Positions 1 through 64,000 of a stretch of 64,000 nucleotides of DNA are shown piece by piece. The DNA lies in NCBI GenBank assembly GCA_020445405.1, contig JAGRGQ010000001.1, positions 124,001 to 188,000 on the forward strand, in the 5' to 3' direction. Position numbers and translations under genes: made by a program. Numbering within the stretch: the first letter of the stretch is position 1; each line of letters begins with the position of its first letter. The notes under the pieces were generated by a model. The model saw only the letters and a list, made by a program, of their open reading frames with translations. It had not been told where the DNA came from and ran no database searches. The stretch is from Gammaproteobacteria bacterium. GTDB taxonomy: Bacteria; Pseudomonadota; Gammaproteobacteria; Chromatiales; Chromatiaceae.

Positions 1-1379
1 GCCGGTGAGCAATCCGGCCGACGGCGGGGTGATCGGAACCGTGCCCAACTGTGGCGCGGACGAAACCCGCCGTGCGATCGGGGCGGCGCAGGCGGCGCTT
101 GCCGGCTGGCGCGCACTGACCGCCAGGGAGCGCTCGGTGAAGATGCGCGCCTGGTACAACCTGATCATGGAAAACCAGGAGGATTTGGCGCGGATCATGA
201 CCACGGAGCAGGGCAAGCCGCTGACCGAGGCACGCGGCGAGATCGCCTACGGCGCATCGTTCATCGAGTGGTTCTCCGAAGAGGCCAGAAGGGTCTACGG
301 CGACGTGATTCCGACCCACCAGCCGGATAAGCGCATCGTTGTGATCAAGCAGCCGATCGGCGTCTGCGTGGCCATCACGCCATGGAATTTCCCCACCGCG
401 ATGATCACGCGCAAGGCCGGCGCGGCACTGGCGGCCGGCTGTACCATGGTAATCAAGCCGGCGCTGGAGACCCCCTATTCCGCGCTGGCGTTGTGCGAAC
501 TGGCGGAACGGGCGGGTATCCCGGCGGGCGTGCTTAACGTGGTCACCGGCAACTCCCGCGCCATCGGCGGTGAGATGACCTCCAACCCGATCGTGCGCAA
601 GCTCAGCTTCACCGGTTCCACCGAGATCGGGAGGCTGCTGATGGAACAGTGCGCGGGTACAATCAAGAAGGTCTCGCTGGAGCTGGGCGGCAACGCACCG
701 TTCATTGTGTTCGACGATGCCGATCTGGATGCGGCGGTCGAGGGCGCGCTGGCTTCCAAATATCGCAACAGCGGCCAGACCTGCGTCTGCGTCAACCGCT
801 TTCTGGTGCACGACAGCGTCTATGACGAGTTCGCCCGCAAATTGTCGCTGGCGGTCAATGAGCGGCTCAAGGTCGGCAATGGCCTGGAAGAGGGTGTGGT
901 GCAGGGGCCGCTGATCAACCAGGCAGCGGTGGAGAAGGTGGAGGCGCATATCGCCGATGCGGTGAGCAAGGGGGCCAAGGTGGCGGCCGGCGGTAGCCGG
1001 CATGTGCTGGGCGGGACTTTCTTCCAACCCACCGTGCTGACCGACGTACTGCCGGAGATGGCGGTGGCTTCGCGAGGAGACCTTCGGTCCATTGGCGCCG
1101 CTGTTCCGTTTCTCCACCGAACAGGAGGCTGTCGAGATGGCCAACGACACCGAGTTCGGTCTTGCCTCTTACTTTTACAGCCGTGATCTGGCCAGGGTCT
1201 GGCGCGTGGCGGAGGCGCTGGAATACGGCATGGTCGGGATCAACGCCGGCATCATCTCCAACGAGATCGCCCCGTTCGGCGGTGTCAAATCCTCCGGTAT
1301 TGGACGTGAGGGTTCCAAATACGGCGTAGAGGACTATCTGGAGATCAAATACATGTGTATCGGGGGTATCGACTCGTAA
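1..1379 (+). pseudogene. gabD: Succinate-semialdehyde dehydrogenase-type aldehyde dehydrogenase, 5'-truncated and frameshifted
   Basis: This is an NAD(P)-dependent aldehyde dehydrogenase. Next to gabT it most likely oxidises succinate semialdehyde to succinate in 4-aminobutyrate breakdown. The reading frame is already open at the left edge, so the start lies outside the window. Visible family signatures are the PWNFP motif near 380-395, the LELGGNAPF stretch with the catalytic Glu near 680-700, and the active-site Cys in NSGQTCVC near 775-790. The frame breaks near 1068-1074: the sequence reads on as SRGDLRS, but one base over it gives [11 protein letters not shown] and then the normal C-terminus ([15 protein letters not shown]) to the stop at 1379. 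A single extra base explains this. It may be a real inactivating mutation or a sequencing error. The gabT ATG at 1379 overlaps the stop, so the pair is probably one operon. The gabD assignment within the ALDH superfamily rests partly on the neighbour. Confidence 0.8.
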
Positions 1380-1441
1380 TGAACGAATCAGTTCCCGGGC
1401 TTCAGCAAACCAATTCAGTTACCAACCAGGGTCAAGCCAAA

Positions 1442-2725
1442 ATGACAACCAATTCCGATCTTCTCTCCCGGCGCAACCAGGCGGTGGCCCGGGGTGTGGC
1501 CAACATGCACAATCTGTTCGCGGATCACGCCGAAAATGCCGAGATCTGGGACGTGGAAGGGAAACGCTACATCGATTTTGCCGGCGGTATCGGGGTGCTC
1601 AACACCGGTCACCGGCACGCCAGGGTGATGGCGGCGGTGCAGGCGCAGATGGAGCGCTATACCCACACATGTTTTCAAGTGATGCCCTACGAGCCCTACG
1701 TGGCGCTGGCCGAGCGGCTCAATGCACTGGCACCAGGGGATGCACCGAAAAAATCGCTGTTCCTGACCACCGGCGCCGAGGCGGTGGAGAATGCGATCAA
1801 GATCGCGCGCGCTTATACCGGGCGTCCGGCGATCATCGCCTTCAATGGCGGTTATCACGGCCGCACCATGATGACGCTGGGCGTCACCGGAAAGGTGGTG
1901 CCCTACAAGGTTGGATTCGGTCCCTATCCGGCAGAGATATTCCATGCCCCTTTTCCTGTATCGGTACACGGCATCAGTATCGAGCAGTCGCTGGCCGCGC
2001 TGCAGAACATCTTCAAGGTCGATGTCGAGCCACAGCGGGTGGCCGCAATCATCATCGAGCCGGTGCAGGGCGAAGGCGGCTTCTACGTCGCTCCATTCGA
2101 ATTTCTGCAGGCGCTGCGTGAACTGTGCGATCAGCACGGCATTCTGTTGATTGCCGACGAGGTGCAGGCGGGAGCCGCGCGCACCGGCAAAATGTTCGCG
2201 ATGGAGCACAGCGGCGTGGTGCCCGATCTGACCACGCTGGCGAAGAGCATTGCCGGCGGTTTTCCGATCTCGGCGGTGGTAGGCCGCGCGGATATCATGG
2301 ATAGCGTCGGCCCGGGTGGTCTTGGCGGCACCTATGCCGGCAGCCCGCTCGGTTGCGCCGCCGCGCTGGCGGTGCTGGATGTATTCGAGGAGGAGGGCAT
2401 CTACGAGCGCAGTCTGGTGCTTGGCAAACATATCCGGGACCGGCTGCGGCAGATGTCGTCCCGCTTCGACTGTATCGGCGATGTACGCGGACTGGGATCC
2501 ATGGTGGCGATGGAGCTGTTCAGCAACAGCAACGGCCGTACACCTGATCCGGATCTGACCAAAGCGCTGGTGACGCTGGCGGCCGAACGTGGACTGATCC
2601 TGCTCTCCTGCGGTATGTACGGCAACACCATTCGCGTGCTGGTGCCCATCACCGCAGCCGACGACCAGGTCGACGAAGGGCTGGATATCATCGAAAGCTG
2701 CCTGGATACGCTCACGTCAAAATGA
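1442..2725 (+). CDS. gabT: 4-aminobutyrate aminotransferase
   Basis: This is a cytosolic PLP-dependent class III aminotransferase that moves the amino group of 4-aminobutyrate to 2-oxoglutarate, giving succinate semialdehyde and glutamate. The sequence has the family order: DVEGKRYIDFAGGIGVLNTGH near the N-terminus, TTGAEAVENAIKIAR for phosphate/PLP contacts, GGYHGRT, the IADEVQ Asp-containing strand, and TLAKSIAGGFP with the PLP-binding Lys. At 427 residues it has the normal GabT length. I chose the ATG at 1442 because the protein then begins MTTNSDLLSRR, as usual for the family. An in-frame ATG at 1379 overlapping the dehydrogenase stop would add 21 residues. It follows the aldehyde dehydrogenase directly, so the two would form a GABA shunt if the dehydrogenase frameshift is not real. 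The next gene, glutamate dehydrogenase, could recycle the glutamate made. Confidence 0.92.
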   Translation: MTTNSDLLSRRNQAVARGVANMHNLFADHAENAEIWDVEGKRYIDFAGGIGVLNTGHRHARVMAAVQAQMERYTHTCFQVMPYEPYVALAERLNALAPGDAPKKSLFLTTGAEAVENAIKIARAYTGRPAIIAFNGGYHGRTMMTLGVTGKVVPYKVGFGPYPAEIFHAPFPVSVHGISIEQSLAALQNIFKVDVEPQRVAAIIIEPVQGEGGFYVAPFEFLQALRELCDQHGILLIADEVQAGAARTGKMFAMEHSGVVPDLTTLAKSIAGGFPISAVVGRADIMDSVGPGGLGGTYAGSPLGCAAALAVLDVFEEEGIYERSLVLGKHIRDRLRQMSSRFDCIGDVRGLGSMVAMELFSNSNGRTPDPDLTKALVTLAAERGLILLSCGMYGNTIRVLVPITAADDQVDEGLDIIESCLDTLTSK

Positions 2726-2967
2726 TCCGCCCGTTTCCCGGTCAGGGAATGCGGAGAGCACGGGCTGTTCCTCCGGGTGAAGGATAGCGAACCGGCGGAA
2801 GTTGACTGCGCTCATTTTTCCACAAAAATCAGAAGGCTGCGTCAAATCAGGCAATTTTCTGACAGATGCGGGACTGCGCGTCCGGTATACCGTACCGCGA
2901 ATCCGGCCTTATCTGCGCTTGCGGCCAGGTGTCCTGCATTCGGAGAGCAAACGTAAGAGGTGACAGA

Positions 2968-5958
2968 ATGACCAACGTGGAGACGGTGCTAAACGCAGTT
3001 ACTGCAAGAATTCAACTGGACCAGCAGAAACTGGAACAGAACCTGGCCTGGCTGCAGGCGGAGATGCACCGTTATTTCTTCAGCTTCAACAAGGACGATA
3101 TCGAAGCATTGACGTTGCTGGCGGTCAATCTTCACCGGTTGGCCGATTTCAAGCGACTGAATCTGGTCAACCGGGAAGAGCGATCGATGATCGCGCAATT
3201 GTGCACCAGCGGTTCTCTCTACCGTGCGCTGCGCGATATGGGCGAGAAGAACACCACTTACGCGGAGATCACCACCTCCACCGCCCCGCTGCCCGGGATC
3301 GATGAACGGCTGGAAGTGCTGCGTTTCGACTATGGCCATCTGGAGAGTGAACGCAACGTTTCGAACGCCGCTACCCCGATACCGGACGCCATTGCCGGCA
3401 CGATCGCGAATACCATGGCAGCCCTGTACAAGGATTTTGATCCGGGGTCGGTGGCGGAACTGCTGGCCATACTGTGGCGGAACAACGAGGAGTACGTTCG
3501 GGTGTCACCGCCGAAACGGGTTGCACGCATTCTCTATCTGTACTGGAAGACAAGATCGGGCGACGGGGTGCATCTGGATATGGAGCCGCTCAGGAAGAGC
3601 GAGGGGAGAGAGGAGTTCCGCCTCATTTTCGGTATCGGCAGTCCACCCCGGAAAGGCTTTCTGCTGCAGATCATGGAGGTGCTCCATCGTCTGCACATCG
3701 AGGTTCACAGATCCTACTCGCTGACGCTCAACGACGGCGTCTATCCCTATTTTCTCTCGACCTTCTATATTCGGTTGACAGACGACAGTCCGCTGAGCAA
3801 AGAGTCGGAGCTTTTCCGGCAGTTGAAGCTTGAGTTGTATAACACCCAGATACTGCTGGCCCGGTCGCAAAGTTATGCGCTCTACGTTCAGGGTGGTCTG
3901 TCGAGCGGACCGGATGCAACACTGATCAACGCAATGATCGGTTTCTGTCACACCAACCTGGCGCACAACCTGCCCGATACCTTCGACCTGGAAGGGATCA
4001 TGCGTGCCTTCCATAATCACCCGGATATCAGTCTGCAGCTGGTCAGACTGTTTCAGGTTCGTTTCGATCCGGATCTGCAGGAAAACGTGGGGCTGTATGA
4101 GCAGACTCTCGCGCAGACACTGAAGCTGGTCGAGGATTACGACACCGGTCGGCGCTTTCTGGACCGGTTCCGAAGAACCATATTCCGTTGCGCGCTGGCG
4201 TTTATCCGCCATTGCCTGAAGACCAATTTCTTCATCCCGGAGAAGCACGCGCTGGCGTTTCGCCTCAACCCCGTCTATCTGGACGAACTTGGAGAACAGT
4301 TCACCTCCGACCTGCCGGCCGAACGCCCCTTCCGTATAACCTTCTTCTTCGGCAGAAACGGCTCCGGTTACCATATTGGCTTTTCAGACATCGCCCGCGG
4401 GGGCTGGCGCACGCTGATAACGCAGGGCCGCGACGACTACATCACCAGCGCCAACACCATGTTCCGGGAAAATTACGTACTGGCGCACACGCAGCATCTG
4501 AAGAACAAGGATATTTACGAGGGCGGATCGAAACTGGTGGCGATTCTCAACGCCGATCCGGAGGAGTCGAAGGAGTCTCTGCGCCAGTATCTGTACAAAC
4601 TGCAGTTCGGATTCATCAATGCTTTTCTGGATATCTACGTAACCCGGGACGGCAGGGCGGCGGATGCGCGGGTCATCGATTATTACGGGCAGGAGGAGCC
4701 GATTGAACTGGGACCGGATGAAAATATGCATGACGAGATGGTGGAGTTGATCGCCATGCAGGCGGTGAAGCGCGGTTATGTGCTGGGAAAGGGCATCATA
4801 TCCAGCAAAAAGATCGGAATAAACCACAAAGAGTACGGCGTCACATCGATCGGCGTTGTGCGCTTCGCCGAAGTGACATTGCGGGAGCTGGGCATCGATA
4901 TGCACAGCCAGCCCTTCAGTGTGAAATTCACCGGCGGTCCCAACGGCGATGTTGCCGGAAATGCGATGAGTCTGTTGCTGGCACGCTGTCCGAAGAGTCA
5001 GATCAGGCTGATCGTGGACGGCAGCGGCGCGCTTTACGACCCAATGGGGCTGAACCACCTGGCGTTGAAGCAAATAGTGCTGCGGGCGGATCTGGACGCC
5101 TTTGATCCGGCTGCGCTGAATCCGGGCGGCTATATCCTCTATCGCCGGCATCACCGCACCGAGGGGATGCGCCAGCTGTATAAAAAGGTCTCCTGTGCGG
5201 AAAAAGGATTGCAGGAGACCTGGATGTCGAACGACGATTTTTACCGCGCCTACAACAGCCTCGTTTTTTCCGTGGATGCGGACCTCTTTATTCCCGCCGG
5301 AGGCCGCCCGGAAACGATCGAAGCCGGCAATGTACAGGATTTCCGCAACACAAACGGAGAACCCTCCGCGCGGGTAATTGTTGAGGGTGCCAACTCGTTC
5401 ATCACGCCGGCGGCGCGCAGTGAGCTGCAAAAGCGTGGTGTGGTGATCATGCGCGACGCATCGGCCAACAAGTGCGGTGTCATCTCCTCCTCTTATGAGA
5501 TCCTGGCCAATCTGATGTTGAGCGATGCGGAGTTTCTGGAGAACAAAGCCGAATACGTGGCCGATGTCATCACCATCCTCAACCGGCTGGCGGAACAGGA
5601 GGCATCGGTTATTCTGAGCCGGCACCGGGAGACCGCCGGCGCCTCCACCTATACCGAGATATCCGATATTGTCAGCCGTGAGATCAACGGCAATTACACG
5701 CGCTTTTTTGACTTCTTCGAGGCGCATCCCGACCTCTGCCTGAAGCCGGAATATGAGAACGCCATACTCCATTCGATGCCGCGCATGATCCGCAGCGAGA
5801 GCCGCTACCGGCAGCGGATAGCGCGACTTCCGGCTAAAATAAAGCATGCCATTCTGGCCAGTACGCTGGCCTCGTCGATGGTTTACAGTGGTGACGACAG
5901 CAACGTATTCGCCGCAATCGTTGAGGCGCAACTGAAGCGCTTTCCGAACTATCTTTAG
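2968..5958 (+). CDS. Large NAD-dependent glutamate dehydrogenase (about 115-kDa class)
   Basis: This enzyme deaminates glutamate oxidatively to 2-oxoglutarate with NAD+. It belongs to the large bacterial GDH class with a long N-terminal regulatory region before the catalytic and Rossmann parts. At 996 residues it is close to the 115-kDa class and much shorter than the 180-kDa class. The catalytic half starts near residue 450, with a glycine/arginine-rich substrate segment (GFSDIARGGWRT) and later KFTGGPNGDVAGNAMSLLL, typical of the NAD-binding fold, and VDGSGALYDP. I chose the ATG at 2968 because AAGAGG sits 7 bases upstream and the product starts MTNVETVLNAV; the frame is open another 34 codons upstream without a matching ribosome site. 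It lies 242 bases after gabT and is followed by a long inverted repeat that could end transcription. It would feed 2-oxoglutarate and ammonia pools tied to the GABA genes and to the TCA enzymes further along. Confidence 0.9.
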   Translation: MTNVETVLNAVTARIQLDQQKLEQNLAWLQAEMHRYFFSFNKDDIEALTLLAVNLHRLADFKRLNLVNREERSMIAQLCTSGSLYRALRDMGEKNTTYAEITTSTAPLPGIDERLEVLRFDYGHLESERNVSNAATPIPDAIAGTIANTMAALYKDFDPGSVAELLAILWRNNEEYVRVSPPKRVARILYLYWKTRSGDGVHLDMEPLRKSEGREEFRLIFGIGSPPRKGFLLQIMEVLHRLHIEVHRSYSLTLNDGVYPYFLSTFYIRLTDDSPLSKESELFRQLKLELYNTQILLARSQSYALYVQGGLSSGPDATLINAMIGFCHTNLAHNLPDTFDLEGIMRAFHNHPDISLQLVRLFQVRFDPDLQENVGLYEQTLAQTLKLVEDYDTGRRFLDRFRRTIFRCALAFIRHCLKTNFFIPEKHALAFRLNPVYLDELGEQFTSDLPAERPFRITFFFGRNGSGYHIGFSDIARGGWRTLITQGRDDYITSANTMFRENYVLAHTQHLKNKDIYEGGSKLVAILNADPEESKESLRQYLYKLQFGFINAFLDIYVTRDGRAADARVIDYYGQEEPIELGPDENMHDEMVELIAMQAVKRGYVLGKGIISSKKIGINHKEYGVTSIGVVRFAEVTLRELGIDMHSQPFSVKFTGGPNGDVAGNAMSLLLARCPKSQIRLIVDGSGALYDPMGLNHLALKQIVLRADLDAFDPAALNPGGYILYRRHHRTEGMRQLYKKVSCAEKGLQETWMSNDDFYRAYNSLVFSVDADLFIPAGGRPETIEAGNVQDFRNTNGEPSARVIVEGANSFITPAARSELQKRGVVIMRDASANKCGVISSSYEILANLMLSDAEFLENKAEYVADVITILNRLAEQEASVILSRHRETAGASTYTEISDIVSREINGNYTRFFDFFEAHPDLCLKPEYENAILHSMPRMIRSESRYRQRIARLPAKIKHAILASTLASSMVYSGDDSNVFAAIVEAQLKRFPNYL

Positions 5959-6006
5959 TCTCTGCTTCCGGCAAGCGTCGGAGCGGCCGCTGCGGAGATT
6001 TGGGTC

Positions 6007-6059
6007 CAGATTTGGGGTCAGAGTAAAAACTCCAAGTTTTTACTCTGACCCCAAATCTG
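6007..6059. repeat. Perfect inverted repeat, copy 1 (possible terminator or REP/MITE-like element)
   Basis: Two 25-base arms (6007-6031 and 6035-6059) pair perfectly around a 3-base loop. The shared core is TTTGGGGTCAGAGTAAAAAC. The same core in the same inverted arrangement recurs at 23800-23885 with a longer spacer, so this is a dispersed element and not only a local terminator. It sits 48 bases past the glutamate dehydrogenase stop and 39 bases before maeB, so it may also stop transcription. I recall similar core sequences as common intergenic repeats in gammaproteobacterial genomes, sometimes linked to REP-type tyrosine transposases; no transposase is present here. Confidence 0.9.
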
Positions 6060-6098
6060 CCTAGCAGCGGAGTTCGTTTCTTGAGCTGAGGAGAAATA

Positions 6099-8390
6099 AT
6101 GACCGAAGAATTCAGGCATCAGTCCCTGCAGTACCACCGCTTGCCGGTACCCGGCAAGATCGCAGTCACCCCCACCAAGATGCTGGCCAATCAGTTTGAT
6201 CTCTCGCTCGCCTATTCGCCCGGTGTGGCCCATGCCTGTGATGCCATCGTCGCCGATCCCAATACAGCATCTTCACTCACTGCACGCAGTAATCTGGTGG
6301 CGGTGATCAGCAACGGCACCGCTGTATTGGGGTTGGGTTCCATCGGACCGCTGGCCTCCAAGCCGGTGATGGAGGGTAAGGCTGTTCTGTTCAAGAAGTT
6401 CGCCGGCATCGACGTGTTCGATATAGAGATCGACGAGCAGGACCCGGAGATGCTGGTTGAGGTGATCGCCCGGCTGGAGCCCACCTTCGGGGGTATCAAC
6501 CTTGAAGATATCAAAGCGCCGGAATGTTTCGAGGTGGAGCGCCGGTTGCGCGAGCGCATGAATATCCCTGTGTTTCACGACGATCAACACGGTACCGCCA
6601 TTATTGCCGCTGCTGCGGTGCTGAACGGACTGCGACTGGTGGGCAAGCGGATCGGGGAGGTCAGGGTGGTCGGGTCCGGCGCCGGAGCAGCCGGTCTGGC
6701 CTGCCTCGATCAGCTCGTGGCGCTGGGCGTGCGCAGGGAAAATATCACCGTATGCGACCGGCTTGGGGTGGTTTATGCCGGCCGGCTGGAGGAGATGGAC
6801 CCGCGCAAGGCGGGTTACGCTCAGGATACACCTCACCGCACCCTGGCCCAGGTTATTCCCGGTGCGGATATATTTCTCGGCCTCTCGGCACCAGGCGTGC
6901 TGACTCCCGATATGGTCAGGACAATGGCGGAGAACCCGTTGATCCTGGCACTGGCCAATCCGGTGCCCGAGATCATGCCGGATCTGGTCAAATCAGTCCG
7001 TCCGGATGCGATAGTCGCCACCGGCCGTTCGGACTACCCGAATCAGGTCAACAACGTACTCTGTTTTCCCTATCTGTTCCGGGGTGCCCTGGACGTCGGG
7101 GCGAAAACGATAAACGAAGAGATGAAGCTGGCGGTGGTGCATGCCCTGGCGGACATGACCATGAAGCAGGCCTCCGAAAACGTGGCCAGTGCTTATTCCG
7201 GCGACCAGTTAAGTTTCGGTCCCGAGTACCTGATTCCCAAGCCGTTTGACACCCGTCTGATCCTGGAGCTTCCGGTCGCCGTGGCCAAGGCCGCCATGGC
7301 CAGCGGCGTGGCCACCCGGCCGATAGAGGACTTCAACGCCTACCGCGAGCAGCTCAGCACGATCGTCTATCGCACCGGCAGCGCCATGCGGCCGCTGTTC
7401 GAGCGTGCCAAAGCCGATCCCCGCAGGGTCATCTACACGGAAGGGGAGTCGGAGCGGGTGCTGCGGGCTGTACAGGTAGTCATCGACGAGGGGCTGGCCA
7501 GACCCATCCTGATCGGACGCCGTGACCGTATCCTTGCCACGATCAAACGGCTGAATCTGGAGATGGATGAAGCCAGCTTCCAGTTGATCGATCCGCGTGA
7601 GAATCCCTATTACGAACGTTGCTGGCAGACCTACCACGGCTTACGCAGGCGGCATGGTGTAGACCCGACGGTGGCGCGCATCCGGGTCAACACGGAGCCC
7701 ACCGTACTGGGTGCGCTGCTGCTGCGTCTGGGTTATGCCGATGCCGTGGTATGCGGCACCATCGGCCGTTTCGACCGCCATCTTAAACTGGTGACCGACG
7801 TACTCGGCAGGCGCAAGGGGGTGAAGACCGCGGCCGCCATGAATATGCTCATCACCTCCAAGGGGACGGTGTTCATCGCCGACACCAACGTGACACTGGA
7901 CCCCGATGCAGGTCAGATCGCCGATATCACGCTGCTGGCGGCGGATGCGCTTCGCAAGATGGGCATCGAGCCCAGAGTGGCGCTGCTGTCGCACACCAAT
8001 TTCGGCGCCAGGCAGGACCCCGCATCGCAAAAAATGGCAAAAGCGCTGAGGCGCATCAGAAAGCAGGCGCCGGAGCTGGAGGTGGACGGTGAAATGAAGG
8101 CGGATACGGCACTGCTGGAGAGCCTGCGGGAGCAGGTGTTTCCGGGTTCCCGTCTGAAGGGCAGCGCCAATCTGTTGATCATGCCTAATCTGGATGCGGC
8201 CAACATCTCCACCACGCTGATAAAAGTGCTTGCCGCAGAGGGTGTCGCGGTCGGTCCCATCATGCTGGGGCTGCGCTGGCCAACCCATATACTGACCCGT
8301 TCCTCCACCATGCGGCGAATCATCAATATGACCGCGGTGGCGGTGGTGGATGCACAGCTGAGCGACATGACTCCGCGCACCGAAAGTTAA
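6099..8390 (+). CDS. maeB: NADP-dependent malic enzyme fused to phosphotransacetylase domain
   Basis: This enzyme oxidatively decarboxylates malate to pyruvate and CO2 with NADP+, linking the C4 pool to pyruvate and making NADPH. Residues about 1-420 are the malic enzyme part: [12 protein letters not shown] near the start, [18 protein letters not shown], then a Rossmann glycine motif [14 protein letters not shown]. From about residue 430 to 763 comes a phosphate acetyl/butyryltransferase-like domain. In the MaeB family that domain is regulatory and responds to acetyl-CoA; it is not a working phosphotransacetylase. The length of 763 residues matches E. coli MaeB (about 759). The ATG at 6099 has GAGGAGA a few bases upstream. 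It stands alone between the inverted repeat and tamA. With pyruvate and oxoacid enzymes elsewhere in the window, it could work in either direction of carbon flow between pyruvate and malate. Confidence 0.95.
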
Positions 8391-8582
8391 CCGGGAGGCA
8401 CCATGAAAACCGGAGGTCACGGATATATCGGGGAACGATTGTTTTTCCGATTGTGCCGGCCAGGCAAATATTTCATTACTGTTCGTGTAATATTCCGCTT
8501 CCAATTTTAACCAGGCGGAGGCGCACTTTTTGTGCGTGCTGAAGGTCTGAACATTAATGAGTTCAATCGGTATTTCACTGTG

Positions 8583-10304
8583 ATGAAGCGGTGGAGATGG
8601 CTGCTGGTCGCCCTGCTGCTTCTGGCGCTGCCCGCGCGCGCAGACGTTTTGCTGAAAGTTTCCGGCGGCGATGCCGCGCTGGAGAAGAACCTGCGCGCCC
8701 ATCTGGGCCTGCAGACGGAGCCATGCGACGCCCCAACGTGGCGTATACAGCGCCTGTTCAAGCGTGCAGAGAGCGATTTCCAGCCTGCATTGCGGGCGCT
8801 GGGCTACTACCGGGCGAAAGTGGAAAAAAAACTGAATACCGGCGGGGAGTGCTGGCAGGCGGTTTTCACCATAGATCCGGGCACGCGCGTCACCATCAGG
8901 CAGCGCACCGTTTCCGTCCGCGGCGCGGCATCCGGCGACAAACAACTGAAGTCTCTGCTCTCGGAGCTGCCGCTTGCCAGGGGCGACCCGCTCGATCACG
9001 GTCTGTACGAGGAGATCAAGACCCGGTTGCGTGATTTTGCGGTGGAGCGCGGTTATTTCGACTTCGACTTCTCCCGCAAGTCGTTGCGCGTCGACCCGGC
9101 CGAGTCGGCCGCGGATATCGATATTGAGGCCGTCAGCGGACCGCGCTACCGGTTTGGCCAGGTGCGACTGAGCGAACAGTTCCTGGACGAGGATTTTGTC
9201 CGCCGCCTGATCAGCTTCGGTCCGGGAGACCCCTACGACGCCCGCGCATTGACCAATCTGGATCGTGAACTCAGTGACACCGGGTATTTCAAACGAGTGG
9301 AGGTCAATCCCAGACGAGACGAAGCCAGTGCCGGAGAGGTGCCGGTGGATCTCCTGCTGGAACCCGCACCACGCCACGCCTGGCGCGCGGGTATAGGATT
9401 CGCGACCGACACCGGAGCGCGCATGAGTCTGGGCTACGCCAACCGCTACATCAATCCCAGAGGGCATCGATTCGAATCAGAAATGCGGCTTTCACAGATC
9501 GAATCGGGACTGACCGCCGACTACATTTTCCCGGGAGAGAATCCCCTTCAGGAAAACTACAGTCTGGGTGCGCGATTGCTGCATGAGGATAGCGACAGCG
9601 TCTACAGCAACAGCGCAACGCTGGTCGGCAAACAGACGCTGAAATCCAAAAACTGGACTCAGACCCGGTTTCTCGAGTTGCTGCATGAGCAGTCGGAAGT
9701 GGGAGACGACAGTACGACTGCGACGCTGTTGATGCCCGGCATCGGCTTTGAGCGGATCAGGGCCGACAATCCGCTGCGCACGCGCAAGGGGTACCGCATC
9801 GGCATGGAGGCACGTGCCGCTTACGAAGGTCTGATTTCAACCTCAACCTTTGTCCAGCTGCGCGCCAATGCCAAGGGGATCTACCGGTTCGGAGAGGGCG
9901 GACGGGTGATCGCGCGGGTGGAGGCCGGCACCACGCTGGGCGGAAACATAGGGGATCTGCCGGCATCGTTGCGGTTTTTCGCCGGTGGCGACAACAGCGT
10001 GCGCGGATACGAGTATAAATCCCTGGGACCGGTGGATTCGGCCGGTCAACCGGTGGGTGGGCGGCATCTGTTCACCGGCAGCCTCGCATACGAACATCCG
10101 GTGGTAAATGACGACTGGTGGCTTGCCGCATTCGTGGACGCCGGCAATGCCGTGAATACCGACAGCATCCAGCTCAAGTCCGCTTACGGTGTGGGTGTGC
10201 GCTGGTATTCTCCGATTGGGCGGTTGCGACTGGACCTGGCCTTTCCCAACGATACCGAAGCCGATGACTGGCGGCTCCATTTTGGACTGGGTGCCGATCT
10301 GTGA
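8583..10304 (+). CDS. tamA: Outer-membrane translocation and assembly protein TamA
   Basis: TamA is an Omp85-family outer-membrane barrel that works with TamB in moving or inserting outer-membrane proteins and, as more recently proposed, in phospholipid traffic. The 573-residue product starts with a clear signal peptide (MKRWRW, then a leucine/alanine-rich core ending ALPARA). POTRA-like segments follow from residue 20 to about 260, and then a C-terminal 16-strand-type barrel. The barrel includes the Omp85 signature FFAGGDNSVRGYEYKSLGP near residue 465 and ends with a strand finishing in LGADL. I chose the ATG at 8583 because it gives the signal peptide directly; the frame opens 17 codons earlier. 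It overlaps tamB by four bases (GTGA), so the two are translationally coupled, the standard arrangement for this pair. Confidence 0.95.
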   Translation: MKRWRWLLVALLLLALPARADVLLKVSGGDAALEKNLRAHLGLQTEPCDAPTWRIQRLFKRAESDFQPALRALGYYRAKVEKKLNTGGECWQAVFTIDPGTRVTIRQRTVSVRGAASGDKQLKSLLSELPLARGDPLDHGLYEEIKTRLRDFAVERGYFDFDFSRKSLRVDPAESAADIDIEAVSGPRYRFGQVRLSEQFLDEDFVRRLISFGPGDPYDARALTNLDRELSDTGYFKRVEVNPRRDEASAGEVPVDLLLEPAPRHAWRAGIGFATDTGARMSLGYANRYINPRGHRFESEMRLSQIESGLTADYIFPGENPLQENYSLGARLLHEDSDSVYSNSATLVGKQTLKSKNWTQTRFLELLHEQSEVGDDSTTATLLMPGIGFERIRADNPLRTRKGYRIGMEARAAYEGLISTSTFVQLRANAKGIYRFGEGGRVIARVEAGTTLGGNIGDLPASLRFFAGGDNSVRGYEYKSLGPVDSAGQPVGGRHLFTGSLAYEHPVVNDDWWLAAFVDAGNAVNTDSIQLKSAYGVGVRWYSPIGRLRLDLAFPNDTEADDWRLHFGLGADL

Positions 10305-13300
10305 AGCCGGTGAGGCTCTTTTTGCGCTGGCTATTGTGGTCGGTACTGCTGTTGATCCTGCTGCCGCTGGCGTTTACCGCGGCGCTGACGACCGAAACCG
10401 CCACCAGCTGGGTTCTGCAGCAGGTGCCTGCGCTGGTGCGGCCGCTGGGGGTGGAGTTCAGTTACGGCGGCAGTCGGGGTAACCTGCTGCAGCGTCTGGA
10501 GCTCAGCGGTGTACAAGTCACGCTGGCTGACACCCGCTTCGAAGTGGCGCGCCTGCTGCTGCAATGGCAGCCGCTGGCCCTCACCACGCGGACGCTGCAT
10601 ATTCAGGCGCTGGAACTGGCCGATGCGCGGCTGGTGCTGCCAACGCCGCCGGCCGAGAGTGCCGCTGCCATCCCCGAGATTCCCGATATCACGCTGCCGC
10701 TCGCGCTGCGGGTGGACAAATTCCTGCTCGAAAGCCTGCAGATCGAGCAGGGGGAGACCCGCCTCGGCGTCAGCCGGGCCGCGCTGGCGGCAAAGTTCGA
10801 CCAACAGGGTCTGCTGCTGCGCGATCTGCACTACCAGGGCGGCGGGGTGCAGCTGAACGGAGGCGCAACGATACAGGCAACCGCACCGCATGCCCTGACC
10901 GGAGAGCTTTCCGCTATCGTCGACCAGTCGCTCACCGGCGAACAGGTTGGTGAGGTGAAGGCAACCGCGGTGCTGGGCGGTACGGCGCTGGGGCCGGCGT
11001 TCGATCTGACATTGACTTCGCCAGCGGATCTGCATCTGCGCGGTTCGCTGAAGCTGGATCAGCTGCAGCCCGGTTTCGACCTGGTGGCTGAATGGCCCGG
11101 GTTGAACTGGCCGCTGCAGGGTGCCGCAGCAATCACTGCCCGGACAGGTCGGCTCACGCTGAACGGGGTGACCGGCGATTATCGGCTCGATTTGAAAACC
11201 GGTGTGGTCGGTGAGGGCGTGCCGTCCGCCACTATCGATCTGGCCGCCCGGGGTGACCTGCAGGGGATGAAGCTTCAGCCGCTCCGGATTGGCGTGCTGG
11301 ATGGCGAACTGCAGGCCAACGGAAACATTGCCTGGGACGGGACGGTTCGCTGGGATTTGGATCTGCGCGCAGAACGTATCAATCCCGGCCTCTACCAGCC
11401 TGATTGGCCGGGGCGCATAAACGGACGCATGAGTGTCAGCGGAGCCCTCGCTGCCCAGCCATCCGACGGAATCGCACTGCGCGCACGCATAGATGAACTG
11501 GCGGGCGATTTGCGCGGTCAGCAGTTCAGCGCCAGTGGCGGCCTGGATTATCGTGCGGATGAAGTGCATGCCAATAAATTTGAAATCGCGTCAGGTCCCA
11601 ACCGGGTCTATCTGGACGGTCGTGTCGGTGAAACACTTGACCTGAAGTTCGATATCAAGGCACCCGAACTGGCCTCTCTTTTTCCCGGGTTGTCAGGCAG
11701 GCTGGATGGGGCAGGGGCACTCGGCGGGACGCGCGCCGCACCCGTGGTCACAGCCGGACTCAATGGCGATGCGGTCGCTTACCAGGATTTGCGCACCCAG
11801 CACATCACTCTCAACCTGGATTGGCAGCAGAATGGGGGTAAAGGCGAACTGCGTCTGAGCGGACTGGATCTCCAGGGTGTTCAGGTCGCTGATCTGAACG
11901 CGGAAATTGACGGAACTGCGGCATCGCATCGCCTCAACCTGGAGGTCATGGCTGCGCCGTACAACATCGGGCTGACCGCCCAGGGGGGGATTCGGGAGCG
12001 TACCTGGGAGGGGACGCTGGCGCGTCTGAGTCTGGACGATCCCGGGCTGGGTGCATGGCTTTTACAGACACCCGCCAGGCTGCGCCTGAGCGAGACGCTG
12101 GTTCGCTCCGACCCGGTCTGCATGGTACAGGCTGCCGCCAGCGTCTGCATTGAGGGTGGATGGAGCGGAGAGAAGGGACTGGACATTGCCGGCGGGCTCA
12201 AGGGCTTTCAACTTGCGCGGTTGACGCCGTTGATGCCGGGCAAGGCGGCAATCGAAGGCGGATTGCAGGGGGCATTCAAGGTCACTGGAGCCACCGCCAA
12301 ACCGAATGTGCAGTTCCAGTTGCAGCCAGGCGACGGTTTGATCAGGGTGGCGGATGAGACACAGCCATTTGAAGTGGCTTATCGCAACGCGAAAATCGAC
12401 GGCAGCTTCAGGAATGACCGCGGGAGCGTCAACCTGAATTTCGAACTGGGAAGCCAGGGACGGGCACAGGGAGAGCTGCTGCTGGGAGCGGAGGAGCGCG
12501 GCAGCAGAGCGCTCGGCGGGAAGGTCAACGTCGATTTTCCCGACCTGGCGCTGGTGGCCGGATTTGTGCCGGTGCTGGAAAAAGTTCAGGGACAACTGCA
12601 TATCGAGGCGGTATTGGGAGGATCGCTGGCGAAGCCGCAAACCACTGGCGTACTGCAGATCGAAAACGCGCAGGGTGAGCTGCCGGCGGCGGGGATTGCA
12701 CTGTCCGATATCCAGCTGACCGCACGCGGCGACGGCAGCACGCCGTTGCGGATCCAGGGAGGGGTAAGATCCGGTGATGGCCGTCTCGAACTCGACGGCA
12801 ACGTCGATCTGTCGGCAACCGCTGGTCCCGCCGTGGATTTCACGGTCAAAGGGGAAAATTTCCAGGCTGTCAGGTTACCAGAGGCGGCGGTGGAGATCTC
12901 TCCCGATCTGCGGTTGCAGGGAAGCGGACCGTTTCATCTTAGCGGTAATCTGCGCATTCCCAAGGCCGTGATCGAAATCAGGGAACTGCCGGAAGGCACT
13001 GTTGCGGTTTCGGAAGACGAAATCGTTATTGGTCAGGAGTCGGTGCAGAAACCCGCTGCAAGCACGCAGAATCTGACCGCGGCCGTTCGCATTGTGCTGG
13101 GGAAGCTGGTGACATTCAGCGGTTTCGGATTGAAAACAGCGTTGACGGGCGCTGTGGATGCGCGTGTCGACAACAACGGCACCAGCGTAAACGGCAAGGT
13201 CGAAATGAAAGAGGGCAGTTACAGATCCTACGGACAGAATCTGAAGGTGGAGCAGGGGCGGCTGCTGTTCGCCGGGCCGCCGGGTAACCCGGATGTCGAT

Positions 13301-13777
13301 CTGCGTGCCGTGCGGGTGTCGCGCGACGGAGAGGTCAAGGCTTTTCTGGCGCTGAGCGGACCGTTGTCGAAGCCACGCCCGCGGGTCTACAGCATACCTT
13401 CGCTGCCGGATGCCGAGGCGCTGGCGTATCTGTTGACCGGAAACGGACTGCGGCAGGCGGACCGGAAGCAGGGTGCGAACATTGCGGGCGCGGCGCTGTC
13501 AATCGGTGTGTCCAAAAGCGAGCCGATGTTGCAGCAGCTGAGCGACAGGCTGGGTCTCGACGAGCTGCGCGTGGACAGCGACGGCAGATTGGAAGATAGC
13601 TCGCTGATTCTTGGAAAATATCTGAATCCCGACCTCTACCTGGGCTACTCACAGGGACTTTTCAATCCCGAGGGAGCGGTATTGCTGCGCCTGAAGCTGA
13701 GCGAAAAACTGGAGTTGGAGAGCCGCTCCGGCAGCGAGCAGTCGGTAGACCTGTTCTATCGCCTCGAGCACAATTGA
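10301..13777 (+). CDS. tamB: Translocation and assembly module inner-membrane protein TamB
   Basis: TamB is a very long AsmA-like protein anchored in the inner membrane by an N-terminal helix. It spans the periplasm as a beta-taco groove that reaches TamA. The 1158-residue product has the single N-terminal membrane helix (residues about 8-30), hundreds of residues of amphipathic beta-repeat character rich in G, L, D and Q, and a C-terminal DUF490/TamB domain. That domain includes the recognisable segments PPGNPDVDLRA and LPDAEALAYLLTG and the closing LGKYLNPDLYLGYSQGLF. It starts with GTG at 10301 inside the end of tamA. The length is in the usual range (about 1150-1350). Its 3' end is followed immediately by the AT-rich island. 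Confidence 0.95.
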   Translation: MKPVRLFLRWLLWSVLLLILLPLAFTAALTTETATSWVLQQVPALVRPLGVEFSYGGSRGNLLQRLELSGVQVTLADTRFEVARLLLQWQPLALTTRTLHIQALELADARLVLPTPPAESAAAIPEIPDITLPLALRVDKFLLESLQIEQGETRLGVSRAALAAKFDQQGLLLRDLHYQGGGVQLNGGATIQATAPHALTGELSAIVDQSLTGEQVGEVKATAVLGGTALGPAFDLTLTSPADLHLRGSLKLDQLQPGFDLVAEWPGLNWPLQGAAAITARTGRLTLNGVTGDYRLDLKTGVVGEGVPSATIDLAARGDLQGMKLQPLRIGVLDGELQANGNIAWDGTVRWDLDLRAERINPGLYQPDWPGRINGRMSVSGALAAQPSDGIALRARIDELAGDLRGQQFSASGGLDYRADEVHANKFEIASGPNRVYLDGRVGETLDLKFDIKAPELASLFPGLSGRLDGAGALGGTRAAPVVTAGLNGDAVAYQDLRTQHITLNLDWQQNGGKGELRLSGLDLQGVQVADLNAEIDGTAASHRLNLEVMAAPYNIGLTAQGGIRERTWEGTLARLSLDDPGLGAWLLQTPARLRLSETLVRSDPVCMVQAAASVCIEGGWSGEKGLDIAGGLKGFQLARLTPLMPGKAAIEGGLQGAFKVTGATAKPNVQFQLQPGDGLIRVADETQPFEVAYRNAKIDGSFRNDRGSVNLNFELGSQGRAQGELLLGAEERGSRALGGKVNVDFPDLALVAGFVPVLEKVQGQLHIEAVLGGSLAKPQTTGVLQIENAQGELPAAGIALSDIQLTARGDGSTPLRIQGGVRSGDGRLELDGNVDLSATAGPAVDFTVKGENFQAVRLPEAAVEISPDLRLQGSGPFHLSGNLRIPKAVIEIRELPEGTVAVSEDEIVIGQESVQKPAASTQNLTAAVRIVLGKLVTFSGFGLKTALTGAVDARVDNNGTSVNGKVEMKEGSYRSYGQNLKVEQGRLLFAGPPGNPDVDLRAVRVSRDGEVKAFLALSGPLSKPRPRVYSIPSLPDAEALAYLLTGNGLRQADRKQGANIAGAALSIGVSKSEPMLQQLSDRLGLDELRVDSDGRLEDSSLILGKYLNPDLYLGYSQGLFNPEGAVLLRLKLSEKLELESRSGSEQSVDLFYRLEHN

Positions 13778-13799
13778 CGGCTTGAGCAGGGTCGTGCAG

Positions 13800-13979
13800 T
13801 TTTTCGATGAATAGAACTCTCCCGAAGCAGATCGCTTCATCATGCCCGGTATGAGTAGCCATAGCCGCATCCTCGTGGTATGCCATTGCGAAAGGGAGGA
13901 TGTTTCGGTGATTCGAACCATCTCTGCCCGAAAGGCCACGACTAAAGAGCGCAGCTTTTATCCACAAAGTGTCCTATGA
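13800..13979 (+). pseudogene. brnT: Remnant of a BrnT-type toxin gene
   Basis: Directly ahead of brnA, one plus-strand frame reads NSPEADRFIMPG, SRILVVCHCERED and then ISARKATTKERSFY. This matches the C-terminal half of BrnT RNase toxins, whose hallmark is ISARKAT followed by E and Y a few residues on. It ends in a TGA at 13977-13979 that overlaps the brnA ATG at 13976, exactly as in intact brnTA operons. Upstream the frame meets a TAG at 13812-13814, and within 40 more bases it reaches the tamB stop. The N-terminal half, with the usual FEWDxxK motif, is therefore missing. The toxin is almost certainly inactive. A 42-residue product from the ATG at 13851 is possible but would be a fragment. 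Confidence 0.7.
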
Positions 13980-14203
13980 AAGCAGAATACGATTTCTCGA
14001 AAATGAAGTCTCGAAAAAACCCCTATGCGTCGAAATTGAAGAGGTCGGTAACAATTCGGCTGGGCGAAGATGTCATTGAATATTTCAAAGTAATGGCAAA
14101 AGAAACGGGTATACCATATCAGAGTCTGATCAACCTCTATCTAAGAGACTGTGTTTCCCAACATCGGGAGATTGATCTGAGCTGGCAAATGAAAAGGCCC
14201 TAA
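13976..14203 (+). CDS. brnA: BrnA-like ribbon-helix-helix antitoxin
   Basis: This is a 75-residue antitoxin that normally binds BrnT and represses the brnTA promoter as a dimer through a C-terminal ribbon-helix-helix. The sequence shows KRSVTIRLGEDVIEYFKVMAKETGIPYQSLINLYLRDCV, the typical beta strand and two helices of the BrnA/CopG-type fold, preceded by a short basic linker (MKSRKNPYASKLK). The ATG overlaps the stop of the brnT remnant. With the toxin destroyed it would be an orphan antitoxin, possibly still able to neutralise a related toxin or bind DNA. Its coding sequence is visibly richer in A and T than tamB before it, in line with recent acquisition. A generic CopG antitoxin is the alternative label. 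Confidence 0.75.
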   Translation: MKAEYDFSKMKSRKNPYASKLKRSVTIRLGEDVIEYFKVMAKETGIPYQSLINLYLRDCVSQHREIDLSWQMKRP

Positions 14204-14260
14204 CATGCAACAAGTCGTTCGCTGCGCTCACTACAAATGCATCGGTTACGGCTGGCAAAT

Positions 14261-14887
14261 ATGAAAAATCATCAGTATATTGAAAGACCAACAAGAGAGG
14301 CAATGCGTGAACTACCAAAGTTTGAGGGGTTGCCTCTGGAGAGAATTTGTCTAGTCCGCTCCAAGGACGACTTGATCTTTGCACATGAACAAATCAGCAA
14401 ATTCTCCCATGTTGGTTTTGATACTGAGAGCAAACCGGTCTTTGTTGCAAATCAGCCGAAAACAGGGCCACATCTGTTGCAGGTGTCTACACAGTACAAC
14501 GCATTTTTGTTTTTACCTAACCACACAACAAGTAACGAGCTTCTCTCTGAAATCATCCAATCAGAAAATATTGTCAAAGTAGGATTTGGCCTCAAATCGG
14601 ATCGAGGGCTCATATATAAAAAGCTCGGTTTTAAGCTACGCTCAACTTTAGATCTATCAGTAATCGTTCGTCGTTTAGGTTACAGACAGAAAGTAGGTCT
14701 TCAGGCAGCGGTAGCCATCGTACTTGAACAGTATCTACAAAAATCCAAGAGCTTGACTACCTCAAACTGGGCTAGAAACCCGTTAACCGCACGTCAGAAA
14801 CTCTACGCAGCCAATGACGCCTATGCAAGTTTTCAGGTTTATATGAAACTGACTGAAGTGGCCAAGCATTTGTTGGTAACAGCCTAA
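14261..14887 (+). CDS. 3'-5' exonuclease-domain protein (RNase D/WRN-like fold)
   Basis: This is a 208-residue protein with the DEDD exonuclease fold. HVGFDTESKP near residue 45-55 gives the DxE motif I. ENIVKVGFGLKSDRGLI near residue 105-120 gives motif II with its Asp. AANDAYASFQVY near residue 185-195 gives the C-terminal motif with Asp and Tyr. The presence of all three motifs suggests an active nuclease, but the target (RNA or DNA) cannot be told. The ATG at 14261 was preferred because the 60 bases ahead look like a non-coding spacer; an ATG at 14237 in the same frame is possible. The gene is AT-rich, stands in the cassette-like island between brnA and a VOC protein, and its stop codon lies inside an attC-like motif. 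Stand-alone exonucleases of this kind occur in mobile and defence contexts, but nothing here proves such a role. Confidence 0.72.
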   Translation: MKNHQYIERPTREAMRELPKFEGLPLERICLVRSKDDLIFAHEQISKFSHVGFDTESKPVFVANQPKTGPHLLQVSTQYNAFLFLPNHTTSNELLSEIIQSENIVKVGFGLKSDRGLIYKKLGFKLRSTLDLSVIVRRLGYRQKVGLQAAVAIVLEQYLQKSKSLTTSNWARNPLTARQKLYAANDAYASFQVYMKLTEVAKHLLVTA

Positions 14888-14939
14888 CATAATGCTTAAC
14901 ACCGTTAAACGCGGCGCCCTGTGAGCCCAAGCGTTGATG
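14882..14939 (+). other. attC-like cassette recombination site (tentative)
   Basis: Immediately at the stop codon of the exonuclease gene, GCCTAAC fits the RYYYAAC end of integron attC sites. About 50 bases later comes AAGCGTTGATG, which has the GTT core but does not fit GTTRRRY fully. Between them GCTT and AAGC can pair as inner arms. A weaker CCCTAAC also sits at the brnA stop (14197-14203). The placement right after AT-rich single genes is typical for cassettes. No integrase is in the window and the right end is imperfect, so this is only a candidate. Confidence 0.3.
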
Positions 14940-14975
14940 TGGCGCACAATTATCAACCCGTTGAGGGATAATATC

Positions 14976-15368
14976 GTGAAAAGTAATCCAGTCGTATGGT
15001 TTGAAATCTACGTGCAGGACATGGAACGTGCCAAAGCATTCTACGAAGCGGTGCTTGCTGTCACGCTGGAAAAAATGCCGGCCCCAACAGAGGAAATGGA
15101 TATGGAAATGTGGAGCTTTCCTGCTGACAAAGACAACTCAATGACCACCTATGGTGCATGTGGAATGCTCGTCAAAATGGAAGGATTTTCCTCTGGCAAT
15201 GGTGGCACACTGGTTTATTTTTCGTGTGAAGATTGTGCTGTGGAATCATCCCGCGTTATCGAGAATGGGGGAAGAGTTGTGAAGGGGAAAATGTCTATCG
15301 GTGAACACGGATTTATCAGCCTTGCACAAGACACCGAAGGCAATATGATCGGTTTTCACTCCATGTAG
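14976..15368 (+). CDS. VOC-family (glyoxalase/bleomycin-resistance fold) protein
   Basis: This is a 130-residue cytosolic protein with a vicinal-oxygen-chelate fold. It starts NPVVWFEIYVQDMERAKAFYEAVL, the usual first beta-alpha unit of the family, and ends GFISLAQDTEGNMIGFHSM, the closing strand with a metal-ligand-like Glu. Such proteins range from glyoxalases to antibiotic-binding proteins, and the substrate cannot be read from the sequence. I chose the GTG at 14976 because GAGGG lies about 8 bases upstream and the product then starts MKSNPVVWFE, as usual. Starting at 14934 would add 14 unlikely residues that overlap the attC-like site. The gene belongs to the AT-rich island and resembles VOC proteins often carried by gene cassettes. 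It is followed by a convergent serine hydrolase gene. Confidence 0.82.
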   Translation: MKSNPVVWFEIYVQDMERAKAFYEAVLAVTLEKMPAPTEEMDMEMWSFPADKDNSMTTYGACGMLVKMEGFSSGNGGTLVYFSCEDCAVESSRVIENGGRVVKGKMSIGEHGFISLAQDTEGNMIGFHSM

Positions 15369-15478
15369 TACCAGGAAAATTGGTCGTGACTTATATTGGG
15401 TTGGTAAAGTCCCCGACAAGCGACCGTGAACACTGCCGCCAGCCTGGCCGGAGCAGGTGTCGATGCAGGTCGGCTTGA

Positions 15479-16399
15479 TCAGTTGGTATTCGTTTGCAGC
15501 GCATTCTCGGCCAGTGCGACCAGGTCGCGCAGAATCTTCTCCCCTTTCGGGCTCTCCACCAGTGCGACCAGAATATAGCGGCGCCAGTCCGTTCCCCAGA
15601 CCAGCACCGAGTCTGCGTGCCACTGTTTCCATGTGCCGGATTTGCGGTAGAGCGTCGCGTCGGGCGCCAGTTCGTTCAGTGACTTGACGAACTTGTGCTC
15701 GATGCCGGGATCCGAGAGCATCTCGAGCATGTCACGGGATGCCTGTGTACTGATCAGACGGCCGGTTGCCAGCTGATAATAGAAGCGGCAGACCTGGGCC
15801 ACACTGGCGGCATGGGATATGCCGTTGACGGGGTCCGGAAATCGGGGCCCCTCCTTGGCGTAGCGTTTGCCGACCCACAATCCGCCGCTTTTTCCGTCAT
15901 AAAAGTGATACCGGGGATCCCGCAATACCTCGTTGACCCCCATCAGTCCGCCCAGCCGGTCGATCATGCGGGTGGCGGCCGAGTTGCTCGATGTCCGGAT
16001 CATCGCGTGCAGATCCTGTTCGATCTCGGGCGTCCGCTTCAGCTTTCCTTTTTCGAAATGGTCGAACGCTGCCAGCAGAATGGCGATTTTGGGCAGACTG
16101 GCCGCATACATCTCCTGCTGGCCGTTGACTTGAGCGTAGAGCGGCGCGGCAGGATCCGAAAGGTCCACCAGCCCGACTGCCATTTTTCGCTTTCTTATCA
16201 GTTTCCGCCACTGCAGGCGCGTGGAGAGCTGCTGTTCCAGCCGTTTCTGCAGACTGCGATCCGTATGCTTGATCAGGGGCAGCCAGTCGCCCCTGTGCAC
16301 CGAGACCGGCAGCTCCTGCAAATCCGCGGTCCTGGCGGTTGCGGTCAACATCAGAAAACAGAGGCCGAACCCGAAAAGGTGGCGCAGATGGATTTTCAT
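15479..16399 (-). CDS. Exported serine hydrolase, class A beta-lactamase-like fold
   Basis: This is a 306-residue protein with an N-terminal signal peptide (residues 1 to about 24, ending TARTA). It has the three SxxK-family catalytic motifs: SLPK at 101-104, SSN at 137-139 and KSG at 253-255. I cannot find the omega-loop ExxxN of true class A beta-lactamases. A D,D-peptidase or other acyl-serine hydrolase is therefore more likely than an antibiotic-resistance enzyme. The start ATG overlaps the stop of the upstream transporter gene by four bases (16396-16399), so the two are one operon. A second, different SxxK hydrolase lies at the other end of this four-gene group. It probably acts in the periplasm on a peptide or cell-wall substrate; the real substrate is unknown. 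Confidence 0.8.
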   Translation of the reverse strand: MKIHLRHLFGFGLCFLMLTATARTADLQELPVSVHRGDWLPLIKHTDRSLQKRLEQQLSTRLQWRKLIRKRKMAVGLVDLSDPAAPLYAQVNGQQEMYAASLPKIAILLAAFDHFEKGKLKRTPEIEQDLHAMIRTSSNSAATRMIDRLGGLMGVNEVLRDPRYHFYDGKSGGLWVGKRYAKEGPRFPDPVNGISHAASVAQVCRFYYQLATGRLISTQASRDMLEMLSDPGIEHKFVKSLNELAPDATLYRKSGTWKQWHADSVLVWGTDWRRYILVALVESPKGEKILRDLVALAENALQTNTN

Positions 16400-17766
16400 T
16401 TCGATATTTCCGGGAGTGGATGGTCCAGTAACCGCTTGTGCTCGCGCACCACCAGGATGGCCAGCGTGAGCCAGGCTCCGATCAGCAGCATATTGAACAG
16501 AATAAAGCTTACCGCCTCGATATTAAGCACTCTGGTACCGATCAGTACCGTCAGCGCCGCCAACCCGTCGCCCAGGCGCACGCACAGGGTATCGATGGCA
16601 GCCTTGGCCTTGTAGATCATCTCCCTGGTGGTCGGCAGCCAGAGCACCTGGCGTGCGGTGTTGTTCACCGAGTAGTTGGTGCCGTTCTCGGCCGTCTTGG
16701 CGGCGGTCACAACAGCCAGCGCGCTTTCGCTCGCCATCGCGCCGTAGCCCACCAGTGAAACCAGCGGCGGGGTCAGCATCAACGCGCCGAAGCCGCCCCA
16801 CCGCTGCAGCCTGGAGACGACGAAGGCCTGCAGCAGCAGACCGGTCAGATTGACCCAGAAATAGAGATTGCTGTAGAAGGCCGTGGTACCCGCTTTGGTG
16901 GCGGCGGCGTCCAGACCCTCCGTCTCCAGAGCGCGCTGCACCAGCGCGAACAGAATGTTCTCGCCATTGGTCATGACCCAGAACATCGCGAACACCATCA
17001 GCGCGGTGAGCCTCAGATAACGGGTCCGCATAATCAGGCCGTAGGCGCCTGCGGTATCGGGTGCGGCGGCATGTGCACCGGTGTCGGTGCCGCTGTGGTT
17101 TTTGCTCACGCCGTGACGGTCGACCCAACGTGCCAGCATCAGCGCCAGCAGCAGCGGAACGCAGGCCACCAGCAGCAGGTGGAAGGTCTCGATCGCCAGA
17201 TCCTTCACCATTATCTCACCCAGCCAGGAACCCACCACGGCGCCGCTGGACGCACCCAGCGCAATCAGCGGAAACAGCCTTTTGCCGCGCTCTTCATCGT
17301 AGAGATCGGCGGCGAAGGACCAGAACTGGGCCACCAGCGTCACCGCGAAGATGCCCGTCCAGAGGTAAAACACCAGCCCCAGATAGGGCACCAGCTGAAA
17401 CAGGAATCCCGGGTGCAGCAGCCAGAAGAGCAGCAGATTGACGGTGAAAAACAGCCCGACACGGCTGATCAGGTCGCGCCTGAACCAGCGCGTCGTGAGT
17501 CTGGCGTAAAACGGAATCACAGCAAACAGCAGCAGGGACTGGGCAAAGCTCGAATAAGCCTTGACCTCGATTTTACTCAGTCCCGCGATGACCGAGATGG
17601 AGAGCCAGCCCTCGCGCACCGGTTTGATGAAGTAATAGGCGCACAACACCAGGAAGATAGTGGTGAACAGTGTCAGCGCCGGCACCACTTCGCCGGGGCG
17701 CACCTCGGTGACAACACCCAGCAGACGCCGCGGCCAGCTGGGGCTGGATGTAGTGGAGAGGGACAT
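16396..17766 (-). CDS. MFS-superfamily membrane protein of the ADP/ATP (NTP/NDP) carrier type
   Basis: This is a 456-residue integral membrane protein with about 12 hydrophobic segments. The opening region (RPGEVVPALTLFTTIFLVLCAYYFIKPVREGWLS) and YDEERGKRLFPLIALGASSGAVVGSWLG in the middle resemble the bacterial NTT/TLC-like MFS branch. These relatives of plastid and rickettsial nucleotide carriers are widespread in free-living bacteria and mostly of unknown substrate. TREMIYKAKAAIDTLCVRLGDGL near residue 370 is also characteristic. The gene is first in an operon with the serine hydrolase and diverges from an exported dikinase-like protein across 170 bases. That setting suggests it moves a substrate or product between cytosol and periplasm. 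Nucleotide exchange is not shown and should not be assumed. Confidence 0.75.
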   Translation of the reverse strand: MSLSTTSSPSWPRRLLGVVTEVRPGEVVPALTLFTTIFLVLCAYYFIKPVREGWLSISVIAGLSKIEVKAYSSFAQSLLLFAVIPFYARLTTRWFRRDLISRVGLFFTVNLLLFWLLHPGFLFQLVPYLGLVFYLWTGIFAVTLVAQFWSFAADLYDEERGKRLFPLIALGASSGAVVGSWLGEIMVKDLAIETFHLLLVACVPLLLALMLARWVDRHGVSKNHSGTDTGAHAAAPDTAGAYGLIMRTRYLRLTALMVFAMFWVMTNGENILFALVQRALETEGLDAAATKAGTTAFYSNLYFWVNLTGLLLQAFVVSRLQRWGGFGALMLTPPLVSLVGYGAMASESALAVVTAAKTAENGTNYSVNNTARQVLWLPTTREMIYKAKAAIDTLCVRLGDGLAALTVLIGTRVLNIEAVSFILFNMLLIGAWLTLAILVVREHKRLLDHPLPEISK

Positions 17767-17805
17767 GAATGAGCAATGCCGAATTGGATGTTAGAATGGA
17801 GCGCT

Positions 17806-17834
17806 ATTATGTAACGAGAATCCAGCAGCAACAA
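17806..17834 (-). promoter_or_regulatory. Possible sigma70-type promoter for the transporter-hydrolase operon
   Basis: On the minus strand, TTGTTG (17834-17829) and CATAAT (17811-17806) are separated by 17 bases within the 170-base divergent spacer, about 40 bases before the transporter start. The -35 is weak (three of six). No equally good plus-strand promoter was found for the dikinase-like gene. Confidence 0.3.
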
Positions 17835-17936
17835 GCGGCGGCCGAATGCTGCCGGGGAGAGTAGAATCCAGGCGGCGGCAAAAGTTTCCGGGAACCTCCA
17901 CAACCCACCGAATCACCATCAGCACAGGAATTCAGC

Positions 17937-20819
17937 ATGCGACCCATTCTTCTGCTCGCGTTAATCGTTTCCACCAGCCGGGCGGTGGCCTCCGCCGACG
18001 CGTTGACGCTGCCGCCGGCGGCAGTCGTGGAAGAGGCCAGGGGCATCGTGCTGTCCATGAAGAGGAACGAGCGCGGACCTTACAGCCGTATCCGCTGGTT
18101 CTGCAAAGACGGCAGTTCTCACCCGCCCACACCCTATCCCTGCGCGGAGCGGGGCGGCGGACACCAGTACGCGGAGTATTCGGCGGAACGCTCGCGGCTG
18201 GCGCAGCTGGGATGGCCCACAGGGACAGTGGTGGCGGCGCTCACCTGGGACGAACTGTGGCAGCCGGAGCAGCGCCATCGGCGGCTGAGGGCGCTGCCAC
18301 TGGAGTTCTATCTGGACTCGGTCGACGATGGCTGGGTGCTGCGCCGGGCGCGACACTACCGTGGACGGATACAACTGGAAGACGAGGAGCAGGCGGGCCG
18401 GTCGTTGTTGTTACAGCTGTTGGAACAGCCCGAATTTCTCCAGCATAATTTTTTGCTGGCGCGCGAACTGACCCGCACCCTCCCGCACGGCAGGCCGACC
18501 GGCGACCGGACGCGGGATATCCGCCATCTCTCCCAGGAGATCGCCGATACCCATCCCAGCTTCAACAATCTGCGAATCGAGGTGCATTCACGGCCATCCT
18601 CAGGCACCGCGGCACGTGTGCGCGAGTGGTTGGCCGGTCAACCGGAAGTGCCGGTTGAGATCCGCGACAGGGTGGAGCGCCTGACCGCCGGTCTGGATGA
18701 TCTGTACGGCCCGTCCGGCCGGCAATTCCGGCTGAAAGCATCTGCGCAATCCCTGGCCAGATTTTCACCCGAGGCGACCCGGTTGATCAAAGAGGCGCAG
18801 GGGGCAGCGCCCGCGCTGCGCATCGAGCGGTTGTCCCAGGCGGTGGCCCAACTGCGCAGAGATGCCGGAGAGCGGGAACCGGGCGCCAGTCTGCGGCGGC
18901 TGGATCTGTTGGTGGAACTGGAAGCGGAGCTGCGTACCTCGGCGCTGGAACTGCTGGAAACCGATCTGACCCGGCGGGAACTGCTGGCTCTGGCGCGCAA
19001 TCTGCTGCGCGCGTCCTGGGGATTGGGTTGGCTCTCCAACGGAGAAACCGAGGCCCTGAGTTCACCGCTCGACGGACTGTTGAACAGCGGCGATGCGGCG
19101 GCATCGGATTTTGCGTTCGCCACCAGACGCCTGTCGCTGGCTGCGGGCTGGACGGCGCAGACGGTGCGCTATGTCTTTGCCGAACCCCTGCTCTACTACG
19201 GCGCGCTTGAACCCAAGGCGGATCGCTTTGTGGACGATCTGCTGCGCGATTCACTGCTGCTGCCTCTGGGTGAGCTGGCGCATCGGCTGGCGGTCGACGG
19301 TGCCCGCGCCGCCGGTATCGGTCACCGCGTATTCGGTGATCCGGCAGGTGGACTGCTGGGCATCAACCCGGGGGTGGCCCGGGGACGTCTGCGGGTGTTG
19401 GAAGCGCAGGAACTGGCACAGGGCATCCATGCGGCGGACGGCGAAATCGTTGTTCTGACTGAAACCGTGGCAGATTTGAACCCGGTGGCGGGAATTCTCA
19501 CGCTGGGGGAAGGCAACCCGTTGTCCCACGTGCAGATGCTGGCACGCAACCTGGGCATACCCAATGCCGTGGTCGCCAAGGAGCTGCTGCCCCGGCTGAG
19601 CGCCCACGCCGGAGAGCAGGTGCTGCTCGCGGTGGCGGGTGACGGCCGGGTATTGATAGAGCGGGTGGATGGAGTTGCGGAAGGCGCAGAAAAACAGCGC
19701 GATCAGGCCGCAACGCCGCAAAAGGTGGCGCTCCCGCTGCCGGACCTGGCACAGGTGCAGCCGCTGCGCCTGGCACAACTGCATGCCGGGCTCTCCGGCA
19801 AAACGGTGGGTCCCAAGGCTGCCAATGTCGGTCAGTTGAACCGACTCTTTCCGGGTCGCATCTCAGCCGCGATAGCGCTTCCCTTCGGGATTTTCGCAGA
19901 GCATACGCTGGCGCCCAGGCAGCGTCTTGAGCAGGCGTTCCATCGCCGCCAGGCCGGTGAACTGAGCCAGGCCGGACTGGAGGCGGAACTGGATGAGGTG
20001 CGCCGGATGGTGGCGGAGGTTTCGTTGAAAGCAGAGCTGGTCACGCAACTGACCGCGCTGATGGAGCAGGAGTTCGGTCCCGTGGGCAGCTACGGGGTAT
20101 TCGTCCGCTCAGACACCAATGCCGAGGATCTGCCGCAATTTACCGGGGCGGGTCTCAATAAGACCATACCGCATGTGGTTGGACTGGATCGCCAGTTCGC
20201 CGCTGTTCCCCAGGTCTGGTCCTCGGTCTATACCCAGCGGGCAATGGCATGGCGCGCCCGCATTCTGAGCAATCCGGAGGCGGTGTTCGCTTCGGTACTG
20301 CTGATGAAGAGTGTGCCATCCGAAAAGTCCGGTGTGCTGGTGACATCGGATCTGACAACCGGCGGCAGCGGATTGACCGTTTCGGTAGCCTGGGGCGTGG
20401 GCGGTGCGGTGGACAACGAAAGTGCCGAATCCAGGGTCCTCAGAGCGGATGGGGGTTCCCTGCTGCTGGCGGAGGCGAAGGCCCCTTATCGCCGCGCCCT
20501 GGCGGAAGAGGGGGGTGTCGTCTGGCTGCCGGCAGACGCCGGCAGGGTCCTGACCGACGGCGAGATGAACGCGTTGCGCCAATTGGCCGATGAGGTGAGA
20601 GAACGCTATCCGCCGGCGCTGGACGAGCGCGGCAACCCATTGCCCTGGGACATCGAGTTCGGTTTCGCCGGGGGCAAATTGTGGCTTCTCCAGATCCGTC
20701 CTCTGATTCAGCGCGGGCGGGTGGAGGCGGATGCGGTAGTCAATGCACGGGTGCCGCCCGCGGTTGCGGCCGGCACTGTTTCACTCGACCAGGTACCGGA
20801 TAGTGTAATCAGACGATGA
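17937..20819 (+). CDS. Exported PEP-synthase/PPDK-like dikinase with GWD-like domain order
   Basis: This 960-residue protein carries a signal peptide (residues 1 to about 20). An unassigned all-helical or mixed N-terminal half runs to about residue 450. Next is a phosphohistidine swivelling domain with NPLSHVQMLARNLGIPN, the likely phosphorylated His being residue 531. From about residue 615 comes an ATP-grasp PPDK N-type domain: GPKAANVGQLN, then FVRSDTNAEDLPQFTGAG near 721-735, and the closing WLLQIRPLIQ near 915. No PEP-binding TIM barrel is present. The order His domain then ATP-grasp is that of glucan water dikinases, the reverse of PEP synthase and PPDK. The substrate is therefore probably not pyruvate. 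Export is odd for an ATP-using enzyme. AGGAA lies a few bases before the ATG. The stop overlaps an in-frame ATG of the next gene, so the two are likely cotranscribed. Database labels would probably call it phosphoenolpyruvate synthase. Confidence 0.72.
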   Translation: MRPILLLALIVSTSRAVASADALTLPPAAVVEEARGIVLSMKRNERGPYSRIRWFCKDGSSHPPTPYPCAERGGGHQYAEYSAERSRLAQLGWPTGTVVAALTWDELWQPEQRHRRLRALPLEFYLDSVDDGWVLRRARHYRGRIQLEDEEQAGRSLLLQLLEQPEFLQHNFLLARELTRTLPHGRPTGDRTRDIRHLSQEIADTHPSFNNLRIEVHSRPSSGTAARVREWLAGQPEVPVEIRDRVERLTAGLDDLYGPSGRQFRLKASAQSLARFSPEATRLIKEAQGAAPALRIERLSQAVAQLRRDAGEREPGASLRRLDLLVELEAELRTSALELLETDLTRRELLALARNLLRASWGLGWLSNGETEALSSPLDGLLNSGDAAASDFAFATRRLSLAAGWTAQTVRYVFAEPLLYYGALEPKADRFVDDLLRDSLLLPLGELAHRLAVDGARAAGIGHRVFGDPAGGLLGINPGVARGRLRVLEAQELAQGIHAADGEIVVLTETVADLNPVAGILTLGEGNPLSHVQMLARNLGIPNAVVAKELLPRLSAHAGEQVLLAVAGDGRVLIERVDGVAEGAEKQRDQAATPQKVALPLPDLAQVQPLRLAQLHAGLSGKTVGPKAANVGQLNRLFPGRISAAIALPFGIFAEHTLAPRQRLEQAFHRRQAGELSQAGLEAELDEVRRMVAEVSLKAELVTQLTALMEQEFGPVGSYGVFVRSDTNAEDLPQFTGAGLNKTIPHVVGLDRQFAAVPQVWSSVYTQRAMAWRARILSNPEAVFASVLLMKSVPSEKSGVLVTSDLTTGGSGLTVSVAWGVGGAVDNESAESRVLRADGGSLLLAEAKAPYRRALAEEGGVVWLPADAGRVLTDGEMNALRQLADEVRERYPPALDERGNPLPWDIEFGFAGGKLWLLQIRPLIQRGRVEADAVVNARVPPAVAAGTVSLDQVPDSVIRR

Positions 20820-20947
20820 GGCGCCGCGTCCCCGCTGGTGAATCCGGCGATCAGTATCAGCACAGGAAGCGGCTTGGGATTACGGCTTATTCAGACACAA
20901 CCATGTTCAGTTTCACTGCCGAGCCTTTGGCTTTTTCCGGAGTAAAA

Positions 20948-22306
20948 ATGAGAGCGCGTTACCAGCACAAAAAACCTATGCGGCGCATGCAGGCTGCGGC
21001 ATTGGCCGTCATCGGGCTGATGCCGCTGATGCCCCCGGTTCTGCAGGCTTATCCACTGGATGCCGACGAGAGCGGTATCAGGCGATTGCAGGGGCAGCGT
21101 GCAATTCAGGCCCGCTCAGGCGGACCGAAACTCCCCCCGGGCGCGCTGTTGTCGGTGAACGATATCGTTCTCCATCTGGAGCGGCATGCCGACTGGAACC
21201 TGGATCCTCAGGAGCGCGATCCGGCGCTGCAGAGCGCTCTCGAATCGGTATTCGCGTCCAGGGATCCCTCCTACGGAGTGGTCGTGGTGGATTTCACCGA
21301 TCCCGCCAATATCCGCTGGGCCGGCGTGCGGGAGGAGCGGCGGCAGGTTCCCGGCAGCGTGGGCAAGGTGCTGTGCATGACGGCACTGTTCGACGGTCTG
21401 CGCCGGGCGTTTCCGGATATCGGGGAGCGCAAACGCATACTGCGTGAGCACTGGGTGGTGGCCACCGACTGGGTGGTTAAAGACTCGCACAAGGTGCCAC
21501 GCCTGGACAGCGCCGGCGGTGGTCTGCGCTATGCGGTAATTCAACCCGGCGACCGTTTTACCCTGGGGGAGTGGGTGGACCATATGATCTCCCCCTCGGC
21601 CAATGCCGCCGGTTCGATCGTGTGGAAGGAGGCTATATTATTGCGCGCCTACGGCAGTGCGTATCCGCCATCTCCCGAAGAGGAGACGGCTTTCTTCCGC
21701 AATACGCCGGCAGCTGAGCTGAGCGCACTTGCACAGGCCGTCATCAACGATGCGCTGACCGCGGCGGACCTGCTGCCGGATGAACTGCGTGTCGGCAACT
21801 TCTGGACCAGCACCGGCAAAAAAAAGGTGGCAGGCGTCGGTGGCTCCAGAGCCACGCCTCGGGAGCTGGCGCGCTGGCTGCTCCGGCTGGAGCAGGGCCG
21901 GCTGGTGGACGCCTGGTCCAGCCTGGAGATGAAGCGCTATCTGTACATGACCAAGCGCCGCTATCGCTACGTCTACGCACCGGAACTGGCACAGGCGGCG
22001 GTTTACTTCAAGAGCGGATCCCAGTTCCGCTGCCGGCCGGAGGAGGGGTTCAAATGCGGCAAGTACATGGGTAACGCGCAGAATGCGATGAATTCGATTC
22101 TGATCGTCGAGTCGCCAGCCCAGGCCGGAGCGCAGCAGAAGCGCTACCTGGTGGCACTCATCTCGGACGTGCGTAAAGTCAATTCCGCCTGGGACCACTC
22201 GCGGCTGGGAGCAGCCATCGAGGAGATTGTCCGCAGCCGCCAGTCGGTCAGGGTCAGGGATGCGGGTAATGCGGGAGAGATCAAGGATTCCGGAACCAGC
22301 GAATGA
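20948..22306 (+). CDS. Second exported SxxK serine hydrolase
   Basis: This is a 452-residue protein with an N-terminal signal (basic MRARYQHKKPMRR, hydrophobic core, cleavage after about residue 34). The SxxK triad is SVGK at 137-140, SAN at 217-219 inside SPSANAAGS, and KSG at 355-357. It is a distant relative of penicillin-binding proteins and beta-lactamases with a long N-terminal extension, and it is clearly distinct in sequence from the hydrolase at 15479. I chose the ATG at 20948 because GGAG lies 6 bases ahead and the signal peptide follows directly. An ATG at 20816 overlapping the previous stop would put 44 non-signal residues in front. It ends the plus-strand arm of the four-gene group. 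The substrate is unknown; a peptidoglycan or peptide acyl-enzyme reaction in the periplasm is the safest guess. Confidence 0.75.
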   Translation: MRARYQHKKPMRRMQAAALAVIGLMPLMPPVLQAYPLDADESGIRRLQGQRAIQARSGGPKLPPGALLSVNDIVLHLERHADWNLDPQERDPALQSALESVFASRDPSYGVVVVDFTDPANIRWAGVREERRQVPGSVGKVLCMTALFDGLRRAFPDIGERKRILREHWVVATDWVVKDSHKVPRLDSAGGGLRYAVIQPGDRFTLGEWVDHMISPSANAAGSIVWKEAILLRAYGSAYPPSPEEETAFFRNTPAAELSALAQAVINDALTAADLLPDELRVGNFWTSTGKKKVAGVGGSRATPRELARWLLRLEQGRLVDAWSSLEMKRYLYMTKRRYRYVYAPELAQAAVYFKSGSQFRCRPEEGFKCGKYMGNAQNAMNSILIVESPAQAGAQQKRYLVALISDVRKVNSAWDHSRLGAAIEEIVRSRQSVRVRDAGNAGEIKDSGTSE

Positions 22307-22404
22307 AGCGCAGGCGTGTTCCGGTGGCAGAGCGCGCGGACGCTGCCCGCCCGATATGCCGGGAATTTTGCATCAACGTCAACAGTTACAGGGGTTAGTT
22401 CTTC

Positions 22405-23793
22405 ATGGATAACAAAGAAACCGACAAAAGTTCTTCCGCGCCGCAGGCACCAACCTCGATTACCGAAGACCACATAGCGGAAATTCACGAGTGCCTGAGC
22501 GAACAGCGGCTGGAGCACCTGCCGGGACTGATCGAACAGTGCAAGGCCAGTGAGATCGCCAGTGCCATGGCGGCGATGACCGTTGACGAACGCCACCGCT
22601 TCTGGGGGCTGCTGCCCGAGCAGCGGCAGGCGAAGGTGCTGGCCAAATTGGGCGAGCAGGTGCGCACCGAACTGCTGGACTCCCTGAATCTGGAAGACGC
22701 CGTCGCGGCAACCGTCGGCATGGACACCGCGGACTTGGCGGAAGTGATCGATGAGGCATCGGACGAACTGCACGATGCGATATTGAACTCGCTCGAAGCG
22801 GATGACCGTGCGCTGGTGGAGAGTACGCTCTCCTTCCCCGAGGATTGCGCCGGTCGCCTGATGGAGAGGGAGCTGCTGGCGATTCGGGCCGACAAGCGGC
22901 TGGATGTCATCAAACGCTATTTGCGCCAGCGCGGCTCGCTGCCGCGCCGCTCCACGGCGCTGATGGTCGTGGATCGGGAGCGGCGGTTTCTGGGCAAGCT
23001 GCCGCTGGAGTTTCTGTTGACGAAAGACCCGGAGACGCTGGTTTCCGAAGTGATGGATGCCAGCGCATTGTCGGTCAATGTGCTGACGCCGTTGCCGGAT
23101 GTCGCAAATCTGTTTCAACGCCTGGATCTGGTGGCATTGCCGGTGGTGGACGACGACCACAAACTGCTGGGCCGCATCGTGCTCGATGATGCCATCGAAC
23201 TGATACGTACCGAGACCGAAAAACCCATGCTGCAGATGGCCGGCCTGGAGGAGGACGAGGATTTGCTTGCGCCTATTGCGGACTCTGCGCGGCGACGCCT
23301 GTTCTGGCTGGGCATCAACCTGATTACCGCATTCCTCGCGGCCGCGGTAATCGGATTGTTCGAGGCCACGCTGGATAAAATCGTGGCATTGGCGGTGCTG
23401 ATGCCCATTGTCGCCAGCATGGGGGGCATCGCCGGCAGTCAGACCCTGACACTGGCCATCCGCGGGCTGGCGCTGGATCAGATCACCGACTCCAATAAAC
23501 GCTGGCTGCTGACCAAGGAGGTGGCCATCTCCGTTATCAATGGCCTGGTATGGGCGGCCGTGGTGGGTGTGATCGCCTGGCTTTGGTTCGGCCAGATCGG
23601 TATTTCATTGATCCTGGGAGTGGCGATGGTGATCAATCTGCTGGTCGCTGCCGTCTCCGGACTGGCGATTCCGCTGATTCTGGACCGGCTCGGTCTGGAC
23701 CCTGCGCTGTCGGGTTCGGTGGTGCTCACGACGGTTACCGATGTCGTCGGTTTCATGAGCTTTTTGGGAATGGCAACACTGTTTCTGCTCTGA
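22405..23793 (+). CDS. mgtE: Magnesium transporter MgtE
   Basis: This is a homodimeric Mg2+ channel of the inner membrane, gated by cytosolic Mg2+ bound to its N and CBS domains. The 462-residue product has the family order. The acidic helical N domain runs from 1 to about 130 (repeats such as LLPEQRQAKVLAKLGEQ). A CBS pair runs from 135 to about 265 (AGRLMERELLAIRADK, VMDASALSVNVLTPL, VALPVVDDDHKLLGRI). The membrane domain runs from about 300 on, including the pore segment MPIVASMGGIAGSQTLTLAIRGLAL. The length matches typical MgtE (about 450). The ATG at 22405 follows AGGGG by about 10 bases. A dispersed inverted repeat begins 6 bases after its stop and separates it from the convergent acyl-CoA ligase gene. 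Confidence 0.95.
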   Translation: MDNKETDKSSSAPQAPTSITEDHIAEIHECLSEQRLEHLPGLIEQCKASEIASAMAAMTVDERHRFWGLLPEQRQAKVLAKLGEQVRTELLDSLNLEDAVAATVGMDTADLAEVIDEASDELHDAILNSLEADDRALVESTLSFPEDCAGRLMERELLAIRADKRLDVIKRYLRQRGSLPRRSTALMVVDRERRFLGKLPLEFLLTKDPETLVSEVMDASALSVNVLTPLPDVANLFQRLDLVALPVVDDDHKLLGRIVLDDAIELIRTETEKPMLQMAGLEEDEDLLAPIADSARRRLFWLGINLITAFLAAAVIGLFEATLDKIVALAVLMPIVASMGGIAGSQTLTLAIRGLALDQITDSNKRWLLTKEVAISVINGLVWAAVVGVIAWLWFGQIGISLILGVAMVINLLVAAVSGLAIPLILDRLGLDPALSGSVVLTTVTDVVGFMSFLGMATLFLL

Positions 23794-23799
23794 CCGGAA

Positions 23800-23885
23800 T
23801 AATTTGGGGTCAGAGTAAAAACTGTAGTTTTGGGATTAAAGCAGTAACGCTAGAAGTCGGAAGTTTTTACTCTGACCCCAAATTA
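23800..23885. repeat. Perfect inverted repeat, copy 2
   Basis: The 24-base arms at 23800-23823 and 23862-23885 are exact reverse complements around a 38-base spacer. They share the core TTTGGGGTCAGAGTAAAAAC with the repeat at 6007-6059, but the bases outside the core differ and the spacer here is much longer. It lies between two convergent genes, so it could serve as a two-way terminator. The right arm overlaps the 3' end of the minus-strand gene and supplies its last codons and stop. Confidence 0.9.
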
Positions 23886-26587
23886 CCATCGCGTGCTGCC
23901 GGCAGGCTGGTCAGATCCAGCGAGACCTTTTTGATGCCCTCTTCATTCGCCTCAGGCGTAATGCTGAAACCAAGCGCGGCCGCCAGGTTCAGCATGCGGC
24001 GGTTGTTCGCCAGCACCTCTCCCTTCATTACCCTGGTGCCCCTTGCGCGGCAGTAGTCGATCATCTTGGTCAGCAGTTTACGGCCCAGACCCTCTCCCTT
24101 GAGGTCGGACCTCACCACCACGGCAAACTCCGCGGTATGGTTGTTGGCGTCGGTCACGGTGCGCACCACGCCGAGCGTCTCATCCCGGATACCGGGATCC
24201 ACGCCGGCGGCAATGAACGCCATCTCCCGGTCGTAGTCGATCTGGGTGAGCTTCGCCATCTCCGAATGCGGCAGGCTTTTTACCAACCCGAAAAAGCGGA
24301 AACGGATATCCTCGGGCGTCAGCCGGGAGATGAATTCATGGTGCCTGGGCTCATCTTCCGGGCGTATCGGCCGCAGCAGCACCCGCCGTCCGTTGGCTGC
24401 TTCAAAATGCTCCTCCAATTGCTGGGGGTAGGGACGGATGGCGAGTTGCCGGGCGCCGTTCTCGTTGGGCGCCACCCGGATGCGGGCGTCCAGCGCCAGC
24501 ACGCCGCGCTCATCGGACCAGAGGGGATTGATATCGAGTTCCAGGATTTCGGGCAGGTCCACCACCATCTGCGACACTTTCAGCAGCGTGAGACAGAGCT
24601 GGTCCATATCCACCGCCTGCCGGTTTCTATAGCCCGCCAGCAGTCTGGAAATCCGGGTGCGGCTGATCATATCCCGGGCCAGATTCATGTTGAGCGGCGG
24701 CAGCGCCATGGCGCTGTCCTTCACCACCTCGACTTCAGTGCCGCCCTGCCCGAACAGGATGACCGGTCCGAAGATCGCATCGCTGAAAACGCCGATGATC
24801 AACTCGTGAGCGCCCGGGCGTTTCGCCATTGCCTGTACGCTGAAACCCTGCACCTGTGCGGTGGGCCGCTTTTCCGCAACCAGGCCGAGCATATGTTCGG
24901 CCGCCTGTCTGACCGATTCGGCTGTTTTCAGGTTCAACGCAACACCGCCCACGTCCGATTTGTGCGAAATATCCTCGGAGAGGATCTTGACGACCACCGG
25001 ATATCCTATCTCCGTCGCATGCTGCGCGGCACTCGCAGGGTCTCCGGCGACATGGGTCTCCACCGTGGGTACGCCGTAGGCCACCAGCACCGCTTTGGCT
25101 TCCGGCTCCGTCATCATCCCGTTGTCCCGGAGCAGTACCTTTTTGACGATTGCCCGCGCCGTTACCGTGTCCGGTGTAAACGCTTCCGGCGCCGACGGCG
25201 GCGTCTCCATCAACATCTCCATATTGCGCCGGTAGTTCACCATGTGCATGAAAGCACCCACCGCGTGACTCGGTGTTTCGTAAGTCGGGAGACCGGCCTG
25301 AGCGAACATGCGCCGGGCGGGTTCGACAGACTCTCCGCCGACCCAGCTCGTCAATACATTGCAGTTTGCCCGCTTTGCGGCATCTATCACCGCCTGCGCA
25401 GCATCGGTGGGGGAGGCCGTGGCTACCGGTGCATGCATCGCCAGCAGCGCATCCACGCCCGGCGCGGTGGTCAGAATTTCCGCCGTCGCGGCGTAGCGTG
25501 CGCCCGGTGCATCGCCGATGATGTCCACCGGATTCGCGCCGGACCAGTTAACCGGCAGCACCGCATCCAGCGCGGCAATGGTCTGTTCCGAAAGTGTGGC
25601 GAGCCGGCCGCCTTCGTGAATCAGATCGTCAACCGCCATGACGCCGATGCCGCCGCCGTTGGTCATGATTGCAAGCGCTTCACCCTTCAGCGGCTTTGAT
25701 CTGGCAAGCGTCTCCACCGCTGCGAACAGCTCGCCGATGTTGCACACGCGCAGCATGCCGGCACGCCGGATCACCGTGTCGTACACCTCGTCGAGACCGG
25801 CAAGTGCACCGGTGTGCGAGGCCGCGGCCCTGGCTCCCTCCGCCGCGCGGCCGGATTTGATGACGATAATGGGTTTGTTGCGCGAAGCGGCCCGGGCAGC
25901 GGAGATGAACTTGCGTCCGCTGCGAATCGACTCAATGTAGAGCAGGATTGCCCGGGTGCCCGGTTCGGTCCCCAGATAATCGATGACGTCGGCAAAATCC
26001 ACGTCGATTTTATCGCCGAGTGAGAGAAAGTGGGAGAAGCCCACGTCGTGGGTGCGGGCCCAATCGAGCACCGCCGTGCAGAGCGCACCCGACTGGGAGA
26101 CGAACGCGATTTTTCCCGGTTTGGCGGGGACATGCGCGAAGCTGGCATTGAGCCTGATACCCGGTACCAGCGCGCCGACACAATTGGGTCCGAGGATACG
26201 GATATCCAGCGCGCGCGTCTTCTCATGCACGAGGTCGATGACCCTGCGGCCGCTCGGCTTGTCGATCACGCCGCCTAGACCGGCCGTCAGGCAGATCACG
26301 GCATGGGTTCCCTTGCGTCCCAACGCGTCGATCAGCGAGGGAACGGTGGCAGGCGGCGTGCAGATGATCGCCATCTCCGGCGTGATCGGCAGACTCTCCA
26401 CATCCGGATAGGCGAGTACGCCCGCGACCGCGTTGCGTTTTGGATTGACCGGCATGATCGGCCCGAGAAAGCCCCCTTCGAGCAGATTACGCATGACGAC
26501 GGTACCTACCGCATGGGGGCGGTTGGAGGCGCCAATGACGGCAACCGATCCGGGTGTGAAGAGTTTATCCAGGTTTCTGGTGGACAT
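23867..26587 (-). CDS. ADP-forming acyl/acetyl-CoA ligase fused to GNAT acetyltransferase (PatZ/Pka-like)
   Basis: This is a 906-residue protein of the PatZ/YfiQ type. The first part is an NDP-forming acyl-CoA synthetase-like region: a CoA-binding Rossmann fold (VAVIGASNRPHAVGTVVMRNLL, residues 10-130), a ligase domain to about 460, and an ATP-grasp domain from about 490 to 700 (TEPEAKAVLVAYGVP, GYPVVVKILSEDISHKSDVGGV). The final 170 residues are a GNAT domain (LLRPIRPEDEPRHHEFISRL, VVRSDLKGEGLGRKLL). PatZ-like proteins acetylate lysines of metabolic enzymes such as acetyl-CoA synthetase and often have a dead ligase part. True ADP-forming acetate ligation is the alternative. The last residues (NLGSE) and the stop come from the inverted repeat, so the original C-terminus has been replaced. 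The gene is convergent to mgtE and appears monocistronic. Confidence 0.88.
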   Translation of the reverse strand: MSTRNLDKLFTPGSVAVIGASNRPHAVGTVVMRNLLEGGFLGPIMPVNPKRNAVAGVLAYPDVESLPITPEMAIICTPPATVPSLIDALGRKGTHAVICLTAGLGGVIDKPSGRRVIDLVHEKTRALDIRILGPNCVGALVPGIRLNASFAHVPAKPGKIAFVSQSGALCTAVLDWARTHDVGFSHFLSLGDKIDVDFADVIDYLGTEPGTRAILLYIESIRSGRKFISAARAASRNKPIIVIKSGRAAEGARAAASHTGALAGLDEVYDTVIRRAGMLRVCNIGELFAAVETLARSKPLKGEALAIMTNGGGIGVMAVDDLIHEGGRLATLSEQTIAALDAVLPVNWSGANPVDIIGDAPGARYAATAEILTTAPGVDALLAMHAPVATASPTDAAQAVIDAAKRANCNVLTSWVGGESVEPARRMFAQAGLPTYETPSHAVGAFMHMVNYRRNMEMLMETPPSAPEAFTPDTVTARAIVKKVLLRDNGMMTEPEAKAVLVAYGVPTVETHVAGDPASAAQHATEIGYPVVVKILSEDISHKSDVGGVALNLKTAESVRQAAEHMLGLVAEKRPTAQVQGFSVQAMAKRPGAHELIIGVFSDAIFGPVILFGQGGTEVEVVKDSAMALPPLNMNLARDMISRTRISRLLAGYRNRQAVDMDQLCLTLLKVSQMVVDLPEILELDINPLWSDERGVLALDARIRVAPNENGARQLAIRPYPQQLEEHFEAANGRRVLLRPIRPEDEPRHHEFISRLTPEDIRFRFFGLVKSLPHSEMAKLTQIDYDREMAFIAAGVDPGIRDETLGVVRTVTDANNHTAEFAVVVRSDLKGEGLGRKLLTKMIDYCRARGTRVMKGEVLANNRRMLNLAAALGFSITPEANEEGIKKVSLDLTSLPAARDGNLGSE

Positions 26588-27227
26588 CGTTATCCTGATT
26601 CTGCAAGGCTCAATCGAATGCCCGGTGGCAGCTTTGTTGAGCGGTTACGGAAAAGTGTACTCTGCCAGAATGACGCGATTTTTTCACCGAATCGATCGGG
26701 TTGCGTCGACCGGTGAAACAGCGGGTGGCGCCGCGGGGAGCTCTGAAACGGAGCCGGCTTGATAGCGGAGAGCAGAGTGGGGCGGGGGGCGCGGAGCAGA
26801 CTGACGATCCGGATATACGGTTCCATTTTTCCATAAGATTCCGACACGATCGGCGTCGATCGGTTTTTTCAATTGCATTTGAAAAAAAAAGAGTGCAGCG
26901 GAACGCGGGAAACTTTCCCTGCCTCAGGCACCGCCCCCGGGGAATCGCCGGCGGGAACATCCGACTTGGCGGATAAGCGAATACACCGCCACCCATACTT
27001 GCGTCTGATCACTAAAATGTGTTTAATAAATTAAAATAAAAAATATTTATGTTTAATAAATGTGTATTTTTGGCCAGTAATGCAGCCTAGTATCACTTCG
27101 CGACTACCGCGGCGAATGAGAATCCGAGCGGTGCGTCGACGGCGCAGGTGTCGTTTGTTTTAACTGATATCCCGGCCCGTCCGGACCAACGTCCGTACCG
27201 GCCGGCTCAACCAGGGTGGATAATACG
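26588..27227. other. Intergenic region of about 640 bases with an AT-rich block
   Basis: I see no convincing gene here. The first 400 bases are GC-rich without codon structure in any frame. From about 27013 to 27075 the sequence turns strongly AT-rich and holds two copies of TGTTTAATAAAT (27020-27031 and 27050-27061), whose starts are 30 bases apart. This is the likely promoter and control region of the Na/Pi cotransporter downstream. On the minus side the region is the leader of the acyl-CoA ligase gene. Confidence 0.6.
27020..27061 (+). repeat. Direct 12-base repeat in AT-rich promoter region
   Basis: TGTTTAATAAAT occurs at 27020-27031 and exactly at 27050-27061, starts 30 bases apart (nearly three helical turns), in an AT-rich block that contrasts with its surroundings. 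The placement about 165 bases ahead of the phosphate cotransporter start suggests an operator or UP-like element. No match to a Pho box was recognised. Confidence 0.5.
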
Positions 27228-29033
27228 GTGCTGAAAAAATTTCTTCTCCCCATCATTCTGCTGGTGCTTGCATACGGTTTCTGGATAAGCCCCAATTTTA
27301 AGGCGATTGCAGCGGGCGTTGCCATCTTTCTGTTCGGCATGCTCTCTCTGGAGCAGGGATTTCAGGCTTTTACCGGGGGGGGACTGGAACGGCTGCTGCG
27401 GCGCACCACCTCCTCCACCGGCCGGAGCGTTCTGTTCGGTATCGTGAGCACCACGATCATGCAGTCCAGTTCTCTGGTCTCGGTCATCGCCATCTCGTTC
27501 CTCAGCGCCGGGCTGATCACGCTGGCTGCCGGAATCGGGATCATCTTCGGCGCCAACCTGGGCACCACCACGGGAGCGTGGCTGATTGCCGGCTTTGGTC
27601 TCAAGGTCAATATAGCCGCCTATGCGATGCCGATGCTGGCATTCGGCGTGATTCTGATATTTCAGTCATCCAAGTCGCTCAAGGGCATTGGATATATCCT
27701 GGCCGGGCTGGGTTTTCTGTTTCTCGGCATCCATTACATGAAAGAGGGTTTCGAGACCTTCAAAAACACCATCAATCTGGCTGAATACGCCATCGCCGGT
27801 TATCCTGGTGTGCTGATCTTTACCGGTATCGGTATCTTCGCCACTGTGGTGATGCAGTCGAGCCACGCCACGCTGGTGTTGACCATCACCGCGCTGGCAG
27901 CCGGTCAGATTACTTACGAGAACGGGCTAGGCCTGGCCATCGGTGCCAACATTGGCACCACGATCACCGCGATCCTGGGGGCAATGAGCGCCAATGAAGG
28001 CGGCAAGCGGCTGGCCGCCGCACACCTGGTGTTCAATGTGGTGACCGGCGTCATCGCGATCATCTTCATCTACCAGATCGTGGCGGTGGTTGATGCGACC
28101 GCCGGTGCTGTCGGCATTGCACCTGACGATTACACCCTGAAACTGGCGGTCTTCCATACGCTTTTCAATTTGCTGGGCATCATCGTGATGCTGCCGCTGA
28201 TGGGAAAACTGGTTGCCGGACTGATTAAATTCATCCCGGAGAAGAAGCCGGAAGTGGATCAGCCGAAGTACCTGACCGATGCATCTGCGGCATTCCCGGA
28301 GACGGCGCTGGAGGCGGTCCGCCTGGAGACCCAGCGGGTCTATGAGGCGGCGCTGCGTATCATCGGAGACGGGCTCGGCATGAGGAGGGAGGAGATTGTC
28401 TCCAGTCCGGATCTGGAGGAGGCGGTCGCGGCGCAGCCTCGCGTGCACGAATTTGATATCGACGCAATGTATGAGAAACACATCAAGGGGATCTACAGCG
28501 CCATCGTTGCCTTCATCAGCGGCACTGCCTTCTCCCGCCAGGAGGAGCACTCTTCTGGTCTGCGCTGGCTCCGAAACGCCTGTACCCGTATGGTGGAAGC
28601 CGTCAAGGATACGCATCATATTCAGGAGAACCTGATTGAATACGTCGACGCCGACAGTGAAAATCCGAAAATGAGAGAGCTGTACAACAGGATCCGGGTC
28701 CAGGTCGGACTGGTCATCCGCGGCCTGGAGGAGATGAGGGACTCCTCCACCGAGGTGGTGGATGCGCTCTCTCTGGACGCGCTTAAACTGCAGGTAAACG
28801 AGGAACAGGAGAGCATCAACCAGGTCATAGCCGAGATGATCAGCCAGCGCGCCATCACGCCCGCGATGGGATCCTCATTGATCAATGACAGCGGGTTCGC
28901 TTACGCTATCTCGGTGAACCTGATCGAGGCTGCGCAGAGCCTGTTTGTCAGCAGCGACCGTGATCTGGATCAGGCAGCACATGATGTCGTGCTGGATGAG
29001 GACGAACTCAAGCAGGTGCAGGCAGCCGGGTGA
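27228..29033 (+). CDS. Na+/phosphate cotransporter family protein with PhoU-like C-terminus
   Basis: This is a 601-residue inner-membrane protein of the NptA/PhoU type, which imports (or in some bacteria exports) phosphate with sodium. Two inverted-topology halves each carry the QSS signature: MQSSSLVSVIAISFLSAG followed by IIFGANLGTTTG, and MQSSHATLVLTITALAAG followed by AIGANIGTTITAILGAMSA. From about residue 350 on the protein is soluble and helical like PhoU. I chose the GTG at 27228 because AGGGTGGA ends 7 bases before it and the product then starts MLKKFLLPIILL. An in-frame GTG at 27216 is the alternative. The upstream region is AT-rich with a repeated 12-mer. A small charged protein follows 115 bases later. 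Confidence 0.92.
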   Translation: MLKKFLLPIILLVLAYGFWISPNFKAIAAGVAIFLFGMLSLEQGFQAFTGGGLERLLRRTTSSTGRSVLFGIVSTTIMQSSSLVSVIAISFLSAGLITLAAGIGIIFGANLGTTTGAWLIAGFGLKVNIAAYAMPMLAFGVILIFQSSKSLKGIGYILAGLGFLFLGIHYMKEGFETFKNTINLAEYAIAGYPGVLIFTGIGIFATVVMQSSHATLVLTITALAAGQITYENGLGLAIGANIGTTITAILGAMSANEGGKRLAAAHLVFNVVTGVIAIIFIYQIVAVVDATAGAVGIAPDDYTLKLAVFHTLFNLLGIIVMLPLMGKLVAGLIKFIPEKKPEVDQPKYLTDASAAFPETALEAVRLETQRVYEAALRIIGDGLGMRREEIVSSPDLEEAVAAQPRVHEFDIDAMYEKHIKGIYSAIVAFISGTAFSRQEEHSSGLRWLRNACTRMVEAVKDTHHIQENLIEYVDADSENPKMRELYNRIRVQVGLVIRGLEEMRDSSTEVVDALSLDALKLQVNEEQESINQVIAEMISQRAITPAMGSSLINDSGFAYAISVNLIEAAQSLFVSSDRDLDQAAHDVVLDEDELKQVQAAG

Positions 29034-29148
29034 CCGTGCCGGGTCTGAAACATTGAATGCAGGGTCGGTTGGTTCATCGCGGCGCTGTCGCCACCTCTCC
29101 TGCCGCGTACACAACACCAACCGTTGAACTGTTACAGGAGAATCTCTG

Positions 29149-29397
29149 ATGAAAAGAAAAAAATTACTCGAGGCACTTGCCGGCTGGCTGGACAAGGAAG
29201 GGCAGAAACAACGCGACCACCGTGAAGAACTTGAGGAGCTTCTGGAGAAATTGAAGAAAAAAGAGACAAACCTGGAACAGAAGCTGGAAAAGGAAAAAAA
29301 CAAAGGGAAGCACAAGCAGTTGAGTGATGCGCTCAGCATCGTCAGATTGCAGTATGCCAAAGGGGTGAAAGTGCTGGAGGGCCTGCAACAGGATTGA
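29149..29397 (+). CDS. Small highly charged coiled-coil protein, unknown function
   Basis: This is an 82-residue protein that I do not recognise. Nearly half of it is Lys, Glu, Arg and Asp in helical heptads (REELEELLEKLKKKE, LEQKLEKEKNKGKHK), so it is probably one long alpha-helical coiled coil with no membrane segment or signal. The ending (LSIVRLQYAKGVKVLEGLQQD) looks more structured. The start is well supported: CAGGAGA lies 8 bases before the ATG. It stands between the Na/Pi cotransporter and the DUF389 gene in the same direction. The cotransporter has a helical cytosolic PhoU-like tail, so a binding partner for that tail is a conceivable but untested role. Confidence 0.75.
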   Translation: MKRKKLLEALAGWLDKEGQKQRDHREELEELLEKLKKKETNLEQKLEKEKNKGKHKQLSDALSIVRLQYAKGVKVLEGLQQD

Positions 29398-29708
29398 CCG
29401 GTATCCACTCCGGAGAGCACCTAATCGAAGAGCCTGCATCTGCCGGGCTCAACGATCACTCCCTCCCTGCCGACCCGCTTCGGACAGACTGCGCCGCTCC
29501 AAGGAACTCATCCCGGTTTGCACCCGGCGGCACGCTTTTCCATTCGCATCCATGCTGGGGTATCCTGGGTGCGCACGCCGTACCTGCCGGATAGAGTATA
29601 ATCAGCCGCTGTTTCACCAGAGAAGATCTGACGGAAAGAGCGTTGTCGGAAATCCCCGCCGGCCAACGTCAGTCCGATATCCACGCTACCGGTCAGGTTT
29701 GAGGATCA
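29398..29708. other. Intergenic region of about 310 bases
   Basis: No gene is supported in either strand. A TATAAT at 29597-29602 lies about 105 bases ahead of the DUF389 gene, but no convincing -35 accompanies it at 16-18 bases. Confidence 0.5.
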
Positions 29709-30701
29709 ATGCGAATCGTAGAGATAATCACCCATACGAAGCACTCGGATGCCCTTGCGGGCATTGCCGAACATTTTGAGGTGGATGAGGTCTGGATCGG
29801 ATCGAAGAAGACCGACGACAGGCGCAGCTTCCGCATGCTGGTAGACGATGAGAAGCGTCAATCGGTGATCGATGCGCTGCAGAACCTGCTTGCCGCGACC
29901 GAGAATACCCGGATCATCATCCAGCCGGTGGATGCGGTGATCGGGCAGCCCAGGGAAGCGGAGGATGAGGAGCGACAAAAGCACAAACTGGTTGCAGCCA
30001 CCCGGGAAGAGCTCTACAGCCAGATCGAAAAAGGGGCCCGGCTTGACAACACCTTTCTGCTGTTGACGGTTTTGTCCACCATCGTCGCGACTATCGGCCT
30101 GATCAAGGACAATGTCGCAGCGATCATCGGCGCCATGGTGATCGCCCCGTTGCTGGGTCCCAACATTGCGCTGGCTTTCGCCGCATCGCTGGGGGACGGC
30201 GAGTTCATGCTGAGGGCGCTGAAGACCAATCTCGCCGGTGTACTGCTGGCCTTCGTTCTGGCGCTGACCATCGGGCTGATCTGGCCCGTCGGTATCGACA
30301 GCCATGAGATTATCTCGCGCACCTCCGTGGGATTGGACGACGTGGCGCTGGCGCTTGCATCCGGCGCGGCGGCGGTGCTTTCACTGACGACCGGGCTCTC
30401 CGCGACGCTGGTGGGCGTGATGGTGGCAGTGGCATTGCTGCCGCCGACAGCGACCGTCGGCCTGCTGCTGGGAAGTGGTCAGCCCGCACTCGCGAGCGGT
30501 GCCGCACTGATGCTGGCGGTGAATGTGATCTGCGTGCTGCTGTCAGCCATGCTGGTGCTGCTGATCAGAGGCGTAAAACCCCGCACCTGGTACGAAAGGA
30601 GTCAGGCAAAACAGTCGACGACTTTTTACTTTCTGCTGTGGGCAGGCCTGCTGGCAATGCTGATTGCAATTATTCTGCTGCGCGCACCCGATCCGCTCTA
30701 A
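29709..30701 (+). CDS. DUF389 / TIGR00341-family membrane protein
   Basis: This is a 330-residue protein with a soluble N-terminal domain (residues 1-110, starting MRIVEIITHTKHSDALAGIAEHF) followed by about six membrane segments. The hydrophobic part contains the family-typical GLIKDNVAAIIGAMVIAPLLGPNIALAFA and ATLVGVMVAVALLPPTATVGLLLG. The family is widespread in bacteria and archaea; a transport role is commonly assumed but not shown. TTGAGG shortly before the ATG can serve as ribosome site. It is preceded by genes for phosphate transport and converges with an MscS-type channel gene 47 bases after its stop. Nothing in the sequence identifies a substrate. Confidence 0.9.
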   Translation: MRIVEIITHTKHSDALAGIAEHFEVDEVWIGSKKTDDRRSFRMLVDDEKRQSVIDALQNLLAATENTRIIIQPVDAVIGQPREAEDEERQKHKLVAATREELYSQIEKGARLDNTFLLLTVLSTIVATIGLIKDNVAAIIGAMVIAPLLGPNIALAFAASLGDGEFMLRALKTNLAGVLLAFVLALTIGLIWPVGIDSHEIISRTSVGLDDVALALASGAAAVLSLTTGLSATLVGVMVAVALLPPTATVGLLLGSGQPALASGAALMLAVNVICVLLSAMLVLLIRGVKPRTWYERSQAKQSTTFYFLLWAGLLAMLIAIILLRAPDPL

Positions 30702-30748
30702 AATCAGTGACTGGGATCTGACTCCGGTATTTTCAGATTCTTCAAGTG

Positions 30749-32458
30749 TCAGCTCCGGTTGTGCAGGGTCAGCTGAGTAAATGGGATCTCCCAGTTGTTC
30801 TCGGTACAGGCATCGACACACCAGCGCTGAATCGCCCGCCGCAGACGGTTGTACAGCGGTGCCTGCACCCCCTTGAAGTCAGCCAGCACCACCAGGTCCA
30901 GAGAAGAGGTGTTGGCGGACTGGAATTCAACATTCAGCTGGATCAGATCCGGGCCGTAGCCTTCTGCTTCGATTCTTTTGAGCAGATGCTCTTTCAGTAT
31001 CTGCAGCATGCTGGTGGTGCTGATCGACTGCAGGTCGTAGCTGACACCGATTGTCTCTTTCAGCCGGAAATCGATGCTGAGGTTGCGCGGCGACTGGCTG
31101 AGAAAATCCTGGGTGACATAGGTTTTGTGCGCGCCGCCTCTCTCAACCAGTTCAACCAGTTCCTGGGAGATTCCCACGACCTTGCCCCTGACACCGTCGC
31201 TCAGCAGTACCCAGTCATCCTTTCTGCACGGAAACCACGGCTCATCCTTTCTCAGCGGTCTGGACTTAAGATCCACCAGCTGCTCGATAGCGATACGCTG
31301 GGTTATGCCGGCGTCCGGGTTTTCCAGCAGGCTGAAGATGTCGATCTTCTTGACCCGCCATGGCAGCGCCTCGTAAAAAATTCTCTCGCCTTCGCGTACC
31401 GATCCGATGTTCAGATAGATTCTTATCTGCTGCCAGTAGCGCGGGATCGCAGTCCTCAACGTCCACGCCGCACCCAACAACAGCAGCACGCCAAGGCTGA
31501 AAAGCACCCAGTCCTCGGCCACATAGAACACCACCATAGGTCCCGCAATCGTCAATACCACGGTGATGATCCGGTGCACCAGATCCATCAGCCTGATACG
31601 GAAACTCCGGTGTTCCAAACGGTATCCGGGAACCAGTCGTACAATCATTCTGTGGGAGAGACGCGACAGCAGCAAAATGACGAAAACCAGCAGCAGCGCC
31701 TGAGTAAGATATAGTCCGCGCTTTTGAAAAAAGGTTTTCAGGTAGGTCTGTGATGCATCGGAAAACGAGGTCTCCGCACTCTCAATCCGGCTCAACTGCA
31801 GTTCGAGCGCCTGCAGTTGACTCTCCATGTTGGCCAGATGACGTTTCCAGTCGTCCAGAATATCCTGCAGATTCGCTTTCAAAGATTTGTCTTTCGCCAG
31901 CTCGAGCAGTGCCGCGACATTCTCTATTGCCACCCTGGCCTTGGGGATTCTTGTCTTGTAGAAGGTAATCTCTTCACGAATGTCCGACTTCTTCCGGACT
32001 TCACTGGTCATATGCTTCATCTCCCTGACCACGGGTTCCATCAGGGAGAGCATTTCCGCCTGGAGATTGAACTCTTTCTCCTGCTTATTGCTGATTGCCG
32101 CGAAGCTGATTCCGGCGGCGATCTCGACAAAATTATCCTTGACAGTGTTCAGTTCCTTGAGCAACTCCCCCAGATCCCGCTGCAGCTCCTTTTTTTCCGA
32201 GTCGGAAGGCGAGGAGCGGAGTTGACGTTCTATCTCCTTGATCTGTGCTTCCCGGTCAGCGCGCAGCTTGGTGAACTTCTGCAGAGTGACGAGGGTATCG
32301 TTAACATCGCTCTGTTCCGCGGTAGTTTCCGTCTCCTGCGCCCATGCGCTGCTATTCAACAGCAGCATCAGAGCGAAAATCACCACTCCCGGGAGGTAAG
32401 CGGTACGAGCAGAAAATTGCAGTGGAAGTGATTTAAACAGAAGCTCTTTTATCGTCAT
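30749..32458 (-). CDS. MscS-like mechanosensitive channel family protein
   Basis: This is a 569-residue protein with a signal peptide or first helix (ARTAYLPGVVIFALMLLLNSSAWAQE), a coiled-coil periplasmic stretch to about residue 260, four or so membrane helices to about 370, and a cytosolic beta-rich domain. The C-terminal part resembles the MscS fold: KWLLSDGVRGKVVGISQEL-like strand, RNLSIDFRLKETIGVSYD and FQSANTSSLDLVVLADF. The glycine/alanine-rich pore helix of classic MscS is not obvious, so conduction properties could differ. I chose the ATG at 32458, which gives the signal peptide at once; a start at 32524 would precede it with 22 unlikely residues. It sits between a convergent DUF389 gene and zntB in a cluster of membrane transport genes. 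Confidence 0.72.
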   Translation of the reverse strand: MTIKELLFKSLPLQFSARTAYLPGVVIFALMLLLNSSAWAQETETTAEQSDVNDTLVTLQKFTKLRADREAQIKEIERQLRSSPSDSEKKELQRDLGELLKELNTVKDNFVEIAAGISFAAISNKQEKEFNLQAEMLSLMEPVVREMKHMTSEVRKKSDIREEITFYKTRIPKARVAIENVAALLELAKDKSLKANLQDILDDWKRHLANMESQLQALELQLSRIESAETSFSDASQTYLKTFFQKRGLYLTQALLLVFVILLLSRLSHRMIVRLVPGYRLEHRSFRIRLMDLVHRIITVVLTIAGPMVVFYVAEDWVLFSLGVLLLLGAAWTLRTAIPRYWQQIRIYLNIGSVREGERIFYEALPWRVKKIDIFSLLENPDAGITQRIAIEQLVDLKSRPLRKDEPWFPCRKDDWVLLSDGVRGKVVGISQELVELVERGGAHKTYVTQDFLSQSPRNLSIDFRLKETIGVSYDLQSISTTSMLQILKEHLLKRIEAEGYGPDLIQLNVEFQSANTSSLDLVVLADFKGVQAPLYNRLRRAIQRWCVDACTENNWEIPFTQLTLHNRS

Positions 32459-32597
32459 GGCACCAATACAATCGAATCCAATAAAAAAAAGAAACGCCGC
32501 CCGCCACCGTCGCCGGGAATTCACCCTCTATTTCCGGCAGCAGCCAGCATGAAGCCGAGTGGATAAACCGCCTGTCGATGGTCGGTGACTCCTCAGG

Positions 32598-33572
32598 TCA
32601 AAACCATTTCTTGCGTCGGAAAACGATGACCTGAATCACGATCAGGATGATCATGAAAATCACCACTTCGAGAAACCCGAGCGGGTCGTCCGCCAACGGT
32701 ATGCCACCCACATTGACGCCGAGCAGACCGGTCAGAAAGCCAAGCGGCAGGAACAGTCCGGCGACCAGGGAGAGTACATACATACGCGAGTTCATCTGCT
32801 CCGACAACCGGCTTGAAAGCTCTTCGTAGGCAACGCTGGCCCGGTCTCTGGCCGAGTCCAGATCCTCCACATGGCGGGTGATGGTATCCGAGGATTCCCG
32901 CAGTTGCAGCTTGTTTTTCTTGCTTAGCCAGGCTGCGTCGGCGGCGCTGAGCTTGTTCATTGCATCGCGCTGCGGCGCGATGTAGCGGCGCAGCATGATG
33001 ATTTCCCGGCGCAGATCGAGGATGTTTCCCCGACTCTCCTGGCCCATCTCCAGGATGATGTTCTCCTCCATGTCATCGATGCGCTCTTCGAGTCCGTTTA
33101 TCACGTCGATCATGCGCTCGATCAACCTTTCAGCCAGCATGGCGGTCAATTCACCGCCGGTACGCGGGCCATCGCCACGCTCGAGCGATTGAACCAGATC
33201 CGAGATGCTTAACAGCTGACGCCGCCTGGTGCTTATTATCCGCTCCGCGGTACAGAAAAGGCGGACGGACACCATATCCTCCGGTTCCGATCCGGGATTG
33301 CAGTTGACCCCGCGCAGGCTGAGCAGCAGTCCCTCGTCAATCGATTCGCACCTGGGCCGGGTTTCGTCGGCGGTCAGCGCTTCCGCAATCAACGAATCCA
33401 ATCCGCTCTCCCGCATCAGCCATCGGTGCGTCCCCTCCTGGGTAAAATCCAGATGCACCCACAGTGTGCCCTGATCGGGATTCCAGTTGCGGATGCCGGC
33501 CCAGTCCAGCGCTGCGCCGCCCCCCTTGCCATCCAGCAGAAAAGCGTTGAGAAGCCCATCATTTATCGTCAT
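32598..33572 (-). CDS. zntB: CorA-family zinc transporter ZntB
   Basis: This 324-residue member of the CorA 2-TM-GxN superfamily forms a pentameric channel. After a large cytosolic domain with a long helix (residues about 150-260) come two membrane helices at the C-terminus. The pore motif is GVN in GLLGVNVGGIP, followed by a last helix with FMIILIVIQVIVF and the basic ending RRKKW. ZntB proteins are related to CorA but move zinc, and the E. coli enzyme was found to import Zn2+ with protons. The motif GVN instead of GMN supports ZntB over CorA. AGAGG lies about 8 bases before the ATG. The gene is in the same direction as the MscS-like gene and the unknown exported protein upstream, so cotranscription is possible. 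Confidence 0.85.
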   Translation of the reverse strand: MTINDGLLNAFLLDGKGGGAALDWAGIRNWNPDQGTLWVHLDFTQEGTHRWLMRESGLDSLIAEALTADETRPRCESIDEGLLLSLRGVNCNPGSEPEDMVSVRLFCTAERIISTRRRQLLSISDLVQSLERGDGPRTGGELTAMLAERLIERMIDVINGLEERIDDMEENIILEMGQESRGNILDLRREIIMLRRYIAPQRDAMNKLSAADAAWLSKKNKLQLRESSDTITRHVEDLDSARDRASVAYEELSSRLSEQMNSRMYVLSLVAGLFLPLGFLTGLLGVNVGGIPLADDPLGFLEVVIFMIILIVIQVIVFRRKKWF

Positions 33573-33601
33573 CAGATTACCTCTTTACAGTGGAGTCCAA
33601 G

Positions 33602-34489
33602 CTAATCCAGCATTTTTCCGGTCAGCAGGTTTATCTCTCCCAACAGCTGCTGGGTCTCCGGGGTTGCAAATAGCCGCCGGTTTTTGAGCTGGTACTTCAA
33701 CGTGACCGCTTTTTCGGGCGGAGCGGACGCTTTTTCCATAGACGATCTGGTGGTTTCGAGGACTGTCATCGTGATATACAATCCCTGCCGCCCGTCCGCC
33801 AACCGCCCTTGGCGCATCTCCGTCGGAATCACCGATATGATTTCGTTCGTATGTGCGGCACTATTATCATACCAGCGCAGCAGTCGCCATCGGGTGATCT
33901 CCCGCTTCGATATCTCCATCGCCGATATGTGCCCGATAACCTCGCCCTGGGCCATATCCGCCTCGCTGCATACCAGCAGACTGCGTGGGCCCCTGCCATT
34001 GAAAACCAGACAATCATTCAGACGAAAGCCTGGTTTGTAATAGATCAGTGACAGTGGCTGGTCGGGGTGCTTCGCGATCGGTTTCGAACCCGGAACAGCT
34101 GCAGCCGAACCGGGTAGAGGTGCCGGTTGGGCTTTTGCCAACAGAATTGCGCCACCGAATCCGGCGAAGTGCGCTTCGCAACCCGCGGTATCCACGATCC
34201 ACTCCTCACCGCTGCCGGCACCGGTGAAACGACCGCGTATCGGAGGCCCGACTTCAAATCCGGAATCGGCACCCGCGTTTCCGGTAAACGCCGGGCAGGT
34301 GCTGCAAATCAATCCACCGGCACGCTTTTCGAATCCGCCGTCGCCGCATACCGCACTGCCGATGGCCTGCATGTCGGCTGCCGACATTGCCGGTTGTTGC
34401 GCGGTGATGCGCCAGTCGTCCGAGTCGGCATGGATATGGCTCCATGTGCCGAAAACAAACAAAACTATAGTGCTGAGGGATCTGATCAT
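33602..34489 (-). CDS. Exported protein of unknown function
   Basis: This is a 295-residue protein I do not recognise. It begins with a signal peptide (MIRSLSTIVLFVFGTWSHIHA) and is otherwise soluble. Four cysteines cluster in the N-terminal part (SAVCGDGGFEKRAGG, ICSTCP, GCEAHFAGFGG), and another two occur near LNDCLVF and LLVCSEADMAQG. Disulfide bonds or a metal site are therefore possible. The pattern of short strands around IGHISAMEI and RQGLYITMTVLE suggests a beta-rich fold. I chose the ATG at 34489 because AAGGAAAT precedes it and the signal peptide starts there. It lies 29 bases upstream of zntB in the same direction, so a periplasmic role coupled to metal handling can be imagined, but nothing proves it. 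Confidence 0.6.
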   Translation of the reverse strand: MIRSLSTIVLFVFGTWSHIHADSDDWRITAQQPAMSAADMQAIGSAVCGDGGFEKRAGGLICSTCPAFTGNAGADSGFEVGPPIRGRFTGAGSGEEWIVDTAGCEAHFAGFGGAILLAKAQPAPLPGSAAAVPGSKPIAKHPDQPLSLIYYKPGFRLNDCLVFNGRGPRSLLVCSEADMAQGEVIGHISAMEISKREITRWRLLRWYDNSAAHTNEIISVIPTEMRQGRLADGRQGLYITMTVLETTRSSMEKASAPPEKAVTLKYQLKNRRLFATPETQQLLGEINLLTGKMLD

Positions 34490-34584
34490 GCAGGCATTTC
34501 CTTCAAAAGCCAAAGTCAGTGGAGAACAAGGGTGATAAATGCAGTTTACTGCAATTACCGTTTCCGGCCGGAGGGTGGATCGGC

Positions 34585-35961
34585 CTACGGGTCGGATCGC
34601 TCAGCAGTTTTTCCGGAAGTAAAATAGAGCCAGAGAAATCCCGATACCCCAGCCAGTACAGATGCCAGGAGAACGCCGGTTTTAGCCATCAAAAGATCCT
34701 CGGCATGGTGGGCAAATCCCAGTTCCGCAATGAATATCGACATGGTAAAGCCGATGCCCCCCATCAGTGCGACGCCGACAATGTGCCTGAAGTTGACGCC
34801 GGAGGGCAGGGATGTCATGCCCAGTCTGACGGCTATCCAGGTAAAGCCGGCGATGCCGATCAGTTTTCCAAACAGCAAACCGGCGGCAATTCCCACCGAT
34901 ACCGGATGCGTCACGATATTGCCGGACGATGACCAGTCGATCGGGATGCCCGCATTGGCCAGAGAGAAGATGGGAATGACGATGTAGGCGGATGGCAGAT
35001 GCATCTTGTTTTCCAGGATCTGCGCGGGTGCCTGCACCAGCTGAACACCTTCCGCCAAGGCTTGAACCCGGGAACGCAGTTGATGGTTCCTGACGATATT
35101 CTCTTCGCGCAGATACTCCTGTCTGATCTGTCTCACCATCTCCCTGATCTGTGCCACGAAGCGTTCCGGATCGTATTTCGGGCGCATGGGTATGGTGAAG
35201 GCAAGAAAGATACCCGCGAGGGTCGCATGGACACCGCTTTTCAATACCGCGATCCAGAGCAACAGACCCAGCAGCACGTAAGGCAGAGGGCGCCGTATTC
35301 CACCGAGATTCAATGCCACCAGCAGCGTCAGTATGCCGGCTGCGAAAGCCAGTGCCGTGATATTGAGCGTTTCCGTATAGAACAGCGCAATGACCACGAC
35401 CGCACCCAGATCATCCACGATCGCCAGCGCCACCAGAAACGTGAGCAGATTTTTCGGAACCCTGTTGCCCAGCAGCGCAAGCGCGCCCAGAGCAAAGGCT
35501 ATGTCCGTTGCCATCGGCACACCCCAGCCATCGAGGGTATGCCCTGTCGGATTGATGGCGATATAGATGATAACCGGTACCAGCATGCCGCCCAGAGCTG
35601 CAATCACCGGCAGCAGGGCCTGTATCGGATCGGCCAGTTCCCCCACCAGTATCTCCCGTTTGAGTTCCAGCCCGATCACGAAAAAAAACAGCGCCATCAA
35701 CCCGTCATTGATCCAGTGGTGCACTGTCTTGGACAACTGGAACCCCTCCATGCCGACGGTAAACGGCGTTCCCAGCAGGCGAAAATAGGCGTCACTCCAC
35801 TGACTGTTGGCAAGATAGAGCGCCGCAATCGCACACAGCATGAGTAGAACGCCGCTGGTGGTCTGTCGATGGATAAAATCTTCCAGAGGCGTCAATACAC
35901 GGTCGAAAGCCCGCTCCCACGGGGCGATGTACTCTTTTCCTCTGCCTGTCATTTTTCTCAT
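34585..35961 (-). CDS. nhaA: Na+/H+ antiporter NhaA
   Basis: NhaA is an inner-membrane antiporter that expels sodium in exchange for protons, keeping pH and salt balance. The 458-residue product shows the family markers: GLMALFFFVIGLELKREI, the TDIAFALGALALLG helix, and AIVDDLGAVVVIALFYT with the two adjacent Asp residues that bind the ion. Near the C-terminus is GVALMGGIGFTMSIFIAEL. It is longer than E. coli NhaA (388) because of a short N-terminal extension and an extra hydrophilic loop of about 45 residues near the middle (PKYDPERFVAQIREMVRQIR). The ATG at 35961 was chosen; a TTG at 35988 would add nine residues. An intergenic repeat copy lies ahead of it. Sodium export fits a marine or saline habitat and the sodium-linked phosphate carrier nearby. 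Confidence 0.95.
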   Translation of the reverse strand: MRKMTGRGKEYIAPWERAFDRVLTPLEDFIHRQTTSGVLLMLCAIAALYLANSQWSDAYFRLLGTPFTVGMEGFQLSKTVHHWINDGLMALFFFVIGLELKREILVGELADPIQALLPVIAALGGMLVPVIIYIAINPTGHTLDGWGVPMATDIAFALGALALLGNRVPKNLLTFLVALAIVDDLGAVVVIALFYTETLNITALAFAAGILTLLVALNLGGIRRPLPYVLLGLLLWIAVLKSGVHATLAGIFLAFTIPMRPKYDPERFVAQIREMVRQIRQEYLREENIVRNHQLRSRVQALAEGVQLVQAPAQILENKMHLPSAYIVIPIFSLANAGIPIDWSSSGNIVTHPVSVGIAAGLLFGKLIGIAGFTWIAVRLGMTSLPSGVNFRHIVGVALMGGIGFTMSIFIAELGFAHHAEDLLMAKTGVLLASVLAGVSGFLWLYFTSGKTAERSDP

Positions 35962-36317
35962 GGTTAAAATCTGCTGATTAGCGGTCAAGTTGAATCCGAC
36001 AACGTGCAGGATAAATTGGTTTCATTGGATTTGAAACTGCAGTTGATCGGCCCCGGCAATTCCGGCGCCTGATTCACCAGAACCCGTCTCATAATCCCCC
36101 ACGGCAGTTTTGGTTTATGCCGCGACCCGGCGAGCGCAGTGCAGCCGATGCCACATCAGCGGGCCGCAACAGAGCCAGGTGCCGGAATCGCCCCCCCAGG
36201 GGGTTGCATCCAAAACTGCGGGGCATCCCCCGCCCATGCTGCAACAGGGTGCATCACTCTGCCGGATATCCGGAGCGTAACAGGGGTCCGATGGGTTTTC
36301 ACCGGTAAGCGAACTGT
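35962..36317. other. Intergenic region carrying repeat copy A
   Basis: About 355 bases separate nhaA from the 3' end of the large channel gene. No gene is supported. Most of the space is taken by the dispersed repeat at 36076-36206. Past it, GGGGCATCCCCCGCC near 36220 is a small self-complementary patch. Confidence 0.5.
36076..36206 (+). repeat. Dispersed intergenic direct repeat, copy A
   Basis: This segment aligns by eye with 39496-39635 in the same orientation. Shared blocks include ACCAGAACC, CTCATAATCCCCC, GCAGxCGATGCxACATCAGC with its continuation GGGCxGCAACAxAGCCAGG, and CCCCAGGGGGTTG. Spacing differs by only a few bases. No transposase or open frame is apparent inside. The two copies bracket the large mechanosensitive channel gene, and each lies upstream of a minus-strand gene. 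It may be a decayed mobile element or a REP/ERIC-like repeat. Confidence 0.75.
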
Positions 36318-39300
36318 TCAGCCGGTCTGCTCCTCCCGCCGCACCGGCAATTCTTTGATATAGACATCCTGCTGCGGGAAGGGTATGCCGATACCGGCCT
36401 CTTTCAGCGCATCCCAGATGGCGAACAGTACCGATGACTGCACCTCCAGCCGGCTGAAGCGCGCAACGTCGATGAAATACTGAACCCTGAAATTGACCGA
36501 CGAGGCAGCAAAATCGACAAGCCATACCTGAGGTGGTTTCGGGGTCAGCGAGACCTGCGGCTGCATGGTTACCGCGTCAAGAATGACCTGACGGGAGTGG
36601 TGCGGATCCGCATGATAACTGACCCCCACCAACAGCACGGTTCGCACCTCGCTGTCGGTGCGCGTCCAGTTGATGAAAGAGTTGCTGATCAGGTCCGAAT
36701 TGGGGATGATCACGTCCTGGTTGTCCCATGTGGTGACCGTGACCGAACGCATGCCGATGGCGGCAACGGTTCCCTCCCTGTCCCCGATGGTCACCCAGTC
36801 GCTGGTTCGCACCGGACGCTCCGCGAGCAGAATCAGTCCGCTGATGAAGTTGTTGGCGATATTCTGCATGCCGAAGCCGATACCGACGCCCAGGGCGCCT
36901 GCGAACACGGTGAGGCTGGTGAGATTGATGCCGATAACGTTGAGTACGACGAGCAGGCCGATGACCACCACGGCGTACTGGGTGAACACCGACAGGCTGT
37001 TGCGTATGCCGATATCCTTGATCCTGGCATACACCCAGCCGTAGGTAATCTCCCTGGCCCAGCGGCCCAGATAAAAGACCAGCAGCAGCAGCAGTATGGA
37101 GCCCAGCAGATCGAGGCTGTCGATCGAATTGTCACCGATGGTGAATAGGGTGTGGCCAAGCCAGGCATTCAGGTCGATCCCGGTGGCCGGGTCCCGCAGG
37201 AAAATCTGGTAAAGAATCCAGATCGCGGCCAGAAACAGGCCGAGGCGAAGCAGGTACTGCACCGGCTCGATCAGGGTCCTGACCCAGAATCCGGTGAAAC
37301 TGGATTTGCGTGCGATGGAGTTTTCCACACTCTTGGCAAGATCCAGAACCACTCCCCGCGCAATCATCCAGCCAATGACTACGGCGAAGAAAATGGCCAG
37401 GTAACTTCCCAATGTCCAGGCCAGATTGATATAGCCGACCAGACCGAGTAACGCCGCGGCCGCTATGGCCAGGGGTATGAGCATACCGAACAGACCGGCC
37501 AGTCGCACCCAGTGGGAGGCGCCCCTGCGCTCCAGCAGCAGTCCGTACCAGAGGTTGCGGATGCGCAATGCGAGGTAGGCCGGAGGCAGCAACAGCAGCA
37601 TGAAACATCGCTCGATCAGCTCCTTCATCGGCTGCGAGACGAACTCCAGAAATCCCAGAGCCAGCCCCAGCGTGAACAGCGAGATGAGCACGGTAAACAG
37701 TGCCACCAGACGGAACAGTCCAGGATGCGGGTCCGCGAGTCCCAGGGGTGAGTTCAGAATCCAGCCACTCAATCCGATGATCAGACGCGCCCCCAACCAG
37801 ATACTGAACAGGGTTGCGATGATGGCCAGACCGGGCGCCACGATTTCCAGCAACCAGCCGGCGATGAGCAGTAATCCACCGATCAGCAGTCCGAAACGGT
37901 TCGTTCGCACCAGGTCGCTGCTGATCAATACCGCCCTGCGCGTGAAACTCTGCTCATCGGACACGGGCGCGGGGGGCTTCAGTCTGCCCAGCGCGAGGCA
38001 GGCGGCTGTCCACAGCAGACCCAGCAGCAACAGACTCGACCAGCGGGCCAGATCGGCCTGCTGCATCGCGGCAGCCAGAGAGAGCAGTATATTGCGTCCG
38101 ATCTGCGCTATCTTGTCCGGGAGCCGGGTCGCCTCAGTGAGCAGGCCCTGCCACTGCTGCAGTGTGTTCGGCAACCTATGGCGCTCGGTAAGCCCCCGTT
38201 TCTTGCGCTCCAGGTAGGCGGCCTCCGCTTTCTCCAGCTGCGCATCCAGTGCAGTGCCGAATGTCGTCAGTTCCGTGATCCGTTTCTGGAAACGTGTTAT
38301 CAGATTGTCGAACAGGGATTCCACCTGGCGGTACTCTTTACGGCTGTCCACCTCCAGTTCGAGTCCCTTGAGAATGACATCGCGTCGCTGCAGCAGCAGG
38401 TTGTACTTGCTGCCGATCAGCAAGCGCAGCGATTCCAGCTGACGTTTGAGGCTTTCCAGCTCAACCGAAGCGGATTTCAGCGTCCTGAGATCGACAGTCT
38501 CCTCTGCAATGCCCTCGGAGATCTTATCGAATTGGCTGTTCATCCGGGCGCTCCTCAGGTGCACTCCGGTCAGGAACAGCGACTCTTCGGCTTCTGTCAA
38601 TCGGGTATCGGCGAGGTCTCTGGCGGACTGGCTGACCGATGAGTCCTCCCGCAGTCGGTTGACTTCATCGCGATACTCGGACGCTTTGGCCTGCAGGCTC
38701 TGCTGTTCAGCGATCAGCTGCTTTTCGAGTTCGTCCAGGGTCAGTTTCCGGGCCTGCTCCTGCTGGTTTCGGTAGGCATCTTTGATCGCCTCCAGCCAGC
38801 GCTCCGCCAGTTGAGTACGCTCCCGGGCCACCTGTTTGCGCCGTTCCAGCAGTTCCAGGCGGCGCTGTTCCAGTTTCAGCAGCGCCTGCTGTTCGTTCAG
38901 CCTGCTCCGGGTCTGCACGACCATCGTATCGTCCACCGCGTCCCGCGGCGCCGAAGCCATGACCTGGAGCTGATTTTCCAGACGCTGTATCTCGGCGCTC
39001 AGATCCGTACGCGTACCCTGCACCGACTTGATTGCAAGCTCGATTGACTCCTGCGCGACCTTGCGGGTATCGACGTTCAATCCAACCTGCTCCAGTTCCG
39101 TCTGATCGACCGGGCGGGTGGCGAGCGCTGAGATTCTTTCGTCGAATTGCGCACGCCTGGCAGCAAGCTCAGCCGCTTCGTTTTCGGTGGCGGCGATTTC
39201 GCTTTCCAGCAGTTGCGCGCGGTTGGCAAGCGTCTCGCCGGAAGGCAAATCGGCAGCTGGCTGCTGCGCCAACGTGAAATCGGGTGCCAACAGAGAAAGC

Positions 39301-39350
39301 ATACCGACCAGCAACAGCGTGAGGCAGCTCAAATTCAAACAACGATTCAC
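36318..39350 (-). CDS. Large MscK/KefA-type mechanosensitive channel
   Basis: This is a roughly 1010-residue inner-membrane channel with a large periplasmic part, of the MscK/YbdG-extended MscS class that releases ions under osmotic stress. A signal peptide is followed by about 400 residues of helical coiled coil (many QLE/ARR heptads) and then about eight to ten membrane helices. The typical MscS core comes near residue 800: VGIGFGMQNIANNFISGLILLAERPVRTSDWV, then EGTVAAIGMRSVTVTTWDNQDVIIPNS and the C-terminal alpha/beta domain ending in GIPFPQQDVYIKELP. I chose the GTG at 39350 because GGAGGGG lies 8 bases before it and a signal peptide follows. An ATG at 39404 would add 18 residues that do not look exported. 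Copies of a dispersed repeat lie on both sides. Confidence 0.9.
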   Translation of the reverse strand: MNRCLNLSCLTLLLVGMLSLLAPDFTLAQQPAADLPSGETLANRAQLLESEIAATENEAAELAARRAQFDERISALATRPVDQTELEQVGLNVDTRKVAQESIELAIKSVQGTRTDLSAEIQRLENQLQVMASAPRDAVDDTMVVQTRSRLNEQQALLKLEQRRLELLERRKQVARERTQLAERWLEAIKDAYRNQQEQARKLTLDELEKQLIAEQQSLQAKASEYRDEVNRLREDSSVSQSARDLADTRLTEAEESLFLTGVHLRSARMNSQFDKISEGIAEETVDLRTLKSASVELESLKRQLESLRLLIGSKYNLLLQRRDVILKGLELEVDSRKEYRQVESLFDNLITRFQKRITELTTFGTALDAQLEKAEAAYLERKKRGLTERHRLPNTLQQWQGLLTEATRLPDKIAQIGRNILLSLAAAMQQADLARWSSLLLLGLLWTAACLALGRLKPPAPVSDEQSFTRRAVLISSDLVRTNRFGLLIGGLLLIAGWLLEIVAPGLAIIATLFSIWLGARLIIGLSGWILNSPLGLADPHPGLFRLVALFTVLISLFTLGLALGFLEFVSQPMKELIERCFMLLLLPPAYLALRIRNLWYGLLLERRGASHWVRLAGLFGMLIPLAIAAAALLGLVGYINLAWTLGSYLAIFFAVVIGWMIARGVVLDLAKSVENSIARKSSFTGFWVRTLIEPVQYLLRLGLFLAAIWILYQIFLRDPATGIDLNAWLGHTLFTIGDNSIDSLDLLGSILLLLLVFYLGRWAREITYGWVYARIKDIGIRNSLSVFTQYAVVVIGLLVVLNVIGINLTSLTVFAGALGVGIGFGMQNIANNFISGLILLAERPVRTSDWVTIGDREGTVAAIGMRSVTVTTWDNQDVIIPNSDLISNSFINWTRTDSEVRTVLLVGVSYHADPHHSRQVILDAVTMQPQVSLTPKPPQVWLVDFAASSVNFRVQYFIDVARFSRLEVQSSVLFAIWDALKEAGIGIPFPQQDVYIKELPVRREEQTG

Positions 39351-39937
39351 CTGAAGATCCCCTCCGGCTTTGAATTCGCGGGTCGGACACTCCCGCCGCG
39401 TCATCCGTAAGCCGTTACCGACAACTCAAAGCCAGGTTTTGGCGCAGCGCCGATAAAACAGAAAAAGCCGGCCGCTGCGGCAATCCCTATAGACTACCAG
39501 AACCTCACTCATAATCCCCCGCGGCCGCTGCGATTTTGGTGCATGGTGCGATGCGGCAAGCGTGGTGCAGACGATGCTACATCAGCGGGCTGCAACAAAG
39601 CCAGGAGCCAAAACCATCCGGTCCCCAGGGGGTTGGAAATGCGTCCCTGCTGCGTTGCGCCGCTTGCCCGCAGTTAGTGTATTGTGCTGCACAGCGCGGC
39701 GCTGAGGGATGTTTTGTCAGGCCACCGGTTGATACCGGGCGAAACAGCAGCGGCAGGGCGGTTTTCCCTCAGGTTATTCGCCGTTGAAAGCGGGTGAGGG
39801 GATCTATCTGGCGGGCATGGACAGGTCTGCCGGCGAGATCGTCGGAGCAGATGCGGGAAACCATCTTTCTAATCTATACTTCAGGAAAAAGACCGGTAAA
39901 CAGGGGAGCGGTCGCTCCCCCGACTTGGAAATTCACC
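39351..39937. other. Intergenic region carrying repeat copy B
   Basis: About 590 bases lie between the divergent large channel gene and the cyclic-nucleotide-binding protein. The only recognisable content is the dispersed repeat at 39496-39635. Short open frames are present on the plus strand but lack family features or ribosome sites, so I do not call them. Confidence 0.55.
39496..39635 (+). repeat. Dispersed intergenic direct repeat, copy B
   Basis: This is the partner of the copy at 36076-36206, in the same orientation. It begins ACCAGAACCTCACTCATAAT and closes with CCCCAGGGGGTTG, with a high share of identical bases between. It is slightly longer (140 versus 131 bases) because of insertions in the first third. 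It lies upstream of the large channel gene's start. Confidence 0.75.
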
Positions 39938-40423
39938 ATGCAGACCCTGAAAGGCAGCCGGGTGATGACACAGCTTGGCCTCGATTATATCAGGCAGTGT
40001 TCGACATTCGGTGCACTCTCCGATGACGGGATCAGGTACCTTTTCAAGGAGGGGAGAGTCCTCCAGCTGGAAAAGGGGGAGACGCTGTTTCAGCTGGACG
40101 ACCCGGGCAATCGTTTCTATATCATCCTGAAAGGATCGTTCAGATTCTATAAACACCATCATGACAAATGCACCTATATCCGGGATCACGTCTTCGGCGA
40201 GGAGCTGGGGTTCATTGCGATGATTGCGCTGCACAACAGGAGAGGCAGCGCACATGCCGCAGAGGCTTCGATCGTTCTGGAGATCTCCTCTGCACTTTTC
40301 AATCGACTGCAGAAATCATGGCCAAAGGATTTTGGTCTGCTTCTGCTGAACCTTTCGCGAGGCATGGCACGCAGGATCCGTGAGTTGAACAATATGCTGG
40401 TCGAGCGCGATTTTGATTCCTGA
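39938..40423 (+). CDS. Cyclic-nucleotide-binding-domain protein without a DNA-binding domain
   Basis: This is a 161-residue protein made of one cNMP-binding (Crp/Fnr-type) beta-barrel. The segments RVLQLEKGETLFQLDDPGNRFYIILKGSFRFYKH and HVFGEELGFIAMIALHNRRGSAHAAEAS match the family's strand order and ligand loop. The latter differs from the classical FGExALL of cAMP-binding members, so the ligand is uncertain. The last 40 residues form the helix that would dimerise, ending AMARRIRELNNML-like. There is no winged-helix domain, so it cannot act as a Crp-type transcription factor on its own. The ATG at 39938 was chosen by family length; an ATG at 39965 is possible. It is the last gene before the isocitrate dehydrogenase and could be a redox or nucleotide sensor for that cluster, but only by position. 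Confidence 0.75.
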   Translation: MQTLKGSRVMTQLGLDYIRQCSTFGALSDDGIRYLFKEGRVLQLEKGETLFQLDDPGNRFYIILKGSFRFYKHHHDKCTYIRDHVFGEELGFIAMIALHNRRGSAHAAEASIVLEISSALFNRLQKSWPKDFGLLLLNLSRGMARRIRELNNMLVERDFDS

Positions 40424-40896
40424 AAATTTTTCCGGGAGTGCGGATGAACCCCCAAACTCCGGACATGCTGCTGCCAAAGTCCCCGATTGTTGCCCGAAAG
40501 TGTTCCCTTCGTTTTAATACAAGTCTAATATCTGCTGACCGACTTGCGGACAGACGAACAGGCAGCTCATAAGCGCACAGATTCAGAACAGCGGCGCATT
40601 CACATCAACGCCGGATCGAAACGGCAACGGGATAGCTCCTCATTTAGCTAATAAAATAATATTTTAAAATGATACGGGAGGAATTCAGGTGGAACCGATG
40701 AGTCTTACGGAAAAGATACTTTGCGCGCATCCGGTGGACGGCGGGGCGCTACGCCATGCAGGTGAGAAAGCGATTTAGCGTGCCGGATAGACTATCAGAT
40801 TGGGATTGCAGCTCTCTTTATTCGATAACTTGGATAATCCACATCAACCCGATGAGTTCGATCGGCACTCAGATTTAAAATTTTCAGGGGAAAGCA
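40424..40896. other. Intergenic region ahead of icd
   Basis: About 470 bases without an intact gene of known type. An AT-rich stretch (40650-40672) is a likely promoter area. A 26-codon frame at 40698-40778 with its own ribosome site is described separately. AGGGGAAAG lies directly before the icd ATG. Confidence 0.55.
40698..40778 (+). pseudogene. Short frame resembling the N-terminus of aconitase/isopropylmalate-isomerase proteins
   Basis: The 26-codon frame starts MSLTEKILCAHPVDGG and ends HAGEKAI before a TAG. GGTGGA lies 5 bases before the ATG. The pattern LTEKILxAH, then a short acidic/glycine stretch, then GEKAI resembles how aconitase and LeuC-type hydro-lyases begin. After the stop another frame gives RIDYQIG, loosely like the next family segment. 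Aconitase acts on the substrate of the next gene's enzyme, so a decayed aconitase gene would make sense here. The match is short and by eye; a leader peptide or chance are real alternatives. Confidence 0.3.
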
Positions 40897-43134
40897 ATGA
40901 CAGCCGAAACACCAAAAATCATATATACGATAACCGATGAAGCACCCGCGTTGGCAACCGCTTCTTTTCTCCCGATCGTGAAGGTTTTTACCGATGCGGC
41001 GGGCGTTGCCGTGGAGACACGGGACATCTCGCTCGCCGGTCGCATCATCGCGAGCTTTCCGGAGCACCTGACCGAGAGTCAAAGGCAGACGGATGATCTG
41101 GCGGAGTTGGGCGCGCTCGCCAATACGCCTGAGGCCAATATCATCAAACTGCCCAATATCAGCGCATCGATTCCCCAGTTGGTGGCCGCGATCAAAGAGC
41201 TTCAGGCACAGGGATATAATCTGCCTGACTACCCCGAGGAGCCGAAGAGCGATGCCGAGAAAGAGGCCAGGGAGCGCTACGACAAGGTCAAGGGAAGCGC
41301 CGTCAATCCGGTCCTGAGAGAGGGAAACTCCGACAGAAGGGCACCTCTCTCGGTTAAGAATTACGCCAGGAAGCATCCACATTCGATGGGTAAATGGAGC
41401 AGGGATTCGAAGTCAAATGTGTCACACATGAGCAGTGGAGATTTCCGCTCCAACGAAAAATCGATAGAGATCACCGGAGCGTCAAGCGGAAGCGCCCGGA
41501 TTGAGTTTGTCGATAACAAAGGCAAGGTCCAGATCCTGAAAGAGAAAACGCCGCTGATCGATGGCGAAATAATCGACGCGACCGTGATGAGCCGGCGTGC
41601 CCTGCGCAAGTTCCTCAAGGCGCAGATCAAGGATGCCAAAAAAGAGGGGGTGCTGTTCTCCATTCATCTGAAAGCCACGATGATGAAGGTCTCCGACCCG
41701 ATAATATTCGGCCATGCGGTCTCGGTATTTTTCAAGGACGTTTTCGAAAAACATGCCGCCGTGTTCGACAAGCTGGGCGTCGACCCGAACAATGGCATGG
41801 GCGATCTGTACGCAAGGATTGCCAACCTGCCGCAGGATCAGCGTGTCGAAATCGAAGCCGATATTCAGGCTTGTTACGCAAAGCGGCCAGAACTGGCCAT
41901 GGTGAACTCGGACAAAGGCATCACCAATCTGCATGTTCCCAGCGATGTGATCATCGACGCGTCAATGCCGGCGGCGCTTCGTACATCGGGACAAATGTGG
42001 GGTCCTGACGGCGAACTGCACGACACCCGCTTCGTGATTCCAGACGGCTGCTATGCTGGCGTGTACCAGGAGGTGATCGACTACTGCAGGGAGAACGGTG
42101 CATTCGATCCCGCGACAATGGGAAGCGTGCCGAACGTCGGGTTGATGGCCCAGAAGGCGGAAGAGTACGGTTCGCATGACAAAACTTTCAAATCACCGGG
42201 AGATGGCGTTATCCGGGTTGTCGGTGGCAACGGTAAAAAGCTGCTGGAGCATAAAGTGGAAGAGGGCGACATCTGGCGTATGTGCCAGGTGAAGGATCTT
42301 CCAATCCGGGACTGGGTCAAGCTGGCGGTTACCCGGGCCAGGGCAACCAATACCGCTGCTGTTTTCTGGCTCGACGAGAACCGGGCACACGATGCGCAGC
42401 TGATTAAAAAGGTGAAACGCTATTTGCGGGATCACGATACCGAGGAATTGGAGATTCGTATCATGTCGCCGATCGAGGCGACACGTTTTTCGCTGCAGCG
42501 AATCACCGGCGGCGTGGACACCATATCGGTTACCGGCAACGTGTTGCGTGACTATCTCACCGATCTGTTTCCGATTCTGGAACTGGGAACCAGTGCAAAA
42601 ATGCTGTCGATCGTGCCGTTGATGAATGGCGGAGGACTGTTTGAAACGGGCGCAGGGGGATCCGCACCCAAGCATGTCCAACAGTTTCAGCAGGAGGGGC
42701 ATTTGAGATGGGATTCGCTGGGTGAATTTCTTGCGCTCGCGGCATCCCTGGAACATCTGGGCAACACCTCACGCAACAACAGAGCCCTTATTTTATCGAA
42801 AACCCTGGATGAGGCGACCGGTAAATTTCTCGACAGCAACAAGTCGCCCTCCAGAAAAGTCAACGAACTGGACAATCGGGGAAGTCATTTCTATCTGACA
42901 CTCTACTGGGCTCAGGCGCTGGCCGCGCAGAGCGAGGATAAAAAGCTCCAGGAGCGCTTTTCCGTACTGGCGGCGCAACTGCAGGAGAATGAAACAAAAA
43001 TAGTCGATGAACTGAACGCAGCTCAGGGCCGGCCTGTCGACCTGGGTGGTTACTATCATGCCGATCCGGACCGCGTGGCGCAGGCGATGCGGCCCAGCGC
43101 AACTTTAAACGCGGCATTGAATGCCGTTGGTTGA
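40897..43134 (+). CDS. icd: Monomeric NADP-dependent isocitrate dehydrogenase
   Basis: This enzyme interconverts isocitrate and 2-oxoglutarate plus CO2 with NADP(H); run in reverse it is a carboxylating step of the reductive TCA cycle. The 745-residue length and lack of similarity to the dimeric type place it in the monomeric class (about 740 residues). Visible family segments are [21 protein letters not shown] at the start, [16 protein letters not shown] near 170, and [15 protein letters not shown] near 305. Further on come [20 protein letters not shown] near 380, [12 protein letters not shown] near 490 and [11 protein letters not shown] near 680. AGGGGAAAG precedes the ATG. A perfect hairpin follows 4 bases after its stop. 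Its position ahead of the ATP citrate lyase genes supports a carbon-fixation role, though direction in vivo cannot be read from sequence. Confidence 0.95.
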
Positions 43135-43137
43135 GTG

Positions 43138-43180
43138 ACGGCGAGGCACCCGTGGCCGTGTTTCACGGGTGCCTCGCCGT
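43138..43180 (+). terminator. Perfect 17-base-pair hairpin after icd
   Basis: Arms at 43138-43154 and 43164-43180 are exact reverse complements, GC-rich, with a 9-base loop, starting 4 bases past the icd stop. There is no following T-run, so it is not a textbook intrinsic terminator. It could still stop transcription, protect the icd mRNA end, or set different levels of icd and the following genes. Confidence 0.65.
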
Positions 43181-43190
43181 GTATAATAAC

Positions 43191-43219
43191 CTTACACTGA
43201 GAGATAAAAAGCCTATAAT
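43191..43219 (+). promoter_or_regulatory. Candidate sigma70 promoter for the ATP citrate lyase genes
   Basis: CTTACA (43191-43196, four of six to the -35 consensus) and a perfect TATAAT (43214-43219) are separated by 17 bases. They lie just after the hairpin and about 155 bases ahead of the small-subunit start. A second TATAAT at 43182-43187 overlaps the hairpin edge but lacks a good -35. Together with the hairpin this suggests separate transcription of icd and the lyase genes. Confidence 0.5.
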
Positions 43220-43373
43220 CCAGTCGAAGTGAAGCTGTCAAAATAACAATAAAAGCGTTACGCAAACAAAAAAACAATAAATAAGAGAGAGAAAACCGGG
43301 AGGGGGATGAGCATCTACCCGCCATACTATTTCAAAAAGCCAGACAACCAACTGTTACAGGAGCAGCGGAACG

Positions 43374-44645
43374 ATGCAGATAACAGGTATGTATTGGGGA
43401 TCGAAACTTCTCAAGTTCGTCGACTATCCAACATCGGAAGTACTGGGCCCTGAGGCCAGCGGCGACCAGATCAAGGAGCTTATCGGTCGATGGGGGGAGA
43501 TCTTCGTCAAACCGATGTTCAAGGGCGGGGTGGGCAAGAAGGGCAAGGCGGGTCTATTGGGCAGGGCAAACAATCTTGCCACCGCGATGAAGGAGAAGGA
43601 ACGGCTCTATTTCGCCGAACATGTACACAACGATGTGCGGACCAAGGCTGAGGGCGTCACGTTCGAGGGTGCGGTGCCGGCCGAATTTGAGGTCTATTTT
43701 TCAATCACCGACAGCACCAAATACCGTGCCCCGGTCATTACCATCACCCACCATGGTGGGGTGAATATCGAAGAGCTGCCGAAGGATAAGATCGCCAGCA
43801 TACCGTTCGACCCGCTGACCGGACTCAAAGGATTCGTGGTATCGAATGCATTGCGTAAAATCAATGCGCCCCAGGAGCTGGTGAGCCCGCTGGTGCAGAA
43901 TCTTCCCAAGCTCTGGGAGCTGTATCACTACTACGGCATGACCACGCTGGAACTGAATCCGATCCGGATGATGCCGGCAGGCAAAGGGCGATTGCTGCCA
44001 CTGGCCTGCGACTTCAAATGCGCTTTCGATGGAGACGACCCGAACTGGAAGCGTCTGGGTCTTCCCTCGGACCTGGATGCCTCCAGTTACTCGGATTTCG
44101 AACAGGAGGTGAATGAACTGCGCACCTATCAGGGGCAGTCCGATGTGTACGTGATCAATCCCCAGGGAACCATTACCGCGATGACCTTCGGTGGGGGAGC
44201 CAACGCGCTGGTCACCGAGCAGTTGGGCGATACCGCCACAATCTCCTCCGACTTCGGCGGCAACCCGCCTTACGAAAAGATGCACGATATTGCCCGTATC
44301 GTTTACAAGTACTGGCTCAAACAGTCCCAGGTGCTTTTCATAATCGGCGGAAAAGCCAACAACACCGATATACATGAGACCTTCCGCGCAATGGCCGACG
44401 CGCTGCGCGACCACTTCCACAATGTAGGCCCGCAACCGCTCTATGTGGTGGTTGGCCGCGGTGGACCCAATCTGATCCGCGGCATGGGTTATCTGCGCGA
44501 CACATTGGACGGTCTGGGTCTGCCGTATCAGATGTTCGGCCACGATTCCGCGATGAGTGAAGTTGTCAATTTTGCGCAATCGGTGGACAAGTGGATGAAA
44601 GCGGGTGGACGCGCGATGGTGGCCAGAGCAATGGGTATAAGTTGA
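43374..44645 (+). CDS. aclA: ATP citrate lyase, small (ATP-grasp, succinyl-CoA synthetase beta-like) subunit
   Basis: This is one of two subunits of ATP citrate lyase, which splits citrate with ATP and CoA to acetyl-CoA and oxaloacetate, the step that allows the TCA cycle to run reductively. The 423-residue protein has the SCS-beta plan. An ATP-grasp part runs from 1 to about 240 (IFVKPMFKGGVGKKGKAGLLG; MTTLELNPIRM with the Mg/ATP-contacting ELNP). A CoA-ligase-type Rossmann domain follows, with TAMTFGGGANALVTEQLGDT and FIIGGKANNTDIHETF. The length is slightly above the about 400 residues of the Chlorobium-type small subunit. CAGGAG lies about 10 bases before the ATG. The large subunit follows 84 bases later. 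Naming follows the Chlorobium convention. The pair looks like the divergent type II form reported in magnetotactic bacteria and tubeworm symbionts; that subtype call is from memory of the length and gene order. Confidence 0.88.
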   Translation: MQITGMYWGSKLLKFVDYPTSEVLGPEASGDQIKELIGRWGEIFVKPMFKGGVGKKGKAGLLGRANNLATAMKEKERLYFAEHVHNDVRTKAEGVTFEGAVPAEFEVYFSITDSTKYRAPVITITHHGGVNIEELPKDKIASIPFDPLTGLKGFVVSNALRKINAPQELVSPLVQNLPKLWELYHYYGMTTLELNPIRMMPAGKGRLLPLACDFKCAFDGDDPNWKRLGLPSDLDASSYSDFEQEVNELRTYQGQSDVYVINPQGTITAMTFGGGANALVTEQLGDTATISSDFGGNPPYEKMHDIARIVYKYWLKQSQVLFIIGGKANNTDIHETFRAMADALRDHFHNVGPQPLYVVVGRGGPNLIRGMGYLRDTLDGLGLPYQMFGHDSAMSEVVNFAQSVDKWMKAGGRAMVARAMGIS

Positions 44646-44729
44646 AAACCGCCGGCGAGGCATCAAACGGCACAACCAATCTGATTAACGGAAGCCGGAA
44701 AAGCGGCACCAGGAAAAAAGGGGTTTAAG

Positions 44730-47459
44730 ATGCATCAGCAAGGCGTAGCGGCGTTTCCATATTACTTCGTGGGTATCAATTCCCTGGCGGAACTCGCCAC
44801 CCGCCAGGACCGCGTTTGCGTACTCAACATCACCGGCGGTGAAAGCCGGACGGTTACGCCCGTCAGCCACACCTATTCAGGCGGGAATATCGTCTGCGGT
44901 ACCGCTCCCGGCCGTTCCGGTACGGTAATGAAGACACCGAAGGGAAACATCCCCGTTTACAACAACATCGCAGAAGCGATGGAAGCTGGACACAAGTTCA
45001 ACGTGGTGGTGATCTATCTGCCGCCGTCGGGCGTTCGTGACGGTGTGCTGGAAGCGCTTCGAATCAATCCGGATCTGAAGAAAATAGTTATTCTCACGGA
45101 AAAGGTGCCGGTTCACGATGCCCGGATAATCCGTTCCCTCGGCCAGATGTACGGCGTCGATATATTCGGCGCCAACTGCCTCGGCATCGCAGACGCCCAT
45201 AACCGTGTGCGCATCGGAGGCGCATTGGGCGGCAATGCACCGGCGGAGTCTCTGCGTCCCGGCTCGATCGCGATTTTTTCGAATTCCGGAAATTTCACCA
45301 CGACGATCGCAGTCTATCTGGCAACGGCGGGTTGGGGCACCACGGTGTCGATCTCCTCGGGCAAGGATGTCTACATTCACTATGCCGCTCCCGAGTTCAC
45401 GCACGCCTTCCATAATGACTATCGCACCAAAGCCGCGGTCCTTTACGTCGAGCCAGGCGGTTACTACGAAAAGGATCTGGTGTTCGAGAAACCGGTGATT
45501 GCATGCATCGTTGGCCGCTGGAAGGCAAAACTCACCCGGGCCTGCGGTCATGCGGGGGCCATATCCGGCAGCGGAGACAATGCCATCGCCAAGGAGAAAT
45601 GGTTCATGGAGAAATTCGGGGTGAACGCGCTTTACACCCCGGAAAATCCGGTCTGTACCAGGAAAGGTGCGGTGGTAACCAATATCGCGTACCTGCCCGC
45701 CGCGATGAGCGCGGTGATGAAGCTGAATGAAGTCAATCCCGATTTCAGACCCGAAGGCGATCTCTCCCTGAAGTGCTGGTTCAGAAATACGCAGAATATC
45801 GCGCTTCCGGAGCATCTCAATCCGCCGTTGGTGAGGGCAATCGCACCCTATGACGCGCAGATTGAGGGTCTGGGCGAACAGATAGGGGCGATCTTCCCCC
45901 GTCAGCCGATGAAGGATGCCTCCGGTGCGTCCATGATGGATCCCAAAACCCAGGTGACTCAACTGCACGGGACCAGTGTGCTGGATGCCGCCACCCACGC
46001 TTTCGAGGAGAACCTGGTCAAGAGTCTGATCCGGGTTTATCCGCGTGAGAATGGAAGAGCGCTCGTCAATGTGGCGTTGAACGCCTACGTCAATCAGTAT
46101 GGATCCGTTGGTCTGACCGCTGCAGATGCGGCACGTGCGGCGGGGAACAGCCCCAATACCGCGTTGTGCGCTGCAATCGCATTGCAGGGACCGAACCAGA
46201 TGGAGCCGGCTCGCATGGCAGTCGCTGCGCTGGTGGATCTGTTCAAGAAAAGCGGACTGCAGGATCCCGAGGATACTGAATTCGATTTCTCGGCTCAGCT
46301 CGCACGGGCAAATACCGGGAACATGCGCGATCTGCTGATTTCGGAAGCGGATTGCGTAAAAGGGAGTGTCATGCTGAATGCGCTGAAAGCCAAAGGCGCC
46401 AAGTCGGTCTTTATCGATTTTGTAAAGGCTTTGGCGAAGCAGACGAATGGCAGGGTCCGGGCCCAGGTCGTGGTGGCGGCGATAATGACTCATCTTGGCT
46501 GGCGGCCCATGCTGCGCAAGCGCATCGCGGCGCTGACCGTGGAAAACATGCCCTGGCACTTCAGAATATTCAGTACGATGGTGGGTTGCGCAGCCAGCGC
46601 CGAACTGCACACCAAGGAACGCTTCTGTGGCGTGGAGAACGAAGAACTGATCAACGACTGGTCATTTGCCGAGACCGCCCACCTCGCGCTGTTCGGAAGC
46701 CGGCCAAGCAAGGGTGAGCTGTTTGCATTCTCGATACTGCTAGGACTGATCGTCAGCAATGGTCCCGGCACTATCTCCGCCCAGGGACCGAAAGGCGCGG
46801 TGAGCGCAGACGGTCCGGAAGCACCGAAAAGGGTGCAGATCAACAAAGGTTATGTCGGCTTCCTCTCCCATACCGGATATGCGCATGGAGGAAACGGCTT
46901 CGAGGCGATTGCTTTTCTGTTGGAACGGTTTCGCGATTCCGGCCTTGAGGATCCGGGAAACACCGAACACGGGTTGAACCTGAAAGAGATGGCGGCATTC
47001 TATGCCCGGGAGTACATGGGCTACAAGAAAAAGGCCAAGGCGGAAGGGGAGATCTCCTACGCTAAAATACCCTGCATCAATCACCCGATATTCAAGGGCG
47101 AGGATGTCAATTTCGATCCGCGCGAGGTGTTTGTCAACGAATTGTTGAAAAATCAGGGGAGCTACAATGTCTTCCTCGATTTCTACCATGAACTGGTTCA
47201 GGCGCTGTTCACCGCCGGAGTCTCCAGCAACGTCTACTGCGTCAATATCGACGCGGTGATAGCGGTGATTCTGCTGAAAATGCTGTGGCGCCCCTATATG
47301 GACGGCAGTGTCAGCGAAAGCACAATGGAGTCGGCCGCCTTTACCACATTCCTGTTCGGCAGAATGGTCGGTACCGCGGCGGAGATCGACGACCACACCA
47401 ACCGGGGTCGAAATATGGATACCCGTACACCGGCAAGCAAGTGCAGTTACGTAGGTTGA
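44730..47459 (+). CDS. aclB: ATP citrate lyase, large subunit (SCS-alpha-like plus citrate-synthase-like)
   Basis: This subunit carries the phosphohistidine and the citryl-CoA cleaving parts of ATP citrate lyase. Of its 909 residues, about 1-330 form the CoA-binding and ligase domain. This has GGNIVCGTAPGRSG near the start, IFSNSGNFTTTIAVYLATAGWG, and the phosphorylated His in RACGHAGAISGSGDNAI near residue 275. The C-terminal half (about 620-909) is citrate-synthase-like, with AALTVENMPWHF, VSNGPGTISAQGPKGAV, and HTGYAHGGNGFEAIAFLL with candidate catalytic His. Type I bacterial large subunits are about 610 residues, so this one has roughly 300 extra residues, mainly in the middle. It is coupled with the small subunit upstream. 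Lacking biochemistry, a citryl-CoA synthetase/lyase variant is the alternative, but the fused arrangement points to ATP citrate lyase. Confidence 0.87.
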   Translation: MHQQGVAAFPYYFVGINSLAELATRQDRVCVLNITGGESRTVTPVSHTYSGGNIVCGTAPGRSGTVMKTPKGNIPVYNNIAEAMEAGHKFNVVVIYLPPSGVRDGVLEALRINPDLKKIVILTEKVPVHDARIIRSLGQMYGVDIFGANCLGIADAHNRVRIGGALGGNAPAESLRPGSIAIFSNSGNFTTTIAVYLATAGWGTTVSISSGKDVYIHYAAPEFTHAFHNDYRTKAAVLYVEPGGYYEKDLVFEKPVIACIVGRWKAKLTRACGHAGAISGSGDNAIAKEKWFMEKFGVNALYTPENPVCTRKGAVVTNIAYLPAAMSAVMKLNEVNPDFRPEGDLSLKCWFRNTQNIALPEHLNPPLVRAIAPYDAQIEGLGEQIGAIFPRQPMKDASGASMMDPKTQVTQLHGTSVLDAATHAFEENLVKSLIRVYPRENGRALVNVALNAYVNQYGSVGLTAADAARAAGNSPNTALCAAIALQGPNQMEPARMAVAALVDLFKKSGLQDPEDTEFDFSAQLARANTGNMRDLLISEADCVKGSVMLNALKAKGAKSVFIDFVKALAKQTNGRVRAQVVVAAIMTHLGWRPMLRKRIAALTVENMPWHFRIFSTMVGCAASAELHTKERFCGVENEELINDWSFAETAHLALFGSRPSKGELFAFSILLGLIVSNGPGTISAQGPKGAVSADGPEAPKRVQINKGYVGFLSHTGYAHGGNGFEAIAFLLERFRDSGLEDPGNTEHGLNLKEMAAFYAREYMGYKKKAKAEGEISYAKIPCINHPIFKGEDVNFDPREVFVNELLKNQGSYNVFLDFYHELVQALFTAGVSSNVYCVNIDAVIAVILLKMLWRPYMDGSVSESTMESAAFTTFLFGRMVGTAAEIDDHTNRGRNMDTRTPASKCSYVG

Positions 47460-47578
47460 GCAATGGTTCCGGTCGCAGGTCTGCGCGCCGGTTTACCCGC
47501 AGAGACCTGGGCTTTACCGGCTATCGTCGGCGTTTCGAATAGATCTGTTCCCCGAAGAAGAGGGGGGTACATGCAATA

Positions 47579-48016
47579 ATGGCGCTCCATAGTGAAACGC
47601 GGACGTTGCCGTTTACGCCGGAACAGATATTCGATCTGGTGGCCGACGTGGAGCGCTACCCGGATTTTTTACCCCTCTGGCATGCGGCCAGTACCCGCCG
47701 TTCCAAACTGGACGGGAATGTCTACTATACCGAACAGACGCTGCAATTTGGTCCGCTGCGTAAAACATTTCGCACCGAAACCAGCATGCAGCGGCCAAGT
47801 CGGATTCATATCATCTCCGATGATCCGCTGTTTGATGAATTTGTCATCCAGTGGGATTTGAAATCTTTACCGGAACGGATGTGCCGGATAGATTTCTCGC
47901 TGCGTTGCAGCGTTGCCCCGCTGATGCTGCGCCCGATCACCGAAATGGTTCTTGGCGAAGCCTCCCAGGGCATCGTCAATGCATTTGAACGAAGAGCCTA
48001 TGCCATGTACCGCTGA
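47579..48016 (+). CDS. ratA: COQ10/RatA-type START-domain protein
   Basis: This is a 145-residue protein of the polyketide-cyclase/START fold (COQ10 branch). In E. coli RatA was described as a toxin that blocks ribosome subunit association. In eukaryotes and by homology COQ10 binds ubiquinone and helps its synthesis and electron transfer. The sequence runs from RTLPFTPEQIFDLVADVERYPDFLPLW through VTIQWDLKSL-like strands to EMVLGEASQGIVNAFERRAYAMY, the complete fold at usual length. The gene lies 120 bases after the citrate lyase and converges with the rhodoquinone gene rquA 24 bases after its stop. That neighbourhood makes the quinone-binding role more attractive than a toxin, as an inference. 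In most relatives ratA sits next to smpB, which is not the case here. Confidence 0.85.
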   Translation: MALHSETRTLPFTPEQIFDLVADVERYPDFLPLWHAASTRRSKLDGNVYYTEQTLQFGPLRKTFRTETSMQRPSRIHIISDDPLFDEFVIQWDLKSLPERMCRIDFSLRCSVAPLMLRPITEMVLGEASQGIVNAFERRAYAMYR

Positions 48017-48040
48017 CGCTCCGTTGCTTTCTCGTCACAA

Positions 48041-48778
48041 CTATTTTTCTATTACGACCTTCTGGTAGAGACCACCGAAATAGGTCTTCTTTTCCACCGA
48101 ACGCAGCGGCGTATCCGCAGCCACCCAATCGGTAATCTCCGTTCGCCACAAATCCAGCGCAAATGGCTCCAGTGTTCTGAATATCAGCGGCATCAGATAT
48201 CGGTGGGGGTGCAACCAGAAAGGTCTGTGATAATCGACAAAGATCAACTTCCCGCCTGGTTTGAGTACGCGCAATGCCTCTGTTGCCGCGTTTTTTCTCA
48301 CCTCTTCAGGAAGTTCGTGCAGCAGAAAAAACATAAGCACCTGATCGAAGGAGCAGTCATCGAACCTGAGTCTGGCTGCATCCTGGCATTCGAGAACTAC
48401 TTTACTCCCGTTCAGCTTGCGCGACAGATTTTCCAGTTGGATCGGCGCCACATCCACCACATCGAGACGCGCGTCCGCTCCATGCCGCTGTGCCAGTTTC
48501 GGAGTGAGGTTTCCATAGACGCAGGCCACCTGCAGCGTGCGGCCGCTGATGGTTCGCCCCATCTCTTCCAAAGTGGCATCTCTGAGTCGCGCATAATTTC
48601 CCCACAGGATACCGTTGATCACCCATTGCTGTTCAAAGAAGCGCATACTCCGGGGGTGCAGGTAGGCCCACCAGTAATTCTTTTTTAAGTAATTGGGAAC
48701 AGCAGCCGGAGGTACCGCTTTCTCTTCGAATCCATCGATCACCGGTTCAGCAATACTTTGGACTGCATTTTTCTGCAT
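48041..48778 (-). CDS. rquA: Rhodoquinone biosynthesis methyltransferase-like protein RquA
   Basis: RquA converts ubiquinone to rhodoquinone; it is homologous to class I SAM methyltransferases such as UbiE but has been reported to use S-adenosylmethionine as amino donor. The 245-residue product shows the features that set RquA apart. NYWWAYLHPRSMRFFEQQW with NGILWGNYARLRD lies near the N-terminus. VACVYGNLTPKLA stands where methyltransferases have their glycine-rich SAM motif. Then come LDVVDVAPIQLENL, MFFLLHELPEEVR and FVDYHRPFWLHPHRYLMP. AGAGAG precedes the ATG. It diverges from frdABCD across 535 bases. Rhodoquinol has a low enough potential to drive fumarate reductase, so the placement makes functional sense. 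A plain ubiquinone methyltransferase is very unlikely given the lost glycine motif. Confidence 0.9.
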   Translation of the reverse strand: MQKNAVQSIAEPVIDGFEEKAVPPAAVPNYLKKNYWWAYLHPRSMRFFEQQWVINGILWGNYARLRDATLEEMGRTISGRTLQVACVYGNLTPKLAQRHGADARLDVVDVAPIQLENLSRKLNGSKVVLECQDAARLRFDDCSFDQVLMFFLLHELPEEVRKNAATEALRVLKPGGKLIFVDYHRPFWLHPHRYLMPLIFRTLEPFALDLWRTEITDWVAADTPLRSVEKKTYFGGLYQKVVIEK

Positions 48779-49313
48779 TATTATCTCTCTGGGTCGCTTT
48801 TCGATTATCGTTGGTTATTGGGAAACGCAACAGTGTCTTCGGTTGGCTGTCCGTTAAATACATTCTACATCAGCGTTTCCATCCATCTGCCGCCCATTTG
48901 TATTTTGTTATTGTAATCCGTAAAAATGTCGGGCAGATGCCCAGACTGTTACGGAAGCAAAAAAACTGATACATCTCTGTCATCGGTAAAGAAATGGCAG
49001 ATCAGCGTCACAGCACCAATTGGCACAATACAGAATTTATATAAGAAACCATTAAAACTGTTATCGGGCGAATGGATACTTGGATCGATGCCAAGTCTGC
49101 TTGTATACTCCCTTTTATTATCCAGCCTCCTTTATAATACTCTGTAACACTGTTGTCACAACAGATGCCAATAATATTTACTGATAAGTATAATCGCCAG
49201 GTTAATAGAGTCGCTGTATCACTATTCATCCCTGCTTCGATCCAGGGATTTATAACAAGTATGCAAGCTGCCGGTGGCTGCTTTATCCCGCCTGCAGGAC
49301 GAGGGGAAAATAG
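48779..49313. other. Divergent control region between rquA and frdABCD
   Basis: About 535 bases without a supported gene, AT-richer than the surroundings, with several -10-like boxes (for example TATAAT at 49133-49138 and 49189-49194). A perfect 15-base dyad lies at 49150-49164. The region must hold the promoters of both rquA and the fumarate reductase operon, so it is a natural place for oxygen or redox control. I did not find a clear FNR box. Confidence 0.55.
49150..49164. promoter_or_regulatory. Palindromic candidate operator upstream of frdA
   Basis: CTGTTGTCACAACAG is a perfect 7-1-7 dyad. Its centre is about 32 bases upstream of the TATAAT at 49189-49194. With transcription starting around 49201 it would sit near -44, close to where class II activators bind. 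It does not match the FNR or ArcA consensus. The weak -35 next to this -10 would suit an activated promoter. Confidence 0.4.
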
Positions 49314-51104
49314 ATGGAGATAATCAAAACCGATGTCGCAATCATCGGTGCAGGAGGGGCTGGGCTCAGAGCGGCCATAGCCGTTGCAGAGAGTGATCCC
49401 GGTCTTAAAGTTGCATTGATCTCAAAAGTCTACCCCATGCGCAGCCATACGGTGGCGGCGGAAGGGGGTGCGGCGGGCGTAAAAAAACCAACCGACAGCC
49501 TGGAGTACCACTTCCATGACACCGTGGGCGGAGGCGACTGGCTGTGCGAGCAGGATGTTGTGGAATACTTCGTCTCCCAGGCCCCGGTGGAACTGACCCA
49601 GCTTGAACATTGGGGTTGCCCGTGGAGCCGGACGGAAGATGGCCATGTCAATGTGCGGGCGTTTGGCGGCATGAAGATCGAGCGCACCTGGTTTGCGGCC
49701 GACAAGTCCGGATTTCATATTCTTCACACACTGTTCCAGACCTCAATCAAGTATCCCTCAATCAGGCGCTTTGACGAGCACTTCTGCGTCGACCTCGTCG
49801 AAGAGGACGGCCGGTGTCTGGGCGTCGTGGTCATCGAAACGTCGACGGGTGAGTTCAGTCTGATCGAAGCCAAGTCCGTGATAATTGCAACCGGCGGAGC
49901 GGGGCGTGTCTTCCGCGAAAGCACTCTCGGCGGCATCGTCACCGGCGATGGCATGGCACTGGCCTATCGTCACGGTGTCGCTTTGCGCGATATGGAATTT
50001 GTGCAGTATCACCCGACCTGCATGCCGGTTACGGGGCTGCTCTTTACCGAGGCCTGTCGCGGCGAGGGCGGATATCTGGTGAACAAGGACGGTTACCGCT
50101 ACCTGCAGGATTACGGTCTTGGCCCGCTGCAGGAGAAGCCAAAGAACAAATACATGGAACTCGGTCCGCGCGACCGACTCAGCCAGGCATTCTTCTTTGA
50201 AAAACAGCAGGGCCGAACCATCGAGCATCCGACGCTCGGTTCGGTGGTGCATCTCGATCTGCGCCATCTCGGCGAAGCCTATCTGCACGAGCGGCTGCCA
50301 CTGATTTACGAAATGGCCGAAACCTTCATGGGGATCGATCCCGCCAAGCAACCGATCCCGGTTCGCCCCGGGGTGCACTACACCATGGGCGGCATCAAGG
50401 TCGACGGCAGGTGCGCCACGTCGCTTCAGGGCCTTTACGCGATCGGCGAATGTGCGAGCGTCGGCCTTCACGGCGCCAACCGCCTGGGTTCGAACTCTCT
50501 GACTGAACTGCTTGTCTTCGGCAAAGTGGCCGGTGTCGAAGCCGCCGGAAATGCGAAATCTTCCGCGCCCGGGAATTCGTCAAATCTGCTTGAACAGGCA
50601 AAAGCGGTGGAACAACGCGCCACTGAACTGAAAACCAAAACGGACGGAACAGAGAAAATCGCGGTGATCCGCAAGGAGATGGCGCAAACGATGGAAGAGG
50701 GTTGCGGCATCTACCGCGTCGAGAAGACCATGCAGGCCACTTGCGACAAACTTGCCGAATTGCGCGAGCGTTTCAAGCGTATCAACATCGACGACAAGTC
50801 CAGCGTCTTCAATACCGAGTGGCTTACCGCGATCGAACTGGACAACCAGCTCGACGTGGCGCTTTCCATGGCGCACTCAGCGATCAACCGCAAAGAGTCC
50901 CGTGGCGCGCACCAGCGTCTCGACGGCTACGAAAAGCGTGACGACGTAAACTTCCTGAAGCATTCCGAAGCCTACTACGTTGCCGGCGGCGTACCGCGTA
51001 TTGCGTTGGGTGATGTCAAGATCACCAAATCGCAACCGGCCGAGCGGGTGTATGGTGCCGCGGGTGAAAAGGCAGACCAGGAAAGGAAAGAGTCCCATGA
51101 CTGA
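49314..51104 (+). CDS. frdA: Fumarate reductase flavoprotein subunit
   Basis: This is the catalytic subunit that reduces fumarate to succinate, facing the cytosol. The 596 residues show the FAD-binding start DVAIIGAGGAGLRAA and the covalent-FAD motif RSHTVAAEGG with His45. The substrate site is in HPTCMPVTGLLFTEACRGEGG, and the C-terminal signature is GLYAIGECASVGLHGANRLGSNSL. The end IALGDVKITKSQPAERVYG resembles E. coli FrdA (602 residues). Succinate dehydrogenase flavoproteins look similar, but the C- and D-type membrane subunits behind it are of the fumarate reductase kind. GAGGGGAAA precedes the ATG. The stop overlaps the frdB start by 8 bases. In this setting it supplies the fumarate-to-succinate step of a reductive TCA cycle. 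Confidence 0.95.
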   Translation: MEIIKTDVAIIGAGGAGLRAAIAVAESDPGLKVALISKVYPMRSHTVAAEGGAAGVKKPTDSLEYHFHDTVGGGDWLCEQDVVEYFVSQAPVELTQLEHWGCPWSRTEDGHVNVRAFGGMKIERTWFAADKSGFHILHTLFQTSIKYPSIRRFDEHFCVDLVEEDGRCLGVVVIETSTGEFSLIEAKSVIIATGGAGRVFRESTLGGIVTGDGMALAYRHGVALRDMEFVQYHPTCMPVTGLLFTEACRGEGGYLVNKDGYRYLQDYGLGPLQEKPKNKYMELGPRDRLSQAFFFEKQQGRTIEHPTLGSVVHLDLRHLGEAYLHERLPLIYEMAETFMGIDPAKQPIPVRPGVHYTMGGIKVDGRCATSLQGLYAIGECASVGLHGANRLGSNSLTELLVFGKVAGVEAAGNAKSSAPGNSSNLLEQAKAVEQRATELKTKTDGTEKIAVIRKEMAQTMEEGCGIYRVEKTMQATCDKLAELRERFKRINIDDKSSVFNTEWLTAIELDNQLDVALSMAHSAINRKESRGAHQRLDGYEKRDDVNFLKHSEAYYVAGGVPRIALGDVKITKSQPAERVYGAAGEKADQERKESHD

Positions 51105-51852
51105 GAACCTGAAAATCATTGAAATCGAGGTTCTACGCTATAACCCGGAGAGCGACCAGGAACCTCATCTGGAAGTTTACAGCGTCCCGTTTTCCGATGA
51201 CATGTCGGTTTTGCAGGGAGTGCAATACATCAAGGACAACTTCGACGGTTCGCTGACGTTCCGCTGGTCCTGCCGGATGGCCATCTGCGGCAGTTGCGGC
51301 ATGATGATCAACGGCATCCCCAAGCTGTCGTGCGAGACTTTCCTGCGCGACTACTATCCGGACCGGATCCGCGTCGAAGCGATGGCCCACTTCCCGATAG
51401 AAAAGGATCTGGTGGTCGATTTAAGCGGCTTCATCGAGAAACTCGAGAGCATCCAGCCCTACATCATTCCAAAGGAGCCGCGTTCGCTCGATCAGGGTGA
51501 ATATATCCAGTCACCCAAACAGTTCAACGACTACATCCAGTTTACCTCCTGCATCAACTGCACCCTGTGCTACGCTGCCTGCCCGCAGTTTGGCCTCAAC
51601 CCTGATTTCATCGGCCCCGGCGCCATAGCCCTGCTGCATCGCTACAACATGGACTCACGCGACGGTGCCGCAGCGGAGCGGATGGAATTGGTTGCGTCCG
51701 AAGAGGGTGTCTTCAACTGCAGTGCGGTCGGGTATTGTTCGGAAGTCTGTCCAAAGCATGTCGATCCGGCCAACGCCGTCAACATCAACAAAACAAACGC
51801 AGCGAAGGATTACTTCCTGCGCTTTCTCTCTCCGAAAGGAGGTGCCAAATGA
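51097..51852 (+). CDS. frdB: Fumarate reductase iron-sulfur subunit
   Basis: This is the 251-residue electron-transfer subunit between quinol and the flavin. It carries three clusters in order: [2Fe-2S] ligands in SCRMAICGSCGMMINGIPKLSC (residues about 62-85), [4Fe-4S] in CINCTLCYAACPQFG near 150, and [3Fe-4S] in CSAVGYCSEVCPKHVDP near 207-222. The last motif, with VGYCSEVCPKHVDP, closely follows E. coli FrdB. The ATG at 51097 overlaps the end of frdA, and the stop overlaps the frdC start by four bases (ATGA), so translation is coupled along the operon. Confidence 0.95.
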   Translation: MTENLKIIEIEVLRYNPESDQEPHLEVYSVPFSDDMSVLQGVQYIKDNFDGSLTFRWSCRMAICGSCGMMINGIPKLSCETFLRDYYPDRIRVEAMAHFPIEKDLVVDLSGFIEKLESIQPYIIPKEPRSLDQGEYIQSPKQFNDYIQFTSCINCTLCYAACPQFGLNPDFIGPGAIALLHRYNMDSRDGAAAERMELVASEEGVFNCSAVGYCSEVCPKHVDPANAVNINKTNAAKDYFLRFLSPKGGAK

Positions 51853-52247
51853 GCAAGCGTCGTCCCTATGTCCGCTCGATGGAGGGTTGGTGGAAGAAGA
51901 ACCCCTATTTCGTAGAGTACATGATTCACGAAAGCACGGCCCTGTTCGTGGCTGGTTACGCTTTCGTTCTGTTGGTCGGTTTGATCCGTCTGGGGCAGGG
52001 CGAGGCCGCCTGGAACGGCTGGCTGGAGGCCATGCAATCTCCGCTGTCGCTGATCTTTCACCTGGTTTTTCTGGTTGCCATCGCCTACCACACCTATACC
52101 TGGTTCAAGATCATGCCCATCACCATGCCGCCGATTATCGTCGGTGGAAAGCGGGTAGGGCCAGGCGTCATTACCGGCAGCGGACTGTTAGCGGCTGTCG
52201 GAGTCAGTCTGGTGATGCTTGTTCTGGTTTTCTGGTTCGGAGGTTAG
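51849..52247 (+). CDS. frdC: Fumarate reductase membrane anchor subunit C
   Basis: This 132-residue inner-membrane anchor with three hydrophobic helices holds FrdAB and, with FrdD, forms the quinol site. It begins SKRRPYVRSMEGWWKKNPYFVEYMIHESTAL, matching E. coli FrdC ([20 protein letters not shown]). The WW-K and the later HTYTWFKIMPITMPP are family features. FrdC/FrdD-type reductases carry no haem in the membrane part. The quinol used in E. coli is menaquinol; here the nearby rquA suggests rhodoquinol. Confidence 0.95.
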   Translation: MSKRRPYVRSMEGWWKKNPYFVEYMIHESTALFVAGYAFVLLVGLIRLGQGEAAWNGWLEAMQSPLSLIFHLVFLVAIAYHTYTWFKIMPITMPPIIVGGKRVGPGVITGSGLLAAVGVSLVMLVLVFWFGG

Positions 52248-52251
52248 CATT

Positions 52252-52620
52252 ATGAAATCTGGACTGAAACGTTCCAATGCGCCGATATTCTGGAGCCTGT
52301 TTGGTGCCGGAGGGATGTTGTCAGCGCTTTTTGGACCTGCGCTGGTGTTTATCACCGGGATCGCGGTGCCCTTTGGTTTTCTGCTCCCGGCAGACGCGAT
52401 GAGCTATCCCAAGATGCTGGCGTTTGCGCAGAACCTCATCGGCAAGGGGTTCATCCTGGCGGTGATAGCCCTGTTTCTGTGGTTTGCCGCGCATCGCATA
52501 TATCATTCCCTGCACGAGTTCGGTATTCATGCCGGTCTTGCGGCAAAACTGATCTGCTACGGCTCGGCTTTCGTCGCCACGGTAATTTCCGTGGTGGTGT
52601 TGCTGGGACTGGGCTTCTGA
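52252..52620 (+). CDS. frdD: Fumarate reductase membrane anchor subunit D
   Basis: This is a 122-residue anchor subunit with three membrane helices, partner of FrdC. The start GLKRSNAPIFWSLFGAGGMLSALFGPALVF closely resembles E. coli FrdD (RSDEPVFWGLFGAGGM). The segment HRIYHSLHEFGIH near residue 80 carries the conserved His/Arg around the quinol pocket. The ATG at 52252 follows the frdC stop by 4 bases; starting at 52219 would overlap frdC and add 11 unlikely residues. It closes the frd operon, which converges with the last gene of the rnf side 46 bases on. Confidence 0.95.
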   Translation: MKSGLKRSNAPIFWSLFGAGGMLSALFGPALVFITGIAVPFGFLLPADAMSYPKMLAFAQNLIGKGFILAVIALFLWFAAHRIYHSLHEFGIHAGLAAKLICYGSAFVATVISVVVLLGLGF

Positions 52621-52666
52621 GCTTCGTTGGTTTTGTTAAGGAGCAATAACCGAAAGGCATTGCACC

Positions 52667-53758
52667 CTACGGGGGCTGGAAGTCAAACCTAATTGCAGAG
52701 CTTCCATCGAATCCCCATAAAGAATCTGACCCGGTTGCCAGTGCAGGTTGGCCGCCCAGATGACCTTTCAGCGTCGACAGGATGATCTCGTCCGTAGTCT
52801 TGTTGGTCTGCAGGTCTATTTTCAGCAGAACACCCGGTACCCTATGGACATTCGAGCAGAATGTTGAAATCCAAAGCCCACCGTCCCAGAGTACCGGTGT
52901 CTTCGGGCTTGCATGCACCGCGCACACAGCTATGGACCTTTTCAATGGTATAGTCGCGGCAACGAGATTGCTGGCAGCATCGATGCGTACCGCAACCGGT
53001 ATAAATTCGCTTCCTGTTTGTTCGCGTTCACCCAAAATCCAGACGGACCCAGCGACGAAACGGAGTCGATCAGATGTATGATGAAGGGCAATGGGTATCT
53101 CGGCGATAACCTTTTTCGAATGTGGATCGATCCGGCGTAATAAATCAACACCATTTCCATGAATGTATTGCCAGATGTCGCCTTCGCCAAAAGAAAAATC
53201 ACCAATCCCCGATGAACCTGTCGTGACCAATTGGGTGTGCACTTGGTTGTCTGATGCGTTGATCCCGGTTACAACGCCTGTTCGGAGGTTATAAGCCCAG
53301 ATCGACCCGTCACCACTGGCAAAAGGACTCCCTGCATCCTCAACGACCGCGATCGTCTGATTGGTGGTTGGATCGATACGAAACAATTCACCGCGGCCGG
53401 TGGATTTTGTCATGCCATCCGAAAGCCATATCGAGTGTTCGTCAACCAATAGATCGGCGATTCCACCGGTCCACGGCCGGGAAAGCTCCGCCACTTGGTA
53501 GGTCTCAGTATTGACTCTTATGTTTTTGTGTCGCCCGAGAGGACTGGGCTCGGTAGCCCAGGCAGATTTGGCAGCAATTTGTACATTTCCCTGACCAGTA
53601 GCAGAGAAGGGCAGAGACACGCGGGTAATCTGTACTTGTCTACCATGCAATGTGTGAATCAGATCCGTCCGGATGGTGCCTGTAGGAGTGGAGGTGCATC
53701 CAGAGAGCAATAATGCACAGTACACAACGGATGAAACAAACGAAGGGTGTTGCGCCAT
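52667..53758 (-). CDS. Lipoprotein with beta-propeller-like repeats, unknown function
   Basis: This is a 363-residue exported protein. The signal peptide ends in a lipobox (CALLLSGC), so it is a probable lipoprotein with the mature Cys at residue about 21. The rest is made of repeats of the type LFRIDPTTNQTIAVVEDAG, LRRIDPHSKKVIAEIPIAL, LLKIDLQTNKTTDEIILST and SIWAYNLRTGVVTGINA. These are typical of YVTN/virginiamycin-B-lyase-like beta-propellers that bind ligands rather than catalyse. I chose the ATG at 53758 since it gives the signal directly; 53794 adds 12 residues. It lies 32 bases after the tiny cysteine-rich gene at the end of the rnf operon, in the same direction, so it may be cotranscribed. 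Confidence 0.7.
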   Translation of the reverse strand: MAQHPSFVSSVVYCALLLSGCTSTPTGTIRTDLIHTLHGRQVQITRVSLPFSATGQGNVQIAAKSAWATEPSPLGRHKNIRVNTETYQVAELSRPWTGGIADLLVDEHSIWLSDGMTKSTGRGELFRIDPTTNQTIAVVEDAGSPFASGDGSIWAYNLRTGVVTGINASDNQVHTQLVTTGSSGIGDFSFGEGDIWQYIHGNGVDLLRRIDPHSKKVIAEIPIALHHTSDRLRFVAGSVWILGEREQTGSEFIPVAVRIDAASNLVAATIPLKRSIAVCAVHASPKTPVLWDGGLWISTFCSNVHRVPGVLLKIDLQTNKTTDEIILSTLKGHLGGQPALATGSDSLWGFDGSSAIRFDFQPP

Positions 53759-53790
53759 ATGTAATGGGTTGCCGTTAAACTTCCAAACGA

Positions 53791-53952
53791 TCAATTAAGA
53801 TCCCGATTTTCACAACCACTGCAACCACTGCAGCGGCTTTTTGGCGGGTCATCATCGGGATCCGGATCGAGCCTACCCAGTAACTGCTGCAAATAGACCC
53901 AGACTCCGCACAGCGCTCCAAGTCCCAGAATGGCGATAAGATAAGTCAGCAT
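53791..53952 (-). CDS. 53-residue membrane-anchored cysteine-rich protein at the end of the rnf operon
   Basis: This small gene is easily missed by size. The product has one N-terminal membrane helix (MLTYLIAILGLGALCGVWVY), a short linker, an acidic patch (DPDPDDDPP), and a C-terminal CSGCSGCENRD with three closely spaced cysteines. It starts 26 bases after the rnfA stop in the same direction, and no other gene fits in that gap. The layout of a membrane helix plus a small thiol cluster recalls NqrM, the maturation factor of the related Na+-NQR, but the motif is different and I cannot claim homology. A role in iron delivery or assembly of Rnf iron-sulfur sites would be a reasonable guess. The ribosome site is weak. 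Confidence 0.65.
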   Translation of the reverse strand: MLTYLIAILGLGALCGVWVYLQQLLGRLDPDPDDDPPKSRCSGCSGCENRDLN

Positions 53953-53978
53953 TGCCGTTAATATCAGTGTGGTTCGAT

Positions 53979-54557
53979 TCAGGTTGCACTGAACAGCCCG
54001 GCGAAACCCATGAAGGCCATCGATAGAATACCGGCAATAATCAGGTTCATCGCGGTTCCCCTGATAAGCGCAGGTACATCCGACAGTTCAACCTCCTCGC
54101 GTATGCCCGCCATCAGCACCAGCGCCAGCGTGAAGCCGGCGCCCGCGCCGAATGCGAACACCAGCCCTTCGGCCAGCCCATAACCGCGGTTGGTGGCGAA
54201 TATGGCAAGACCGAGGATTGCGCAGTTGGTCGTGATCAGCGGCAGAAATATACCCAGTGCCTTGAACAGCGCGGGACTCAGCTTCTTGATCACCATCTCG
54301 ATGAACTGCACCGTGCTTGCGATCACGACGATGAAACTGATCAGTCTGAGATAGGGCGCATAAACCAATACATAGGTGTTCAGAAACCAGCTGCACAGTG
54401 CGGTGATCAGCATCACGAATATCGTCGCCAGTCCCAGGCGGAAGGCGGTATCGAGCCGTCCGGATACACCCAGAAACGGGCACAAGCCGAGAAAATAAGA
54501 GAGCACGAAGTTGTTGATCAGCAATGCGCTGACAAATATCCACAGCAGCTCGTTCAT
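53979..54557 (-). CDS. rnfA: Rnf complex membrane subunit RnfA
   Basis: This 192-residue integral membrane subunit of the Rnf ferredoxin:NAD+ oxidoreductase has six helices. The beginning NELLWIFVSALLINNFVLSYFLGLCPFLGVSG carries a conserved Cys, and TTNCAILGLAIFATNRGYG near residue 110 carries the second. These Cys pairs in RnfA and RnfE hold a membrane iron-sulfur cluster in structures of Rnf/NQR. It overlaps rnfE by four bases. Rnf moves electrons between ferredoxin and NADH coupled to Na+ or H+ flow; here it may run in reverse to make reduced ferredoxin. Confidence 0.96.
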   Translation of the reverse strand: MNELLWIFVSALLINNFVLSYFLGLCPFLGVSGRLDTAFRLGLATIFVMLITALCSWFLNTYVLVYAPYLRLISFIVVIASTVQFIEMVIKKLSPALFKALGIFLPLITTNCAILGLAIFATNRGYGLAEGLVFAFGAGAGFTLALVLMAGIREEVELSDVPALIRGTAMNLIIAGILSMAFMGFAGLFSAT

Positions 54558-55204
54558 TGCGCTTCACTCTCCAGCTGCGTCAGACGCTGTTCGAGCCGTT
54601 GCTTGCGCTCCTTGACCCAGCTGAAAAAGAGCAGCAGAAGACCCAGCGTGAGGAAACCTCCGGGCGGCAGAATCATGATTACCCAGGGTTCGAAATCGGG
54701 TCCGAACAGCGAAAAGCCAAACAGCTTTCCTTCACCAAGTATCTCACGCACCGTTCCCAATGACAGCAGTGCAAACAGAAAGCCGGCAGCCATACCCAGT
54801 GCGTCCATTACGGCCAGGCGCACCGAGTTTCTGGAGGCAAACGCCTCCTGTCTTCCAAGAATCATGCAGTTGACGACGATCAGCGGTATGAACGCACCAA
54901 GCTCTTTATGGATCTTCGGCACCAGCGCCTCGAGCGTGAAATCGGTGACCGTAACGAAGGTGGCGATGATGATGATGTAGGTGGAGATGCGCACCTGTCG
55001 CGGTATCCAGAGGCGCAGCGACGATACCAGGAAACTCGATCCGACCAGCACGAAAAAGGTGGCGGCTCCCATTGCCAATGCGTTCACCGCGGTATTTGTG
55101 ACCGCCAGCATCGGGCACATGCCGAGCACCTGGACGAACACCGGATTGTCGCGCCAGATCCCCTTGATGAACTCCTGATGCAGATCCTCTTTATGCTTCG
55201 CCAT
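54554..55204 (-). CDS. rnfE: Rnf complex membrane subunit RnfE
   Basis: This is a 216-residue membrane subunit, paralogue of RnfA, with six helices. Family marks are FIKGIWRDNPVFVQVLGMCPMLAVTNTAVNALAMG at the start, with one of the cluster Cys, and FIPLIVVNCMILGRQEAFASRN near residue 100 with the other. The C-terminal tail (KERKQRLEQRLTQLESEAQ) is a short charged helix. It lies 3 bases after rnfG and overlaps rnfA, in the usual G-E-A order for part of the operon. Confidence 0.96.
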   Translation of the reverse strand: MAKHKEDLHQEFIKGIWRDNPVFVQVLGMCPMLAVTNTAVNALAMGAATFFVLVGSSFLVSSLRLWIPRQVRISTYIIIIATFVTVTDFTLEALVPKIHKELGAFIPLIVVNCMILGRQEAFASRNSVRLAVMDALGMAAGFLFALLSLGTVREILGEGKLFGFSLFGPDFEPWVIMILPPGGFLTLGLLLLFFSWVKERKQRLEQRLTQLESEAQ

Positions 55205-55207
55205 GGC

Positions 55208-55864
55208 TTACCTCTCTGCCTCCGGCCCGGATGCCTGTTCCAACCGCGGTAACCAGAGCCGATTGGCCTCGTTGATGATGCGCACGACCGCCTTCGATGA
55301 GATGGTGGCGCCGGTGATGGCATCAATATCACTGGCTGCCTTGGGTTTTCCCTTTTTGATCGCACGGATCTCCGGATCGACGGAAAGTGACTCGAAGTTG
55401 GCGACGAACGCCGGGTCCTTATAGATCTTATCGCCCAGGCCGGGAGTCTCGCGACTTTCCAGAATTTCCATGCCGGAGATCTTCCGCTGTTCCGGAATGT
55501 AGCCGTAGAGAAGGCGGATGGTGTCCTGAAAACCGGGACCGGCACCGGGAATGGCGTATCCCACCAGCCTGCCGGACGCGTCGAAGCCGCTAAAGATCGC
55601 CTCATCGCCTTTCTGCACCTGGTCGTTGACGGTCAGCGCCCTGTCCCGGTAGACCAGGCGCTGCATGCTGGTGACACCCGGCAGTACCTTGAATACCGCC
55701 TCCTCCAGCACCTTCGCTTTGTAAGCGGTGATGGTCGGTAGTGTGGTTTCATAGGCGAGCACGATGATCAGACCGGACAGCAGGCCGGCGAAACTGAGTG
55801 TCGCGATCAGTTTCAACGACCCCGGATCACCTTTGCCGACGTGGGTGTTCCGGCTGCTGCTCAT
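55208..55864 (-). CDS. rnfG: Rnf complex FMN-binding subunit RnfG
   Basis: This is a 218-residue subunit with one N-terminal membrane helix (LIATLSFAGLLSGLIIVLAY) and a periplasmic flavin domain. FMN is bound covalently to a threonine in the motif TGATISS near residue 184-190 (Thr187 as acceptor). The upstream segments FDASGRLVGYAIPGAGPGF and ETPGLGDKI belong to the same FMN-binding domain. Flavin attachment needs an ApbE transferase, which is not in the window. It overlaps rnfD by four bases. Confidence 0.96.
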   Translation of the reverse strand: MSSSRNTHVGKGDPGSLKLIATLSFAGLLSGLIIVLAYETTLPTITAYKAKVLEEAVFKVLPGVTSMQRLVYRDRALTVNDQVQKGDEAIFSGFDASGRLVGYAIPGAGPGFQDTIRLLYGYIPEQRKISGMEILESRETPGLGDKIYKDPAFVANFESLSVDPEIRAIKKGKPKAASDIDAITGATISSKAVVRIINEANRLWLPRLEQASGPEAER

Positions 55865-56880
55865 TGGTTCTTGATCCCTTTGCCGAACACGCGAGGCTGG
55901 GTGTAGCGGTCAATCAGCGGCGTGGCGGCATTCATCAACAGAATCGCGTACATGACCCCCTCGGGGAAACCGCCGTAGATCCTGATCAGAATCACCAGCA
56001 GACCGATTCCGACCGCGAATATCCAGGCTCCCCGGGGTGTCAGAGGCGACGTGACTGGATCGGTGGCCATATAGATGGCGCCAAGCAGCAGTCCGCCGGA
56101 GAAGATGGAGAACAGCGGGCCGGGAAATTTAATGGGATCGAGTATATAGAGCACTGCGGAAAACAGCGCCGCAGAACCGAGGATCCCCGCCGGTATCCGC
56201 CAGTCCAGGTCCCGCCGCAACAGCAGGTAGAGGCCGCCGAGCAGCAGCAGCAATCCGCTGGTTTCGCCGATGCAGCCGGAAGTGTTACCGCTGACGAGTG
56301 CCCAGAGTGCGGTTGACTGCTGCTCGAATTTCATCAAACCCAGCGGTGTGGCGGCACTGACGCCGTCATAGGCCGCCTGCATGAACGGGGCGGCCAGATT
56401 ACTTGCACTGATTTGAAAAAAATCCGCCGGTCCCGTCTGCGGGCTCCAGGTGGTCATGGCAATGGGAAAGGTGGCAAGCAGAAACGCGCGGCCGACCAGC
56501 GCCGGATTGAATAGATTCTGGCCCATGCCGCCCCAGATCAGCTTGCCCAGACCGATGGCGGCAGCGCCGCCGATAAAAGCCATCCAGAGGGGCAGGGCAG
56601 GCGGCAGCGTCAGGCCCAGCAGCAGACCCGTGAGCAGCGCGGTATAATCGCTCAAACGTTCGAAACGACTGTCGGCAGGGGAGAATATCCACTCGGTCAA
56701 CATCGCACCGGCGATACTGCAGAGCAGCACCAGCAACGCGCCCAGTCCGAAATACCAGAGTCCCGCGAGGGTGGCCGGCAGCAGCGCCAGCAGCACGTCG
56801 CGCATAGTCTGACCAGTGGTCATGTTCTGCTTCAGTAGTGGTGCTGCCTGCAGCTGCAGCCGTGTCTCTTTCGGTTTCAT
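55861..56880 (-). CDS. rnfD: Rnf complex FMN-binding membrane subunit RnfD
   Basis: This is a 339-residue membrane subunit with eight to ten helices and covalent FMN on a threonine. The attachment motif is SAATPL, with Thr178 following the family SxATPL pattern. SGCIGETSGLLLLLGGLYLLL and TDPVTSPLTPRGAW further on are conserved RnfD segments. I chose the ATG at 56880, which overlaps the rnfC stop (ATGA) and gives the normal start MKPKETRLQLQAAPLLK; reading from 56979 would put 33 extra residues into rnfC. Confidence 0.95.
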   Translation of the reverse strand: MKPKETRLQLQAAPLLKQNMTTGQTMRDVLLALLPATLAGLWYFGLGALLVLLCSIAGAMLTEWIFSPADSRFERLSDYTALLTGLLLGLTLPPALPLWMAFIGGAAAIGLGKLIWGGMGQNLFNPALVGRAFLLATFPIAMTTWSPQTGPADFFQISASNLAAPFMQAAYDGVSAATPLGLMKFEQQSTALWALVSGNTSGCIGETSGLLLLLGGLYLLLRRDLDWRIPAGILGSAALFSAVLYILDPIKFPGPLFSIFSGGLLLGAIYMATDPVTSPLTPRGAWIFAVGIGLLVILIRIYGGFPEGVMYAILLMNAATPLIDRYTQPRVFGKGIKNQ

Positions 56881-58211
56881 ACGACTTTGCCTGCGGATTG
56901 CCGCAGCTGCGATTTCGCGGTACGGATCAGTTGCACTATCGGTATCCCGGAGGGGCAGGAGAAGGTACAGGAACCGCACTCAACGCAATCCATGATCGAA
57001 TAGCGCGGCATCTCCTCGTACAGGCGCGCTCTCGCCAGCCTGGCAAGCCGCGACGGATTGAGAAAATACGGACAGGCCTCCAGACAGCGGCCACAGCGGA
57101 TACAGGCGTACTCGCGGCTCTGGACGGAACGCGGTTTGCGGAATGCGAGAATACCGGAGGTGCCTTTGAGTACCGGCACGTCCAGGCTGGCGACGCTGGT
57201 TCCCATCATCGGTCCACCCATCACCACCTGGGAGACACCCTCCTTCAGTCCGTCACAGAATTTGAGGACTTCCCGCAGCGGCGTACCGAGCGGTACCAGA
57301 AGATTGGAGGGTTGCTCGACGCCGTCGCCGGAAACGGTTACCACCCGCTCAATCAGCGGCATCCCGAATTCAAACCAGTCGGCGACAGCCAGTACGCTGC
57401 CAACATTGTTTACCACCATACCGAGATCCCTGGGCAAGCCGCCAGCCGGAACCTCCCTGCCGAAGATCGACTTGATCAGCATCTTTTCCGCGCCCTGAGG
57501 ATACTTGACGCGCAGAGGCGCCACCTGAATCGGCTGACCGGGTTTGATGTGCCGTCGCAGAATTTCAATAGCGTCCGGTTTATTCGTCTCCACGCCGATA
57601 GTTGCTGATCTGGCACCCAGATTGTGCAGCAGAATCTCTATACCCCGCAGCAGGTCATCAGGCCGTTCCACCATCATGCGGTGGTCATTGGTCAGAAAGG
57701 GTTCACACTCGGCGCCGTTCACCAGCAGATGCTCTATATGCTGGCCTTCGGGGATCGAATATTTGGCATGGGCGGGAAAAGCCGCTCCTCCCATACCGAC
57801 GATTCCGGCGCGCTGAATTTCAGCGACAAACTCCTCGGCGCCCAGCTGCCGCCAGTCACGTGCCGCACGCGGGAACTGCTGGGTGTCGAAAGGATCGGCC
57901 TCGATCACGATCGAGCGTGCGAATACGCCGCCGGGATAGCGGCGGTTGTCGATCGCCCGTACCCAGCCCGCCACCGGACTGTGCAGACTGGTGGAGATAA
58001 ACGCGCCCGGTTCTGCAATAAGTTCTCCCCGGTGTACCCGGGCTCCCACCTCGACCACCGGCTTTGAAGGTGCGCCAAGCTGCTGGTTCAAAGGCATCAC
58101 ATACTCGCGCACGAAGGGCATCCGCTGAATCGGCAGCGACACGGTGGCTTCTTTCGATTCGCGCGGGTGCACGCCATGGGCAAAGCTGAACTTCAGCAGT
58201 TTCGACAGCAC
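56877..58211 (-). CDS. rnfC: Rnf complex NADH-binding iron-sulfur subunit RnfC
   Basis: This 444-residue cytosolic subunit binds NADH and FMN and carries two [4Fe-4S] clusters. The start FAHGVHPRESKEATVSLPIQRMP and the hammerhead-type segment EVGARVHRGELIAEP are family features. AGIVGMGGAAFPAHAKY is the nucleotide-binding loop. The clusters are in CIRCGRCLEACPYFLNP and CVECGSCTFSCPSGIP near residues 365 and 405. It is compact, without the long alanine-rich tail of E. coli RsxC (740 residues). It lies 36 bases after the POR-like gene and overlaps rnfD. Confidence 0.95.
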   Translation of the reverse strand: MLSKLLKFSFAHGVHPRESKEATVSLPIQRMPFVREYVMPLNQQLGAPSKPVVEVGARVHRGELIAEPGAFISTSLHSPVAGWVRAIDNRRYPGGVFARSIVIEADPFDTQQFPRAARDWRQLGAEEFVAEIQRAGIVGMGGAAFPAHAKYSIPEGQHIEHLLVNGAECEPFLTNDHRMMVERPDDLLRGIEILLHNLGARSATIGVETNKPDAIEILRRHIKPGQPIQVAPLRVKYPQGAEKMLIKSIFGREVPAGGLPRDLGMVVNNVGSVLAVADWFEFGMPLIERVVTVSGDGVEQPSNLLVPLGTPLREVLKFCDGLKEGVSQVVMGGPMMGTSVASLDVPVLKGTSGILAFRKPRSVQSREYACIRCGRCLEACPYFLNPSRLARLARARLYEEMPRYSIMDCVECGSCTFSCPSGIPIVQLIRTAKSQLRQSAGKVV

Positions 58212-58247
58212 TTTCAGTTTACTCCCCGGGATTTTCCGCGCTTCCCG

Positions 58248-61200
58248 TCATAGCGGAGCATGTGATTTCCCCTCACTGGTCGCATCGTATCCCGCCATCG
58301 CCATCAACCGCATTCGGATCTCGGAACGCGACTGTTCCAGCAGCTCCCGTTTGAGTTCGCTGATCCGGGCTTCGTAGCTCGATTGCATATTCTCCAGCGC
58401 CGTCCGATGTGCTGCTGCGACATTCTGCTGCGCCTGCTGTTCGACGCGGCGTGTGAACGGCGTCACCAGACCGGCTATTTCCTGCAGGGTCCTCCAGCAC
58501 CGCAGCCGCTCCTCACAAACCGTAACCAGTGGCGCTTTCACCCGGTAGCGGACGGTGGCTGTATGCATACCAGAATCCGGAATGAATGGCTCCTTCCCGG
58601 CACGCGACATCTCCGGAAGGGCCAGGTACTCCGCCAGCGGAAGCGTGTCCGGCGCATCCGCAGGCAGCCGCGAGAGCCATTGGGCGAAGCGACGCTCTCC
58701 CAGCATCCAGTGCGCGGTTGTCACCGGCTGGCCTGATTCGTCCGACAACCAGCCGCTGTCGGGATCAGGATTTTCCGCCAGGCTGAAGCGCGAACCGAAA
58801 ACCCCTTCGGCTCCGGGATCGTAAAGAAACAGTGGAAAGGTCCGCGTCTTCACCGCAAGACGTGCCTGCATGACAGTCTGGTCCGCAGGAAAGCCATGCC
58901 TGCCGGGACTGGGCGCATGGATCTGAATCAGCGCCGGTCCGGGAAAGTTCAATGCGGTCTCGACTGTTGCCGCAAGGTGTTCGGGATAACCTACCGAACA
59001 CTGCGCATTCAGGCTGCTGCGCCAGGCGAGTGTCAGCAGCGCAAGATCCATCCCGGTATCCTGAATGGGAGAGAGCGGCAGTCCGGTGTTCGCACCGGCG
59101 GCAAGTCCAAAGTCGAGTTCCGGGAAGACTATGAACTTGATCGGCAGATTACCCGCCATTATCCCTGACAGCTGCGACAGCCCCCGCCCGGCGAGGAGCG
59201 AGCTGCTGCCGACGACGATGACCGGCGGACAGAGCGCACGTTCCTCCATCGTCAGATCGTCCCAACCCAGATTATCCAGTGTCGACCACAGGCGTGCCGC
59301 ATCGGCCGGGCTCTCCAGCTCCACCCGCGCCTTGCGCATCAACACGAAGCCCTCCAGCGCCTGCTGCAATTGACCCTGCAGCAGACCGGCAGCATATTGT
59401 GCTGCGTCTCCGGTGGTATCCACCGTTACCGGCACGGCGAACGGATTGTCCGGAAAAACGCCGGCCCAGCCTGCGGGCAGGTTGCTGCAGAGCACCAGGC
59501 CCAACCCAGCCCGTCCGAAACCCTGCCGGCCCTCGGCCAGCTGCCATGAAAGATCCCGCAGTTTTTGCGCCAGGCTTACCAGCCGGCGCAATCTCAAAGC
59601 ATCGATCCGGGCATCGATCGTGCCCTCTGTTTCGTTGATGAAGCTGGTCAGGTCGGTCTCTCTGGTATCGACGCTGTCCAGCCCCGTCGCCAGTGCATCC
59701 AGATCATCCGCAGGCAACGCGTCGGCAAGCATCTTCCTGATCAGATTGGACAACTTCTCCCGGACAGCACCCACATCCGCGATAAACGCCGTCATCAGCG
59801 GCTGCTGCCTGGCTACCGCCGTCGCCAGCAGCAGGCGCAGCGCCAGACGCTCTCCCGACCCTGGCTCGGCGCCGTCGCCGGCGCCGAGCGAACAGCGAAA
59901 GCGTTGCGCCATCAGCGCGGCTGCGGGCTTGCCTGGTAAGCTGCCGGCACCGGCCTGCTCCATCGTCGCTTGTGTCGTCTCCGGCAGTTGCTCCCAATTC
60001 TTCCAGTTGCGTTTTGCTTCCGCCGCCAGTTCGCGGGTCTGGTTGCCAAGCGTCATCGCACCCGGTTCACAGTTGCTGACGCAGATGCCGCACCCTTTGC
60101 AGATCGCCGGATTGACGGCCAGGAAAAGAACGGTGCCGCTACCGTTCAATTGGGTTTCGGGCTCCCGGTAAAGTGCATCGGTCAGCGCCATCGGCAGTGT
60201 TCCCAGCGCGCCGACAATTTTCTCCTGAGCCTCGGCCAGCAGCTGTTTGCGGGGTTCCGGCAGGGATTGCTGCAGCATCCAGTCGAACGCGCCATCCAGC
60301 AGCTCACCGGCGGTTACCGGCGCCGCTCCCCGCACCCGGCAGTTGGCGGCCATGCGTTTAGACAAATTGGAAGAGAGCGGACGGAGCGCCTCCATACCGG
60401 TTACGCGCATTCCGGTCTCGAGCAGTGCACCCGGCTCCAATGCAGTGACTCCAACGGCGCCGTCCGGGCAGAGAGTCCAGCAGGCGCCGCAGCCGGTGCA
60501 GGCTTCCGCATCCAGAACCGGCAGTGTCTTACGCAGCCGGTCGAACTGCCTGAAGGCTGCGGAGAGCGGTGGCAGAGCGCCTATTGCCAGATAGGGATCC
60601 GGGGTGAGCCGACTCGATTTACGATCCCGGTAGAGTACTCCGGTCTGGTCCCAGAAACGGGGCAGGCTGTCATAGTTGTCGTCGATGTTTCCCATCCGGT
60701 GCAGCTGCGGAGGGATCATGTCTGCATTGGTCAAGGCATCCGTCGGGAGAGCCGTCAATGTCGCCGGATCGACGCTGATCAGCTGGTCAAATCCCTCTCT
60801 GAAGGCGTGCAGGCGCGCATTCCGGGCATCCTCCGACAAGTCGGATAATACTGTTTCACGGTGGGACAGAAGGCGGCGAAATCCGGTCTCCAGCAGCGCT
60901 CTCTCGAGCAGTATTCCCAATGTGGCCCCCAGAAGCCGCTCCCTGCGCAGACCAGCATCGCCGTCCGCCTTGTGGCTATCCACACAGTAGAGTCGTCCGC
61001 CGCGTCGTTGCAGGCACACTATCAGCTCCGGCGGCAGGCGGATATCATCCGCCCCGGCTTGCTCGAGCAACAGGCAACCCTGCTGATTCAGTTCCAGTCC
61101 CGAGGCGATTGTGTCAATGGCACTGTCGGTGACAATTGCGAGATCGACGGGCAGTCTGTCGCCCGGATCACGCAACTTCCCGGGTGCCCAGATAAACCAG

Positions 61201-62792
61201 TCGATGCACGCATCGCCCCAGGGTGCCGGCGAGTGCGCCATGCGGCTGCGCAGCTCGCCACCGGCAGCCCGCCACAGGAAGTCGGCCATCTCCTGGGCCA
61301 GTCCGTCACCGCCGGTTCCAGATATCCGGTGGAATGCCAGCGCGATGGCGTCTTCCGGACCCAGATCGGGCTGATCTTCATGACTGCCGGATAATCCCCA
61401 CTCGTCCAGTTCGGGGTAGTTCCGGCGGAGCCGGTCCAGCAGAGCCTGGCGTTTGGGATACGGGTCGGCACCCGGATCGAAGCGGACGCCCAGATAGACC
61501 CGCCTCTTCTGAATCCTCTCCACCTGATGACAGAGTTCGACCAGATCCGAGGCGCGCAGTGGCAGCCCGCCCAGTCCATAGAGCACGGATAGCAGCCGGG
61601 GACGGTTCCGCCCGTCTCGGCCGATAGCCGTCGACAGCGCCCGCAGCAGGGGAGGATCGGATGTCGCCGGGGAATCCAGGCGCTCCAGAATACAAACCGT
61701 CTTTGCTTTTTCCAGCTTTTCCGCGATCAACCCACTGGGAAAAGGCTGCACGGTGCGTATACCGAGCACACCAATCTTCAGCTTCCGGGTTGAACGGAGT
61801 CGATCAGCCACTGCTTCTGCCGTCTCGATGGCCGATCCCAAGGCTACCAGTATCAGACCCGCATCGCTGAGCCGATAGTCGCTGACCTCGGCGTATTGGC
61901 GTCCGCTGCGGCGGGCAAACAGTTCGATGGATTCCGTCACTGATTTGGCCAGCGTCTCTTCCAGATAGAGCCGGGACGCGGCCTTTCCCAGTCCCCAGAT
62001 CTCGGTTGGCTGCACGCTGCCCAGCATGACAGGCCTGTCGGAGTTGTACCAGCGCGGTAGCCGTCGGCGTTCACTGCCGAACAGCAGTTTCTCGGCTGGG
62101 ATAGCGCTGGGAACCGGATCATCGGGCCGTCCCAGGAAATCTTCGAGCAGCTGCCAGGAGGGCAGATTGACCTGTTGCGGCGCCGCTGCGGTCTGCTCGC
62201 GGTCCATGAACACCAGACCGGGCAGCAGCGTCTGTTCAGCTACCCTGCGTGCAATCAGGGAAAAATCGACCGCTTCCTGCACATTGGCCGCGCACAGCAG
62301 AAAGCAACCGCTCTCTGCGCTCAGGTGAAGCGCTTCGTGACCGCTGCCCAGCGCTGCGGATGCGCCGCCTGTTGCGCGATTTTCGACATGTATGACAAGC
62401 GGCAGATGCCGCCCGGCCATGGTTGCCAGCAGATCCTGAAGGGAGGCTGCCTCCTGCCCGGATATGAATGCAGTGGCCCGTACTCCAGACTGTGCCAGCC
62501 CGGCTGCGGACGCCAGTGCGCCTCTGGGCCCCTCGGCAGCAACGGTGGTGAGCCGACTCTGATGTTCATCGTCCTGTCTGCGGCACTGCTCGGTACGCCA
62601 GGTCATCGCGGCGATATCGTTTGGCGCGGACGCGCCCAGACCGGCAGCCTGGCTGACAGCCGCCTCCATCAGGGCGACGGCACTGTTTCCGTCGAGCACT
62701 GCAGCGAAACCGTTATCACTTTTCACGGATTGGGATCGACTGCCGAGCAGGCGCTTTAGCAGCCTTAGGGACGAATCAGTGAAGCTGTGCAT
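58248..62792 (-). CDS. Large pyruvate:ferredoxin-oxidoreductase-family protein inside the rnf operon
   Basis: This is a 1514-residue single-chain relative of pyruvate:ferredoxin/flavodoxin oxidoreductase. The order is a POR N-type domain (about 30-240; EGPRGALASAAGLAQSGV, HLPLVIHVENRATGGASAALG), a transketolase-C-like domain (about 270-420), a gamma-type domain (about 430-680; GTGGDGLAQEMADFL), and two [4Fe-4S] sites (CTGCGACWTLCPDG near 764-775, CKGCGICVSNCEPG near 896-907). After these comes a degenerate thiamine-diphosphate domain and a C-terminal coiled coil (about 1450-1500). Where active enzymes have GDG and NTGGQ, this one reads VVGSSSLL near 1194 and GANTGLPLS near 1234. Decarboxylation is therefore doubtful, and electron transfer to or from Rnf is more likely. 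It overlaps rnfB by 17 bases and is followed by rnfC. It is longer than ordinary single-chain POR (about 1170-1230). Confidence 0.78.
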   Translation of the reverse strand: MHSFTDSSLRLLKRLLGSRSQSVKSDNGFAAVLDGNSAVALMEAAVSQAAGLGASAPNDIAAMTWRTEQCRRQDDEHQSRLTTVAAEGPRGALASAAGLAQSGVRATAFISGQEAASLQDLLATMAGRHLPLVIHVENRATGGASAALGSGHEALHLSAESGCFLLCAANVQEAVDFSLIARRVAEQTLLPGLVFMDREQTAAAPQQVNLPSWQLLEDFLGRPDDPVPSAIPAEKLLFGSERRRLPRWYNSDRPVMLGSVQPTEIWGLGKAASRLYLEETLAKSVTESIELFARRSGRQYAEVSDYRLSDAGLILVALGSAIETAEAVADRLRSTRKLKIGVLGIRTVQPFPSGLIAEKLEKAKTVCILERLDSPATSDPPLLRALSTAIGRDGRNRPRLLSVLYGLGGLPLRASDLVELCHQVERIQKRRVYLGVRFDPGADPYPKRQALLDRLRRNYPELDEWGLSGSHEDQPDLGPEDAIALAFHRISGTGGDGLAQEMADFLWRAAGGELRSRMAHSPAPWGDACIDWFIWAPGKLRDPGDRLPVDLAIVTDSAIDTIASGLELNQQGCLLLEQAGADDIRLPPELIVCLQRRGGRLYCVDSHKADGDAGLRRERLLGATLGILLERALLETGFRRLLSHRETVLSDLSEDARNARLHAFREGFDQLISVDPATLTALPTDALTNADMIPPQLHRMGNIDDNYDSLPRFWDQTGVLYRDRKSSRLTPDPYLAIGALPPLSAAFRQFDRLRKTLPVLDAEACTGCGACWTLCPDGAVGVTALEPGALLETGMRVTGMEALRPLSSNLSKRMAANCRVRGAAPVTAGELLDGAFDWMLQQSLPEPRKQLLAEAQEKIVGALGTLPMALTDALYREPETQLNGSGTVLFLAVNPAICKGCGICVSNCEPGAMTLGNQTRELAAEAKRNWKNWEQLPETTQATMEQAGAGSLPGKPAAALMAQRFRCSLGAGDGAEPGSGERLALRLLLATAVARQQPLMTAFIADVGAVREKLSNLIRKMLADALPADDLDALATGLDSVDTRETDLTSFINETEGTIDARIDALRLRRLVSLAQKLRDLSWQLAEGRQGFGRAGLGLVLCSNLPAGWAGVFPDNPFAVPVTVDTTGDAAQYAAGLLQGQLQQALEGFVLMRKARVELESPADAARLWSTLDNLGWDDLTMEERALCPPVIVVGSSSLLAGRGLSQLSGIMAGNLPIKFIVFPELDFGLAAGANTGLPLSPIQDTGMDLALLTLAWRSSLNAQCSVGYPEHLAATVETALNFPGPALIQIHAPSPGRHGFPADQTVMQARLAVKTRTFPLFLYDPGAEGVFGSRFSLAENPDPDSGWLSDESGQPVTTAHWMLGERRFAQWLSRLPADAPDTLPLAEYLALPEMSRAGKEPFIPDSGMHTATVRYRVKAPLVTVCEERLRCWRTLQEIAGLVTPFTRRVEQQAQQNVAAAHRTALENMQSSYEARISELKRELLEQSRSEIRMRLMAMAGYDATSEGKSHAPL

Positions 62793-63639
62793 AACGGTTC
62801 TCCCTTCGGGTCATGGCAGATCCCTGATCGGTAAACTGAGGACCTTCGAGCCACTGAATAGCGCCGGTGGGGCAGCGAAACGTGGCATCCGGCAGCGCCG
62901 GTCCACCGGCCGAGTAGTCGACCAGGGGCAGATTCTCCACCATCTGTATCAAACCCTGCGCGGCGTCGGCTGCGCATCGGCCACAGGCGTCACAGGCGAC
63001 TTTGCAAAGCGCCATGGCCGCGTCGCCGCGCAACGGGGTGCTGCACTGTACGAACAACTTCTGCGCCAGCGGGGCCAACACAAACAGATTGCGCGGGCAG
63101 GCCTCGACGCAATCCCCGCATGCCGTGCACTTATCGATATCCACTTCCGGCAGTCCGTTCCGGTTTAAATGTATCGCGTCGAAATCACAGGCTATGCCGC
63201 AGTCGCCGAGCCCCAGGCAGCCCCAGGAGCAGCCTTTACCTCCACCGGAAACGCTGGCGGCGGCGCGGCAGTTTTCGAATCCCCGGTATTCGGCGATCTG
63301 GTAAGCCTGATTTTTACCGCCCGCACAGCGCAGGCGCGCGACACGCCGTTCCTGCTGTCCCGGATCGACATCGAGCAGATCGGCGACCGCATCGATGGTA
63401 TCCGCGCTCGCCACTGTGCACTGGCTCGGTTTGAGCGTACCCAATACCAGTTTTTCGGCAAATGCATGACATCCGGGTTGGCCGCAGGCACCGCAGTTGG
63501 AGCCGGGCAACAGCATCTCCGTCTCCTCGATCCTGGGATCCTCCACAACCTTCAGAAAACGGTAGGCAACCGCCAGAATCACCGAAAAAAAGAGTCCTAA
63601 CCCGGCCATGATGGCCGGTGCAACAAGCAGGCCGCTCAT
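62776..63639 (-). CDS. rnfB: Rnf complex ferredoxin-interacting iron-sulfur subunit RnfB
   Basis: This is a 287-residue subunit with an N-terminal membrane helix (LVAPAIMAGLGLFFSVILAVAYRFL) and several clusters. The first site is GSNCGACGQPGCHAFAE plus the Cys in KPSQC. Two ferredoxin-like sites follow, in CLGLGDCGIACDFDAI and CTACGDCVEACPRNLF. A further Cys group lies at CKVACDACGRCAADA near residue 220. The C-terminal part ends FRCPTGAIQWLEGPQF. I chose the ATG at 63639, which overlaps the stop of the upstream ferredoxin-like gene (ATGA). A start at 63732 would add 31 residues lying inside that gene. RnfB accepts electrons from soluble ferredoxin and passes them on. Confidence 0.95.
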   Translation of the reverse strand: MSGLLVAPAIMAGLGLFFSVILAVAYRFLKVVEDPRIEETEMLLPGSNCGACGQPGCHAFAEKLVLGTLKPSQCTVASADTIDAVADLLDVDPGQQERRVARLRCAGGKNQAYQIAEYRGFENCRAAASVSGGGKGCSWGCLGLGDCGIACDFDAIHLNRNGLPEVDIDKCTACGDCVEACPRNLFVLAPLAQKLFVQCSTPLRGDAAMALCKVACDACGRCAADAAQGLIQMVENLPLVDYSAGGPALPDATFRCPTGAIQWLEGPQFTDQGSAMTRRENRYAQLH

Positions 63640-64000
63640 TGGTTGAACGGTGCCGCTCGTTGGATCAGGGCGTCCAGACCGGGTTCGTCTGGATTCAGGG
63701 GCATACCGGGATGAATGCATTTTGCCGGGCACAGCTCCGCCGCCGCGACCAGCTGTGCGTAGGTGCCGTTGCTGGGGTCACCCATCAGCGCCTGCTTCTC
63801 CTCGTTGTAGATAAACAGCTGGGAATTGATCTTGAGACAGTCGTTGCAGCTGGTGCACAGCGGCGTATCAATCCAGGGCTCGTCGAAGTTGAGGCTCTCT
63901 TCGATCTCCGCGTCGGGAATCTGTTGCGGTGCCGGGATCTGCTCCGTTTCTGCTTCCGACGCAGTCTGATTGGCGGATACGACTCTGGTTGACGCAACGG
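63636..64000 (-). CDS. Ferredoxin-domain protein, 5' end beyond the window (POR-associated type)
   Basis: The last 365 bases read on the minus strand without a start, ending in a TGA at 63638-63636 that overlaps the rnfB ATG. The visible 120 residues have an acidic, Gln/Pro-rich linker and then a cluster region, WIDTPLCTSCNDCLKIN, with the fourth Cys probably in AELCPAKCIHPG. The ending PLNPDEPGLDALIQRAAPF resembles the closing part of ferredoxin domains found in POR/oxoacid oxidoreductase-type proteins. The N-terminus lies outside, so the full protein may be much longer, for example a second oxoacid-oxidoreductase-like chain. It is translationally coupled to rnfB and therefore belongs to the rnf operon. 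Confidence 0.75.
   Translation of the reverse strand, partial: VASTRVVSANQTASEAETEQIPAPQQIPDAEIEESLNFDEPWIDTPLCTSCNDCLKINSQLFIYNEEKQALMGDPSNGTYAQLVAAAELCPAKCIHPGMPLNPDEPGLDALIQRAAPFNQ

Follow-up and report, generated by a model that had tools for sequence, protein, structure and literature searches.

A conserved gene set encoding an exported dikinase-like protein, a relative of ATP/ADP carriers and two exported serine hydrolases

Judging from gene content and genome neighborhoods, the four genes of a divergent locus in a 64,000-nucleotide stretch of gammaproteobacterial DNA (hereafter, the window) constitute a conserved set that is passed on and relocated together. The set encodes an exported dikinase-like protein (DIK), a transporter related to the ATP/ADP carriers of the TLC/NTT type (TLC) and two exported serine hydrolases of the penicillin-binding/beta-lactamase fold (SxxK1 and SxxK2). 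We propose, with a probability of about 0.38, that these genes form a single extracytoplasmic, ATP-using envelope system, with DIK phosphorylating an envelope polymer, probably peptidoglycan. To our knowledge, ATP-driven phosphotransfer is generally held to end at the inner membrane; the combination of an exported dikinase that retains its catalytic residues with a relative of ATP/ADP carriers makes a periplasmic ATP economy testable with four genes.

All four open reading frames are intact (Table 1). The preliminary description of this locus had recognized two divergent pairs, SxxK1 with TLC and DIK with SxxK2, separated by 170 bp, and had named the protein families from the sequence; the coordinates bear out this arrangement, and Pfam searches recover the same families (Beta-lactamase2 for both hydrolases, TLC ATP/ADP transporter, and PPDK_N). 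For all four proteins, only such generic family assignments are available at present. The TLC and SxxK1 reading frames overlap by 4 bp. The ATGA overlap between DIK and SxxK2 in the window depends on an upstream ATG of SxxK2 and is probably a start-codon artefact: because the homologues of SxxK2 match only from approximately residue 55 of the reading frame and begin with a signal peptide followed immediately by a conserved YPLDG motif, the real start is probably located at 20948 or 20981, some 130-160 bp past the end of DIK. From the start at 20948, which is used for motif numbering below, SxxK2 comprises approximately 450-452 amino acids. A genuine DIK/SxxK2 overlap is present in several relatives (e.g., at locus L008, where DIK ends at 5591 and SxxK2 starts at 5587).

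Table 1. Features of the four-gene locus (positions in the window)
Feature	Position	Strand	Description
SxxK1	15479..16399	-	exported class-A-beta-lactamase-fold serine hydrolase, 306 aa
TLC (TLC/NTT-like transporter of the MFS type)	16396..17766	-	456 aa, PF03219
Spacer between the divergent pairs	17767..17936	.	170 bp
DIK	17937..20819	+	exported dikinase-like protein, 960 aa, PPDK_N
DIK phosphohistidine (swivel) domain	19362..19706	+	residues ~476-590
DIK catalytic His531 codon	19527-19529	+	
DIK ATP-grasp (PPDK_N) domain	19749..20732	+	residues ~605-932, C-terminal to the His domain
SxxK2	20816..22306	+	second exported SxxK serine hydrolase, reading frame of 496 aa, PF13354

Among 369 genomes of Gammaproteobacteria, DIK is represented in 36 and SxxK2 in the identical 36, so that the two are jointly present or jointly absent in all 369; SxxK1 was detected in 34 of the 36 DIK-positive genomes and was absent from the remaining 333. 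Linkage was checked in 30 of the 36 genomes: SxxK2 is located near DIK in 27 of these, and a TLC-type transporter lies at most 1 kb from SxxK1 in 22. The set spans 25 gammaproteobacterial families, with relatives in Acidobacteriota, Gemmatimonadota and Myxococcota, and its linkage is kept across Gammaproteobacteria, Acidobacteriota and other phyla while gene order and strand vary (many genomes have the order DIK and SxxK2 in the forward, SxxK1 in the reverse and TLC again in the forward orientation); therefore, the link reflects more than inherited synteny alone. The distance matrices of the set proteins agree closely (r = 0.88-0.95, with r = 0.951 for DIK and SxxK2). A chance association of neighbors is ruled out by the co-occurrence table together with the linkage. 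The preliminary description had named, as an observation that would refute it, the four families being found together in this genome only; it is not refuted in this way, as the set recurs in other Gammaproteobacteria and in further phyla. It had also deduced joint function from the overlaps and the shared spacer; joint function is strongly supported by these genomic comparisons, because co-occurrence is near-perfect, linkage survives rearrangement and the distance matrices match. This is stronger evidence than the overlaps and the spacer, which is not kept in all relatives. As that description had also stated, no pathway with this set appears to have been reported: the open-access literature on exported dikinases, periplasmic ATP supply and the gene set yielded nothing relevant. 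Clustering of the neighboring genes revealed, as recurring families, the members of the set, the P551 family discussed below and one unrelated family (four loci); TLC-HEAT proteins adjoin the set in some loci.

The N-terminal half of DIK begins with a signal peptide and is helical and novel; next come a phosphohistidine domain and, at the C-terminal end, an ATP-grasp domain. Both the sequence alignment and the AF2 model (mean pLDDT 89.3) indicate an intact dikinase core composed of the ATP-grasp and the swivelling phosphohistidine domains. The Pfam match to PPDK_N has an E-value of 1.1e-28, and residues 506-551 match the PEP-utilizers family with an E-value of 1.8e-4, under the cut-off of that family; in profile positions, DIK 476-556 align to PEP synthase 384-467 and DIK 627-961 to PEP synthase 19-376. 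In the alignment of 44 homologues, S530-H531 is invariant, as are K627, R724 and T743; these three residues and H531 align to Lys22, Arg117, Thr136 and His825 of rifampin phosphotransferase (RPH), so that DIK possesses the Lys, Arg and Thr for the ATP phosphates and the swivel His that are characteristic of the dikinase superfamily. In RPH, mutation of Lys22, Arg117 or Thr136 abolishes function and His825 is catalytic (PMC4844700). An N-terminal hydrophobic segment is present in 37 of the 44 DIK sequences, none with a later TM-like segment (here and below, export was called by a hydropathy test, which requires a hydrophobic N-terminal segment with an AxA-like site behind it and no membrane helix further on, rather than by a dedicated predictor). 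For the N-terminal 470 residues, neither Pfam nor a fold search with the whole model pointed to any family, and no glycan-binding domain was seen in DIK.

With RPH, PEP synthase and PPDK, DIK shares the ATP-grasp fold, a homologous phosphohistidine domain and the catalytic residues, but differs from all of them in its signal peptide and its unmatched N-terminal region. PEP synthase and PPDK consist of an N-terminal ATP-grasp domain, a central His domain and a C-terminal PEP/pyruvate-binding barrel; in DIK the domain order is reversed and the barrel is absent in Pfam, so DIK is not a plain PEP synthase or PPDK. The succession of His domain and ATP domain is that of glucan water dikinase (GWD). 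GWD and phosphoglucan water dikinase (PWD) contain the same two domains, hence dikinase chemistry is to be expected of DIK, whereas, unlike these enzymes, DIK lacks a starch-binding domain, is exported rather than plastidial and is linked to SxxK hydrolases. The best match of the GWD1 phosphohistidine model (PF22973) in the whole genome falls on the His domain of DIK in the window genome and in G247 (in G388, by coordinates); at approximately 12 bits (12.4 in the window genome) against a cut-off of 27, this does not amount to assignment to GWD.

The transporter can be assigned by sequence similarity to the ATP/ADP-carrier (TLC) clan: it scores above the gathering threshold of PF03219 (E = 2.1e-7, 30.6 bits versus 21), and its profile matches two solved ADP,ATP carriers, that of Arabidopsis (9j3j) at 2.9e-8 and another (9j3n) at 1.4e-4. 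Divergent versions adjoining SxxK1 show higher Pfam TLC scores (60-71 bits). Homologues of TLC are present in 24 of the 25 DIK-positive genomes reached from the loci, mostly from Acidobacteriota and Deltaproteobacteria/Myxococcota; no TLC-family gene was found in 3 of 30 DIK-positive genomes, and 6 of 16 DIK-negative genomes encode TLC-family proteins. In these matches, the transporter resembles the NTT/TLC carriers of plastids and Chlamydiae, from which it differs in belonging to free-living bacteria and in being encoded beside exported enzymes. Nucleotide transport by this protein is uncertain because the alignment with known carriers starts at approximately residue 133, covering the second two thirds of the protein and leaving the N-terminal third unaligned, and because the GKSGG stretch of the plant carrier reads GDGLA here; its KGK reads KAK. 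The nucleotide-binding lysines of plant NTT1 are K155 and K527 (PMC3306366).

By sequence comparison, both hydrolases are exported serine enzymes with intact active-site motifs. The Pfam scores for Beta-lactamase2 (PF13354; cut-off of 22 bits) are 69.7 bits for SxxK1 (E = 3e-19) and 25.6 bits for SxxK2 (E = 9e-6), and both proteins display the SxxK, SxN and K[ST]G motifs of this fold family, including Tll2115: S101-x-x-K104, S137-x-N139 and K253-x-G255 are invariant in 35 homologues of SxxK1, and S137-x-x-K140, S217-x-N219 and K355-S-G in 37 homologues of SxxK2. Signal-peptide-like N-termini were detected in 33 of the 35 and 32 of the 37 sequences, respectively, and no later TM-like segment in any of them. 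The SxxK1 profile matches 2j9o at 4e-14, and the nearest solved relative is Tll2115 of Thermosynechococcus, the D,D-peptidase-like PBP-A. A profile search with SxxK2, which, unlike its PF13354 relatives, has a long family-specific middle region, gave no significant match among solved chains. The two hydrolases had been described as unrelated-looking; the profile-profile comparison (98.7% probability) reveals them instead as distant relatives.

In one branch, represented outside the window, P551 takes the place of SxxK2. This protein is likewise exported (signal-peptide-like N-termini in 13 of 13 sequences by hydropathy) and carries an SHGC motif reminiscent of L,D-transpeptidases. Its motifs, HN-G and SRGPxSHGCTR, have YkuD-like spacing, and the comparisons with YkuD are weak: E-values of 0.05-0.15 (best 0.047) for Pfam PF03734, under the cut-off, and 75% in hhalign over 21 columns, below the threshold. 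A Foldseek search with the model of P551 returned nothing below E = 0.3, and the top structural neighbor in VIA, the Bdellovibrio L,D-carboxypeptidase Bd1075, is a weak one (Z 5.1), the model being poor around the motif. The possible relation to YkuD is thus a lead.

In the proposed envelope system, the TLC protein would carry ATP out of the cytoplasm across the inner membrane in exchange for phosphate, AMP or ADP, and DIK would pass the beta-phosphate of ATP via His531 to a hydroxyl of the envelope polymer, with release of AMP and phosphate. Glucan water dikinase carries out a comparable phosphotransfer on starch. The novel helical half of DIK may bind the polymer, and wherever this has been phosphorylated, SxxK1 and SxxK2 (or P551) would shorten its peptide stems or cross-link them anew. 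An envelope polymer is a plausible target, and peptidoglycan would be the most probable acceptor, as the SxxK partners resemble D,D-peptidases and P551, the partner in the other branch, has an L,D-transpeptidase-like motif. That a dedicated carrier exports ATP and thereby fuels an exported dikinase acting on peptidoglycan or another envelope polymer, with the two penicillin-binding-fold hydrolases as partners, is less likely than not. ATP is not normally available in the periplasm, and this counts against the proposed system, as do the occurrence of TLC-family genes in genomes that lack DIK and the search of DIK for a glycan-binding domain, which found none. If the proposal is correct, ATP-driven polymer modification outside the cytoplasm would extend to about one tenth of the Gammaproteobacteria in the sample as well as to several further phyla, and with peptidoglycan as the acceptor this would be an unrecognized wall modification in many environmental bacteria that might affect sensitivity to lysozyme, antibiotics or phages.

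Self-protection by drug inactivation, whereby DIK would phosphorylate a foreign antibiotic in the manner of RPH, wall-active compounds would be hydrolysed or sequestered by the SxxK proteins and the MFS protein would move the compound out of or into the cell, is unlikely. The class-A beta-lactamase fold of the hydrolases is compatible with such a role, and the solved structures closest to the ATP domain of DIK are rifampin phosphotransferases (5hv1, VIA-align Z 34.1, rmsd 2.0 over 304 residues, compared with Z 31 for 2ols). Nevertheless, DIK is not a plain rifampin phosphotransferase, scoring 74.8 bits against a cut-off of 999 for NF041857, with its His domain N-terminal to the ATP domain and no match to a rifampin- or pyruvate/PEP-binding domain. 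Nor are the hydrolases plain class A beta-lactamases: for the NCBIfam model bla_class_A, SxxK1 scores 17.2 bits against a cut-off of 200 and SxxK2 gives no match, and no class-A ExxLN motif is visible after the SxN of SxxK1 in the alignment of 35 homologues. Drug inactivation also fits poorly with a transporter of a nucleotide-carrier family, with the spread over 25 families of the sample and with the PADLOC search, in which none of the four proteins had a match, a result by which we also discarded an anti-phage system.

It is rather improbable that DIK instead works, after export, as a ligase or activating enzyme driven by ATP, with the same core as PigC/RedH, and acts on a wall-peptide carboxyl, another group or a small molecule, with the SxxK proteins as acyl-transfer partners. 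ATP-grasp domains are also found in ligases and SxxK folds are capable of acyl transfer; the DIK core is matched by the NCBIfam models for PigC (8e-20) and RedH (3e-21), both far under their cut-offs, and structure comparison places D-Ala-D-Ala ligases among the distant fold neighbors of the ATP domain. These resemblances are at the level of the fold, whereas the phosphohistidine domain with its invariant His531 points to phosphate transfer. A scavenging function, in which DIK would act on external nucleotides or phospho-compounds in the periplasm, TLC would import the products and the hydrolases would digest wall debris, seems quite unlikely: the characterized TLC carriers of Chlamydiae and plastids do import nucleotides and many hosts of the set are environmental or marine bacteria, but a dikinase spends ATP rather than saving it, and neighbor clustering of the loci found no nucleotidase or phosphatase family recurring beside the set. 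Least probable, and very much so, is that DIK is inactive as a kinase where it is located and that its nucleotide core is an ATP/AMP sensor or scaffold regulating both hydrolases, as the scarcity of extracytoplasmic ATP and the stable linkage to two hydrolases could suggest, given that, unlike in typical pseudoenzymes, all the residues essential for the first half-reaction of RPH are invariant in DIK across phyla.

The four intact ORFs of the cassette lie in the window where the preliminary description had placed them, and encode an ATP/ADP-carrier-family transporter (TLC), two exported SxxK serine hydrolases (SxxK1 and SxxK2) and an exported dikinase-like protein (DIK). The TLC and SxxK1 genes share a 4-bp ATGA overlap, and 170 bp separate this pair from that of DIK and SxxK2. 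For SxxK2, the start codon at 20816 is questionable; 20948 or 20981 appears likelier because homologues align from about residue 55 and open with a signal peptide that precedes a conserved YPLDG motif. DIK and SxxK2 thus probably do not overlap in the window, whereas they truly do in relatives such as homologous locus L008.

Coordinates of cassette genes and related genes (L-numbers, homologous loci in other genomes)
Feature	Location	Strand	Family or remark
TLC/MFS transporter	17766-16396	minus	PF03219 TLC (Pfam)
SxxK1	16399-15479	minus	PF13354 Beta-lactamase2 (Pfam)
DIK	17937-20819	plus	PF01326 PPDK_N (Pfam)
SxxK2 ORF	20816-22306	plus	PF13354 Beta-lactamase2 (Pfam)
P551 example	L035:12689-14341		12 relatives in alignment
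Longer MFS/TLC-like proteins	L089:12694-14838, L088:12430-14889, L004:1127-3901, L044:3611-6688, L053:15071-18154		adjoining cassette
Short Acidobacteriota dikinases	L081:5477-7432, L082:4745-6793, L083:5197-7095, L084:194-2095, L085:5924-7927		not adjoining SxxK genes

A DIK-based scan yielded 55 loci spanning Gammaproteobacteria, Acidobacteriota, Gemmatimonadota, Myxococcota/Deltaproteobacteria and others. In nearly all full loci, SxxK2 or another exported partner is encoded directly 3' of DIK; SxxK1 is at most a few kb away in most of them, and a TLC gene is present in many proteobacterial loci. Among 369 evenly drawn Gammaproteobacteria, DIK is represented in 36 genomes from 25 families, the identical 36 carry SxxK2, and SxxK1 is found in 34 of these and in none of the remaining sample (hypergeometric p ~1e-50 for SxxK2 and ~1e-45 for SxxK1, assuming independent genomes, which genomes are not). 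SxxK2, SxxK1 and TLC genes are close to DIK in 27, 23 and 20 of 30 DIK-containing genomes, respectively, and in 22 the TLC gene lies at most 1 kb from SxxK1. The gene order varies, being <SxxK1 <TLC >DIK >SxxK2 in the window and most often >DIK >SxxK2 <SxxK1 >TLC elsewhere; that linkage survives rearrangement argues for selection. The inter-locus distance correlations with DIK (0.951 for SxxK2, 0.891 for SxxK1 and 0.876 for TLC) are strong, as expected of genes travelling together. In Acidobacteriota, the TLC gene does not adjoin the set, and a homologue, often strong, is encoded elsewhere in nearly every genome searched. A single contig (L038:1882-12652) carries two DIK genes, apparently one per branch, surrounded by P551 (see below), SxxK1-like and TLC genes.

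With 44 sequences as input, AlphaFold2 gave a confident model of DIK (mean pLDDT 89.3). Residues 605-932 form an ATP-grasp domain that superposes well on rifampin phosphotransferase (RPH) with AMPPNP (Z 34.1, 2.0 A, 304 residues); the swivelling phosphohistidine domain (~476-590) precedes it, inverting the domain order of PEP synthase and RPH. In RPH, Lys22, Arg117 and Thr136 are required for correct phosphotransfer and His825 carries the phosphate (PMC4844700); the aligned K627, R724, T743 and H531 of DIK are invariant in 44/44 homologues, 37 of which pass a simple signal peptide test. The mostly helical N-terminal half, with two nearly invariant cysteines (C56 and C69), has no family match in Pfam or in a fold search with the whole model. 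The best match of the GWD1 phosphohistidine model, in this genome and others, is the DIK phosphohistidine domain, far below the cut-off. A shorter (~650 aa) Acidobacteriota family with a signal peptide and the same domain order occurs without the cassette, so exported dikinases are not limited to it.

Every part of the cassette falls in a known fold family. We regard the whole as a new type of system because the open-access literature yielded no described system of this composition and because the DIK architecture fails the tests for PEP synthase, pyruvate phosphate dikinase, RPH and glucan, water dikinase.

The SxxK, SxN and K-x-G motifs are retained without exception in SxxK1 and SxxK2, and neither scores high enough with the class A beta-lactamase model. 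Described preliminarily as unrelated-looking, the two proved to be distant relatives (hhalign 98.7%). A search with the SxxK1 profile leads to Thermosynechococcus Tll2115, known as PBP-A, a D,D-peptidase-like protein. In one deltaproteobacterial/myxococcal DIK branch, the place of SxxK2 is taken by P551, a family of exported proteins of ~550 aa, encoded in two copies at some loci, with a YkuD-like SHGC motif, a conserved HN-G and a DxDGDG calcium-loop-like stretch. Its membership in YkuD is tentative; the L,D-carboxypeptidase Bd1075 heads a weak list of structural neighbours. Replacement of a D,D-type enzyme by a possibly L,D-type one would point to peptidoglycan peptide stems as the target.

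The transporter in the window belongs to the TLC clan (Pfam), and its family profile matches two ADP,ATP carriers of known structure, one of them from the chloroplast; other genomes have divergent versions next to SxxK1 with higher scores (60-71 bits). Several loci encode a second, longer transporter-like protein; most of the five tabulated contain HEAT repeats and two a C-terminal cyclic-nucleotide-binding domain. TLC might carry ATP out of the cytoplasm, DIK would phosphorylate itself at His531, releasing AMP and phosphate, and the phosphate would then move to an envelope polymer that the SxxK enzymes would also edit. ATP export is proposed mainly because the TLC clan is repeatedly recruited beside an exported ATP-using enzyme; the substrate residues are not convincingly conserved, so this step is inferred, as are the phosphate acceptor and the sequence of events. 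There is support for export of the proteins, for intact catalytic residues and for joint inheritance, and the solid co-occurrence and intact residues weigh more in the interest of the cassette than the proposed mechanism.

Among the flanking genes, a Na+/phosphate cotransporter-family protein (27216-29033), ~5 kb downstream, shows no sign of connection. TamA and TamB, ordinary outer-membrane assembly genes with overlapping ends (8532-13777), lie shortly upstream, and an ATP-grasp-type acyl-CoA synthetase with a C-terminal GNAT acetyltransferase domain is encoded at 23867-26587 on the minus strand.

Follow-up and report, generated by a model that had tools for sequence, protein, structure and literature searches.

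Gene order at the rnf locus

The window, by which we mean the whole 64,000-nucleotide stretch of gammaproteobacterial DNA analysed here, carries rnfA, B, C, D, E and G in a single cluster on its minus strand, the gene set that identifies an Rnf locus, and between rnfB and rnfC lies an open reading frame for a 1514-amino-acid protein that we refer to as BIG. With the part outside the window taken from the whole-genome sequence, the operon reads korA-korB-858-rnfB-BIG-rnfC-D-G-E-A (858 encodes a protein of 858 amino acids), with tiny gaps or overlaps throughout. The BIG open reading frame shares 17 nt with that of rnfB, and 36 nt separate it from rnfC downstream, in agreement with the earlier note, which had it overlapping the one and preceding the other; rnfD, G, E and A follow rnfC with few-base gaps or overlaps.

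53979-54557, minus strand: rnfA (PF02508)
54554-55204, minus strand: rnfE (PF02508)
55208-55864, minus strand: rnfG (PF04205)
55861-56979, minus strand: rnfD (PF03116), open reading frame as listed; the start may be further in
56877-58211, minus strand: rnfC (TIGR01945, E = 7.6e-153)
58248-62792, minus strand: BIG, a degenerate giant PFOR-like protein of 1514 amino acids (open reading frame, Pfam, structural relatives, alignment)
62776-63732, minus strand: rnfB, long form; the start is probably at 63639, judging from homologues of 287 amino acids
63636-64000, minus strand: C-terminal end of 858, a putative dead POR half with Fer4_13; the gene runs outside the window to 190212 on contig C111 of the host genome (G000)
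To 191189 on the same contig, beyond the window: korB, adjoining 858
To 193082 on the same contig, beyond the window: korA, next past korB

A 375-amino-acid protein with DUF6923 repeats is encoded downstream of rnfA (52667-53794, minus strand).

KorA, of 628 amino acids, contains the gamma-alpha domains (POR, POR_N and PFOR_II) and scores over the TIGR03710 cut-off, and KorB, of 317 amino acids, contains TPP_enzyme_C and PFO_beta_C domains and scores below that of TIGR02177 (239.7 vs 261.9); 49 of 49 sequences preserve the TPP and cysteine active-site motifs of KorB (48 for the third cysteine). By these motifs KorAB is an intact 2-oxoacid:acceptor oxidoreductase. The solved protein closest to KorA is the Magnetococcus 2-oxoglutarate:ferredoxin oxidoreductase (OGOR, 6n2n), and KorA and KorB share its fold family and its motifs; the genes differ from the Magnetococcus type in lying in one operon with rnf genes and with two apparently dead POR proteins. 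Dimeric korAB is reported to be common among gammaproteobacterial autotrophs (PMC6315080).

Lost and retained sites in BIG

Pfam finds the PFOR domain order in BIG, with POR_N at residues 80-222, PFOR_II at 311-415 and two Fer4 stretches at 758-779 and 892-912, and the closest solved proteins are the PFORs 7plm and 1b0p (E = 1e-31). The earlier reading of a real 1514-residue POR-family protein, with the POR domain order and two [4Fe-4S] sites, is thus upheld. An AlphaFold2 model of residues 701-1514 (mean pLDDT 81; the N-terminal half was judged from sequence only) superposes on 7plm with a Z of 26.4 and 3.6 angstrom over 433 residues. BIG therefore resembles PFOR/NifJ enzymes (D. africanus 1b0p/7plm, M. 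thermoacetica 6cin, E. coli YdbK) in domain order, in the fold of its C-terminal half (Z 26) and in two ferredoxin-type clusters, evident in both the Pfam matches and the cysteine motifs; it differs from them in its rnf-operon location, in an extra C-terminal helix and, above all, in its active site.

58296-58460, minus strand: predicted 55-residue C-terminal helix, BIG residues 1445-1499 (AlphaFold2 model)
59202-59210, minus strand: GSS at the position of the metal/TPP motif GDG, residues 1195-1197 (alignments)
59850-59876, minus strand: DGAEPGSGE where intact relatives have CxGCGE of the proximal cluster, residues 973-981 (alignments)
60069-60101, minus strand: second kept 4Fe-4S motif CKGCGICVSNC, residues 898-908 (cysteines in 47-49 of 50 homologues)
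60468-60500, minus strand: first kept 4Fe-4S motif CTGCGACWTLC, residues 765-775 (cysteines in 47-50 of 50 homologues)

We aligned BIG and its close kin (type A, n=8) with two groups of larger relatives from the same and related genomes (type B, n=13; type C, n=3) and with four canonical PFORs, E. coli YdbK among them. Residues such as Thr31, Glu64 and Cys812 are numbered as in the D. africanus enzyme. The motifs of Thr31, Glu64, GDG and SNTGGQ and the four proximal-cluster cysteines are missing in all eight type A proteins, and are retained in 13/13 type B, 3/3 type C and 4/4 canonical enzymes. For example, BIG residues 1191-1202 read VIVVGSSSLLAG, where intact relatives have VVAVGGDGAMYD, and neither NTGGQ nor the proximal-cluster cysteines occur in any of 50 aligned type A homologues. 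The replacement of GDG by a GSS-containing stretch and the lack of NTGGQ had both been noticed from the sequence of BIG; alignment to intact POR proteins bears out this degeneration of the TPP motifs and extends it to the equivalents of Thr31, Glu64 and the four proximal-cluster cysteines.

The ferredoxin-type sites have fared differently, as all eight of their cysteines are present in 47 of the 50 homologues. The three exceptions are loci of Phycisphaerales MAGs (Planctomycetota; L086, L087 and L130), which have the operon and show BIG cysteine losses in both clusters, each with substitutions of its own; the BIG clusters would thus be dispensable there, and electron transfer through BIG would not be universal. 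Values of dN/dS for BIG between close pairs are 0.06-0.20, indicating purifying selection, and together with the open reading frames they rule out pseudogene decay; with the gene present at 80 or more loci, it is not a chance frame. The motif losses and the purifying selection together indicate, at the level of sequence, that BIG descends from PFOR and is maintained, and that nothing in it points to a TPP site.

The C-terminal coiled coil of the earlier note is only partly supported, since one long 55-residue helix is predicted and heptad periodicity in it does not rise above that of shuffled sequence; a classical coiled coil is therefore not favoured. In the structure model of 858 the C-terminus is likewise a predicted helix of 55 residues, which suggests that the two proteins may touch through these helices.

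Relatives of BIG and distribution of the operon

The type B giant PORs are about 1650 amino acids long and 26-31% identical to BIG, with TPP motifs and proximal, medial and distal clusters intact and a Fer4_13 domain fused at the C-terminus; our search of the literature found no name for them. The rnfB-rnfC slot is taken by type B in numerous relatives, as it is in the second Rnf cluster of the host genome (L030), and in Persicobacter (Bacteroidota) the type B gene lies directly before rnfC, with rnfB after rnfA. Those of L030, Persicobacter and Gemmatirosa share with BIG the operon slot, ancestry, long inserts and two ferredoxin clusters; they differ in keeping every TPP and proximal motif and the fused Fer4_13, all lost from BIG, the Fer4_13 being found instead on 858. 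Type B genes adjoin rnfC, mostly with rnfB on their other side, at L030:1597-6546 (contig C277 of the host genome) and also at L032, L034, L037, L040, L041, L054 and L055, and their product is possibly an intact giant POR wired directly to Rnf. The host genome has three different Rnf clusters, one of type A (contig C111), one of type B (contig C277) and an ordinary one with a third rnfC (contig C289).

A profile comparison matches residues 31-857 of 858 to the stretch 712-1649 of the type B chain (E = 4e-96). It leaves the type B sites for TPP and for the proximal, medial and distal clusters without a counterpart in 858, and the ferredoxin domain is retained, the C-terminal Fer4_13 being the sole Pfam match and its cysteines invariant in 36 of 36 sequences. 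By this alignment 858 is a second dead POR copy, corresponding to a giant POR's C-terminal half in which only the ferredoxin domain has been preserved.

A tree rooted on canonical PFOR gives types A, B and C as one clade each (100/100) and makes the losses of type A derived; it carries a long-branch warning that bears on the branching order among A, B and C. The type C giant POR (1710 amino acids, L031:7664-12796, contig C256 of the host genome) has intact motifs and no rnf genes near it, and its neighbour (L031:4722-7628) encodes a 968-amino-acid protein with GltD-like (Fer4_20, Pyr_redox_2) and DHODB-like parts that resembles a fused NfnAB.

A scan of genome contigs with the single BIG protein gave no match; an alignment-based scan gave 98 relatives, of which 80 were kept. 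The hosts are Chromatiaceae, Thiodiazotropha, Thiosymbion, tubeworm symbionts, Sedimenticola, Parabeggiatoa/Thiomargarita/Thioploca, Woeseiaceae and the three Phycisphaerales MAGs. The position between rnfB and rnfC, whose frequency the earlier note had wished to see surveyed, proves common: rnfB is directly upstream of BIG in 62 of the 70 loci with enough sequence, and rnfC directly downstream in 39 of 60. Further upstream are 858 (45/57 loci), korB (42/52) and korA (39/49), and the full row korA-korB-858-rnfB-BIG-rnf is found at 30 loci, in Phycisphaerales as well as Gammaproteobacteria. Some lineages have korAB-858 apart from rnfB-BIG-rnfC; in one genome (G019) both parts are present on separate contigs, and in tubeworm symbionts rnfC is elsewhere, away from BIG.

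Of the 11 genomes in the window's family that have the operon-type KorA, 10 also have BIG, the remaining one being a draft of 88% completeness; none of the 22 family genomes without this KorA has BIG (Fisher p about 1e-7). Four further families of the class give 6/6 against 0/19 genomes, the 19 being without a comparable KorA; these counts are non-independent through kinship, and the pattern recurs outside the window's family. 858 is present in all six BIG genomes of those four families. BIG and 858 thus co-occur near-strictly with one KorA subtype and not with other OGORs.

A proposed link between KorAB and Rnf

Beside the rnf operon, at 40897-52620 and within about 13 kb of rnfA, is a reverse-TCA-like neighbourhood.

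40897-43134, plus strand: isocitrate dehydrogenase
43374-44645 and 44730-47459, plus strand: ATP-citrate lyase
48041-48778, minus strand: RquA (rhodoquinone synthesis)
49314-51852, plus strand: fumarate reductase/succinate dehydrogenase, flavoprotein and Fe-S subunits
To 52620, plus strand: two small open reading frames that may be the membrane subunits of the fumarate reductase/succinate dehydrogenase

Rnf couples ferredoxin and NAD(H) to the transport of Na+ or H+ and can work in both directions. KorAB brings TPP and the proximal cluster, BIG two clusters and 858 the ferredoxin domain, which together make up the redox set of a single type B chain, and it is mainly this complementarity that leads us to favour, with some reserve, the reading that BIG and 858 are pseudoenzyme adaptors that join KorAB to Rnf and pass electrons between them. 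Both proteins would derive from a giant PFOR-type enzyme that is still intact in the rnfB-rnfC slot of related Rnf clusters. Catalysis would be supplied by KorAB of the same operon, with its TPP and proximal 4Fe-4S cluster, while BIG and 858 would hold KorAB against RnfB/RnfC so that electrons could pass either way through their clusters without free ferredoxin; the outcome would be a 2-oxoacid:NAD(H) oxidoreductase bound to the membrane and coupled to ion flow. In many sulfur oxidisers a dead 2-oxoacid enzyme fixed in the Rnf operon thus probably wires KorAB to the membrane pump. The lost and kept sites, the intact KorAB motifs, the derived nature of the losses, synteny, co-occurrence and selection are all read from sequence; from them we infer complex formation, the electron path, the substrate (most likely 2-oxoglutarate) and the direction. 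Points that count against this reading are the cysteine losses of the Phycisphaerales BIG proteins, the lineages in which korAB-858 and rnfB-BIG-rnfC are separated and the displaced rnfC of tubeworm symbionts. In the host genome the nearby ATP-citrate lyase, isocitrate dehydrogenase and fumarate reductase would favour the reductive direction, with NADH and the ion-motive force driving 2-oxoglutarate synthesis. A fuller version, which we offer tentatively, is a KorAB-858-BIG-RnfBCDGEA supercomplex in which succinyl-CoA is reductively carboxylated to 2-oxoglutarate at the expense of NADH and the ion-motive force, with no free ferredoxin, or in reverse 2-oxoglutarate oxidation pumps ions, an Rnf-associated POR having been turned into a dead electron wire.

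Other roles can be imagined for the two proteins. It seems unlikely that they are purely structural or assembly factors, docking KorAB to the membrane or stabilising Rnf while electrons travel by soluble ferredoxin or directly from KorB to RnfB; the three Phycisphaerales loci, which lost BIG ferredoxin cysteines yet kept the gene and the operon, agree with such a role, but the persistence of all eight cysteines in 47 of 50 BIG proteins, and of those of 858 in 36 of 36, would be hard to explain without electron transfer. We give rather little weight to the suggestion that BIG and 858 are additional electron-input or ligand-sensing subunits of Rnf using soluble ferredoxin or another donor, with KorAB merely co-regulated and making ferredoxin. 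Free ferredoxin is the normal partner of KorAB-type enzymes, and rnfB adjoins BIG at 62 of 70 loci even where korAB is elsewhere; the near-strict tie of both proteins to one KorA subtype, and not to other OGORs, points the other way. Finally, the retained fold (7plm, Z 26.4) and conserved residues near the former active site, E976 and PSPxRHGF among them, could be taken to mean that BIG is an active TPP enzyme through alternative residues, which we regard as very improbable given that GDG, NTGGQ, Glu64, Thr31 and all proximal-cluster cysteines are missing in the type A proteins tested.

The earlier note proposed a repurposed electron-transfer or docking subunit for Rnf, and this much agrees with a missing active site alongside retained ferredoxin clusters, with the close packing of the operon and with conservation; an adaptor between KorAB and Rnf is nevertheless likelier than an extra subunit of Rnf alone, because the operon also contains intact KorAB and 858 and an intact sister enzyme holds the same slot elsewhere. 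BIG is a separate protein, so the word fused in the note's Rnf-POR-like complex holds only in that the genes share an operon. All six subunits of RnfABCDGE adjoin BIG, and the locus differs from a standard Rnf in the addition of two POR-derived proteins and KorAB, which the ordinary Rnf of the same genome does without.

A search of the open-access literature found no description of a korAB-rnf operon or of a degenerate POR pair. The Hdr-Flx/KorABCD link of tubeworm symbionts (PMC6315080, PMC11636981) is likewise a proposed direct feed of low-potential electrons to a 2-oxoglutarate oxidoreductase; it differs in using flavin-based bifurcation and a four-subunit KorABCD, in place of Rnf and dead POR proteins. 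Rnf and OGOR/PFOR isoforms are listed as being of unknown function or direction (PMC11636981), and Rnf genes inside rTCA clusters have been reported.

A 2-oxoacid oxidoreductase tied to the ion-driven Rnf by dedicated dead-enzyme adaptors would, if true, be a directly testable answer to the question of how sulfur oxidisers come by electrons of sufficiently low potential for the ferredoxin-dependent reverse-TCA carboxylases. The hosts of the operon include tubeworm and clam symbionts as well as giant and purple sulfur bacteria. BIG would, moreover, exemplify the conversion of a large redox enzyme to a wire or scaffold, and the host genome, by also encoding the intact sister, offers its own comparison.

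Rnf may drive 2-oxoglutarate synthesis in a reverse TCA cycle of the host genome, a reductive role made plausible here by the neighbouring isocitrate dehydrogenase, ATP-citrate lyase, RquA and fumarate reductase and by the distribution of ATP-citrate lyase, which 8 of the 11 type A genomes have, compared with 1 of the 22 others. That role is not general, as ATP-citrate lyase is absent from three type A genomes of the family (G009, G017 and G019), and the idea that the cycle is used in all type A genomes is rejected on this ground. A study of Riftia symbionts reports that sulfide limitation lowers 'PFOR-like' together with a dimeric korAB(3) and raises rTCA genes (PMC11636981); the first two may be the present genes, and if so their behaviour argues against a general rTCA role. 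Most type A genomes encode 2-oxoglutarate dehydrogenase E1, the host genome in two copies, so KorAB is not simply a substitute for that enzyme.
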